IMG/VR virus record: IMGVR_UViG_3300031957_003564
Location: 1 to 35,843 of that record
Source of the DNA: a virus
Reading direction: 5' to 3' (one strand)
Length of the DNA: 35,843 nucleotides
Under the pieces are notes generated by a model, which was given only the letters and a program-made list of their open reading frames with translations, made no database searches and was not told where the DNA came from. Positions 1-35,843 of this stretch are shown here, piece after piece. Position 1 is the first letter of the stretch, and each line of letters starts with the position of its first letter. Both the position numbers and the translations under genes were made by a program.

Positions 1-181
1 CCACTGGAATTATGGCTGGATTGACCACTCTACTGAGAAGTACGATCACAAGCGAGGATATACCAATCTTTCGGCAGAGTTTGACATTCCTCTTGCTGAT
101 CTAAAGAACGACCCCTATCCGCTTATTGGGTGGAAGGCATCCGTTCAGACTCCTAACGGCTATTTGACGGTTGACCGATAA
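1..181 (+). CDS. C-terminal end of an unknown protein (partial)
   Basis: Only the last 59 codons are present; the frame is open from position 2 and ends with TAA at 179-181. The visible peptide is rich in Tyr, Trp and Asp (it starts HWNYGWIDH and ends YLTVDR), without a transmembrane segment or a motif I recognise. The aromatic, polar composition would fit a virion or secreted protein, but that is only an impression. The gene lies 19 bases upstream of the small membrane-protein gene at 201 on the same strand, so the two are probably co-transcribed. Confidence 0.6.
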   Translation, partial: HWNYGWIDHSTEKYDHKRGYTNLSAEFDIPLADLKNDPYPLIGWKASVQTPNGYLTVDR

Positions 182-200
182 GGTCTAAAGGAAGAAATAA

Positions 201-389
201 ATGAACATTCTAAATAAGAGCAATACAGTATCGAACGCTTTTCTTATTGGAACGATTCTATCAATTGCGGGATCAATTGTAATCTGGAATTCTGGAGATG
301 CAGATCCTGCACACACTGAGCGCCTTGCCCTTTTCGTTGGGCTTTGGGCTCCAACATTCATGGGTTTCACTAACTACTACAAGGAGTAA
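201..389 (+). CDS. Small two-helix membrane protein, unknown function
   Basis: A 62-residue protein with two probable transmembrane segments, about residues 12-28 (from AFLIGTILSI) and 42-57 (from LALFVGLWAP), joined by a short polar loop with Asp and Glu. The ATG follows a good ribosome site, AAAGGAAG, at 187-194. The next gene starts 3 bases after its stop, and three tiny membrane or lipoprotein genes follow in a row. Two-helix phage proteins of this size can be holins or host-membrane modifiers, but no lysin gene is nearby in the window, so I assign no function. Confidence 0.65.
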   Translation: MNILNKSNTVSNAFLIGTILSIAGSIVIWNSGDADPAHTERLALFVGLWAPTFMGFTNYYKE

Positions 390-392
390 CAA

Positions 393-623
393 ATGACCTT
401 TTTGATGCGAACCGCGTTTATTTTCGCGATGATGATGGTTGTTGCATGTGGCAACGACGATGAGAAGGAGACTGGTGATACCGCGGTCGAGACTACCGAG
501 ACCACGGAAACCACGGAGACAGATGATTCTGACTCCACTCCAACTACACCTGTCGACACTGGAAGTGGAGACACTGGGGCCGCTGATACCGGTTCAACTG
601 ACACCGGCGCTACGAGCGCTTAA
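393..623 (+). CDS. Small Thr/Asp-rich lipoprotein
   Basis: A 76-residue protein. The N-terminus has a basic start, a hydrophobic stretch and a lipobox ending VVAC, so the mature lipoprotein should begin at Cys19. What follows is a low-complexity tail of Glu, Thr, Asp and Gly with repeated TET and DTG units and no hydrophobic core. Such a tail is expected to be unfolded and acidic and to extend from the membrane anchor. The start has AAGGAG at 381-386. Possible roles include outer-membrane spanin, superinfection exclusion or surface decoration; the sequence does not decide between them. Confidence 0.7.
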   Translation: MTFLMRTAFIFAMMMVVACGNDDEKETGDTAVETTETTETTETDDSDSTPTTPVDTGSGDTGAADTGSTDTGATSA

Positions 624-632
624 GGAGAAAAA

Positions 633-746
633 ATGGTTGCAAGTGGATTTGCATGGGGAGTTGTCGTAGGGATCGTTGCTGGTCCTTTCGTTTGGGAAGG
701 CATGAAGTGGGCCTACGGCAAGTTTACCAACGTTACTTCAGAGTAA
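633..746 (+). CDS. Tiny single-helix membrane protein
   Basis: A 37-codon gene with ATG at 633, directly after a strong ribosome site (AAGGAG at 622-627), ending TAA 744-746. The product has one probable membrane helix near residues 4-22 (FAWGVVVGIVAGPFVWEG) and a short polar C-terminus. It sits 9 bases after the lipoprotein gene and just before a strong terminator, so it looks like the last gene of a small membrane-protein operon. The strong ribosome site and position support a real gene despite the length. Function unknown. Confidence 0.6.
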   Translation: MVASGFAWGVVVGIVAGPFVWEGMKWAYGKFTNVTSE

Positions 747-766
747 CTTGAATCAAAAAATGATTC

Positions 767-792
767 AAAGGGCGCCTTTTGGCGCCCTTTTT
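767..792 (+). terminator. Rho-independent terminator
   Basis: A perfect 10-base-pair hairpin (AAAGGGCGCC, loop TTTT, GGCGCCCTTT) runs straight into a T tract, with the stem G/C-rich at its core. It lies 20 bases after the stop of the 37-codon gene and before the next start at 808. This is the clearest intrinsic terminator in the window. Confidence 0.92.
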
Positions 793-794
793 CG

Positions 795-800
795 TATACT
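795..800 (+). promoter_or_regulatory. Putative -10 box (TATACT) for a leaderless gene
   Basis: TATACT lies right after the terminator and 7 bases before the ATG at 808. Transcription from it would begin at about 807, giving an mRNA with almost no leader. No good -35 box is visible because the terminator occupies that place, so recognition by a phage-modified polymerase is possible. The gene at 808 has no Shine-Dalgarno sequence, which agrees with a leaderless transcript. Confidence 0.4.
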
Positions 801-807
801 TACCCAC

Positions 808-1227
808 ATGCCATACAAAACCGTAAAACAAGACTGCACTCGATCTGACGGCAAGAAAGGTAAGTACATTCTAAAGTACAAGCCGAAGAAACGCACGAAG
901 AAAAAGAAAGACAGCCAAGGCTTTGTTAAAGCCGGATGTCACACATCGAAAAAGAATGCTGCTGATCAAAGAGCTGCAATCGAGGGCGGTCCTCGTAGGC
1001 TAGGTGATTCTCCAGCCATCGAGGAGGCAATCAGAACCTTTGTTCGTTCTGTGCTCCTTGAAGAAACGCAGTCCCTGTATGCAATGGGACTCGAAGACGG
1101 CCACGCCGGAAAAAATCCAGAAATGGAAAACATGCAAGAATACATGAGAGGATACAGGGCCGGAAGAGAGGCTCATGACGCCTTCGAGCAAGACGAAGTG
1201 CCCTACACCTTTCAGCCAACAGACTGA
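808..1227 (+). CDS. Small basic protein with GKKGKY/CHTS domain and Gly-Tyr tail
   Basis: A 139-residue protein if started at ATG 808; an earlier in-frame start at 748 would run through the terminator and is unlikely. Residues about 10-58 are very basic and carry Cys, then SDGKKGKY, then CHTSKKNA. The same pattern occurs in the next gene, so the two are paralogues. A middle segment has FVRSVLLEE. The C-terminal part has YAMGLEDGHAG and YMRGYRAG, a Gly-Tyr pattern also found in the protein at 9881 and reminiscent of ribosome modulation factor. No function is known to me. Nucleic-acid binding or packaging inside the virion would fit the charge. Confidence 0.7.
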   Translation: MPYKTVKQDCTRSDGKKGKYILKYKPKKRTKKKKDSQGFVKAGCHTSKKNAADQRAAIEGGPRRLGDSPAIEEAIRTFVRSVLLEETQSLYAMGLEDGHAGKNPEMENMQEYMRGYRAGREAHDAFEQDEVPYTFQPTD

Positions 1228-1487
1228 TGGCCCGAACATATCGTCCCGGAAGAGGAAGATATAAGATCTCGAAGTCAGCTTGCCGACAGAAGAGGTCAGG
1301 AAAGAAAGGCAAGTACGTAATGTCGTTTCGAGACTATTACGGCAAAGACAGAAAGGCTTGTCACACAAGCATGAAGAAGGCCAAGAGGCAGATTAGAAAA
1401 ATTCAAAGGTGGCTTAAAAATAGGGAAAAGAACGAGCAAGTACTTAGAGATTTTGTGAGCAAAATCTTGACCGAAGCTTCTACTTAG
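1227..1487 (+). CDS. Small basic GKKGKY/CHTS protein, paralogue of the previous gene
   Basis: An 86-residue, strongly basic protein whose ATG overlaps the previous stop (TGATG). It repeats the preceding protein's N-terminal pattern: Cys, RSGKKGKY, then KACHTSMKKAKRQ. Two conserved Cys and a His could bind a metal or form a disulfide. The C-terminus ends FVSKILTEAST, which resembles the ILxEA motif at the start of T4 internal head proteins, where the prohead protease cuts after Leu/Ile-x-Glu. Tandem placement suggests gene duplication followed by divergence of the C-terminal half. Confidence 0.7.
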   Translation: MARTYRPGRGRYKISKSACRQKRSGKKGKYVMSFRDYYGKDRKACHTSMKKAKRQIRKIQRWLKNREKNEQVLRDFVSKILTEAST

Positions 1488-1507
1488 TCCCTGCGAGTGA
1501 GAGATAG

Positions 1508-1735
1508 ATGTTTGTATTTTTATTGCTAGTTGGATGCTTCAACCCGGTTCAGCTAATCGAATCATCCGGTGATTCGATAATCGAATCATCGATTGTTGAA
1601 AAGCAGATTCTGATCAACGTTGAAAAGCCGCCAGAAATCAAAAGGCTTCAGATTGTGGCCACAAAAGTTGACAAAGTAAGGCTTACGAATGACAAGACAA
1701 TTCACTTTTTTCATGAGCAAACTCAGAGAGATTGA
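1508..1735 (+). CDS. Small predicted lipoprotein
   Basis: A 75-residue protein starting with a very short hydrophobic leader and a lipobox ending LLVGC, so Cys10 would be lipidated. The mature part is mixed polar with EKPPEIKRLQIV in the middle and has no further membrane segment. The leader is shorter than most type II signal peptides and lacks an N-terminal basic residue, which lowers confidence in export. A weak ribosome site (GTGAGAG) precedes it. An overlapping small gene begins before its end. Function unknown. Confidence 0.5.
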   Translation: MFVFLLLVGCFNPVQLIESSGDSIIESSIVEKQILINVEKPPEIKRLQIVATKVDKVRLTNDKTIHFFHEQTQRD

Positions 1736-1847
1736 TTCAGCGCTCAAGGGTTTTAGGCGATCGGAAGATCCGTTCATACTAGCCCAGGCAAGAAGGGTCG
1801 AAAGAGAAGCAAAGAAACTAAGATCGCTCGTTTCGGCCAAAAAATAA
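1713..1847 (+). CDS. Possible 44-residue basic helical protein
   Basis: ATG 1713 to TAA 1845-1847 encodes a short, charged, helix-prone peptide (MSKLREIDSALKGF at the start, LRSLVSAKK at the end). It overlaps the end of the lipoprotein gene by 23 bases in another frame. No Shine-Dalgarno sequence is visible, so support rests on sensible composition and on its filling the gap to the Hsp20 promoter. It may be a chance reading frame. Confidence 0.35.
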   Translation: MSKLREIDSALKGFRRSEDPFILAQARRVEREAKKLRSLVSAKK

Positions 1848-1848
1848 A

Positions 1849-1877
1849 TTGAACAACTAGACTAGTCGCATTATGTT
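1849..1877 (+). promoter_or_regulatory. Sigma-70-like promoter of the Hsp20 gene, with dyad in the spacer
   Basis: TTGAAC at 1849-1854 and TATGTT at 1872-1877 are separated by 17 bases, a good sigma-70 arrangement. The spacer contains the odd palindrome ACTAGACTAGT (1856-1866), a plausible operator. Transcription would start near 1884 and leave a leader of about 55 bases before the Hsp20 start. Confidence 0.5.
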
Positions 1878-1882
1878 CATTT

Positions 1883-1911
1883 GTCGGTGATTGCTAAACA
1901 GGGTTGCCGAC
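1883..1911 (+). promoter_or_regulatory. Hairpin in the Hsp20 leader
   Basis: Bases 1883-1890 can pair with 1904-1911 as an 8-base-pair stem containing two G-U pairs, with a 13-base loop. It lies in the leader of a small heat-shock gene, where RNA thermometers are common. The stem itself does not cover the ribosome site at 1926-1931. A separate short element, TCGCT at 1918-1922, lies just upstream of that site and could mask it. The predicted transcription start is near this stem's 5' edge, so how much of it is in the RNA is uncertain. Confidence 0.35.
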
Positions 1912-1938
1912 ATAAACTCGCTGAAAAGGAGAATGAAC

Positions 1939-2376
1939 ATGACAAACGCACTTGCAACGTACGGATACCGTCCTTCCCTAATGGGTCGTAACGTTTTTGA
2001 CAATGTATTCGAAACGGTTTTTGATAACTGGCCTACACATGTTGAGCAGTCTACCCGAGGGTATCCTGTTGCAGACATTTATAGCGACGATGAAAGCAAC
2101 ACCGTTCTAGAGTTTGCCCTTGCTGGGTTTACCAAGGATGAGCTTTCAATTACCGTTCAGCCAGACAAGAAGAGTATCACAGTCTCTGCACAGTCTGCAG
2201 ATTCGCAGGAGCACGGTTCTCGCAGGATTGCTCGACGCAGCTTTACGAAGACATACGTGAACTACGACAACGATCTAGACCTTGCTTCCATCGATGCAAG
2301 CTTCGAGAACGGACTGCTTCGCGTAAAGGTACCCCAGCGTGCAGAGGTTAAGCCGATTCAAGTTTCAATCGGTTGA
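1939..2376 (+). CDS. hsp20: Small heat-shock protein, Hsp20/alpha-crystallin family
   Basis: A 145-residue cytoplasmic chaperone of the ATP-independent holdase type. The N-terminal arm (about 1-40) precedes an alpha-crystallin domain that begins near YPVADIYSDD and contains LEFALAGFTKDELSI, then the region RRSFTKTYVN, and ends with the family signature FENGLLRVKVPQ, where A-x-x-x-G-L usually stands. The start at ATG 1939 is preferred over ATG 1933 because AAGGAG at 1926-1931 is correctly spaced only for it. Hsp20 genes are common in T4-like phages of aquatic bacteria. The gene converges on the protease gene, overlapping it by 12 bases. Confidence 0.93.
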   Translation: MTNALATYGYRPSLMGRNVFDNVFETVFDNWPTHVEQSTRGYPVADIYSDDESNTVLEFALAGFTKDELSITVQPDKKSITVSAQSADSQEHGSRRIARRSFTKTYVNYDNDLDLASIDASFENGLLRVKVPQRAEVKPIQVSIG

Positions 2377-3147
2377 TTTTCTGTCGTTGATTAAGTGCAT
2401 GGCTTCTATGAGGCTGTGCACTTTTTCTATTGGTGTTCCAATTCCAAGAGACTCAAACTGAGATATCGCGCTGTGTGTAATACCGCAAACGTTTCCTTTA
2501 CGATCGAGAATAGCTGACCCAGAGGATCCTGGCCTTGTCGGTATCGTTGTCAGTATGTCTCCGTCTGCATCGATGCCGGAAACGTAGCCATCGAAGCCAA
2601 GAACTAGGCCTGGTTCGAATATTCCAAAAGGAGCCGCAACGGCATACACTTTGCTTCCCTGCTTCGGTGAAGACTTTGCAATGTTTGCGTGAGGACTAAC
2701 CCATCTAGTCAAGGGCTTCAGGATGCAAAGATCGCTATCAACGTCCATTGCTGCAATTTCAAAGTCGGTCTTGTTTCCATAAAATCCGATTCCGGAAATT
2801 GTTTCTTCGAGAATTCCTAGGCTTCTCATCATGCCGAACGTTACATCGAAGTTTGAAGGCGAGCACACATGGGCAGCGGTTAGAACGTACTTTTGACCGG
2901 AAATCTTAACCGTTGTACCTGATCCCGTCGATGGTATTGAAGGACTATCATACGATTCGCAGTTTGTACCGTCTTCATCGCACTGAGAGGTCGAAACAAA
3001 AACCTTCGTCTGTATCAGTACAAATGATTGAGAAGCTTTGCTCATGTTGAAAGCAACTTGCTCTTTGCTCGTTGGGCTTTGGTAATCACCAGCCTGCGAA
3101 AAGCAAGATGCCGCAAAAAGAAACGAAGCAAGAACAAGATTTCTCAT
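2365..3147 (-). CDS. Secreted trypsin/HtrA-like serine protease
   Basis: A 260-residue protein with an export signal (hydrophobic residues 4-14, then ASC, which could be a lipobox). The catalytic triad of the chymotrypsin fold is readable in order: His in LTAAHVC, Asp in DSDLCIL, and Ser in PGSSGSAI, with oxyanion-hole glycines. The C-terminus contains GTPIEKVHSLIE, typical of trypsin-like/HtrA domains. No PDZ domain follows, so it is a protease domain alone. Start ATG 3145-3147 has a GGGGGT site upstream. It is the first minus-strand gene of the window and likely acts in the periplasm or at the envelope. A role in host entry, lysis or envelope stress is possible but unproven. Confidence 0.88.
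   Translation of the reverse strand: MRNLVLASFLFAASCFSQAGDYQSPTSKEQVAFNMSKASQSFVLIQTKVFVSTSQCDEDGTNCESYDSPSIPSTGSGTTVKISGQKYVLTAAHVCSPSNFDVTFGMMRSLGILEETISGIGFYGNKTDFEIAAMDVDSDLCILKPLTRWVSPHANIAKSSPKQGSKVYAVAAPFGIFEPGLVLGFDGYVSGIDADGDILTTIPTRPGSSGSAILDRKGNVCGITHSAISQFESLGIGTPIEKVHSLIEAMHLINDRKSTD
2393..2428 (+). terminator. Possible terminator for Hsp20 inside the opposite gene's 3' end
   Basis: AAGTGCA (2393-2399) and TGCACTT (2417-2423) can form a 7-base-pair stem, followed by TTTTCT. The loop is 17 bases, longer than ideal. The element lies 17 bases after the Hsp20 stop, within the minus-strand protease coding region. It is plausible but weaker than the terminator at 767. Confidence 0.35.
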
Positions 3148-3175
3148 TTAACCCCCAAACATAAATAACGTTTGA

Positions 3176-3204
3176 ATGACCATTTAAGCGTTTCGATGTA
3201 TAAT
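3176..3204 (+). promoter_or_regulatory. Sigma-70-like promoter (ATGACC - 17 - TATAAT)
   Basis: A perfect TATAAT at 3199-3204 lies 17 bases after ATGACC (3176-3181). It points to the gene at 3227 and the long plus-strand run behind it, within the divergent interval between the protease and that gene. A T4-late-like octamer, CATAAATA (3160-3167), lies just upstream on the same strand and might serve the gp55-programmed polymerase. Confidence 0.6.
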
Positions 3205-3226
3205 GAAGTTGGCCAAAAGAGGTAAC

Positions 3227-3454
3227 ATGAAAGAAGATATTTCCAGAAACATGCTTTCTGCAGTCATCAAGGACCTAGGTGCCCGTGAAGCAAAGGCGAC
3301 AGCAACACTGCAGCTTTTGCTCATGAGTCCGACGGCTATCGCAGATCACACCAACATTCTTGATGAAGTAATCACGTGGGCAAACCATGGTGCTGAGGCT
3401 CGGGATGCTAAACAGTTCTTGCTAGATAAGTTCACTGTTCCGGAGGTTGAATGA
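3227..3454 (+). CDS. Hypothetical 75-residue protein
   Basis: Starts at ATG 3227 behind AGAGGT; an earlier in-frame ATG at 3203 overlaps the promoter -10 box and has no ribosome site. The protein is helical, with Ala- and Glu-rich stretches (LGAREAKATATLQLLL, then LDEVITWANHGAEARD), and no membrane segment or metal motif. Its stop overlaps the start of the phosphomannomutase gene, so it is the first gene of that operon. I do not recognise it. Confidence 0.7.
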   Translation: MKEDISRNMLSAVIKDLGAREAKATATLQLLLMSPTAIADHTNILDEVITWANHGAEARDAKQFLLDKFTVPEVE

Positions 3455-4212
3455 TGAAGCGAATCTTCATGTTTGACATCGACGGAACTCTGACACCGTC
3501 CAGGCTTCCCATGACCCAAGAGATGGCAGAAATGTTCGAAGGTTTCTGCAAGAGGAATCGGGTCATTCTCGTTACCGGAAGCGACATGAAAAAGGTTTGC
3601 GAGCAAGTCCCAGAAAAGATTCGGAACCTAACGGAAGGCATCTACACTTGCTCTGGAAATGCATTGACGATCGGAGATGAAATTGTCTATGAGAATGTTT
3701 TCGATCCGCCCGAAGCACTGATCGATTTGCTGAAGGATTGGAACCGTTACTCTCACTACCCGGTGAAAACTGGACGGCATATCGAGCACCGCGATGGAAT
3801 GCTGAACTACAGCACGGTCGGCAGAAACTGTACTCAACAACAGCGAGAAGACTACGAAGCGTGGGATGCTGAATACGGAGAGCGAAAAATTCTAAGGCAG
3901 AGAATCTTGCACATGTTCCCATCGCTTGATTGTGTCATTGGTGGACAGATCAGCATTGACATTTACCCTCAGGGAATGGACAAGTCTCAGTCGTACCATA
4001 GAGTAAAGGGAGAAAATCCCGACCATAGCATCATATTCTGTGGTGACAGACTCATGCCCGGCGGTAATGACTATCCATTCTTCAAGGCCATGGGCGAGTA
4101 TCATTTGAAGTGTCGTCCAATGGACATTGCAATACCGGTGAATAATTGGAACGATACCAAGCAATTCTTGATAAACTGTGAGAACAATCCAAGAGACGAA
4201 AAAAACAACTAA
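3451..4212 (+). CDS. Eukaryotic-type phosphomannomutase (HAD superfamily)
   Basis: A 253-residue enzyme predicted to convert mannose-6-phosphate to mannose-1-phosphate, the precursor of GDP-mannose. It matches the eukaryotic PMM1/PMM2 type rather than the larger bacterial ManB/AlgC type. Motifs: FDIDGTLT (D9 nucleophile, D11), RDGMLN near 114-119, VGRNCTQQQR near 123-132, GGQISIDIYPQGMDK at 164-178, and CGDRLMPGGND at 197-207. Length matches the family (about 245-250). ATG 3451 overlaps the upstream stop; ATG 3454 is an alternative with better spacing from GGAGG. With the cupin at 6673 it forms part of a mannose-activation route. Confidence 0.9.
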   Translation: MMKRIFMFDIDGTLTPSRLPMTQEMAEMFEGFCKRNRVILVTGSDMKKVCEQVPEKIRNLTEGIYTCSGNALTIGDEIVYENVFDPPEALIDLLKDWNRYSHYPVKTGRHIEHRDGMLNYSTVGRNCTQQQREDYEAWDAEYGERKILRQRILHMFPSLDCVIGGQISIDIYPQGMDKSQSYHRVKGENPDHSIIFCGDRLMPGGNDYPFFKAMGEYHLKCRPMDIAIPVNNWNDTKQFLINCENNPRDEKNN

Positions 4213-4242
4213 AGCCAATCAGAAAACACGAGCAATGGATCT

Positions 4243-4530
4243 ATGATGAAGAAAAGACGCTTTGCTGCCGAGAGCAATTCCCCGTTCAAGTACTTTTACC
4301 GAGAGGAGCTTGGCGGACTCAAGCTAAACGATATCGTTTTTTGGAAGGAACCGATCGACGAAGCTGTGTATCGTGGAAACGTAATGAGGTTAATCGAACA
4401 CCCGATTTACGGAAACATTGCAACAGTCTACTGCCACAGCGGAGGCTTTAGGTCTAAGAAGATTTCAGAAGTTTCCAAAAAGAGAATCAAGAAGAGAGGT
4501 CGCGGTCGTCCGCGAAAGGGGGAAAAGTGA
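4243..4530 (+). CDS. Hypothetical protein with C-terminal AT-hook
   Basis: A 95-residue basic protein. The middle (about 25-75) reads like a small beta-barrel or SH3-like domain (LNDIVFWKEPIDEAVYRG and GNIATVYCHSGGFR). The C-terminus has KKRGRGRPRKG, a textbook AT-hook whose RGRP core inserts in the minor groove of AT-rich DNA. Its stop overlaps the GTG start of the helicase gene, which suggests translational coupling and a shared DNA-related job. A role as helicase accessory or nucleoid-binding protein is inference. Confidence 0.7.
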   Translation: MMKKRRFAAESNSPFKYFYREELGGLKLNDIVFWKEPIDEAVYRGNVMRLIEHPIYGNIATVYCHSGGFRSKKISEVSKKRIKKRGRGRPRKGEK

Positions 4531-6143
4531 ATTTTTCTCATGACTTTCCGTTTCCTGAACCTCGGGAACAGCAGAATGACGCAATTTCTGCCGGCATTGA
4601 AACACTGCTCAACAGCGATAAGAGGTTCTTTGTTTTGGAGGCCGGCACAGGTGTTGGCAAAAGCGCGATCGGTTTGACGATCGCGTCTTACATTTCAAAG
4701 CACTTGGGTTCCAAAGAAGAGTTCAAGTCAGGCGCTTACTATCTGACCACACAGAAAATCCTACAGCAGCAGTACGTTGATGACTTTGGAAACACGAGTC
4801 ATTGCATGAAGGATCTCAAGAGTTCTTCAAACTACACATGCAGCTTTCAAGGAAACATCAGTTGCGGTGAGGGTTTGAGGGCTCTGAAGGTTGCAAAGAA
4901 GAACTCAGACTTCTTTCACCACTGCATCAGAAACTGCGTTTACAAGCAGGCGAAGCAGAGCTTTATCGATGGAAGGCACGGAATCACCAACTTCTCTTAC
5001 TTTCTTGCGGAAACCCAGTATGCTGGGAAGCTCGAGCCTCGCGACGTCCTGGTTGTTGATGAAGCTCACAACATCGAAAGCGAGCTTTCGAAATTCATCG
5101 AAGTTAGCATTTCCGGAGCCTTCGTCGAAAGAATCCTCAAGATGAAGATTCCCGCTGTGAGCACTCAGAACCAAGCTCATCGTTGGATTCGGGATGTGTA
5201 CGTTCCTAAGCTTAGTGAGTACTTCGTTATTCTCGAGGCCAAGATTGAGAAGCTTCTTGGTGGAAAGGAAAAGCTGGCTGAATTCGAAAAGATTGCACGT
5301 CAGGTTGAAATTGTAGACAAGCACCTTTGCAAGATTCGAAGGTTTCTCAAGGTTTACTCTGCGGACAACTGGGTCTTTAACGACATTGCCCCGGGCTATA
5401 AGTCTTCCAGAAAGTTGGAGTTCAAGCCTATTGATGTGTCACCTTTCGCCGACGAGTTGCTGTATAGGATGGGCAGAAAGGTCATCATGATGTCGGCAAC
5501 AATTCTTGATGGTGATGCATTCTGCAAAAGCTTGGGCATCCCAGAGGACGATGTGGAGTTCATCAGCATTGCTTCTCCGTTCCCAGCAGAGAACCGACCG
5601 ATCATGTTCTTCCCCATTGGCAGAATGAATGCTTCCAACATCGATTCAACTTTGCCAAAGCTAGCCGAAGCTGTTCGATCGATCTTGGAGCAGCACAAGG
5701 GTGAGAAGGGGATCATTCACGCTCACACGTTCAAGATTGCGAACTATCTCAAGAAGAACATCAGGTCTCGCAGGCTTTTGATCCACGACTCCAGCAATCG
5801 AGATGAAGTGCTTTCTAAGCACATCAGCGGGTCCAAGCCAACCGTTCTGATATCGCCCTCGATGACCGAAGGTGTTGATCTCAAGGACGACGCCAGCCGC
5901 TTCCAGATCATCTGCAAGATCCCGTATCCGTACCTCGGCGATAAACTAGTCAAAAAGCGGATGTATAAATGGAAGTGGTGGTATCCTCTTCAGACCGCAA
6001 AGAAGATTGTTCAATCTGTTGGTCGATCAATTCGAAACGAAAAGGATCATGCGGTTACCTACATTCTAGATGCAGATTGGGATCGCTTTTACTCAAACAA
6101 CTCGGGGATTTTCCCGCAAAGCTTTAAGGATTCGTTGAAATGA
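4527..6143 (+). CDS. XPD/DinG-like Fe-S DNA helicase (superfamily 2)
   Basis: A 538-residue helicase predicted to unwind DNA 5' to 3' with ATP. Motifs in order: Walker A GTGVGKS (40-46); five Cys at 93, 105, 113, 133 and 137 between Walker A and motif II, where this family carries a 4Fe-4S cluster; DEAH at 178-181 in VLVVDEAHNIE; MSATIL (motif III); TEGVDLKDD (motif V region); and QSVGRSIRNEKD (496-507, motif VI). It starts at GTG 4527, overlapping the upstream TGA, with AAGGGGG just before. This differs from the UvsW and Dda helicases typical of T4. Repair, R-loop removal or recombination are likely roles. Confidence 0.9.
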   Translation: MNFSHDFPFPEPREQQNDAISAGIETLLNSDKRFFVLEAGTGVGKSAIGLTIASYISKHLGSKEEFKSGAYYLTTQKILQQQYVDDFGNTSHCMKDLKSSSNYTCSFQGNISCGEGLRALKVAKKNSDFFHHCIRNCVYKQAKQSFIDGRHGITNFSYFLAETQYAGKLEPRDVLVVDEAHNIESELSKFIEVSISGAFVERILKMKIPAVSTQNQAHRWIRDVYVPKLSEYFVILEAKIEKLLGGKEKLAEFEKIARQVEIVDKHLCKIRRFLKVYSADNWVFNDIAPGYKSSRKLEFKPIDVSPFADELLYRMGRKVIMMSATILDGDAFCKSLGIPEDDVEFISIASPFPAENRPIMFFPIGRMNASNIDSTLPKLAEAVRSILEQHKGEKGIIHAHTFKIANYLKKNIRSRRLLIHDSSNRDEVLSKHISGSKPTVLISPSMTEGVDLKDDASRFQIICKIPYPYLGDKLVKKRMYKWKWWYPLQTAKKIVQSVGRSIRNEKDHAVTYILDADWDRFYSNNSGIFPQSFKDSLK

Positions 6144-6676
6144 ATGCAAGAATTTGGGAAAGCGCAGAAGATCTTCGTGATCATATAGCTCTCTTGCGCA
6201 GAAATATGGGAACAAGGTACGGAACTCCTGGCCGCAAGAATTACAATCGGATTGTCATGACAAGCGGCGGGTTTGATCCTCTTCACGTTGGTCACCTTGA
6301 GTGCATTCAAGCATCGGCAGAGATTGCAGATAAAGGTGTCTTGGTAGTCGTAGTGAACGGTGATGGCTTTCTAAACAACAAAAAGGGATATGCGTTCATG
6401 AATGCAGAATCTCGATGCAAAATTGTCTCTGCCATCAAGGGAGTTGACCACGTTTTGCTTTACGAAGATCCGGTAGACATGACAGTTTGTCACCCTATCG
6501 CGGTTATCAAGCCGAAGTTCTTCACAAAGGGCGGTGACAGAGACAGTTCTGCGAATGTTCCTGAATTCGAAGTTTGCAAAGACGTTGGAACGGAAGTTAT
6601 CTTTCGAGTTGGTGGTGAAAAGGTTCAAAGCTCATCTGAGCTCGTTGATAATGCAATGAAGAGGGATTTGCGATGA
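6140..6676 (+). CDS. HldE/RfaE2-like sugar-phosphate nucleotidyltransferase
   Basis: A 178-residue cytidylyltransferase-fold enzyme. After about 35 extra N-terminal residues comes MTSGGFDPLHVGH with the HxGH nucleotide-binding motif at 49-52, then VVVNGDGFLNNKKG, then KGGDRD (130-135) where HldE has its KGGD motif, and finally a Ser-rich QSSSEL segment in place of the usual STT. This pattern fits the adenylyltransferase half of HldE, which makes ADP-heptose from heptose-1-phosphate, but the nucleotide and sugar cannot be fixed by eye. The start overlaps the helicase stop (ATGA). The SIS-HAD fusion at 20996 could supply a heptose substrate. Confidence 0.85.
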   Translation: MNARIWESAEDLRDHIALLRRNMGTRYGTPGRKNYNRIVMTSGGFDPLHVGHLECIQASAEIADKGVLVVVVNGDGFLNNKKGYAFMNAESRCKIVSAIKGVDHVLLYEDPVDMTVCHPIAVIKPKFFTKGGDRDSSANVPEFEVCKDVGTEVIFRVGGEKVQSSSELVDNAMKRDLR

Positions 6677-7056
6677 ACGGAAGTAAGGGCGTTGGCGGAG
6701 ACAAGATTGCAATTCCAGAGATTGTTCACAAGCCATGGGGCTTTGAGAAGATCTGGGCAAAGACCGACAAGTACGTGGGAAAGATTCTGCACATTAACCC
6801 CGGGCAAAGATTGTCCCTTCAGTACCACAACGTAAAGGATGAAACAATCTATGTTCTTTCTGGCAATCTTCGCCTGGTTCTCAACGAAGTTGGGATCGAA
6901 ACGTTCATGCCGGAAGGGACCAGCTACAGAATCAAGCCAGGCGTGATCCATAGGTTTGAGGCGGCAGAGAATATGGGTCCCGTTGTTCTCCTCGAGGTGA
7001 GCACGCCAGAACTAGACGATGTTGTTAGGTTGCACGATGACTACAGCAGGGACTAG
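6673..7056 (+). CDS. Cupin, type II mannose-6-phosphate isomerase/GDP-mannose pyrophosphorylase C-domain
   Basis: A 127-residue stand-alone cupin that matches the C-terminal domain of bifunctional ManC/AlgA. Features: HKPWGFEKIW near 19-28, PGQRLSLQYH (H52) with the metal-binding Glu a few residues on in KDETIYVLSG, GVIHRFEA with a second metal His, and the typical end VVRLHDDYSR. The family interconverts fructose-6-phosphate and mannose-6-phosphate. With the phosphomannomutase at 3451 this covers the two steps from fructose-6-phosphate to mannose-1-phosphate. It overlaps the preceding stop by 4 bases and the next gene by 20. Confidence 0.88.
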   Translation: MNGSKGVGGDKIAIPEIVHKPWGFEKIWAKTDKYVGKILHINPGQRLSLQYHNVKDETIYVLSGNLRLVLNEVGIETFMPEGTSYRIKPGVIHRFEAAENMGPVVLLEVSTPELDDVVRLHDDYSRD

Positions 7057-8362
7057 GGCGGCTCGAAAGTTTTGCAAGGTTTCTGAAACTGAGTCCTTGC
7101 AGAGCAACATATCCAAATCTCTTTCTTATTGCTCATCTTCTGCAATTCGTCTTTTGGATGGTAAGTTCGTTGGATCAGCAAGGTCGGGGACTTCCCTAGA
7201 AGCGCTTGACATTACGAGAGCATCATGGTTATCGTATTCTGACTTCATTCCGGAAACCTTTGTGCGGAACTCCGTTTTGCACTTGGTCGAATCAAACACA
7301 TCGGGAAACCACTCTCTTTGTGCTTGGTTGTCACTGTTCTTCGTAGGTTCAGAGTTTGATTACAACGCTCGAGACATCATGCTAGCCTCGAGAAGAGTCC
7401 GGTCTCAGGAAGTTGAGGCTTTTTACAGATCGCTGGTTAGGGATGAAAGGACTGCATCCCTGTTTTCACAAATCATCGACAACGCAGGAACCAGCGCTCG
7501 TTTGACCATACAGCCCACTCCAGCAAAATTGGATGGAATCGTACATAGGAGAAATCACAGGTACCCCCTGGGATTGCCTCAGGAGTTCCTCAGAGCGGCT
7601 AAGAGAAAGATTGAAGCATACGGGTGTGATGTCTTAGCTGTCGATGGTGTCATCATGACGGTAGGAGAAATTCATCAGTTTCTGTATCGATACAACGAGA
7701 CGAAAGAAAATTTGGTGATTCTCTGTAGAGGTTTTTCCGTCGAGGTTCTATCGACCCTTGTGAAGAACTACCAAGAAGGTCGTTTGAACGTCTACCCGAT
7801 CCAGGTTCCTTCTTCCGAGTACGCAAACATTCTTCATGACATTTCGTTTCTTGCAGAGTGTGAAACTGTTTCAACACTTACCGGAGATGTTCTGGCATCG
7901 AAGGATGAAAGCTGCTTGGGGAAAATCAAAAACGTAAAGATAACCGACGAGTGTTTTGAGTTTGTCTCCCTGAATTCTGACAGAAAGTCTGAGCTGGTCG
8001 AGAAAATTACCGACGAGTCGAGCCAACTTGAGGACGAATTTGGTTCGACAGGTATTGGTGCTGAGGTGATGAATCTTCGAAAAGCGTGCGCATCAGCAGA
8101 GTCTAGCCACATCTATGTTTCTAAATTTGGTATCGGTCAAGAAGAAATTATCTGTGATAGGCTCAAGACGCTAACTAAGATTCACGGTGAATTCAAGGAA
8201 TGTGGTTGCGTTGATCTGGAGGGCTTTGGAGAGCTTTTTTCACCGCTAATCGAGAGAGGGATTAAGATTCTACCAACTGCTAGCCTTATTTATGCATTAC
8301 GATCGGCGCATGACACGAGAAGCAAGCTGCTAAACTCCAGTGTCGTATTGCTGGCCGATTAG
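7037..8362 (+). CDS. Highly divergent GroEL-like chaperonin
   Basis: A 441-residue protein (start ATG 7037; an earlier start at 7019 lies deeper in the cupin gene). By eye it aligns with group I chaperonins. The apical part (about 196-310) follows GroEL in order: LAVDGVIMTVGEI, ENLVILCRGFSVEVLSTLV, NVYPIQVPSSEYANILHDIS, and VSTLTGDVL. The second equatorial part has HIYVSKFG where GroEL has AVIKVG, then a long helix and IERGIKILPTASLIYALR where GroEL has EEGVVAGGGVALIR. It is about 100 residues shorter than GroEL. The GDGTT ATP motif is replaced by SGNHSL (89-94), and the expected Asp residues for ATP hydrolysis are not seen. It may have lost ATPase activity. Confidence 0.75.
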   Translation: MTTAGTRAARKFCKVSETESLQSNISKSLSYCSSSAIRLLDGKFVGSARSGTSLEALDITRASWLSYSDFIPETFVRNSVLHLVESNTSGNHSLCAWLSLFFVGSEFDYNARDIMLASRRVRSQEVEAFYRSLVRDERTASLFSQIIDNAGTSARLTIQPTPAKLDGIVHRRNHRYPLGLPQEFLRAAKRKIEAYGCDVLAVDGVIMTVGEIHQFLYRYNETKENLVILCRGFSVEVLSTLVKNYQEGRLNVYPIQVPSSEYANILHDISFLAECETVSTLTGDVLASKDESCLGKIKNVKITDECFEFVSLNSDRKSELVEKITDESSQLEDEFGSTGIGAEVMNLRKACASAESSHIYVSKFGIGQEEIICDRLKTLTKIHGEFKECGCVDLEGFGELFSPLIERGIKILPTASLIYALRSAHDTRSKLLNSSVVLLAD

Positions 8363-8389
8363 TTTACATTACGACTGAGTTGTTAAAAT
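8363..8389 (+). promoter_or_regulatory. Possible promoter with extended -10
   Basis: TTTACA (8363-8368) and TAAAAT (8384-8389) are 15 bases apart, a short spacer, but TGT directly before the -10 gives the extended form TGnTAAAAT (8381-8389). Transcription would begin near 8396, at the ribosome site GGAGG of the gene at 8406. Confidence 0.35.
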
Positions 8390-8405
8390 GAACCTGGAGG
8401 TTTTT

Positions 8406-8615
8406 ATGAGCAAGAACACTGAGTTTGCTACAGCGCTAGCATACCTTAAGAACAAGACAAAGGCAGAGCTTTCCGATACTCTCGCAGCCGCAACAAAGAA
8501 GGAAGGAATTGAGCTAACATCTGAGGGCTGGCGTCGCTTGAAGACGGCACTCGAGACAAGCGTTGAAAACAGCATTAACTCTTCGCACAACGCTTTTAGA
8601 TCGCTTCTGACTTGA
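8406..8615 (+). CDS. Hypothetical 69-residue helical protein
   Basis: Start ATG 8406 is chosen because a strong GGAGG (8396-8400) precedes it; the earlier in-frame ATG 8388 lies inside the predicted promoter. The product is helical and charged (KNKTKAELSDTLAAATKKEG then TSEGWRRLKTALE), without membrane or metal motifs. It begins a run of four small genes that leads to the tmRNA. Not recognised. Confidence 0.65.
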   Translation: MSKNTEFATALAYLKNKTKAELSDTLAAATKKEGIELTSEGWRRLKTALETSVENSINSSHNAFRSLLT

Positions 8616-8616
8616 G

Positions 8617-9081
8617 ATGCAAGGAATCAAGCACTACATAGAGTGCCACTGCATTACTCCACAGTTTAAGAACAAGAAGAAACCAATCTACTTTGGTTTT
8701 TCCGTGTTTTCTGTTTTGAGTGACGAAGACGAAGTTGAAAACAAGTTCGTCCAATGTCCCAACTGCGGGGTTGTTCACAAGGTTGTGGATCTCTGTAAGA
8801 GCGAGATTCTTTCAGGAAAGGACGAGTCGGTAGCCGTAAGAACTTTAGACGATATCAAGTTTTCCATTCCGGAAAACTTAGTCCAGCTTTTGGAATCCAA
8901 CAGAACCAGCTACGCAGACTATGAAAAGCTAGAGTGGATTTTAAACAACGAAATTTGGGACGAAACGGTCATACTAACTTCGGACATCGAAGAAGGAACT
9001 AGGGTCGGGAAGATCCTAAAGTTTTCGAAAGATGGAAGGCCTAGGGTAGAACCTTTTGCATCTGTGGAGCTGATAAATTGA
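8617..9081 (+). CDS. Zinc-ribbon-like protein, unknown function
   Basis: A 154-residue protein with four Cys arranged for one zinc site: CHC near residues 10-12 and CPNC near 47-50, followed by a His (VVHKV). Between them is a beta-rich stretch (PIYFGFSVFSVLS). The C-terminal two thirds are mixed alpha/beta with an acidic EDGT-type loop (SDIEEGTRVGKILKF) and no clear catalytic motif. It starts at ATG 8617, one base after the previous stop, and its own stop overlaps the next TTG start. I do not assign a function. Confidence 0.65.
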   Translation: MQGIKHYIECHCITPQFKNKKKPIYFGFSVFSVLSDEDEVENKFVQCPNCGVVHKVVDLCKSEILSGKDESVAVRTLDDIKFSIPENLVQLLESNRTSYADYEKLEWILNNEIWDETVILTSDIEEGTRVGKILKFSKDGRPRVEPFASVELIN

Positions 9082-9299
9082 GCGAACAAGCTATGTCAAA
9101 ACGCACGGCAAAGCATCTCAGAGAGTGCCGTGAAATTGTTAGAGAGATTAGAGATTTTGGTATCAACGAGTTCATGACTCTTCAGATTATCAACCTCTTG
9201 TCTCTTGAGTTGGAGAATCGCGACGCAATGATAGAAATTTCAGACGCCGCAAAGAAATACTTACCAGACGAAGATCAGCAAAAAGACTTGATCTTGTAG
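9078..9299 (+). CDS. Hypothetical 73-residue helical protein
   Basis: Begins with TTG 9078, overlapping the preceding TGA, with GGAG at 9066-9069 at good spacing; ATG 9093 is an alternative but has no ribosome site. The protein is fully helical and charged (LRECREIVREIRDFG, then LLSLELENRDAMIEI), with no membrane segment. It could be a coiled-coil partner of its neighbours. Not recognised. Confidence 0.6.
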   Translation: MSEQAMSKRTAKHLRECREIVREIRDFGINEFMTLQIINLLSLELENRDAMIEISDAAKKYLPDEDQQKDLIL

Positions 9300-9310
9300 G
9301 AGAAATTGAT

Positions 9311-9511
9311 ATGTCATCAGAAATGATTTACGAAAAGTGGAGCGAGTTCAAGCTCCTTGTTGAGAGCCTTGAGAACGATGTTGCAAAGAACGCAAGCGGA
9401 AATGCATCGGCAGGAGTCAGGGCACGCAGAGGACTTCGCCTCCTGAAGAAGGAAGCAGCAGAGCTTGTGAAGCTTACGCTTTCCGTTGAAAAGGCTCGCA
9501 AACAAGCTTAG
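9311..9511 (+). CDS. Hc1-like (histone H1-like) DNA-binding protein
   Basis: A 66-residue protein resembling bacterial Hc1-family proteins, which condense DNA in Chlamydia and occur widely in other bacteria. An N-terminal helix (SEFKLLVESLENDV) leads to the family-like core GNASAGVRARRGLRLLKKEA at 30-49, matching the N-x-A-A-G-x-R-A-R-K pattern I know from the family, then a basic C-terminal helix. It lacks the long Lys/Ala tail of chlamydial Hc1. A good AGGAGA site precedes ATG 9311. It lies 8 bases upstream of the tmRNA and is probably co-transcribed with it. Phage or host DNA compaction is a reasonable role. Confidence 0.7.
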   Translation: MSSEMIYEKWSEFKLLVESLENDVAKNASGNASAGVRARRGLRLLKKEAAELVKLTLSVEKARKQA

Positions 9512-9519
9512 TATTATTT

Positions 9520-9837
9520 GGGCTCGCCCTGGTTTCGACAGGGTAGTTGAAGAGGATAGTGCAGGCAGTCGTGATGACTCAAAAAATCAAACCCAATTTA
9601 GTTGCCAACAACAACAACTACGAACTCGCACTAGCTGCTTGATCGGGAGGCTGACCAGAGCCTTCTATCCAATCTGGTCAACACAACAGACAAGTTGCAA
9701 AAATCAAACAAGAACCTGCTTTTTGGTTGCAGTGAAACCAAATATGTTTTGCTGGTTTACGAGAAAAACTAGCCAAGCCTGTGGATGACTTGAATTGAAT
9801 GCTGCTTTGGACGCGGGTTCGACTCCCGCCGGGTCCA
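9520..9837 (+). ncRNA. ssrA: tmRNA (transfer-messenger RNA)
   Basis: A complete one-piece tmRNA gene. The 5' end GGGCTCG (9520-9526) pairs with CGGGTCC (9830-9836) as the acceptor stem with two G-U pairs, and the discriminator is A9837; CCA is not encoded. The tmRNA signature CTGGTTTCGAC follows the 5' end, and the T arm is GCGGGTTCGACTCCCGC (9813-9829). The message part reads from GCC 9604 to TGA 9640-9642, preceded by TTTAGTT, giving the tag ANNNNYELALAA. The LAA end should be read by ClpXP. Inverted repeat GACCAGA/TCTGGTC (9653-9659, 9673-9679) starts the pseudoknot region. tmRNA with SmpB rescues stalled ribosomes; no smpB is in this window, so the host protein is presumably used. Confidence 0.96.
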
Positions 9838-9880
9838 TTCTTTTTTTCCCTAATACTTATCGAAGTACATGGTGGGGAAA

Positions 9881-10723
9881 ATGAAAGTTACCAAAAGACA
9901 ATTGCGAAAGATCATCTCCGAAGAGTCTAAGCTCCTAAAGGAAGAGGAGTACGATTTCTACAGAGATTACAGAGCCGGCTTGATTAGTCGTGAAGAGTAC
10001 GAGCAGGCAGTTCGTAATTTCCAGAGAAGATCGGGTTATAGCACGCGTCCACGACGCACTAGGAAGACAACCTATGTTGGTTCCGGTGCAAACGCTGCAA
10101 AGATCAAGGCAGTTGAAGATGCAATTGCCGTTAAGCCAAACAACTTTCTCAACTCTGTCTTAAAACAGCTTAAGGCAGGTCGAGGATTGTCTGCTAAGCA
10201 AAATGCAATCGTAAGAAAGATCTTATCGAAAAGACCGTACAACGCAGATGCCACACTTTTCGAAGGAAAAGGTAGGATGAAGATTAAGAAAAGTCAGCTT
10301 GACAAAATCATCGTTGAGGCAGCTAAAGTCATGGCAGAGGGCCGCTCGAATTACGAAGCCGGGTATGATGATGGCATGGCCGGTGTAGATGTACGCCCTT
10401 CGGCAATGGCTACTCGCGGTGAGCAAGAGAAGAAGCATGCAAATGCAGAGTATCGACGCGGGTATGTCGATGGCACGATCGGTCGGCATAGCGGAAAGCG
10501 ACGGATGAAGACCGAGGCAAGCTCCTTCGACCGCGCGACAGGTGAAGGTAGCCTGCCCGATTACGAAGAAGGATACAAGGACGGAATGTCCGGAGCAGAC
10601 ATTCCCCCAGAATTCGCTGCAAATCCGTCATACCGACGAGGATATGACGATGCTGAGAGCGGGAACTACAATCCACCTGAGCCTAGGCGATTTAGCAGAT
10701 ATCGCAGAACACGAAGGATGTGA
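9881..10723 (+). CDS. Repeat protein with KRQLRKII motif and three Gly-Tyr blocks
   Basis: A 280-residue basic protein. ATG 9881 is preferred over 9869 because GGTGGGG lies just before it. Residues 1-12 are MKVTKRQLRKII, followed by SEE; a second copy in the middle reads MKIKKSQLDKIIVEAAK. A basic linker (about 40-65) precedes the first helical block. The C-terminal half has Gly-Tyr blocks: YEAGYDDGMAG with YRRGYVDG, then YEEGYKDGMSG with YRRGYDDAESG. The same block occurs once in the protein at 808. These resemble ribosome modulation factor's GYxAGxxG pattern. The IxEA motifs resemble T4 prohead protease sites. Likely a virion internal or ribosome-associated protein; not proven. Confidence 0.7.
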   Translation: MKVTKRQLRKIISEESKLLKEEEYDFYRDYRAGLISREEYEQAVRNFQRRSGYSTRPRRTRKTTYVGSGANAAKIKAVEDAIAVKPNNFLNSVLKQLKAGRGLSAKQNAIVRKILSKRPYNADATLFEGKGRMKIKKSQLDKIIVEAAKVMAEGRSNYEAGYDDGMAGVDVRPSAMATRGEQEKKHANAEYRRGYVDGTIGRHSGKRRMKTEASSFDRATGEGSLPDYEEGYKDGMSGADIPPEFAANPSYRRGYDDAESGNYNPPEPRRFSRYRRTRRM

Positions 10724-10727
10724 GTGA

Positions 10728-10748
10728 TGCTATCGAGTTAAGATAGCA
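10728..10748. terminator. Hairpin between convergent genes, possible terminator
   Basis: TGCTATC (10728-10734) and GATAGCA (10742-10748) form a perfect 7-base-pair stem with a 7-base loop at the junction of two convergent genes. Outer GAGT and ACTC could extend it. There is no T tract on either side, so a classic intrinsic terminator is not shown; it may stop transcription weakly or act as a transcript end barrier. Confidence 0.4.
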
Positions 10749-10987
10749 GCATTCGACTCACCCAGCTTTTCAGTTGCCTTCTTTTCAATCTGGCATATCC
10801 TCATTCGAGTGACACCGTACACGTCGCCGATTTCTTGGAGGGTATGCCTTTTTGTTGATGCAATCAGTACGCAGTTCTGACACGCTTCGTTGTTGAAGTT
10901 GTATCTGCATGTTGTCTTAGCGCAAGACTCTCCTGTTCTCGTGTGCCTTTCGTAACAAATCTCTTTATTCAAGTTTCTTCCTTTCAA
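10730..10987 (-). CDS. Small sigma-region-4-like protein with Cys cluster
   Basis: An 85-residue protein. The C-terminal half has TLQEIGDVYGVTRMRICQIEKKA, the helix-turn-helix of sigma-70 region 4.2 (typical TLEEIGxxxGVTRERIRQIE), which contacts the -35 box. The N-terminal half has Cys in CAKTTC and CQNC, a possible zinc site. Regions 2 and 3 are absent, so it cannot be a full sigma factor; it may redirect host polymerase or repress host promoters. The only start is TTG 10985-10987 without a ribosome site; TATAAG on the minus strand (11007-11002) would give a nearly leaderless mRNA. It is divergent from the PhoH gene and alone on its strand. Confidence 0.75.
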   Translation of the reverse strand: MKGRNLNKEICYERHTRTGESCAKTTCRYNFNNEACQNCVLIASTKRHTLQEIGDVYGVTRMRICQIEKKATEKLGESNAAILTR

Positions 10988-11008
10988 TAGCCAAAAAGCT
11001 ACTTATAG

Positions 11009-11036
11009 TTGAATCGTACAAGCAAAGTGCTACGAT
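11009..11036 (+). promoter_or_regulatory. Extended -10 promoter of the PhoH gene
   Basis: TTGAAT (11009-11014), 16 bases, then TACGAT (11031-11036), with TGC just before it making an extended -10 (TGnTACGAT). Transcription would begin near 11043, just ahead of the ribosome site GAGGTG at 11045-11050. The minus-strand -10 candidate TATAAG overlaps the upstream edge, so the two divergent promoters are nearly face to face. Confidence 0.55.
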
Positions 11037-11053
11037 TTACATTTGAGGTGTTT

Positions 11054-12370
11054 TTGAGCTCACGCAAGATTTTTATCGTCGACACCAGTGTCCTTCTTTA
11101 CGACATGAAGTCAATTCATTCCTTCGAGGGAAACACGGTTGTCATTCCGGTCATGGTTCTCGATGAGCTTGACCGATTCAAGGACAAGCAATCACTGCTA
11201 GGGACGAGTGCAAGATACGTAAACAGGCTCTTGGATGACCTGAGGGCGTATGGGAACCTTGAAAAAGGAATCAATGTTTCTAACCTTCCAAATTTTGAAG
11301 TTGACCAGATAGTCCGTGTGGACCTCTCAGAGACACTTCCGGATGAGTATCCATCGAGTTGGAAACGAGACCGCGGGGACAACATGATCCTGGCATGCGC
11401 TCTCAACGTTCAGGCGGCCAATAAGGACTCAGTTGTCAAGATAGTCACAAAGGACATCAACCTCAGGGTGAAGGCAGACAGCCTAGGAATGCCTGCTGAG
11501 GACTATCTTGCCGACCACATCGACGTTCGAAAGGGCGAGATGTATACAGGCGTCGAGCACGTTGAGCTAACGAAAGAAGAGATCGACGAAGTTTACGACA
11601 GAGGAAGCGTCGATTTCTGGGAGCCTGATGTGTTTGAGAACCAGGGAATCGTTGCAAAGTCTCCTGAAGGCGGCAGTGCCCTGCTCATCGTTAAGGGAAA
11701 TAAGCTGCATCGTTTGGAGACCGACCACAACGGAATGGGGAACGTCAAAGCTAGAAACAAGGAGCAGGAGTTTGCTGTCAACATGCTTCTTGATCCTACG
11801 ATTCCGCTGGTTAGCATAAACGGAATTGCAGGAAGTGGCAAGACCTTCCTGACATTGGTTTGTGCCATGGCACAGATATTCACAGGCGAATACAAGCAGA
11901 TCGTCATCACTCGATCGATTCAGCCTGTTGGTAAAGATCTGGGCTTCCTTCCGGGAGACATGATGGAAAAAATGAATCCATGGCTAGCACCAATTACTGA
12001 CAACTTCAGGCATGCCTTCAAGGACAAGGACCGGTCTTACTTTGACTCCATGATTCACAAGGGCACCATTGAGGTTGCACCGTTGTCGTACATCAGAGGT
12101 AGAACTTTCAACGATTCCATCGTCATTGTTGATGAAGCGCAGAACGCAACAGTTCATGAACTGAAGACCATCATTACTAGAATTGGAAAATCATCCAAGG
12201 TCATCCTGCTTGGTGACACCGATCAGATTGATACTCCGTACATCAATTCTCAGTCGAACGGTCTAACTGTGGTGATTGAAAAAATGAAGAACTCCCATCT
12301 GGCTGGACACGTTACTCTGGAGAAGGGCCAGAGATCTGACATTGCTTCTCATGCCGCTGATGTACTTTAG
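11054..12370 (+). CDS. phoH: PhoH-family protein: PIN domain fused to PhoH ATPase
   Basis: A 438-residue protein. Residues 1-150 form a PIN ribonuclease domain with the expected acidic residues: D10 in FIVDTS, E38 in VLDELDRF, D109 in RGDNMILA and D134 in VTKDINL. The PhoH ATPase follows, with Walker A GIAGSGKT (257-264), VITRSIQPVGKDLGFLPG, and Walker B VIVDEAQN (DEAQ 360-363), then LLGDTDQID. This is the PIN-PhoH (YlaK-type) arrangement, proposed to be an RNA helicase-nuclease. TTG 11054 is chosen for its GAGGTG site and closeness to the PIN domain; TTG 11009 sits in the promoter. Phage phoH genes are common in aquatic phages. Confidence 0.93.
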   Translation: MSSRKIFIVDTSVLLYDMKSIHSFEGNTVVIPVMVLDELDRFKDKQSLLGTSARYVNRLLDDLRAYGNLEKGINVSNLPNFEVDQIVRVDLSETLPDEYPSSWKRDRGDNMILACALNVQAANKDSVVKIVTKDINLRVKADSLGMPAEDYLADHIDVRKGEMYTGVEHVELTKEEIDEVYDRGSVDFWEPDVFENQGIVAKSPEGGSALLIVKGNKLHRLETDHNGMGNVKARNKEQEFAVNMLLDPTIPLVSINGIAGSGKTFLTLVCAMAQIFTGEYKQIVITRSIQPVGKDLGFLPGDMMEKMNPWLAPITDNFRHAFKDKDRSYFDSMIHKGTIEVAPLSYIRGRTFNDSIVIVDEAQNATVHELKTIITRIGKSSKVILLGDTDQIDTPYINSQSNGLTVVIEKMKNSHLAGHVTLEKGQRSDIASHAADVL

Positions 12371-12490
12371 AACAGGTATCGAAGCATACTGAGGACTGTT
12401 CCTGTTTATCGAACATATTTTTTTCTGTACAATCTACTGAAGACCGGTTCTATAAGAATAAGAACAGGAATCAGTATAGGAATCAGTTAA
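12371..12490 (+). promoter_or_regulatory. Repeat-rich intergenic region upstream of the glycosylation island
   Basis: This 120-base gap holds an inverted pair AACAGG (12371-12376)/CCTGTT (12401-12406), a direct repeat TATCGAAGCATA (12377-12388)/TATCGAACATA (12407-12417), a second direct repeat AGAACAGG-A/T-ATC (12369-12380 and 12461-12472), a T7 tract, a -10-like TACAAT (12428-12433) and clustered AATCAG units from 12468 on, which continue into the next gene. It probably carries the end of the phoH transcript and the island's promoter with operator sites. Confidence 0.5.
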
Positions 12491-14374
12491 ATGGATTTTG
12501 GTAATCAGGTATTCAGTAATCAGTCAGTCAGTATCCCTGAAGGAACTCAGGTTGTATTTGTTTCAGATCTCTTTGTAGAGGACTATGTTGGTGGAGCAGA
12601 ACTGACTTCTGAAGCTCTTATTGAGAGTTCTCCGTTTCAGGTATTCAAGCTAAAGTCACATCAGGTTAGTCTCGAGATTCTGGAGCAGGGCCACGGTCTT
12701 CACTGGATTTTTGGAAACTTTGCAAACATGAAGCTCGATCTGATTCCGACGATCGTGGCAAACATGTCTTACAGCATTCTCGAGTACGACTTTAAGTTCT
12801 GCCGGTATCGTTCACCTCAGAAGCACCAGTTTGCTGAGGGCGAGGAGTGCAATTGCGATGATGAGATGCAAGGAAAGCTCGTCAGTGCCCTCTATCACGG
12901 TGCTAGATCCATCTGGTGGATGTCAGAGAGGCAGCAGGAAGAGTACTGGAAGAGATTCCCGTTCCTCAAGGAAAACAATCAAGTGGTCCTCAGTTCCGTC
13001 TTTGGGGATGCTTTCTGGATCAAGCTCAAGGAACTTCGAGAGAAGCATTCTGAAACAGAGAGAAGTGGTTGGATTGTCCTAGGATCACCAAGCTGGGTCA
13101 AGGGAGCCGAGGCTGCTGAGAACCGAGCAAAGGAACTCGGCGTTGATTACGAAGTTGTGTGGGGTCTACCGTATTCCGAACTTCTTGAAAAGCTAGCTCA
13201 GGCCGAAGGTTTCATCTACCATCCGGTTGGCTGGGACACATGTCCGAGAATGGTCATCGAGGCGCACCTTCTTGGTTGCAAGCTTGACCTTAACGACAAT
13301 GTCCTACACAAAGATGAAATCTGGTTTAATGATTGTGCGATGATCGATACTGAGTCGTACCTGTTTGCAGCTCGCGAGAGATTCTGGACTCAGATCAAGA
13401 ACGACTGGAACTGGCGTCCCACAATCTCAGGATACACAACAACACTCGACTGCATCAAGAACAAGTACCCGTGGAAGGAATCGATTGAGTCAATGCTCGA
13501 TTTCTGCGACGAGGTTGTTGTTGTCGATGGCGGTTCAACAGACGGAACTTGGGAGTTCCTCGAGGGATGGTCCAAGTCTGAAGCTAGGCTCAAAGCTTAC
13601 AAGAACGAGCGAGACTGGGATCATCCACGCTTTGCCGTGTTTGACGGTGCACAGAAGGCCTACGCAAGATCAAAGTGCACCAGTGACTTCTGCTGGCAGC
13701 AGGACGCGGATGAGATCGTGGTTCAGGCTGACGGACCAAAGATCTACAATCTGATCAAGCACTTCCCGCCTCAGGTCGATCTTGTCTCGCTCCCGGTCGT
13801 TGAGTACTGGGGCGGTCCGGAAAAGGTTCGAATGGATATCAATCCATGGAAGTGGAGAATCAGCCGCAACAAGCCGCACATCACCCACGGCATCCCTAGG
13901 GAGCTACAGAAGACCGATGAGGACGGTAACCAATATGCTGCCATGGGAACAGATGGCTGTGATTACGTGCATGCAGAAACTGGTGATCTGATCCCTCACG
14001 CAAGCTTCTATCACTACGATGCTCACAACCTAAGAGTTGCTGCATTGTCCGGTGACAAGGAAGCTTACGAACAGTACGCCGATTGGTTCAAGCGAAATGT
14101 TGAAGCACTCCCAGGCGTTCGCCATTACAGTTGGTTCAACATTGGTCGCAAGATTCGAACGTATAAGAACTACTGGTCGCGACACTGGCAGAGCCTCTAC
14201 GACATCGAGCAGAAAGATACAGCTGAGAACAACATGTTCTTTGACAAGCCGTGGTCCGAGGTTAGTGACGCTGAAATTGACGCGCTAGCAGAACGTCTAG
14301 CTAACGAGACAGGCGGCCACGTTTTCCATTCTAAGGTCGATTGGTCTAGACCAATGCCACACATCGAGCTTTAA
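12491..14374 (+). CDS. Two-domain glycosyltransferase (GT4-like + GT2)
   Basis: A 627-residue fusion. The N-terminal part (about 1-300) is GT-B-like: VFVSDLFVEDYVGGAEL at the start, WIVLGSPSWVKGAE, and HPVGWDTCPRMVIEAHLLGC (about 243-262), the acidic donor-binding region of GT4 enzymes. From about 306 a GT-A/GT2 domain starts: SGYTTTLDCI, EVVVVDGGSTDGTWEFL, and the metal-binding QQDADE at about 402-407. The last 120 residues contain a His-rich FYHYDAHNLR segment. Fusion suggests two consecutive sugar transfers. Start ATG 12491 follows AGGAATC. It opens a plus-strand run of 15 genes without gaps over 25 bases. Confidence 0.9.
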   Translation: MDFGNQVFSNQSVSIPEGTQVVFVSDLFVEDYVGGAELTSEALIESSPFQVFKLKSHQVSLEILEQGHGLHWIFGNFANMKLDLIPTIVANMSYSILEYDFKFCRYRSPQKHQFAEGEECNCDDEMQGKLVSALYHGARSIWWMSERQQEEYWKRFPFLKENNQVVLSSVFGDAFWIKLKELREKHSETERSGWIVLGSPSWVKGAEAAENRAKELGVDYEVVWGLPYSELLEKLAQAEGFIYHPVGWDTCPRMVIEAHLLGCKLDLNDNVLHKDEIWFNDCAMIDTESYLFAARERFWTQIKNDWNWRPTISGYTTTLDCIKNKYPWKESIESMLDFCDEVVVVDGGSTDGTWEFLEGWSKSEARLKAYKNERDWDHPRFAVFDGAQKAYARSKCTSDFCWQQDADEIVVQADGPKIYNLIKHFPPQVDLVSLPVVEYWGGPEKVRMDINPWKWRISRNKPHITHGIPRELQKTDEDGNQYAAMGTDGCDYVHAETGDLIPHASFYHYDAHNLRVAALSGDKEAYEQYADWFKRNVEALPGVRHYSWFNIGRKIRTYKNYWSRHWQSLYDIEQKDTAENNMFFDKPWSEVSDAEIDALAERLANETGGHVFHSKVDWSRPMPHIEL

Positions 14375-14376
14375 TC

Positions 14377-15120
14377 ATGACCCACTTTCACTTTGTGACG
14401 CCGGCCTACAACTGCGCAGAGAAAATAGAGCAAACACTGTGGTCTGTGTTTGGCCAAACATACAAGAATTGGTCGATGACGATCATCGACGATGTCTCAA
14501 CAGATGATACATCAAATGTCGTGAAGCGTTTTGTAGAAAAACACGGATTCAGTGACAGGGTAAACATTGTAAGAAGAGAAGAAAAGTACGGAGAAGTCAG
14601 AAACACTGTCGATATCTGCAGTGCTCTGGATCCTGACTTTGTTGTTGTGCGATTAGATGCCGGGGATTGGTTAACAGATTTAGGATGCCTTGAAGCGCTT
14701 TCCGTAGGATATGAAGCGCACAACCCAGCAGTGCTATGGACTGCCCACCGTTGGTCTTGGTCTGGCAAGAATATTTCCGGACCAATAAATCCCAACGTTT
14801 CTGTTTATGATCAACCATGGACAAGCAGTCATCTTAAAACATTCAGGGTTCGTGATTTCATAGGGCTGAATCCAAAGAATTTCTTGGACGATGATGGAAA
14901 GTTCATAATGATCGCATGTGATCAAGCCGTGTTTCTTCCGATGTTGGAAAGAGCGAGAAGGAACGGCCGTCCACTGGTTTATTGTCCCTCTGTTTTCTAT
15001 CACTACGATATCGATGTTGATCGAGGGAAAGAGATATTCCACACACCAAGAGCTAAGAAACAAAAAGCCAGCGCACAGTGGATTCGAAGTAGAGGTTATA
15101 TCGATGAGGATTCAGTTTGA
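14377..15120 (+). CDS. Family 2 glycosyltransferase
   Basis: A 247-residue GT-A enzyme. The N-terminus FVTPAYNCAEKIEQTLWSVFGQ and IIDDVSTDDTS are the classic GT2 nucleotide-binding motifs; VVRLDAGDWL (about 91-100) is the metal site, with D-x-G in place of D-x-D. The C-terminal part ends in a SVFYHYDID segment shared with the C-terminus of the preceding protein. It starts 2 bases after that gene's stop and overlaps the next gene by 17 bases. Donor and acceptor unknown. Confidence 0.88.
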   Translation: MTHFHFVTPAYNCAEKIEQTLWSVFGQTYKNWSMTIIDDVSTDDTSNVVKRFVEKHGFSDRVNIVRREEKYGEVRNTVDICSALDPDFVVVRLDAGDWLTDLGCLEALSVGYEAHNPAVLWTAHRWSWSGKNISGPINPNVSVYDQPWTSSHLKTFRVRDFIGLNPKNFLDDDGKFIMIACDQAVFLPMLERARRNGRPLVYCPSVFYHYDIDVDRGKEIFHTPRAKKQKASAQWIRSRGYIDEDSV

Positions 15121-15985
15121 AAACGTTGACCTAAATTCTAGAAGCGGACCGAACGGTTTTGGACTGAAGCTTGCAAGGCAATTCATGAGGGACGGACACG
15201 AGTTGACAAATGATCGACCAGATGTTCGTCTTTCATTTATTCAGAGCATGAACAACTTCAATCCAATGGTTCTTAGACTAGATGGAATTTATTTCAACTC
15301 ACTACAAGACTGGAAAGCGATGAACGAACCAATTCGTCGTAGTTACGATCACGCCTCGGCAGTCATCGTGCAGAGTGAGTTCGATAAGAAGCTAGTGTTT
15401 AGGTTTTTTGGTGAAAGAGAAAACGTACACGTGATCCATAACGGAACGGATACGAAGCTAATCAACAGCATTCAGGCACAGAATTTTAATCGGGAAAATA
15501 CCTGGATGTGTGCTTCTTCGTGGAGACCACATAAGAGGCTTGATGAAAACATTAGGCTGTTCCAGCAACTCAAAAAAGACGGAGACAGTCTTCTCGTTGC
15601 AGGAAGCAATGCGCGTGTTAGTGAAGGTACAAATGTTGAAGGCGTTCACTTCTTGGGCGACCTCAACTGGGAATCCATGATAAGTTGCATGAAGGCTTCA
15701 GCAAACTTCATTCATCTTTCATGGCTCGACCATTGTCCGAACGTTGTTGTGGATGCAAAGGCAGCCGGCTGTCGATTGCATGTTTCTGAGGCTGGAGGCA
15801 CTGCGGAACTTGCATCTTCGAGTGATCTCGTATACAAGGATGCACCCTTTAACTTTGACCCGGTGGAACTGTATAATCCACCAAACATGGTTTTTGATTT
15901 GCGCAAAAGTCTGTCGAATAGCAGAGATATTAGAATTTCTGTTTGTTCTGATCAATATTTGAAAGTCTTGGGAGATTTATTGTGA
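15104..15985 (+). CDS. GT4-like glycosyltransferase
   Basis: A 293-residue GT-B enzyme. The in-frame start at ATG 15104 has AGAGG about 8 bases upstream; reading from earlier starts would extend far into the previous gene. Recognisable parts: SRSGPNGFGLKLARQF near the start (acceptor side), VIVQSEFDKKLV, VHVIHNGTDTKLI, ASSWRPHKRLDENI at the domain junction, and LSWLDHCPNVVVDAKAAGC as the donor-binding region, corresponding to HPVGWDTCP in the fusion gene at 12491. Similar C-domains suggest these two genes share ancestry. Confidence 0.85.
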   Translation: MRIQFENVDLNSRSGPNGFGLKLARQFMRDGHELTNDRPDVRLSFIQSMNNFNPMVLRLDGIYFNSLQDWKAMNEPIRRSYDHASAVIVQSEFDKKLVFRFFGERENVHVIHNGTDTKLINSIQAQNFNRENTWMCASSWRPHKRLDENIRLFQQLKKDGDSLLVAGSNARVSEGTNVEGVHFLGDLNWESMISCMKASANFIHLSWLDHCPNVVVDAKAAGCRLHVSEAGGTAELASSSDLVYKDAPFNFDPVELYNPPNMVFDLRKSLSNSRDIRISVCSDQYLKVLGDLL

Positions 15986-16572
15986 GAACAGTAAGGGAAT
16001 ATGAAGCATACGAAGACTATGTTTCTCATCAAAAAGAAAAAACAAATGATCCAATACGTCGTAAAAAGTGGCTCGGTGAAGAATGGAACGTTAAGCTAGA
16101 AGGGTTCACCGGTATTTTTTCTTCTTTTCCTCAAATCTACTCTAGCGGTAAGGTGTGTCTTTGTTTAGGTGCTAGAACAGGGCAAGAGGTTGTTGCGTTA
16201 AATGGTCTTGGGGTTAATGCTACTGGAATCGATCTGGTTGAGCACAAGCCACACGTAATTGAAGGTGACATTCATGATCTTGAATTTGAAGATTGTTCAT
16301 TCGATATTGTCTTTAGCAACATTTTGGACCACTCTTTAGATCTCGAAAAAATGATGAAGGAAACGTTCAGAGTTCTGAAGCCTGGCGGAATTGCACATTT
16401 TCAAGCTCAGGTATTTGTGCATCAAGACGAATATACCGAAACATATTTCGATGATCCGGTTCAAGACTTAAGTTCCATCTTGCCTAAGCATACTTTTTTC
16501 CTTCTCGCAAGATCGATACCTCAAAACTTTGCTGCAATGAATTACGAAATGATCATTCAAAAAGTTTCTTAA
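15982..16572 (+). CDS. SAM-dependent methyltransferase
   Basis: A 196-residue class I methyltransferase. It has VCLCLGARTGQEVVAL (about 58-73) as motif I, GIDLVEHKPHVIEGDIHDL as the acidic loop, DIVFSNILDHSLD as motif IV, and FRVLKPGGIAHF as the typical post-IV strand. GTG 15982 overlaps the preceding stop (GTGA). Sugar or glycan O-methylation is the likely function because it lies between glycosyltransferase genes, but the substrate is not readable. Confidence 0.85.
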   Translation: MRTVREYEAYEDYVSHQKEKTNDPIRRKKWLGEEWNVKLEGFTGIFSSFPQIYSSGKVCLCLGARTGQEVVALNGLGVNATGIDLVEHKPHVIEGDIHDLEFEDCSFDIVFSNILDHSLDLEKMMKETFRVLKPGGIAHFQAQVFVHQDEYTETYFDDPVQDLSSILPKHTFFLLARSIPQNFAAMNYEMIIQKVS

Positions 16573-16596
16573 CCATAGCTTTAAGGAAACATTCGA

Positions 16597-17598
16597 ATGA
16601 AAATAACTTTCGTAGAAGTAAATCAGAACGTTAACACAGGAAGCTACAGAATATGGGTGAAAGATCTATCAACTACCTTAAGTCAGGTCGGTGTACAAAC
16701 CAGAATTGTTTCCAACAATGAGAGCATTGAATCAGATTCTGATGTGGTAATTTATGGAAAGTCGGCAACTCATCTTGCAAAGTCGTTTGAAAATACGAAT
16801 AATGCAAAAATTGGTGGTATAAATTTTCCTTGTGACTTTCATTCTAAAGATTTTGATTTTGTAATAGTCGGCTCTCACGAAGAAAAAATATCAATGAGCT
16901 ACTACGACAATGTGTTTGTCTATCCATTGATCGAAAGAAAATTCATGAATCTTCCGATTAAAAAACATGAAGACAGAAATCCTTTGAAAATTTGTTATCA
17001 CGGTCATCACCCTGGGCTGTTCAAGTTTAAGCCACACCTAAGAGATGCTTTGGACGAACTTTCGCATGAGATACCAATCGAGCTTCATGTCATAACAGGA
17101 CAAAAGCATTTTCCATGGAAGTTCGATCTCGGCAAACCATCGAAGGTGAATGTTTACATGCACGGATATGACGAAAATTTCTCTCGTATAGTATCATCAT
17201 GCGACATAGGCGTAGTGCCCAATGTTTGCGATATGAGATCTCTTTTTCCTGGAATTGAGAAGACGGTAAACCACAATGATCTAGGGCTGTACAACACAGA
17301 CTTCTTCATCAGATTCAAAAACAAAACAAATCCAGGAAGAGCATATGTTTTTTACCAGCATGGAATTCCAGTTATTCATGACTTAAGTCCGAGTAGCTTT
17401 GACTTCATGTCAAAGACAGGGGATTACATTTTTGCTCACGATAAGCTTTCTTGGATAAGGCAAATAAAGAGTCTTTGTTCAGCAGGTAGAAGGCAAGAAA
17501 TTTCTGAAAGGAATAGAAAAACATTCGATACTTGCTTTAGTCCTGTAAAACATGCTAAACTATTGTTAGAATTCATCAACAACATGGAAGAAATATGA
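16597..17598 (+). CDS. GT-B-fold glycosyltransferase-like protein
   Basis: A 333-residue protein starting MKITFVEVNQNVNTGSYRIW, a Rossmann-type N-domain whose NTGSYR resembles the glycine loop of GT4 enzymes. The second domain starts near LKICYHGHHPGLFKFKP and contains IGVVPNV and NPGRAYVFYQHGIPVIHD, equivalent to the donor-site segment. The usual E-x7-E is not clear. It follows a 24-base gap with an AAGGAA site. Specificity unknown. Confidence 0.75.
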   Translation: MKITFVEVNQNVNTGSYRIWVKDLSTTLSQVGVQTRIVSNNESIESDSDVVIYGKSATHLAKSFENTNNAKIGGINFPCDFHSKDFDFVIVGSHEEKISMSYYDNVFVYPLIERKFMNLPIKKHEDRNPLKICYHGHHPGLFKFKPHLRDALDELSHEIPIELHVITGQKHFPWKFDLGKPSKVNVYMHGYDENFSRIVSSCDIGVVPNVCDMRSLFPGIEKTVNHNDLGLYNTDFFIRFKNKTNPGRAYVFYQHGIPVIHDLSPSSFDFMSKTGDYIFAHDKLSWIRQIKSLCSAGRRQEISERNRKTFDTCFSPVKHAKLLLEFINNMEEI

Positions 17599-18350
17599 CG
17601 CAGAAGGTTGCTGAAAAGGGTTATTTGTACATTGCATATGGCGAGTCTTTCACAAAAGAAGCGCTGATGTCTATTGAATCTTTAAGAAGATTTACTGATC
17701 TACCGATTGCGTTGTTTACCGATCAGCCTCAGGAAGTAGTATCGGAAAATGTTTCACTATATGCTCAAATCAAAGTAAATCATCTCAGAGCAAAAGTCGA
17801 CTACATGGACATGTCTCCTTTTGAGAAGACTGTTTTTTTGGATAGTGACACTGTCATTGTTAGAAATTGCGATGACATGTTTGATTTGCTCGATCGTTTC
17901 GACGTTGCAATTGTAAACGACTATGCTAGAAAGAGAAAGAAGTATTCTGACATCGTTCCGGAATATGGCGAAATTCCTTATGCATTTTCTGAAGCAAATT
18001 CTGGCGTTATTGCATTCAACAACTCAACGAGAACCCAGACATTTTTAAAGATGTGGAAAGAGTATTTCTACAAGTACTTTCGAGAGACCAACGGGTGGGA
18101 TCAAATCAGTTTTAGGATTTCTTTGTGGAATAGTAACGTAAGAATTCACCACATGCCGTTTGAATACAATGTCAGAAGCAAAGAAAATAGAGAGAAACAA
18201 AGAAAGTATAAGCATGAATTTGGTGAGGATCACATGGAGTCCAGGATTATTCACATTCACTACGATTCAGAAATTCACAGAGGAGAATTTAATATTGACA
18301 ATCTCCAGCAACTAGAAGACATCGTTGTGTCTAAGGCAGTGGACTACTAA
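17595..18350 (+). CDS. GT8/glycogenin-like glycosyltransferase
   Basis: A 251-residue GT-A enzyme. GYLYIAYGESFTKEALMSI and LPIALFTDQPQ are followed by KTVFLDSDTVIV, whose D-x-D binds the metal and nucleotide-sugar, and by ANSGVIAFNNS, the region after the DxD in GT8-type enzymes. The C-terminus has RIIHIHYDSE, a HxH that could supply a second metal ligand. ATG 17595 overlaps the previous stop (ATGA). Confidence 0.82.
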   Translation: MTQKVAEKGYLYIAYGESFTKEALMSIESLRRFTDLPIALFTDQPQEVVSENVSLYAQIKVNHLRAKVDYMDMSPFEKTVFLDSDTVIVRNCDDMFDLLDRFDVAIVNDYARKRKKYSDIVPEYGEIPYAFSEANSGVIAFNNSTRTQTFLKMWKEYFYKYFRETNGWDQISFRISLWNSNVRIHHMPFEYNVRSKENREKQRKYKHEFGEDHMESRIIHIHYDSEIHRGEFNIDNLQQLEDIVVSKAVDY

Positions 18351-18934
18351 TGAGTTTTCAAAAATTTGTTGATGGCATAGCCAAGATGAAAAATTCTGGG
18401 TCTGGCTTAATGTCATTTAACCAGTATGTTTCGATTGGATATGTCATTTCAATAAAATCACCATGCAATCTTTTGGTTTTTGGGCTCGGAGATGAGTCAA
18501 GTCATTGGCAAAACTTAAACCGTGGTGGGAAAACTGTCTTTTTGGAAGACGATGAGACCTGGATTCAAAAATTTGAAGACGATAATCTAAATGTGCATCA
18601 TTGCGAATATACGACTTTAGCTAAGGATCACGAGGCAATACGGTTTGATGAAGAAAAGCTAAAGCTTTGCTTGCCAGAAGAAGTTGAGAATGTCGATTGG
18701 GATATTGTTATCGTTGATGCTCCGCTAGGTCACGGGCCACCAGGAAGACCCTATAAAGGACCTGGAAGGATGCAAAGCATATACGCCGCCAGCACTCTGC
18801 TTAAGGATGGCGGAATATGCATTGTTGATGATTGCGGTCGACTTATCGAAGCCAAGTATTCTTCCCACTATTTTGGCAAAGAAAACTTGATTAACCTTGT
18901 TGAGGAAAAAGTTGCAATATACAAGAAACAGTGA
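18350..18934 (+). CDS. GXM/DUF579-like polysaccharide methyltransferase
   Basis: A 194-residue protein that matches the DUF579 family, best known from plant glucuronoxylan 4-O-methyltransferases. Motifs: LLVFGLGDESSHWQNLNRGG and TVFLEDDETWI (41-72), HHCEYTT, WDIVIVDAP (117-125) with a G/P-rich loop, and GPGRMQSIYAAS (138-148). In plant and bacterial relatives the loop reads DAPxGxxxxxPGRM. If active, it would methylate O4 of a uronic acid, and a UDP-glucose dehydrogenase-like gene at 28876 could supply such sugars. The gene overlaps both neighbours. Confidence 0.82.
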   Translation: MSFQKFVDGIAKMKNSGSGLMSFNQYVSIGYVISIKSPCNLLVFGLGDESSHWQNLNRGGKTVFLEDDETWIQKFEDDNLNVHHCEYTTLAKDHEAIRFDEEKLKLCLPEEVENVDWDIVIVDAPLGHGPPGRPYKGPGRMQSIYAASTLLKDGGICIVDDCGRLIEAKYSSHYFGKENLINLVEEKVAIYKKQ

Positions 18935-19664
18935 ATTGGCTTCGCTAATTGCTGGTAAAACGGTTGCCCTCGTAGGCCCAGCAAAGTACATGGAAAATTC
19001 TTGTATGGGTCAAAAGATTGACTCTCACGACCTTGTGGTAAGAATCAATCGTGGCATAGAATCATCGTTTGTACATGGCAATGATATAGGAAGCAGGACG
19101 GACATTTACTATAGCTGTTTAATTGAAAGAGCTCAACAAACAGGGAATATCGATGCTGACCTTCTCCAGAGCGTAGGCGTCAAACATATCGTAGCACCAC
19201 CATCTTCAGACATGAAAGGGTTTTCTAGAGCACGTGAATTTCACCCCATGGTCAATAGAAAGAAAGTAGAACACTTGAACACCGAAATTCCGGTTTCAAT
19301 CATCGACCATAATTTCAACAATGATATTTCCTCTAGTGTAAGATGCAAGCCAAATACTGGATTTTTGGCAATTTATGATCTTCTAAGATACGATCCAAAA
19401 AACATTTTCATTTGTGGCTTTAGTTTCTACTTGGATGGTTTTATATCTGGCGAAAAGTCCGGAGTAGAAAAAGAAAAAAACTGTACAGAGCAGCAGTTTT
19501 CAGAAATGGCATTCTCATCAAAGAGACACGTTCAAGTCAACATGTGGAATTATGCCAAAGAAACCCTTCTAGCTCTTGAAAACGTTGAGCTTGATAGTAC
19601 GCTTCGAAGCATACTGATGATGAGAAATTTTAGCAAAATAGAATTTGGAAATATTTGCAAGTGA
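18912..19664 (+). CDS. GT29 sialyltransferase-like enzyme
   Basis: A 250-residue protein with the eukaryotic-type sialyltransferase motifs. Region L-like: VALVGPAKYMENS (18-30), GQKIDSHDLVVRINRG (33-48) and IGSRTDIYY (59-67). Region S-like: PNTGFLAIYDLL (147-158) with IFICGFSFY (165-173). A His follows in SSKRHVQVN, where family enzymes have their catalytic base. TTG 18912 is chosen because GAGG lies 6 bases upstream; TTG 18897 and 18900 are alternatives. It overlaps the previous gene by 23 bases. The next gene makes a CMP-sugar, the donor this family uses. Confidence 0.85.
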   Translation: MQYTRNSELASLIAGKTVALVGPAKYMENSCMGQKIDSHDLVVRINRGIESSFVHGNDIGSRTDIYYSCLIERAQQTGNIDADLLQSVGVKHIVAPPSSDMKGFSRAREFHPMVNRKKVEHLNTEIPVSIIDHNFNNDISSSVRCKPNTGFLAIYDLLRYDPKNIFICGFSFYLDGFISGEKSGVEKEKNCTEQQFSEMAFSSKRHVQVNMWNYAKETLLALENVELDSTLRSILMMRNFSKIEFGNICK

Positions 19665-20320
19665 TAGTATTTGTACCAATCAAGGAAAGATCACAGAGAG
19701 TTCCAGGAAAAAATTTTCGGACGATCGGCAGCGTTCCGCTGTATAAAAGGTGCTTGAAAAAGCTTACTGATCATGAAGTTTTTGTCGATACAGACAGCAA
19801 AAATCTTTTGTCCATGATCAGCAACGATAGTGATCTATCACATGTGACCGCATATGAAAGGCCTGAGCACTTAAAGGGTCATGAAATTTCCGTTTGCGAT
19901 CTCATCGAGAATTTTATCCAAAGATTCAACATCAGAAGCCACATGTGTCAAGTTCATGTAACTTCTCCTTTCCTGAACGTTGAGACCATCGAAAAGGCAT
20001 ACCGCGAGATGTTAGAAAACGAATACGATTCGATTGCGGCATGCAACAGATACCAAAATAGATTGTGGAGAAAAGAAGAATATGGTTACTGCCCTGTCAA
20101 TCACAACCCTTGTAAGCTTGAACAGACTCAAGACTTACCTGTCTTTTACGAAGAAAATTCTCTGTTCTACATTTTTGATTCGCAAGACTTTCTGAAAACA
20201 AAGCTTAGGATAGGAGTAAATCCGAGCTTCTATCCATGTACATTTCCAGAAAATCTAGACATCGATACGGAAGACGATTGGAAAATTGTGACTTCTGTTG
20301 CTAAAGGAGAAAGTTTGTGA
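19655..20320 (+). CDS. neuA: CMP-sialic acid/ulosonic acid synthetase-like cytidylyltransferase
   Basis: A 221-residue enzyme of the NeuA/KdsB family, which couples CTP with a keto-deoxy sugar acid. VIVFVPIKERSQRVPGKNF is the nucleotide-binding N-terminus; VTSPFLNVETI corresponds to the TSPL/M region; FYEENSLFYIF to the sugar-binding strand; and PENLDIDTEDDW is the metal-binding end (the IDxxxDxxxA/D motif). The start is TTG 19655 or GTG 19661, the latter overlapping the upstream stop as GTGA, as elsewhere in this operon. Directly follows the GT29 gene and precedes the aldolase. The symbol is given by family; the actual sugar could be a sialic, legionaminic or Kdo-type acid. Confidence 0.85.
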   Translation: MQVIVFVPIKERSQRVPGKNFRTIGSVPLYKRCLKKLTDHEVFVDTDSKNLLSMISNDSDLSHVTAYERPEHLKGHEISVCDLIENFIQRFNIRSHMCQVHVTSPFLNVETIEKAYREMLENEYDSIAACNRYQNRLWRKEEYGYCPVNHNPCKLEQTQDLPVFYEENSLFYIFDSQDFLKTKLRIGVNPSFYPCTFPENLDIDTEDDWKIVTSVAKGESL

Positions 20321-21003
20321 AATTAGCTTGGCAGCAAATTGCGTCAACAGTTGTATCTGACATATTGTGTGCCAATAAGTTGGACGGAGTAGTTCTAGAT
20401 ACTGAACACGGAATGTTCAATCCAGAGACCCTGTATGCATGCATTCAAGTGATCACATCGAATAGAAAGAAAGCATTTGTAAGACTGATCGATGTCGATA
20501 AGGCAACCGTTAGATCATGCCTCGATGCTGGAGCAGATGGAATCATATTTTCAACAATCGAAAGCTTGAAGCAGACAGACGATGCTCTAAGGTTCTCAAA
20601 GTACCCTGTCCAAGGAGGGTTCAGAGGTTTAGGACTTGTAAGGCAGAACAAGTGGGGCCTTAATGATCTGATCTCAAAGGAGCCTATTCTAATTGCTCAA
20701 ATAGAAACGTCGACTGGCGTTAAGAATATTTCTGAAATTTGGGATTCTAAAGTGTTTGACTACGTTATGGTCGGACCTTACGATCTTACGGCTAGCCTCG
20801 GATGTCCGGGGGATTTTGAACATGTTCTTTATCGACGCGCAGTCAGTTCAATAAAGCGTGTGGTTCCACATTATCGAATGGCTGTTCATGTACCATGTAA
20901 TGTTGAGAATGAGATAAAAAAGTACGATGGCTTTGGTATAATAGCTGTAGGAATGGACACAACATTCATTATTGAGAAGTACGAGGCAATACAAGATGCT
21001 TAA
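20317..21003 (+). CDS. HpcH/HpaI-family aldolase
   Basis: A 228-residue class II aldolase that normally adds pyruvate to an aldehyde to give a 4-hydroxy-2-keto acid. Motifs: DGVVLDTEHG (23-32), VRLIDVDKATVRSCLDAGADGIIF, IAQIETSTGV with the metal-ligand Glu, and MVGPYDLTASLG with the second acid ligand and the DLSxSLG-like motif. GTG 20317 overlaps the preceding TGA. Pyruvate addition to a sugar aldehyde would yield a 3-deoxy-2-ulosonic acid, the substrate class of the neighbouring cytidylyltransferase. Confidence 0.85.
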   Translation: MKLAWQQIASTVVSDILCANKLDGVVLDTEHGMFNPETLYACIQVITSNRKKAFVRLIDVDKATVRSCLDAGADGIIFSTIESLKQTDDALRFSKYPVQGGFRGLGLVRQNKWGLNDLISKEPILIAQIETSTGVKNISEIWDSKVFDYVMVGPYDLTASLGCPGDFEHVLYRRAVSSIKRVVPHYRMAVHVPCNVENEIKKYDGFGIIAVGMDTTFIIEKYEAIQDA

Positions 21004-21973
21004 TTTTGAAAATCTAGATGAGAAGTTTGTTAAAATTGTAAACTCAGGCGAATGGAAGGATCTTCAAGATAAGTTCAATAATTGTGACGACATCTATGTC
21101 TTGGGGCATGGAGGAAATTTAGCCGTTGCAGATCACGCAGCAGTTGACATAACCAGGCTATCAAACGGAACAAAGAACGCAATGTGTCCCGGTAGCGGAG
21201 TTGTTGCAACCTCTCTAATCAACGATTCTAGCTTCGAACAGTGGATGGTTCAGTGGCTATCGTGCAGGACATCGACTAGAACAAAGCGTCAAATGAAGCG
21301 TTCGCTGGTGCTAGGAGTTTCTTCATCAGGAAATTCAGTGGATGTCATCAAGGCTCTGCAGTGGGCAAACGATCGAGGAATGCACATCGCGGTTATATCG
21401 TCTCGAGATCTTCCTCTTGAAATTCCTAACTTGACAAAAGTTCTTCTTGGTGCTGAATACTACCATACGGCAGAAGTTCTGACGCTGCTTCTAACTTATG
21501 AACTAACCCATGGTTCTGGTAGCGTCTGCCCGCCAATTGGAAAGAATTCTCCTGACGACCTGAAGAAGATGAATTGGAAGGGCGGTAAAATTAGAAAGCA
21601 CAGCTATCCAGATGAGCAAGTGAATATTGGTATTGACTTTGATGGCGTCATCCACCGGTGCTCGAAGGGGTATTACGATGGAACAATATACGATTTGCCG
21701 ATAGATGGATCTCGCGAAGCTTTGCAAAAGCTTTCTGAAAAGTACACGATCATAATTCATACTTGCAAAGCAAAGCCCGACCGTGGCTTGGTGAATGGAA
21801 AAACTGGAACCGAGCTTGTTTGGGATTGGCTTGAGAAGCATGGCATGGCAAAATTTGTTTCAAAGGTGACATCAGAAAAACCAAGGGCGGTTGCCTACAT
21901 TGACGACAAGGGATTCCGCTTCTCCGGATGGGATGAATGTATCAAAGAACTTAAGGAAAAAAGTGTACTATGA
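20996..21973 (+). CDS. SIS-domain (GmhA-like) isomerase fused to HAD phosphatase
   Basis: A 325-residue fusion. Residues 1-195 are an SIS domain like sedoheptulose-7-phosphate isomerase: VLGHGGNLAVADHAAVDI near the N-terminus (GmhA: GNGGSAADAQH), VLGVSSSGNSVDVIKAL, and a C-terminal helix HTAEVLTLLLTYEL. From about 210 a HAD domain begins: GIDFDGVIHRC (nucleophile near 214), IIIHTCKAKPDR and AYIDDKGFRF. GmhA and GmhB act in ADP/GDP-heptose synthesis, so one polypeptide may catalyse two heptose-pathway steps. Start ATG 20996 has GAGG 9 bases upstream and overlaps the aldolase gene by 8 bases. Confidence 0.85.
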   Translation: MLNFENLDEKFVKIVNSGEWKDLQDKFNNCDDIYVLGHGGNLAVADHAAVDITRLSNGTKNAMCPGSGVVATSLINDSSFEQWMVQWLSCRTSTRTKRQMKRSLVLGVSSSGNSVDVIKALQWANDRGMHIAVISSRDLPLEIPNLTKVLLGAEYYHTAEVLTLLLTYELTHGSGSVCPPIGKNSPDDLKKMNWKGGKIRKHSYPDEQVNIGIDFDGVIHRCSKGYYDGTIYDLPIDGSREALQKLSEKYTIIIHTCKAKPDRGLVNGKTGTELVWDWLEKHGMAKFVSKVTSEKPRAVAYIDDKGFRFSGWDECIKELKEKSVL

Positions 21974-22902
21974 AAAAAATGAAAGTGTACATTATCACTT
22001 ACAAACGGTGTGGTGTTCTTAACGATACTCTGGATAAACTATTCGCATCAGACTTCTCAAAGCTAGACAATACTGAAGTTAACATCATCAACAATCACAG
22101 TGAGTTTAGTTTAGATGAAAGGTTCAAGAACAGTGTCAATGTTCTTCATAATGTTCTAAGACCTGACTGGTCCAACGGAAACGTGTCGGAGAATTACAAT
22201 CAGGCCTTTGTAAACGGTGTTGTAAGCCTTAGAAAACCGGATACTGAAATACTGGTTACACTTCAAAATGATGCAGTTGTTGACCCAAACTGGTGTGCTA
22301 ATCTCGACGTTCTTTTCAATGAGAAAGGATACGACTTCGTAACCGGACTCTGCGGTGACACTGTTGTGGCCTACAAACCTAGTGCCATAAAAAGCATTGG
22401 GATGTGGGACGAAAATTTGCCCGCCCAGTACAAAGAAACTGACTACTTCTTAAGGGCACTTAGCCTAAATAAAAAGAAGTCTTCATTGAACGACATCGTC
22501 CATGGTATTTTGCTAAATCACGAGCCCGACTATCCGATTGAGTCATTTGATGATAGAAACTTTGTGTCTGTGAAAAAGGATGGACAGAATTTAATTAAAA
22601 GAAAGCCTGACGATGCTGAACAGCTAGAAATCTGGAATGGATCCCGCGGGGGAATCTATAAGGTCACCGCATGGAATTACTTTTACAATAAGTGGGAGGG
22701 AACATGGGCTTACGGGAACCCTGTCCACACGAGCGATCAGCAGGGATGGATTAAGAACTGGTCTAATAGAATGATAGAAGATCCTCCGAGACCGGCACTA
22801 TCTAAAGTGAAGACTTACTTTAAGTACATCTATTTCGAAAAAGACTTGGACAACCTGGAGCAAAAGAACTACTTTTCTTACAGTCGGCCTCAAGGCCGAT
22901 AG
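21970..22902 (+). CDS. Family 2-like glycosyltransferase
   Basis: A 310-residue GT-A protein. KVYIITYKRCGVLNDTLDKL and INNHSEFS resemble the GT2 N-terminus (Asn-Asn-His replaces the usual Asp). LVTLQNDAVVDPNW is the metal-site region, with N-D in place of D-x-D. YKETDYFLRAL corresponds to the ED-type catalytic-base segment. The long C-terminal part is rich in Trp and Tyr and unlike common families. ATG 21970 overlaps the previous stop. A short hairpin TCGGCCT-CAAGGCCGA at 22884-22899 lies in its last codons, without a T tract. Confidence 0.75.
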   Translation: MKKMKVYIITYKRCGVLNDTLDKLFASDFSKLDNTEVNIINNHSEFSLDERFKNSVNVLHNVLRPDWSNGNVSENYNQAFVNGVVSLRKPDTEILVTLQNDAVVDPNWCANLDVLFNEKGYDFVTGLCGDTVVAYKPSAIKSIGMWDENLPAQYKETDYFLRALSLNKKKSSLNDIVHGILLNHEPDYPIESFDDRNFVSVKKDGQNLIKRKPDDAEQLEIWNGSRGGIYKVTAWNYFYNKWEGTWAYGNPVHTSDQQGWIKNWSNRMIEDPPRPALSKVKTYFKYIYFEKDLDNLEQKNYFSYSRPQGR

Positions 22903-22916
22903 GCAATAGAATTGTC

Positions 22917-23720
22917 ATGTTCATTAAAAAGCTGAAAGGTTTCTCTGGATGTGATGTAAGTTTACATATTGACGAAAAAACAGGTCGAAGGTTTGTAAGA
23001 AAAATATCATCTTCTATTGAATACAATGTTCGTCTAGAACGTCAAATGAAGAAGCAGATGACATTCTCAGACAAAGTGCTTAAAACTCCTGAAGTGTATA
23101 CTTCTGGAATGATCAAAGATAAGTTCTATTTTGATATGGAGTTTGTTAGAGGGGAGACTTTTAACAATTTTGTCTCAACAAACAGCCCGGGGAATGTGCT
23201 TCACGTTTTTGAGAAAATCATTCACTATTTGTCGGGTATCGACTCTAAAACGAAAGACATGTCTCACTTGATTGAGGACAAAATAGAGAGCCTTCGATCA
23301 AAAATAGATTCAAGTTTGCATGGCCATTTGGACTATTGCTTAGAATGTAGTTGGAAAAATGTACAGGAATCGATTAGCCATGGAGATTTAACGTTTGAAA
23401 ACATTATCGTCTACAAGACCGACATTTATTTGATCGACTTCCTCGACTCGTTTGTAGAGACAAAATACGTCGATTATTCCAAGCTTTTACAAGATATAGT
23501 TTTGATGTGGTCGTGGAGAAATAGTACTTCTCCTCCTTTCATAAAATGCATATTCTTGTATAACAAGATATGTGAAAGCCTAGGTGAAGAAGAAACAGAG
23601 ATGATTAAAAGATTACTAGTTCTGAACGTGTTAAGAATTGTGCCCTACGCCGATCAGCGCACATTGAAATACTTGAAGGGTCGGCTTGACTATTTAGAGG
23701 AAAGACTTGAATCATCATAA
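22917..23720 (+). CDS. APH-like small-molecule kinase
   Basis: A 267-residue protein kinase-fold enzyme of the aminoglycoside phosphotransferase/choline kinase type. FYFDMEFVRGETF is the hinge region, SHGDLTFENIIV (about 154-165) is the catalytic loop (HGDLxxxN) and YLIDFLDSF the metal loop (DFD-like). The N-terminal glycine loop is weak. Among sugar genes it may phosphorylate a heptose, choline or ethanolamine-type substrate. The next gene is a nucleotidyltransferase, so kinase plus nucleotidyltransferase resembles LicA-LicC or heptose-kinase/HddC pairs. Confidence 0.78.
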   Translation: MFIKKLKGFSGCDVSLHIDEKTGRRFVRKISSSIEYNVRLERQMKKQMTFSDKVLKTPEVYTSGMIKDKFYFDMEFVRGETFNNFVSTNSPGNVLHVFEKIIHYLSGIDSKTKDMSHLIEDKIESLRSKIDSSLHGHLDYCLECSWKNVQESISHGDLTFENIIVYKTDIYLIDFLDSFVETKYVDYSKLLQDIVLMWSWRNSTSPPFIKCIFLYNKICESLGEEETEMIKRLLVLNVLRIVPYADQRTLKYLKGRLDYLEERLESS

Positions 23721-24786
23721 ATACAATACAAAAACTACTCTGATAGTTCCGGCAGCCGGAAAGTCTAGTAGGTACCCAGGGATGAGACCTAAGTGGCTTT
23801 TGACTCATCCCAACGGTAAACTAATGATCGATGAGGTTGTGTCTTCTTTTAACCCACAAGAGTTTGATCGAGTCATCATAACAATTCTAAAGGATCATTG
23901 TGATCAATACGACGCGGATCAAGTGCTTAAGCAGGTTTTTGGAGATGCAATCGAAATATTGATACTTCCTGAGCCGACAAAGTCTGCCGCTGAAACAGTG
24001 TACAGAACTCTGGAAGACATGTCTGTGACCGGTCAGGTGGTAATCAAAGATTCCGACTGCCTAGTTGAGAGTCGACTATGTTTTGGCAACAACTATATTG
24101 TGGGCCTTAAAGTATCTTCGGATTCAAGTGTCGAAAGAATCCAGCAAAAGAGTTTCATCATTAAAAATGACGACGACATAGTGGTCGACATCATTGAAAA
24201 AGAGATCGTTTCAAACATTGTTTGTGTGGGCGTTTATTCAATGAACGCTAACGACTATAGAAGAGCGTATAACAGCATTTTAGAAAACAACGTCTACAAG
24301 AAGCTTAACGAATTGTACGTCAGTCATATTGTATCTTACTTAGTCGTCTGTCAAGGCACTGTTTTTGAGTATGTAGAAGCTGATAAATTCAAGGATTGGG
24401 GAACAAAAGAAGACTGGTATAAAGAGCTGGAAAAACATAACACTTACATCTTTGACATCGACGGAGTCATGTTAAGAAACTGTGGCAAGTTTGGTAAGAA
24501 AAATTGGTCGAACTATTTTGAACCAATTCAAGAAAATATCAATGTTGTTAAGCGTCTTTCTGATGAGGGACATGAGATCATATTCATGACTGCCAGGACT
24601 TCGGAATATTTGAATAGATTCAGAGATTTAATGGAAGAGGTGGGAATAAGATACAAGCAAATAGTTTCGGGTTGCAACCACGGTCGACGAATTATCATTA
24701 ATGACTTTGCAGCAACAAACCCCTATCCTTCTTGTGAGGCTTTGTCTATTAAGAGAAACGATGAACTGGACACTTACTTAAAATGA
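23707..24786 (+). CDS. NTP-transferase fused to HAD phosphatase
   Basis: A 359-residue fusion. The N-terminal domain (1-240) is a sugar- or choline-phosphate nucleotidyltransferase: LIVPAAGKSSRYPGMRPKW (12-30) with the nucleotide-binding Arg and Lys, VVIKDSDCLV in the position of the metal-binding Asp, and KDWGTKEDWY at its end. From about 249 a HAD domain follows: IFDIDGVMLRN, IIFMTARTSEY and IIINDFAA. The HAD resembles that at 20996. TTG 23707 has AGAGG 6 bases upstream and overlaps the kinase gene by 14 bases. Confidence 0.85.
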   Translation: MNHHKYNTKTTLIVPAAGKSSRYPGMRPKWLLTHPNGKLMIDEVVSSFNPQEFDRVIITILKDHCDQYDADQVLKQVFGDAIEILILPEPTKSAAETVYRTLEDMSVTGQVVIKDSDCLVESRLCFGNNYIVGLKVSSDSSVERIQQKSFIIKNDDDIVVDIIEKEIVSNIVCVGVYSMNANDYRRAYNSILENNVYKKLNELYVSHIVSYLVVCQGTVFEYVEADKFKDWGTKEDWYKELEKHNTYIFDIDGVMLRNCGKFGKKNWSNYFEPIQENINVVKRLSDEGHEIIFMTARTSEYLNRFRDLMEEVGIRYKQIVSGCNHGRRIIINDFAATNPYPSCEALSIKRNDELDTYLK

Positions 24787-25523
24787 TCATCAATATCAAT
24801 AAGGAAGATATCTGCAATCTGAGTAGGCTTCCTGTTAAGATGGAAGAAAATCCGTGTCATTTGACTGCTCTACAGTTGTGGCGCTGGGGTTCGAATCCCA
24901 CCACTCGTCTCAAGGACTGCCTCAGCTGTGAGGAGACACTGCTGTTTCAACATTACATGTCATACAATCCAAAGAGTCTTTATGATATGTATGGAGTTGT
25001 TGAAAAATTAAAAAGCTATTCTGTCAAGACACCCTTCTTACCGTGGATTCACTCTTATCCTGCTTCCAGTCACAGCGACATAGCTTTTATTTATCGAGAC
25101 TTACCTTTCATAGAGCGTCAGTGCAAGATGATTGCTTCTTTAGTAAGTTCGTTTCTTAAGAATGGATATAGACCTGAAGACTTTGGTAGACGAGAAAATA
25201 AGAACGAAGACTGGCCATGGCCTATTGATTGGCGTACCAAGGGACATATTGCTGGATACTTTCTTTCTAGTAAAGACAAGAAGAAGTTTTATGTGACTGC
25301 TGGAAATCATAGAGCGGCCGTGTTTTCTGCACTGTTTTCTAATCAGAAGATCCCGGTTGTGTATGAGAAAAAAGAGTTTATGAAACCGCAATATGCAGCT
25401 CAAAAAAGAGTCTTTCTAGAAGAGTATAGCTTAGAAGAAGTTAACGAGTGGCCGTCGGTAAAAAGCGGTTTCTTGTCAGGAAAAGAAGCAACTATGATAA
25501 CGGAGGTGTATCTGAATGGGTGA
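24783..25523 (+). CDS. ParB-like domain protein in the sugar cluster
   Basis: A 246-residue protein. The C-terminal segment YVTAGNHRAAVFSALFSNQKIPVVYE (about 171-196, cut here into motif GNHRAA and IPVV) matches the ParB/Srx fold signature GxHRxxA. The N-terminal part has Cys in DCLSCEE and WRWGSNP. Its start overlaps the previous stop. ParB-like proteins occur in polysaccharide loci with unknown function, where they may act as kinases or nucleotide hydrolases rather than in partition. The function here is not readable. Confidence 0.65.
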   Translation: MIININKEDICNLSRLPVKMEENPCHLTALQLWRWGSNPTTRLKDCLSCEETLLFQHYMSYNPKSLYDMYGVVEKLKSYSVKTPFLPWIHSYPASSHSDIAFIYRDLPFIERQCKMIASLVSSFLKNGYRPEDFGRRENKNEDWPWPIDWRTKGHIAGYFLSSKDKKKFYVTAGNHRAAVFSALFSNQKIPVVYEKKEFMKPQYAAQKRVFLEEYSLEEVNEWPSVKSGFLSGKEATMITEVYLNG

Positions 25524-26226
25524 CTACACAATTGAAGATATCAGAAGAAAAGTTCAAGACTTATCCCGAGACCAAGAGTGGAATCACTTTTATGATCTCA
25601 AAGGTGTGAGAACACGCTCACAACATGTAAACAGCCCCGGGTATAACACTGCTAAGTGGAAACGTCTCGAGCCAATTTTGTCTAAAATTATTGATGAAGA
25701 AATTAACAGTGTTCTAGATGTTGGCTGCAGCGACGGATACTACAGCATCGAATTAGCTAAATTGCACAAGAACATTGCCGTAACGGGAATTGACCTCGAT
25801 GACTTGAGAATCCAAAGGTGCAAATTTGTGAAGAAAATTTTCCAAATTCAAAACTCCAGCTTCAAGACCGCCGACCTCTATGACTTAATGAGCTCAAAAA
25901 AAACACATGATATTGTTATGGGCCTCGGGCTTCTCCACAGGGTTCCAGATTTGGAGCAATGCATCAGAGATTTGTGCAGCATGGCGAACAAATTTGTGGT
26001 ATTCGAGTTTAAGACCCTGAAAACCAGTGAACCCTCTTTCTTGCATAAGGGTGGTGAAACAAAGTCTAATTGCCTAAATGGTCTTTACAAAATACCTTCA
26101 ATTTCCTATGTTAAAAATGAGATGGCCATTCATGGATTTTCCAGCTATATTGCAGTGGAAGACGATAATTCAGATTTGAAATACCCTAGAACAATCATGG
26201 TAGGGAAAAATGAATCAAGTATTTGA
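25516..26226 (+). CDS. SAM-dependent methyltransferase (CmoB-like)
   Basis: A 236-residue class I methyltransferase. SVLDVGCSDGYYSIELA (about 65-81) is motif I, TGIDLDDLRIQR the acidic loop, IVMGLGLLHRVPDLEQ motif IV. An N-terminal helical region precedes the fold, as in CmoB-like proteins. A Cys- and Lys-rich stretch (KGGETKSNCLN) follows. ATG 25516 lies inside the preceding gene's end. Likely methylates a glycan; a tRNA target, suggested by the resemblance to CmoB, cannot be excluded. Confidence 0.82.
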   Translation: MGDYTIEDIRRKVQDLSRDQEWNHFYDLKGVRTRSQHVNSPGYNTAKWKRLEPILSKIIDEEINSVLDVGCSDGYYSIELAKLHKNIAVTGIDLDDLRIQRCKFVKKIFQIQNSSFKTADLYDLMSSKKTHDIVMGLGLLHRVPDLEQCIRDLCSMANKFVVFEFKTLKTSEPSFLHKGGETKSNCLNGLYKIPSISYVKNEMAIHGFSSYIAVEDDNSDLKYPRTIMVGKNESSI

Positions 26227-27043
26227 GAAGTATAAGAACGTTCATGAAGGTAAAAGGGCTTTCCTAATCGCAAACGGCCCCAGTTTGAATCAAACGAACT
26301 TAGACTTGATCGAAAATGAAATTTCGTTTGCAATGAACAGAATTTCTCTAAAATACGATCAGACTTCATGGCGCCCCACTTATTACCTGTTTTCGTCAAC
26401 AAACGTGACGCCTTCAAAACCGTGGAGTCAAGAATGGCAATCTTCAGTAAGGCAGGCAATAGCAGAGAATCGAACAACTAGTTTTGTTGCTGAGAGATTT
26501 AGGCGTTACATAGACCCTTTGAGTGAGTGTTCTCGCGTCGAATGGTTTGACAGTATGTCGGAAAGAAAGCCAGATAAATTTGGAAATATTCACCCTTCAT
26601 GTTTTTCAACGAATGTCGTCGAAAGAATTGACAAGACTGGAACAACAATGAATCTAGCCTTGCAGCTTTGTTTTCATATGGGCATCTCTGAAATTGTATT
26701 TGTGGGTGCGGATTTAGGTTGGACTCGAGATGAAGGAACTAACAATGATCCTAACCACTTCTCAAAAAACTATGTCGCAGAAATTACAAAGCCAGAAAAA
26801 GCGAACAATCAAATGAGGAACGTTCACTCACTCTCAGGTCTTCATTTCAAGATGCATAAGCCTGATACAAAAATCTACAATGCAAGTAAGCGAACAGTGT
26901 TAGACGTGTATCCAATCATAGATTTTGAGCGTTATGTTGAATGTGGTGAAATTGTTTTGCTAGATGGAAAAAGAGATAACGCAAAAAAATTCTGGGAATC
27001 CCCGCCTCAATATGGGTATTTTGATGAATTCAGCAAGCGCTGA
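26210..27043 (+). CDS. DUF115/Maf-like or sialyltransferase-like Rossmann protein
   Basis: A 277-residue protein. RAFLIANGPSLNQTNLDLI (16-34) is the motif shared by DUF115/MptE-like proteins, the flagellin glycosylation (Maf) proteins and GT42 sialyltransferases. Then comes FAMNRISL, and TMNLALQLCFHMGISEIVFVG with ADLGWT closes the Rossmann core. It overlaps the methyltransferase gene by 17 bases and is the last gene of the gapless run. A glycosyltransferase role fits the context, but the family's biochemistry varies. Confidence 0.72.
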   Translation: MNQVFEKYKNVHEGKRAFLIANGPSLNQTNLDLIENEISFAMNRISLKYDQTSWRPTYYLFSSTNVTPSKPWSQEWQSSVRQAIAENRTTSFVAERFRRYIDPLSECSRVEWFDSMSERKPDKFGNIHPSCFSTNVVERIDKTGTTMNLALQLCFHMGISEIVFVGADLGWTRDEGTNNDPNHFSKNYVAEITKPEKANNQMRNVHSLSGLHFKMHKPDTKIYNASKRTVLDVYPIIDFERYVECGEIVLLDGKRDNAKKFWESPPQYGYFDEFSKR

Positions 27044-27165
27044 TTAGCTCAAGAAAATTTGAAAAAAAACAACTTGTAAAGTATATTTTCTGGACCTAAA
27101 GGAAAATAAAGCTTTCGAAAGCTAATGCTTCAAAACTATGCTTATGGACTAAAATAGGAGAAAAA
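27044..27165 (+). promoter_or_regulatory. Promoter and palindrome upstream of the SDR epimerase
   Basis: This AT-rich gap holds a strong promoter: TTGAAA (27059-27064), 17 bases, TATATT (27082-27087). Transcription would begin near 27094, leaving a leader of about 70 bases. Within it lies the perfect palindrome AGCTTTCGAAAGCT (27110-27123), a plausible repressor site or weak hairpin. The ribosome site AGGAG (27156-27160) precedes the GTG start at 27166. Confidence 0.65.
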
Positions 27166-28026
27166 GTGAGAGTACTCGTTACCGGTGGATTGGGTTTTGT
27201 TGGTTCGAACCTGGTCAAAATGTTGGTAGATTCCGGCAAAGAAGTTACGGTTATGGATAATCTGTGTTCCGATTCTTCATCTCGAGACTACATGCTTGAT
27301 GGAGTTGAGTACTGGATTGATGACATCAGAAACTTAGATCGAGCAAGATATGTTGGTCGAAAGTTTGATGTCATTTACCATCTTGCAGCTCACGCAAGGA
27401 TTCAGCTGAGCTTCAAGCACCCGCTAGACTATCTTGACAATGACATTATGGGAACAGCACACGTTTGTGATTATGCCAAGAGAATTGGCGCAAAGGTTGT
27501 TTATGCTGGGTCAAGCTCTGCATACGGTGGAATTATGTTGAACCCCTATGCTTACGCAAAGTACACAGGCGAGCAGGTTTGTGAAATGTACAGCAGGGTG
27601 TTTGGTCTAAGCACTGTTACGGCTCGTTTCTTCAACGTCTATGGCGATCGTCAACCGTGTGTTGGCCCTTATGCAACAGTCATCGGAATTTTTGAAAGAC
27701 AGATCATCAATGGCGATGCTCTTACTATTACCGGAAACGGTGAGCAACGTCGTGACTTCACGCACGTATCGGACATTGCAAAAGGCTTGATGGCCCTTAG
27801 CGAAGGAACCTATTCCGGTCAAATTTTCAATCTTGGAACTGCAACTAATCACTCGATCAACCAATTAGCAGATCTTTTTGGACGAGAGAAGAAGTACATT
27901 CCTGCTCGTCCTGGCGAAGCTTGGGAAACGTTGGCTGATATTTCAGAAACAACGGAAGCTTGTGGTTGGACACCGCAACACACCCTCGAGGACTATGTTG
28001 CAAACTGGCTAAAAATCAATAGCTGA
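27166..28026 (+). CDS. NAD-dependent sugar epimerase/dehydratase (extended SDR)
   Basis: A 286-residue enzyme. The NAD motif TGGLGFVG is at 6-13, MDNLCSDSS follows, DVIYHLAAHARI carries the AAH site, AGSSSAYG the catalytic Ser, and NPYAYAKYTGE the Tyr128-x3-Lys132 pair. GNGEQRRDFTHVSDI is the sugar-binding segment typical of UDP-glucose 4-epimerases and related enzymes. It is shorter than GalE (about 338). Exact sugar (glucose, GlcNAc, GDP-mannose) cannot be told. GTG start with AGGAG; it has its own promoter. Confidence 0.9.
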   Translation: MRVLVTGGLGFVGSNLVKMLVDSGKEVTVMDNLCSDSSSRDYMLDGVEYWIDDIRNLDRARYVGRKFDVIYHLAAHARIQLSFKHPLDYLDNDIMGTAHVCDYAKRIGAKVVYAGSSSAYGGIMLNPYAYAKYTGEQVCEMYSRVFGLSTVTARFFNVYGDRQPCVGPYATVIGIFERQIINGDALTITGNGEQRRDFTHVSDIAKGLMALSEGTYSGQIFNLGTATNHSINQLADLFGREKKYIPARPGEAWETLADISETTEACGWTPQHTLEDYVANWLKINS

Positions 28027-28039
28027 CCAAGGCTTCTGC

Positions 28040-28879
28040 ATGTTTCCCACCGGAAAACCACACGTTTCGTATTCAGAAATCAAGAACTGGAAAGAGTGTC
28101 CTTGGCGTCACAAGCTCCTGTATATCGATAAGCTTGGTACTTTCGAAGCAAGCGTGTACACAGAGTTTGGAACAGCGGTTCATGCTGGTGCCGAGAAGTT
28201 TCTTCAGACTCGAAAGATAGACATTCCTATGGTCTTAAGCTTGATTGATGAGGCTTGGAAAAAGCATCGCCTAGACCACCCAGATGTCGTTCAGAAGGCA
28301 ATTGATTCAGCCGCGGCTAGCGGATGGACATTCAAACATCACCCTGTTGAATCATGGAAGCAGTGGGCGACAACAATTCTGAACGATCTCGAGCAGTTTA
28401 TGGACGAGAACTTCAATGACTGGGTTTACATCGCAGCCGAGGATGCGCTCTACGAGAACATCGAAAATGACGAAATAAAGTTCAAGGGCTTTATTGACGG
28501 AATCATTGGAGACACCGATAAGCGTGGCAAGAAGCGCATTTGGATTATAGACTGGAAAACAGCCGGTCCTGGTGGTTGGAGGCTAAATAAGAAGAGAGAC
28601 TTCCTTACACAGGCTCAGCTGGCTGCATACAAGATTTACTGGTCTAGGAGAGAAGGGATTGATATCAAGGACGTACGCTGTGCTTTTGTTCTTCTGAAAA
28701 GAGAATCGAAGCCAGGTAAGTCGATTTCAATTGTTCCGGTTTCTGTTGGTCCAAAGATGGTTCAGAAAACGGATAAGCTGGTGCATAGCATGCTGAAATC
28801 TGTCAGACGAAAGATGCATCTCAAGAACAAAGAGTCTTGCAGATTCTGCGAATTTAAAGGAACGGAGCATTGCAAGTGA
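28040..28879 (+). CDS. RecB/Cas4-like Fe-S nuclease (PD-(D/E)XK)
   Basis: A 279-residue nuclease. Motifs in order: SYSEIKNWKECPW with C20, FGTAVHAG (His of the RecB family), FKGFIDGII with the active-site Asp, IIDWKTAG (the D-x-K, near 169-176), and QLAAYKIYW, typical of RecB family motif. C-terminal Cys at 267, 270 and 278 complete a four-Cys set with C20, as in Cas4 and AddB, where they hold a 4Fe-4S cluster. Cas4 itself is about 200 residues. No CRISPR array is nearby, so phage recombination or DNA degradation is more likely. Confidence 0.88.
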   Translation: MFPTGKPHVSYSEIKNWKECPWRHKLLYIDKLGTFEASVYTEFGTAVHAGAEKFLQTRKIDIPMVLSLIDEAWKKHRLDHPDVVQKAIDSAAASGWTFKHHPVESWKQWATTILNDLEQFMDENFNDWVYIAAEDALYENIENDEIKFKGFIDGIIGDTDKRGKKRIWIIDWKTAGPGGWRLNKKRDFLTQAQLAAYKIYWSRREGIDIKDVRCAFVLLKRESKPGKSISIVPVSVGPKMVQKTDKLVHSMLKSVRRKMHLKNKESCRFCEFKGTEHCK

Positions 28880-29772
28880 TTAGGACAGACGTGATTGGAG
28901 TTATCGGTCAAGGTTTTGTTGGTGGAGCCTTGCGAAGAGGTTTTGAAAAAGTCACCGATTTGACTGTCGAAGCTTTTGATATTGCAAAACCACAATTATC
29001 GACGTGCGATACGGCCGACCAGCTTTTCGAAAAGGCAGACGTTATTTTCGTTTGTGTTCCTACTCCTATGAAGAAATCTGGCAAGTGCGATACGAGGATC
29101 GTCGAGTCCGTTCTGAACGAAATCCACCAGTATTCTGTAGACAACGATAGTCCAAAGATTGCTGTTGTCAAGTCAACGATTCCCCCTGGGTCAACGGCAC
29201 TTTGGAACGATAAGTTTGGTCGATCGAAAATGCGGGTCGTTTTCAATCCAGAGTTTCTTACGGAAGCAAACGCTGACAACGACTTCCTAAATCAAAACAG
29301 GATCGTTTTAGGCGGTCCAAAGGAATCCGTGAAGATCGTTGCAAAGATCTTTGAGAAGGTTGCCTGGGCCAACAGGCCAAAGTTCACTTGTGAAATTGTG
29401 CAAACCAGCTCAACAACTGCAGAGCTCACCAAGTACGTTACAAACTGCTACCTTGCAATGAAGGTTTCTTTTTCAAACGAAATCTACCAATTAGCAGGGG
29501 CTCTCGGTGTCGACTACGACGAGTTGATGGATACAGCAACCCTTGACAAGAGGATCTCAAGAAAGCATACACACGTTCCAGGGCCTGACGGTGCTAAGGG
29601 ATTTGGTGGACACTGTTTTCCGAAGGATCTCAGGGGACTCATTTATGTTGCAAAGGCTCTCGATGTCGATCCTCTCATCTTACAATCAGTGTGGGATAAG
29701 AACGAGTCGGTAAGGCCGGCCTGGGCAAGAGATTGGGAAAGCATGAAAGGAAGAGCCGTCTCTGAGGACTGA
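28876..29772 (+). CDS. UDP-glucose/GDP-mannose 6-dehydrogenase-like protein, short form
   Basis: A 298-residue protein from GTG 28876 (GTGA overlap; GGAG 8 bases upstream; TTG 28870 is an alternative). It has the NAD motif GVIGQGFVGG, FVCVPTPM, STIPPGST, the conserved FNPEFLTEANA, KYVTNCYLAMKVSF with the catalytic Lys, and GFGGHCFPKDL with the catalytic Cys (C247). The usual C-terminal UDP-binding domain (about 100 or more residues) is missing; the coding region stops soon after the central domain. Other short forms exist in phages as far as I recall. It may use a shorter substrate or work with a partner. Confidence 0.85.
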   Translation: MIRTDVIGVIGQGFVGGALRRGFEKVTDLTVEAFDIAKPQLSTCDTADQLFEKADVIFVCVPTPMKKSGKCDTRIVESVLNEIHQYSVDNDSPKIAVVKSTIPPGSTALWNDKFGRSKMRVVFNPEFLTEANADNDFLNQNRIVLGGPKESVKIVAKIFEKVAWANRPKFTCEIVQTSSTTAELTKYVTNCYLAMKVSFSNEIYQLAGALGVDYDELMDTATLDKRISRKHTHVPGPDGAKGFGGHCFPKDLRGLIYVAKALDVDPLILQSVWDKNESVRPAWARDWESMKGRAVSED

Positions 29773-29775
29773 GCA

Positions 29776-29813
29776 TTAACTTATTATCGAGGCTAGGTTA
29801 CAATGACCTAGCC
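29776..29813 (+). promoter_or_regulatory. Promoter overlapped by a perfect dyad (operator-like)
   Basis: TTAACT (29776-29781), 17 bases, TACAAT (29799-29804). The perfect inverted repeat GGCTAGGT (29791-29798) / ACCTAGCC (29806-29813) has a 7-base centre containing the -10 box. A protein bound here would block the promoter. As RNA the repeat makes an 8-base-pair hairpin followed by only TTT, so it could also be a weak terminator of the dehydrogenase gene. Confidence 0.5.
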
Positions 29814-29826
29814 TTTGGTGTATCTA

Positions 29827-31068
29827 ATGGAAAGAAAGAAGTACAAAGTTTTGATGTTGGCTGATCACGCCCTGAGTACATCCGGCGTAGGAACCCAGTC
29901 CAGACATTTGATCAACGGATTGTTGAAGAAGGGAGGCTGGTCCTTCAGACAGTTTGGTGCTGCAATTAAGCACGACAACTACAACACCGTCGTTGTCAAT
30001 GAAGACTTCATCATCAAGCCCGTGGATGGTTTTGGAAATCCAGACATGCTGAGAGTCACTCTGGCAACGGAGAAGCCGGACGTTCTACTGCTCTTTACTG
30101 ATCCGAGATTCTTCATTTGGGTTTGGGAGATGGAAGATGAAATCCATCAGATCTGCCCTATTGCATACTGGCACGTTTGGGACAATAGGCCAACACCTCG
30201 CTTCAACGATTCCCTGTATGAAAGCACCGACTTGATCAACTGCCACAGTCATTTGACGTACGAGATGGTCAAAGAAAACTTTCCGGAAAAGACAAATTTC
30301 GTTCCGCATGCACTTCCGGAGGATCTGTACTTTCCGCTCGGAGATGTTGCGAAAAAGTCATATCGCCGACAGCTTCTAGGAAACGAAAAGGCCGATCACT
30401 TCATCGCATTCTGGATGAACAGGAATGCAAAGCGTAAGCGTCCGAACGATGTTCTGTTGTCATGGCAAAAGTTTATGCAGCAGCTAGAGAAGCAGGGAAA
30501 GAAGGATGCACTTCTGATCATGCATACCGATCCGCACGACAGTGAAGGTCCAAATCTCCAGCAGACTGCAGAAATGCTCGGCATTCAGGAAAGTGTTCTG
30601 TTTTCAAATCAGAGAGTTGACTTTGAAAAGATCAACATCATGCACAATATTGCCGACGTGACTCTCAACATCTCTTTTGCCGAAGGGTTTGGCCTTGGAA
30701 CTCTAGAGTCAATGCAATGCGGAACTCCCATCATCGCAGCAAAAACTGGCGGCCTGACAAGGCAAGTTGTTGACCATCGCGATGGAAGCGAAAACGGAGT
30801 TGCTCTGCCAATTGCAACCAGATCACTGGTGGGATCCCAACAGGTTCCGTTTATTTACGAGGACTATGCTTCGGTAGACGATGCTGCAGATGCGTTGTTG
30901 AAAATGTATTCGCTGAATCCGGAAGAAAGAAAGAACTTGAGTGAAAAGGTGAGATCCTATGTCACGTCTGAGTTCAACTACCAAAACACGATTGACATGT
31001 GGGACGATACTCTTCGCGATCTAATCGAAAACTGGGAGAGAGATAAGTTCACATTGGAGACGATGTAA
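29827..31068 (+). CDS. GT4-family glycosyltransferase
   Basis: A 413-residue GT-B enzyme. ATG 29827 is preferred over TTG 29815, which lies against the dyad. N-domain: ALSTSGVGTQSRHLINGL, the glycine-containing acceptor loop. C-domain: FWMNRNAKRKRPNDVL, VLFSNQRVDFEKIN, and AEGFGLGTLESMQCGTPIIA with the E-x7-E donor motif (about 287-295). Followed by a second GT4 gene in TAATG overlap. It may have its own regulated promoter. Confidence 0.9.
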   Translation: MERKKYKVLMLADHALSTSGVGTQSRHLINGLLKKGGWSFRQFGAAIKHDNYNTVVVNEDFIIKPVDGFGNPDMLRVTLATEKPDVLLLFTDPRFFIWVWEMEDEIHQICPIAYWHVWDNRPTPRFNDSLYESTDLINCHSHLTYEMVKENFPEKTNFVPHALPEDLYFPLGDVAKKSYRRQLLGNEKADHFIAFWMNRNAKRKRPNDVLLSWQKFMQQLEKQGKKDALLIMHTDPHDSEGPNLQQTAEMLGIQESVLFSNQRVDFEKINIMHNIADVTLNISFAEGFGLGTLESMQCGTPIIAAKTGGLTRQVVDHRDGSENGVALPIATRSLVGSQQVPFIYEDYASVDDAADALLKMYSLNPEERKNLSEKVRSYVTSEFNYQNTIDMWDDTLRDLIENWERDKFTLETM

Positions 31069-32219
31069 TGAAAAACGTGGTTGTAAGAGCGCCGCTGCTA
31101 ACAATGAGCGGCTATGGTGTGCATTCCAGGCAGCTATACAAGTGGCTTGAGAAAAAAGAAGGTGTGAACATTCATTCTAATATTGTTCCATGGGGAAGAA
31201 CGTCCTGGCTCCTCAACGAACAGTGGGATTCCGGAGTCATCGGTAGAATTATGCAATCTTCGGCCGGCAACGGTCCAAGACCAGATGTTTCCTTCCAGCT
31301 CCAGCTTCCGAACGAGTGGGATCCTAACTTGGCACCGATTAACATCGGGATTACGGCAGCAGTTGAAACCGATGTTTGCAATCCACAGTGGGTTGAATGT
31401 TGTAATCGAATGACAGCAGTGGTCGTTCCATCCCAACACACTGCAAATGTTCTGAACTCATCTGGAAAGATCACCGTTCCGCTACACGTTGTTGGTGAGT
31501 CTTTTATCGATGAGTGCGTAACAGCAGAGCCTTCGAAACTCAATTTGGATACAAAGTTCAACTTCCTTGTTCTCGGTCAACTAACTGACCACAATCCTTA
31601 TCACGATAGGAAGAATGTCATGTTCACACTTCGCTGGCTTTGTGAAGCATTTGCTGACGACCCGGATGTTGGAATCATCATCAAAACAAACAGCGGAAAG
31701 GGAACTAAGATCGACCGGCGCGTTACAAGAAACGTGCTTCAAAATGTTCTGAAAGAGATTCGACCCGGATTGTTCCCGCGAGTCCATTTCCTGCATGGTC
31801 ACATGGACCCAGATGAAATTGCCGGACTCTACAAGGAAGAATCGGTCAAAGCGCTCGTTTCGGCAACAAGGGGAGAAGGATTTGGTCTTCCGTTACTCGA
31901 GGCTGCGGCATGTGATCTACCGGTGATTGCAACAAACTGGTCTGGTCATCTTGATTTTCTTAACCTGCAAAATTGGCTTAAGGTCGACTACAAATTGCAA
32001 CAAATTCCAGATCAGCGATGTGATCAGAACATCTTTGTGAAAGGTGCTCGCTGGGCTGAACCAGACGAGGAAAGCTTTAAGTCAATTGTTCAAAAGTTCA
32101 GAAAGAAGCCTGAAAAGCCACAGCAATGGGCAACAGAACTTGGGAAAAATGTGAGAGACAAGTTCTCGCAAGAAAGTATTTGCAAGCAGTACGATGCAGC
32201 AATTGGGAGTTTCTTATGA
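31068..32219 (+). CDS. GT4-family glycosyltransferase
   Basis: A 383-residue GT-B enzyme. MSGYGVHSRQLYKWL is the N-terminal loop; VVVPSQHTANVL, FLVLGQLTDHNPYHDRKN, and ATRGEGFGLPLLEAAACDLPVIATNWSGH follow; the last holds the E-x7-E pair and is a very clear GT4 signature. The gene overlaps the preceding one (TAATG) and the next by 4 bases. Two consecutive GT4 enzymes just before late structural genes suggest that the acceptor may be a virion protein; this is inference. Confidence 0.9.
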   Translation: MKNVVVRAPLLTMSGYGVHSRQLYKWLEKKEGVNIHSNIVPWGRTSWLLNEQWDSGVIGRIMQSSAGNGPRPDVSFQLQLPNEWDPNLAPINIGITAAVETDVCNPQWVECCNRMTAVVVPSQHTANVLNSSGKITVPLHVVGESFIDECVTAEPSKLNLDTKFNFLVLGQLTDHNPYHDRKNVMFTLRWLCEAFADDPDVGIIIKTNSGKGTKIDRRVTRNVLQNVLKEIRPGLFPRVHFLHGHMDPDEIAGLYKEESVKALVSATRGEGFGLPLLEAAACDLPVIATNWSGHLDFLNLQNWLKVDYKLQQIPDQRCDQNIFVKGARWAEPDEESFKSIVQKFRKKPEKPQQWATELGKNVRDKFSQESICKQYDAAIGSFL

Positions 32220-32518
32220 TGCATGAGTACTGGATGATTCCGACCATTGCTTTGCTGTCGATTATCAGCGTCTTCACTACTTACTACTGCATTTATTTTG
32301 CGAGAAAGCTCCTGTTTGTTACCGAGCAGATAGAGAGTTCACTAGATATACTTGACGAAAGATATGCATCGATCGATCGAATTTTGCAAATACCTCTGTT
32401 TCATGACAGCCGTGAGGTTCGACAGGTGCTAAAGGATATTAAGGCCAGCAGAGACGCCATATTAGAGGTTGCGGCAGCAGTCGGCCGCGTGGAGGAAGCA
32501 GTTGACGAAGAAGGTTAA
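32216..32518 (+). CDS. Membrane-anchored coiled-coil protein
   Basis: A 100-residue protein starting ATG 32216 behind GGGAG. One membrane helix near residues 8-29 (IPTIALLSIISVF then TYYCIYFA) is followed by heptad-like helices (VTEQIESSLDILDERYAS, and REVRQVLKDIKASRDAI). Its gene is sandwiched between a GT4 gene and the late sigma gene and overlaps both. Function unknown; possible scaffold or membrane tether. Confidence 0.7.
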   Translation: MMHEYWMIPTIALLSIISVFTTYYCIYFARKLLFVTEQIESSLDILDERYASIDRILQIPLFHDSREVRQVLKDIKASRDAILEVAAAVGRVEEAVDEEG

Positions 32519-33233
32519 GAAGAAGATTCGCCGCCGCAGGTCTGGCAAAAGAAACATGTATTTCACGATGGATACTCAGGCAGCAATTGTCGAGTACCAG
32601 AATAGCGAATGCCAGAAAGAGCGTGAGGAGCTTTACAACAAGCAAATCAAGTATGCTTTCGAAAAGTTAGTAGAGAACTTGATTTTCGTATACGGTTTTC
32701 ACAACCCATACGAGAACACGAAGCACATGCAGTCTGATTGCGTTTCTTTCCTGTTCGAAACAATTCACAAGTGGAAGAAAGAAAAGGGCACGAAAGCGTT
32801 CTCATACTTCAACGTTGTGGCAAAAAACTGGTTGATCATGAATTCCAAGAAGAGACAGAAGCGAATTACTCGTCACGTCTCTTTCGAGAATCGCGACCTC
32901 CTAAGCGCGAGAGACAAGAAAGCAATCACATATCACCAGGTGATTCCCTCTGCAGACAAGGCACTCGATAAGATTGAATCAAGACAGCAGATTATCGACG
33001 CGATGAAAGCAATCAAAGATCAAACGTCTGTTGAGAATGAATTGTCTTGCATCAATGCAATTATCACAATGTTTGAAAACGTGGAGACTCTAGACTTTCT
33101 TAACAAGAGAGCTGTCTTTGTTTACGTCAGAGAGATCAGTGGCCTGGATAGAAAGCAGCTTTCAAAAGCTCTCGGTGCCATTCGAATTAAGTACGGCGCG
33201 ATTAGAGATAGTCAAGAGTTCGACATGTTTTAG
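32502..33233 (+). CDS. 55: T4 gp55-like late sigma factor
   Basis: A 243-residue sigma-type factor that directs host polymerase to phage late promoters. TTG 32502 is chosen because GGAGGA lies 5 bases upstream; earlier TTG 32469 has no such site. After a basic start (KKVKKKIRRRRSGKRN) comes MYFTMDTQAAIVEYQ, which I associate with gp55 of T4-like aquatic phages, then a region 2-like core: KLVENLIFVYGF, CVSFLFETIHKWKKEKGTKAFSYFNVVAKNWL with the aromatic -10-binding helix. No region 4 follows, as in gp55, which depends on gp33 and the gp45 clamp. Region 4-like protein is encoded at 10730-10987. Confidence 0.88.
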   Translation: MTKKVKKKIRRRRSGKRNMYFTMDTQAAIVEYQNSECQKEREELYNKQIKYAFEKLVENLIFVYGFHNPYENTKHMQSDCVSFLFETIHKWKKEKGTKAFSYFNVVAKNWLIMNSKKRQKRITRHVSFENRDLLSARDKKAITYHQVIPSADKALDKIESRQQIIDAMKAIKDQTSVENELSCINAIITMFENVETLDFLNKRAVFVYVREISGLDRKQLSKALGAIRIKYGAIRDSQEFDMF

Positions 33234-33241
33234 GAGAGTGT

Positions 33242-33610
33242 ATGCCAAAAACAAGAACCAATGCAGTTGAAAAATTAGAGAAGCTAGGAAAGAAAGTCAA
33301 ATCATTCTCAGAACTTCTAGACGGAATTGACACTCTCGAAGACAAGAAGAAGCTTCTGTGGAAAGAGATTTATGAAAATGCAATTTCCGATAGGGAAGCA
33401 GCTAGCACTCTATACACCGAGTTGTACTTAAACTTGAATGGCGGAACTCAGGACCACGTTGCTGCAGGTTCGATCATGACAAAATATCTTGAGAGAATGT
33501 GCAAGTCAAACGAGCAGATTTTGAAGCTAGCAGAACTGATTGCAAGAGAAGAGACCAAGGCATCTAAAATTGATGCTGAAGACATGTTTACAGCTATCAA
33601 CGGGGGATAG
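33242..33610 (+). CDS. Hypothetical 122-residue helical protein
   Basis: A soluble, helical protein starting ATG 33242 after AGGAG. Segments: KLEKLGKKVKSFSELLD, WKEIYENAISDREAAS, YTELYLNLNGG, KYLERMCKSNEQILKLAELI. No membrane or metal motif. It lies between the late sigma gene and a spike gene, with only 8 bases to its neighbour. Position fits a conserved late-region protein of T4-like phages, but I cannot name it. Confidence 0.7.
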   Translation: MPKTRTNAVEKLEKLGKKVKSFSELLDGIDTLEDKKKLLWKEIYENAISDREAASTLYTELYLNLNGGTQDHVAAGSIMTKYLERMCKSNEQILKLAELIAREETKASKIDAEDMFTAINGG

Positions 33611-35074
33611 GTGGGTCGCGCACAAGACATCGGTAGCTCACAATCAAAAGCAACCACGAACAACGGCAGGCGGCCGCCCTCCGGCTCAGCACCATTTTTG
33701 CGTGCTGTCGTCATTGACCTCATTTCAGATCCTGCGTATCTCACAGACGAAGAACTATCGGATCTATTCGGTGAGATTTCAAATCCTGGAATCCTGTCAG
33801 GAAACGCAAGCGTTCCAGCATACGACCCTAACGTCGACGACGTTTCGAAACTAAGGGTTTTGATCCCCAGAAACACACTAAAGATTCAGATCGTAACAGA
33901 CGGAGCCGGAAAGGGAACGCTGAGTCCTTCACTCTGTTTTCCGTTTTTCTCCCCGCACGTTCAGCTTCCAGTTAAGCCCGGCGAACAGGTTTGGATCTAC
34001 AACGATAACCCGGGTAGCCCATACCTCTACTGGATGTCTAGAATTGCAGGCCCAGGTTTTGTCGATGATATTAACTACACGCACCTCGATCGGCAAATAC
34101 TTCCCGGTGCAGAGGGCATCGAACCGACATTCCCGAACGGAGACGGAACACAGGCAAACCGAACAATCGGAATTGATGACACTTACGAAACAATCGTTGG
34201 TGAATCGGCATCCGGTCTATCGTTCACTCCTGAGACAGTTCCGAGATTTACGAGACGCCCCGGTGATCTCGCATTGCAGGGATCCAACAATACGCTGATC
34301 CTCATGGGCGACGACCGAGGTTGGGGAGCTGATGAATCACCGGGTGACAGTGCAACGTCAAATGCATCAAAAACTGACTCAGAGAGACAGAGAGTGCTTG
34401 CAGGAAGCATCGATGTTGTCGCTGGCAGAGGGCGTTTCCTTGCAGATCCGGGCTCGGATCCCTCGAATACTTCACCGAAGTCAGTTGAAAATGCTAGAGA
34501 CGAAACCGAGTCAGACAAGTTCTTCGTGAATCCAACAGAGGGTGATCCTGACTTTGTCCGGGATTCCAGCCGAGTTTACGTTTCCATGAACACTGACGGT
34601 GATGCAAAGCTCGGACTTGAATTTCCTGACATTGACGGTACCGCGGTTCCGGATGTTGAGCAGTCACCGTTCGTGATTGTCAAATCAGACGAAATCAGGA
34701 TCGTCGCAAGAAAAGATGGCAACAACGACATCAATGGAAGCATCAAGATTGTTAAAGAAGGCGAAGAAGGTGAAGATAAGGCTGTTATTGTAATTCAGCC
34801 AGATGGCTCTATTCTCATCAGTGGCCCGAAAGTTTCAATTGGAACGGGTGACACAGACGACAGTCAGGTCTTAATTGGAAACGATTCTAGCGCTGATCAC
34901 CTTGTCAAGGGTGAGACACTCGAGGAAAAGCTAAACGCCCTGGTAGATAAGCTTGATGGTCACACGCACCCTAGCCCGGCCGGTCCGACAGGGCCTCCAG
35001 TTGCTGCAGATGGACCACCGGTGTTTCCTCGAGGCTTCGATGCATCATTCAGCGAAGTCGGAAGAGTCAAATAA
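33611..35074 (+). CDS. Baseplate hub/spike-like virion protein
   Basis: A 487-residue protein starting GTG 33611 directly after the previous stop. The first ~180 residues include LRAVVIDLISDPAYLTDEE and PVKPGEQVWIYNDNPGSPYLYWM, which resembles an OB-fold barrel at the base of phage hubs. A Ser/Asp-rich middle follows. The C-terminal part has IQPDGSILISGPKVSIG, typical of beta-helix spikes, and DGHTHPSPAGPTGPP, the HxH tip seen in membrane-piercing spikes that bind iron. Likely T4 gp5-like or gpV-like in role. It lacks an obvious lysozyme domain, unlike T4 gp5. Confidence 0.75.
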   Translation: MGRAQDIGSSQSKATTNNGRRPPSGSAPFLRAVVIDLISDPAYLTDEELSDLFGEISNPGILSGNASVPAYDPNVDDVSKLRVLIPRNTLKIQIVTDGAGKGTLSPSLCFPFFSPHVQLPVKPGEQVWIYNDNPGSPYLYWMSRIAGPGFVDDINYTHLDRQILPGAEGIEPTFPNGDGTQANRTIGIDDTYETIVGESASGLSFTPETVPRFTRRPGDLALQGSNNTLILMGDDRGWGADESPGDSATSNASKTDSERQRVLAGSIDVVAGRGRFLADPGSDPSNTSPKSVENARDETESDKFFVNPTEGDPDFVRDSSRVYVSMNTDGDAKLGLEFPDIDGTAVPDVEQSPFVIVKSDEIRIVARKDGNNDINGSIKIVKEGEEGEDKAVIVIQPDGSILISGPKVSIGTGDTDDSQVLIGNDSSADHLVKGETLEEKLNALVDKLDGHTHPSPAGPTGPPVAADGPPVFPRGFDASFSEVGRVK

Positions 35075-35508
35075 TGCCACTGAATCCAGCCGGACCTGAT
35101 TTAAGTTTTTTTGACGACCCTCCTTCGAGCGCAGAGGAGGCAGCTGAAAAATGGGCAACATCGTTGGGCAACTATGCTTTAACGCTAACGCAGGTTTCAG
35201 TAACCGTCGAAGATGCAAGGCCTATTCTTCAAACGTCGCTAACTGCCACTTTGCAAACCTCAACTGATGCTGCTACATCTTTTGACGCCGCACTTGCAGC
35301 GTTTGCTACGACAGTTGCTGCAGGAATGGCACCAGCTTTTGTTGGAGTTCCACCAGCAACGCCATTTTCTGAGATAGTGTTTCCACCTGGGACGCTATAT
35401 CCAGATTCGGCATCTGCGAAATCAGCAATAGGTGCTCTAATTTACTCTTGGTTCATTACTGGATTGGCAACGCCCTCTGTAGGTGGATCATCAATTCCAT
35501 GGTCTTAG
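35074..35508 (+). CDS. Ala/Thr-rich probable structural protein
   Basis: A 144-residue protein with ATG overlapping the previous stop. Low in charge and rich in Ala, Ser, Thr and Pro, for example DAALAAFATTVAAG and FVGVPPATPFSEIVFPPG. No membrane segment is certain, although the middle is fairly hydrophobic. Lying between the spike and gp25-like genes it is probably a baseplate-associated protein. Not recognised as a named family. Confidence 0.7.
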   Translation: MPLNPAGPDLSFFDDPPSSAEEAAEKWATSLGNYALTLTQVSVTVEDARPILQTSLTATLQTSTDAATSFDAALAAFATTVAAGMAPAFVGVPPATPFSEIVFPPGTLYPDSASAKSAIGALIYSWFITGLATPSVGGSSIPWS

Positions 35509-35551
35509 GCTGAGCACTCCACGATCTGCATATTTATGGATGAGGTGAGAT

Positions 35552-35843
35552 GTGCCTTCCGGTAACAGAAAAGTTTATAGCTTCAAATCCGTCGGTCAGA
35601 CGAGCCAGGAAGCGGCAGAACAGAGGGCGGTAACAACTCGAAGACCGCCTATTGGAATCAAAACACCAATCCAGTTTTCAACAGGCGACGGTCTGTTTGA
35701 TATGCACACCGTTGCTCTTGACAACATTCGAGATAACCTAAAGAATCTACTGCTGACCAATCATGGGGAAAGGGTGGGGCTTTACGATTTTGGAGCAAAT
35801 CTTTCTCCGCTTCTTTTCAACTTAGGAACTGAAGATTTTGATG
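35552..35843 (+). CDS. 25: gp25/GPW-like baseplate wedge protein (partial)
   Basis: The first 97 codons are present and the window cuts the gene. GTG 35552 follows GAGGTGAG (35542-35549). After a Ser/Arg-rich N-terminus comes GIKTPIQFSTGDGLFDMH, then IRDNLKNLLLTNHGERVG and LYDFGANLSPLLFNLG, the gp25/GPW signature (tx-GERVxx-FG-LxxLLF). T4 gp25 is part of the baseplate wedge core and starts sheath assembly. This confirms a contractile-tailed phage. T4 gp25 is 132 residues, so about 40-50 residues are probably missing. Confidence 0.9.
   Translation, partial: MPSGNRKVYSFKSVGQTSQEAAEQRAVTTRRPPIGIKTPIQFSTGDGLFDMHTVALDNIRDNLKNLLLTNHGERVGLYDFGANLSPLLFNLGTEDFD

Follow-up and report, generated by a model that had tools for sequence, protein, structure and literature searches.

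In a contig from an uncultivated virus, four overlapping genes on the + strand (18,897–21,973) probably form a CMP-ulosonic acid module in which the acid is supplied by an HpaI-type pyruvate aldolase, a reading drawn from sequence comparison. The genes encode, in order, a GT29-like transferase, a cytidylyltransferase, the aldolase and a SIS–HAD fusion. In the proposed pathway, the SIS domain would make an aldose phosphate, which the HAD domain would dephosphorylate. The aldolase would then add the enolate of pyruvate to the aldose to give a C7, C8 or C9 3-deoxy-2-ulosonic acid that most likely resembles Kdo or a heptulosonate, and so would stand in for the PEP-dependent step of NeuB or KdsA. 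The cytidylyltransferase would convert this acid to its CMP form, with release of PPi pulling the reversible aldol step forward, and the GT29-like enzyme would move the acid onto the glycan that the other genes of the cluster produce. A first-pass annotation of this DNA had proposed that the aldolase makes the acid that the CMP-synthetase activates. This core idea is supported because the linkage is conserved among divergent phages and recurs independently in bacteria, where the synthetase is of a different, KdsB-like kind, because neither the window nor its nearest records have NeuB/KdsA-family synthases and the HpaI catalytic residues are intact, and because a pocket change at position 212 of E. 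coli HpaI (Ec 212) tracks synthetase linkage. The sialic-type acid of that annotation is revised, as a Kdo- or heptulosonate-like product is more probable.

Four overlapping genes in a viral glycan cluster

The window, meaning the whole 35,843-base stretch analysed, is IMG/VR record IMGVR_UViG_3300031957_003564, on which phage-type helicase and PhoH genes are also found; its viral nature had been missed in the first-pass annotation. The features considered here are listed in Table 1. Three genes in the order GT29-like, CMP-synthetase and HpaI-type had been described as overlapping, and this arrangement is confirmed on the + strand, with overlaps of 4–10 nt within the trio; the usual fourth overlapping gene, the SIS–HAD fusion, had been overlooked. 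In the profile searches that had been proposed as a check, PF00777, PF02348 and PF03328 all exceed their curated Pfam cut-offs. A PHROG search returned zero matches for the trio, and a search of cultured phages gave no useful close relatives. The IRX15/GXM-like gene is likewise upstream of GT29 in two viral relatives (L007 and L008).

Table 1 Features of the window discussed in the text
Feature	Coordinates	Strand	Remarks
Glycan biosynthesis cluster	12491..32219	+	Glycosyltransferases, methyltransferases, epimerase, UDP-glucose dehydrogenase-like; ~20 kb
IRX15/GXM-like protein (plant glucuronoxylan methyltransferase family)	18350..18934	+	PF21729, 107 bits; directly 5' of the GT29-like gene
GT29-like (sialyltransferase-family) CMP-sugar transferase, putative	18897..19664	+	PF00777, PDB, AF2 fold
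NeuA/PseF-like cytidylyltransferase (CMP-ulosonate synthetase)	19655..20320	+	GTG at 19661 likely start
HpaI-type class II pyruvate aldolase, proposed ulosonic acid synthase	20317..21003	+	GTG start, clear AAGGAG just 5'
SIS (phosphosugar isomerase) + HAD phosphatase fusion	20996..21973	+	ATG at 20996; proposed aldose acceptor supplier
Second sialyltransferase-like/DUF115 gene, same cluster	26210..27043	+	PF01973, 35.3 bits; phrog_4603 'alpha-2,3-sialyltransferase', 1e-7

The window transferase, a product of ~255 aa for which an alternative TTG start at 18912 is plausible, is a member of the GT29 family. Its PF00777 score is 36.2 bits (cut-off 23), and a PDB sequence search matches its sialylmotif L to ST3Gal1. 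The Pfam alignment covers motif L alone; a PNTGF...GF stretch resembles motif S, and His211 is invariant. The best 30 PDB matches to its AlphaFold (AF2) model (pLDDT 87) are all GT29 structures (top match 2wnb, E = 2.9e-7, TM 0.49), and the bacterial GT42 enzyme CstII is matched weakly (1.4e-3). Four relatives (L183, L212, L213 and L155) likewise score above the PF00777 cut-off. Matches of the GT29 profile to designed PPR proteins were discarded as multi-repeat artefacts. GT29 had been described as mainly eukaryotic; bacterial members were in fact reported in 2018, in a paper from which the word 'virus' is absent (PMC5811610), and the present member is viral. The bacterial proteins, reported to lack the transmembrane domain and the sialylmotif disulphide cysteines (PMC5811610), share with the window protein an occurrence outside eukaryotes. 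In contrast to them, the window protein is viral, short and aldolase-linked, with sialylmotif L alone scored by Pfam.

Membership of GT29 is not proof of sialic acid, because loss of the Arabidopsis GT29 protein RCKT1 removes Kdo from rhamnogalacturonan-II (RG-II; PMC12168206). At least one plant GT29 (MGP2/RCKT1) is assigned to RG-II Kdo transfer, and in plants the transfer of Kdo/Dha has been proposed to fall to this family (PMC12168206). MGP2/RCKT1 is thus a precedent for a family member that moves Kdo and not sialic acid, although it is a eukaryotic Golgi enzyme whose acid comes from a KdsA-type pathway.

The cytidylyltransferase scores 62.8 bits against PF02348 (cut-off 22.6) and matches the CMP-Neu5Ac synthetase 1qwj in the PDB (2.4e-10). 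Its DIDTEDDW motif, with the metal-binding DxD, and its TSP motif are invariant in the alignment, the former in 10 of 10 aligned sequences. The NCBIfam equivalog cut-offs lie above its scores (PseF best, 64.3 versus 205.7 bits; KdsB, 16.5 versus 155.2), so that its substrate class is not fixed by family. The SIS half of the fusion has a fold like that of GmhA (2i2w) in a model of moderate confidence (pLDDT 76). It keeps the phosphosugar motif and His61 of GmhA but not the full set of zinc ligands, with Asp for Glu65 and no alignable residues at Gln172/His180; its NCBIfam gmhA score is 30.8 bits against an equivalog cut-off of 209.45. The HAD half matches phrog_1238.

The aldolase pocket and its linkage to CMP-synthetases

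The aldolase scores 68.8 bits against PF03328 (cut-off 25) and matches HpaI (PDB 4b5s, 8.4e-21) over residues 5–225, nearly its full length. Equivalents of Ec D42, E44, H45, R70, D84, E149 and D175 are invariant in the synthetase-linked aldolases, that of the window included, and this E. coli HpaI catalytic set is complete in all aldolases compared except a catabolic relative with Gln for Glu44. The window enzyme therefore shares a fold family and all metal and catalytic residues with the class II aldolases HpaI, GarL and RhmA. In contrast, it scores far below the equivalog cut-offs of these catabolic enzymes (HpaI, 91.1 versus 368.8; GarL, 82.1 versus 406.75; RhmA, 71.9 versus 441), is found in a glycan rather than a catabolic context, and has Tyr155 in place of Ala174 and His191 in place of Leu212 of the aldehyde pocket. 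These Tyr and His replacements are shared by the synthetase-linked aldolases. In A. baumannii HpaI, the equivalent of Ec 212 (Leu214) lines the aldehyde pocket, and this enzyme makes a 2-keto-3-deoxy sugar acid, with condensation of pyruvate and D-glyceraldehyde ~40x faster than cleavage (PMC8560999). As the most successful acceptors for the HpaI family include glycolaldehyde, glyceraldehyde, lactaldehyde and erythrose (PMC7610986, a review), condensation chemistry on sugars is plausible for the phage aldolase.

Relatives of the window proteins, mostly 40–60% identical to them, were gathered by IMG/VR profile searches. A scan with the synthetase alignment gave 32 viral loci, comprising 26 of the window's clade and 6 distant homologues. 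An aldolase lies within 10 kb in all 26 own-clade loci and in 0 of the 6 distant ones. From the aldolase side, 121 viral loci were reduced to 52 non-redundant relatives, of which 44 have full flanks (≥6 kb on each side). In 38 of these 44, a CMP-synthetase of one of three kinds is present within 6.5 kb of the aldolase. The two genes are ≤60 nt apart in 14 of the 52 and, in most linked loci, non-adjacent at 0.6–6 kb; a distant synthetase alone is present in 11 of the 52. GT29-like genes were found in 30 of the 52 and a SIS–HAD gene within 100 nt of the aldolase in 27. The gene-neighbourhood search suggested by the first-pass annotation thus finds the trio again in divergent viral contigs, and its association is not due to chance, because it recurs where the proteins are mostly only 41–61% identical. 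The SIS–HAD gene was rejected as an invariant part of the module, as it is missing in ~20 of the 52 relatives. This absence counts against the proposed module, in that the acceptor supply either differs or is wrong; further points against it are the frequent 0.6–6-kb distance of the synthetase, the presence of NeuB in bacterial carriers and the facts that pyruvate aldol addition is reversible and that HpaI enzymes are known mainly for catabolism.

The six unlinked viral loci belong to one subclade, in which the aldolase neighbours a ThDP enzyme, a second weak HpaI-like protein and a ferredoxin-type protein. Across the full-context phage loci, a synthetase accompanies His at Ec 212 in 38 of 38 cases and Phe in 0 of 6, a comparison that is not phylogenetically independent, the Phe212 exceptions being a single subclade. 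With phages and bacteria pooled, 49 of 50 His212 loci are synthetase-linked compared to 1 of 11 non-His loci, and the sole linked exception (L283) is a truncated frame that lacks the Ec 212 position. Fisher's test for this association gives p ~1e-9, a value that is overstated since the sequences are related. Catabolic HpaI/GarL/RhmA-type proteins mostly have Leu at Ec 212; one exception (L278) has His with Ala174.

The aldolase-alignment search of bacteria covered 297 SAR11-order, 399 Pseudomonadota and 292 cyanobacterial genomes and gave 27 hits at strict thresholds. For 15 of the 25 loci fetched with flanks, a KdsB-like synthetase is located ≤2.8 kb from the aldolase, most at −7 to +25 nt. 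The linked aldolases (111–182 bits) come from SAR11, a cyanobacterium of Prochlorococcus size and Pseudomonadota. In contrast, weaker relatives (106–119 bits) in catabolic surroundings have no synthetase nearby. The linked KdsB-like genes score 200–399 bits against a model for which ten of them were the seed, so that the seed members match by construction; NCBIfam supports the KdsB assignment for the linked members tested. Genes for an epimerase, a HAD phosphatase, a 2-hydroxyacid dehydrogenase and a 6-phosphogluconolactonase-like protein are frequent companions in these loci. Viral and bacterial versions of the pairing are joined by a phage contig (L148) in which a KdsB gene (TIGR00466, 169.5 versus a cut-off of 155.2), the aldolase and the SIS–HAD gene abut. 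The bacterial pairing emerged solely from the aldolase-based search: the window cytidylyltransferase has 79 relative loci in bacterial genomes, mostly 20–25% identical, with a window-type aldolase as neighbour in 0 of the 79, and the neighbours of its best relatives (L017 and L018, 35%) are a 2-hydroxyacid dehydrogenase and an SDR.

Source of the acid and competing readings

To our knowledge, all CMP-activated ulosonic acids with established biosynthesis (sialic, pseudaminic, legionaminic and Kdo) are made via PEP-dependent synthases of the NeuB/KdsA type. The proposed module resembles the NeuB–NeuA, PseI–PseF and LegI–LegF systems in that its cytidylyltransferase is closest to PseF/NeuA and its transferase is of the sialyltransferase family. 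It differs from them in that the PseF equivalog cut-off is not reached and that NeuB was found in 0 of 16 viral records, which are contig fragments; the earlier remark that NeuB is not seen here therefore holds for the window and extends to its 15 nearest records. The KdsA/DAHP family was found in 0 of the 11 nearest viral records, again contig fragments. In one further relative (L183), the same CMP-synthetase/SIS/HAD/GT29 set adjoins a PEP-using enzyme of the DAHP-synthase type, with no HpaI in that slot. This contig was rejected as a KdsA carrier, its synthase being DAHP-type, and the layout suggests that the aldolase may fill the corresponding slot in relatives.

It is unlikely, though conceivable, that the cytidylyltransferase and the GT29-like enzyme use an acid made by host NeuB or KdsA, with the aldolase on another branch that makes a different 4-hydroxy-2-oxo acid or decorates the same glycan. 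Bacterial aldolase carriers encode NeuB in 7 of 8 cases and KdsA in most, and therefore another acid source exists in those cells; the phage clusters also hold many other sugar genes, and in the six viral loci the aldolase has a ThDP enzyme as its partner and lacks a synthetase. However, the ThDP-linked aldolases differ in the pocket residue, and the pairing outlasts a swap of synthetase family (PseF-like versus KdsB). It also persists in genomes without KdsA: G464 (a 3.74-Mb contig) and G922 have no KdsA over the cut-off, and in both the HpaI-linked KdsB-like gene gives the best kdsB match. In addition, the five viral contigs that hold both NeuB and the aldolase carry a cytidylyltransferase belonging to NeuB within ~1.5–3 kb of it, which leaves the aldolase-linked synthetase without another obvious acid source. 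Most SAR11 carriers have a canonical KdsA and a second KdsB, so that the aldolase-linked KdsB-like gene is a paralogue there; for the same reason, the idea that the aldolase replaces KdsA in cells devoid of Kdo was rejected.

A degradative role, in which the aldolase would cleave host 2-keto-3-deoxy sugar acids to pyruvate for phage replication and its position in a glycan operon would be incidental, is very unlikely. HpaI, GarL and RhmA, the relatives that have been characterised, act in catabolism, and E. coli garL and rhmA lie in sugar-acid catabolic operons. Yet the phage gene is translationally coupled within a glycan operon, and dozens of loci preserve its association with CMP-synthetases. 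In the tree, the viral relatives of the aldolase group outside the catabolic clade (support 98/91), and they do not have Leu212; neither a sugar-acid dehydratase nor a transporter was seen close to the gene. A sub-case of the proposed module that differs in its product, and that we regard as improbable, is the formation of a heptulosaric-type, Dha-like C7 dicarboxylate from pyruvate and a C4 aldehyde acid. Carboxylated aldehydes are the natural substrates of HpaI and GarL, the analogous slot in L183 is filled by a C7-forming synthase, and the plant proposal for GT29 includes Dha. However, this product is pure inference, an oxidase for the second carboxylate was not identified, and the phage that pairs the aldolase with a KdsB above its equivalog cut-off points to C8.

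We lean slightly towards the broader proposal that the Tyr174/His212 HpaI-type aldolases are a dedicated biosynthetic set, which would convert pyruvate to 3-deoxy-2-ulosonic acids for CMP activation. SAR11, picocyanobacteria and further bacteria would use this PEP-independent entry to CMP-ulosonic acids for their surface glycans, and large marine phages would carry it to re-sugar the host or the virion.

Relation to the Kdo pathway and significance

In the Kdo pathway (KdsD–KdsA–KdsC–KdsB), the roles of isomerase, HAD phosphatase, CMP-synthetase and CMP-acid transferase match those of the proposed module one for one, and one phage version (L148) even has KdsB. In contrast to that pathway, the C–C bond would be formed by a pyruvate aldolase instead of PEP-dependent KdsA, the isomerase is GmhA-like and not KdsD, and dephosphorylation would be needed before or alongside condensation. 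No paper on an HpaI aldolase coupled to CMP-acid synthesis was found in the open-licence literature. The repeated coupling of HpaI-type aldolase and CMP-acid synthetase, in viruses and in abundant marine bacteria, appears to be new; GT29 proteins in bacteria had been described before (PMC5811610). If the pyruvate-aldolase route is correct, such clusters would be annotated differently, acidic sugars not yet seen would be expected on SAR11 and other marine bacteria, and the wide range of sugars in marine phages would be explained in part. For Dha, a plant acid, the gene and the nucleotide form are still listed as unknown (PMC12168206), and an aldolase-type enzyme is a candidate to seek for its synthesis.

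Possible uronic acid genes and sialyltransferase-like genes of the window

The gene immediately 5′ of the GT29-like gene is of the IRX15/GXM type, and a UDP-glucose dehydrogenase-like gene lies in the same glycan cluster (Table). Together, these two genes possibly provide a methylated uronic acid for the window glycan. The second sialyltransferase-like/DUF115 protein of this cluster is kept in several relatives. In addition, the window's APH-type kinase and NTP-transferase/HAD fusion are reminiscent of a kinase/nucleotidyltransferase pair.

Table. Coordinates of features in the window and in related loci
Locus	Coordinates	Feature	Match
Window	7019-8362	Protein weakly matching phage GroEL	phrog_5725, 2.6e-10
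Window	18350-18934	Member of the IRX15/GXM family (plant glucuronoxylan methyltransferases)	PF21729, 107 bits
Window	22917-24786	APH-type kinase, then NTP-transferase/HAD fusion	
Window	26210-27043	Second sialyltransferase-like/DUF115 protein	phrog_4603, PF01973
Window	28870-29772	UDP-glucose dehydrogenase-like gene	
L106	9549-10004	151-aa MILIAHRGN protein	
L139	6834-8432	2-hydroxyacid dehydrogenase fused to GT29-like domain	
L183	7957-12858	DAHP-synthase-type enzyme, aminotransferase, cytidylyltransferase, SIS, HAD, GT29	
L213	9872-13685	GT29, SIS, SDR, 3-dehydroquinate-synthase-like cyclase, cytidylyltransferase	
L017	9986-11597	Related cytidylyltransferase (35% identical), 2-hydroxyacid dehydrogenase	
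L018	9989-12219	As L017	

Variant cytidylyltransferase loci

In the related locus L183, the cytidylyltransferase carries a fused cupin-like tail, SIS and HAD are separate genes, and the GT29 is more typical (63.6 bits over 190 aa). The gene row of L213 possibly leads to a nucleotide-activated cyclitol. The L139 fusion adjoins the CMP-synthetase and aldolase; its kind of dehydrogenase is a stand-alone gene in the bacterial loci. The pairing of cytidylyltransferase and 2-hydroxyacid dehydrogenase in SAR116 and Actinomarina genomes (L017 and L018), with an SDR close by, is another, putative, CMP-acid context.

Aldolase neighbors and a second module

In 29 of the 52 viral loci (L106 and 28 others), a gene just 5′ of the aldolase gene encodes a 151-aa protein with the N-terminus MILIAHRGN, which has no Pfam match and, by visual inspection of its sequence, appears phosphodiesterase-like. 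Around position 10000 in L145, L150, L151, L152, L154, and L001, as well as in cyanobacterial L280, the aldolase belongs to a second glycan-associated module, which lacks a CMP-synthetase. This module comprises a ThDP enzyme, a second HpaI-like protein (weak), a 4Fe-4S/DUF561-like protein, and a small HAD, and position 212 (E. coli HpaI numbering) of its phage aldolases is Phe.
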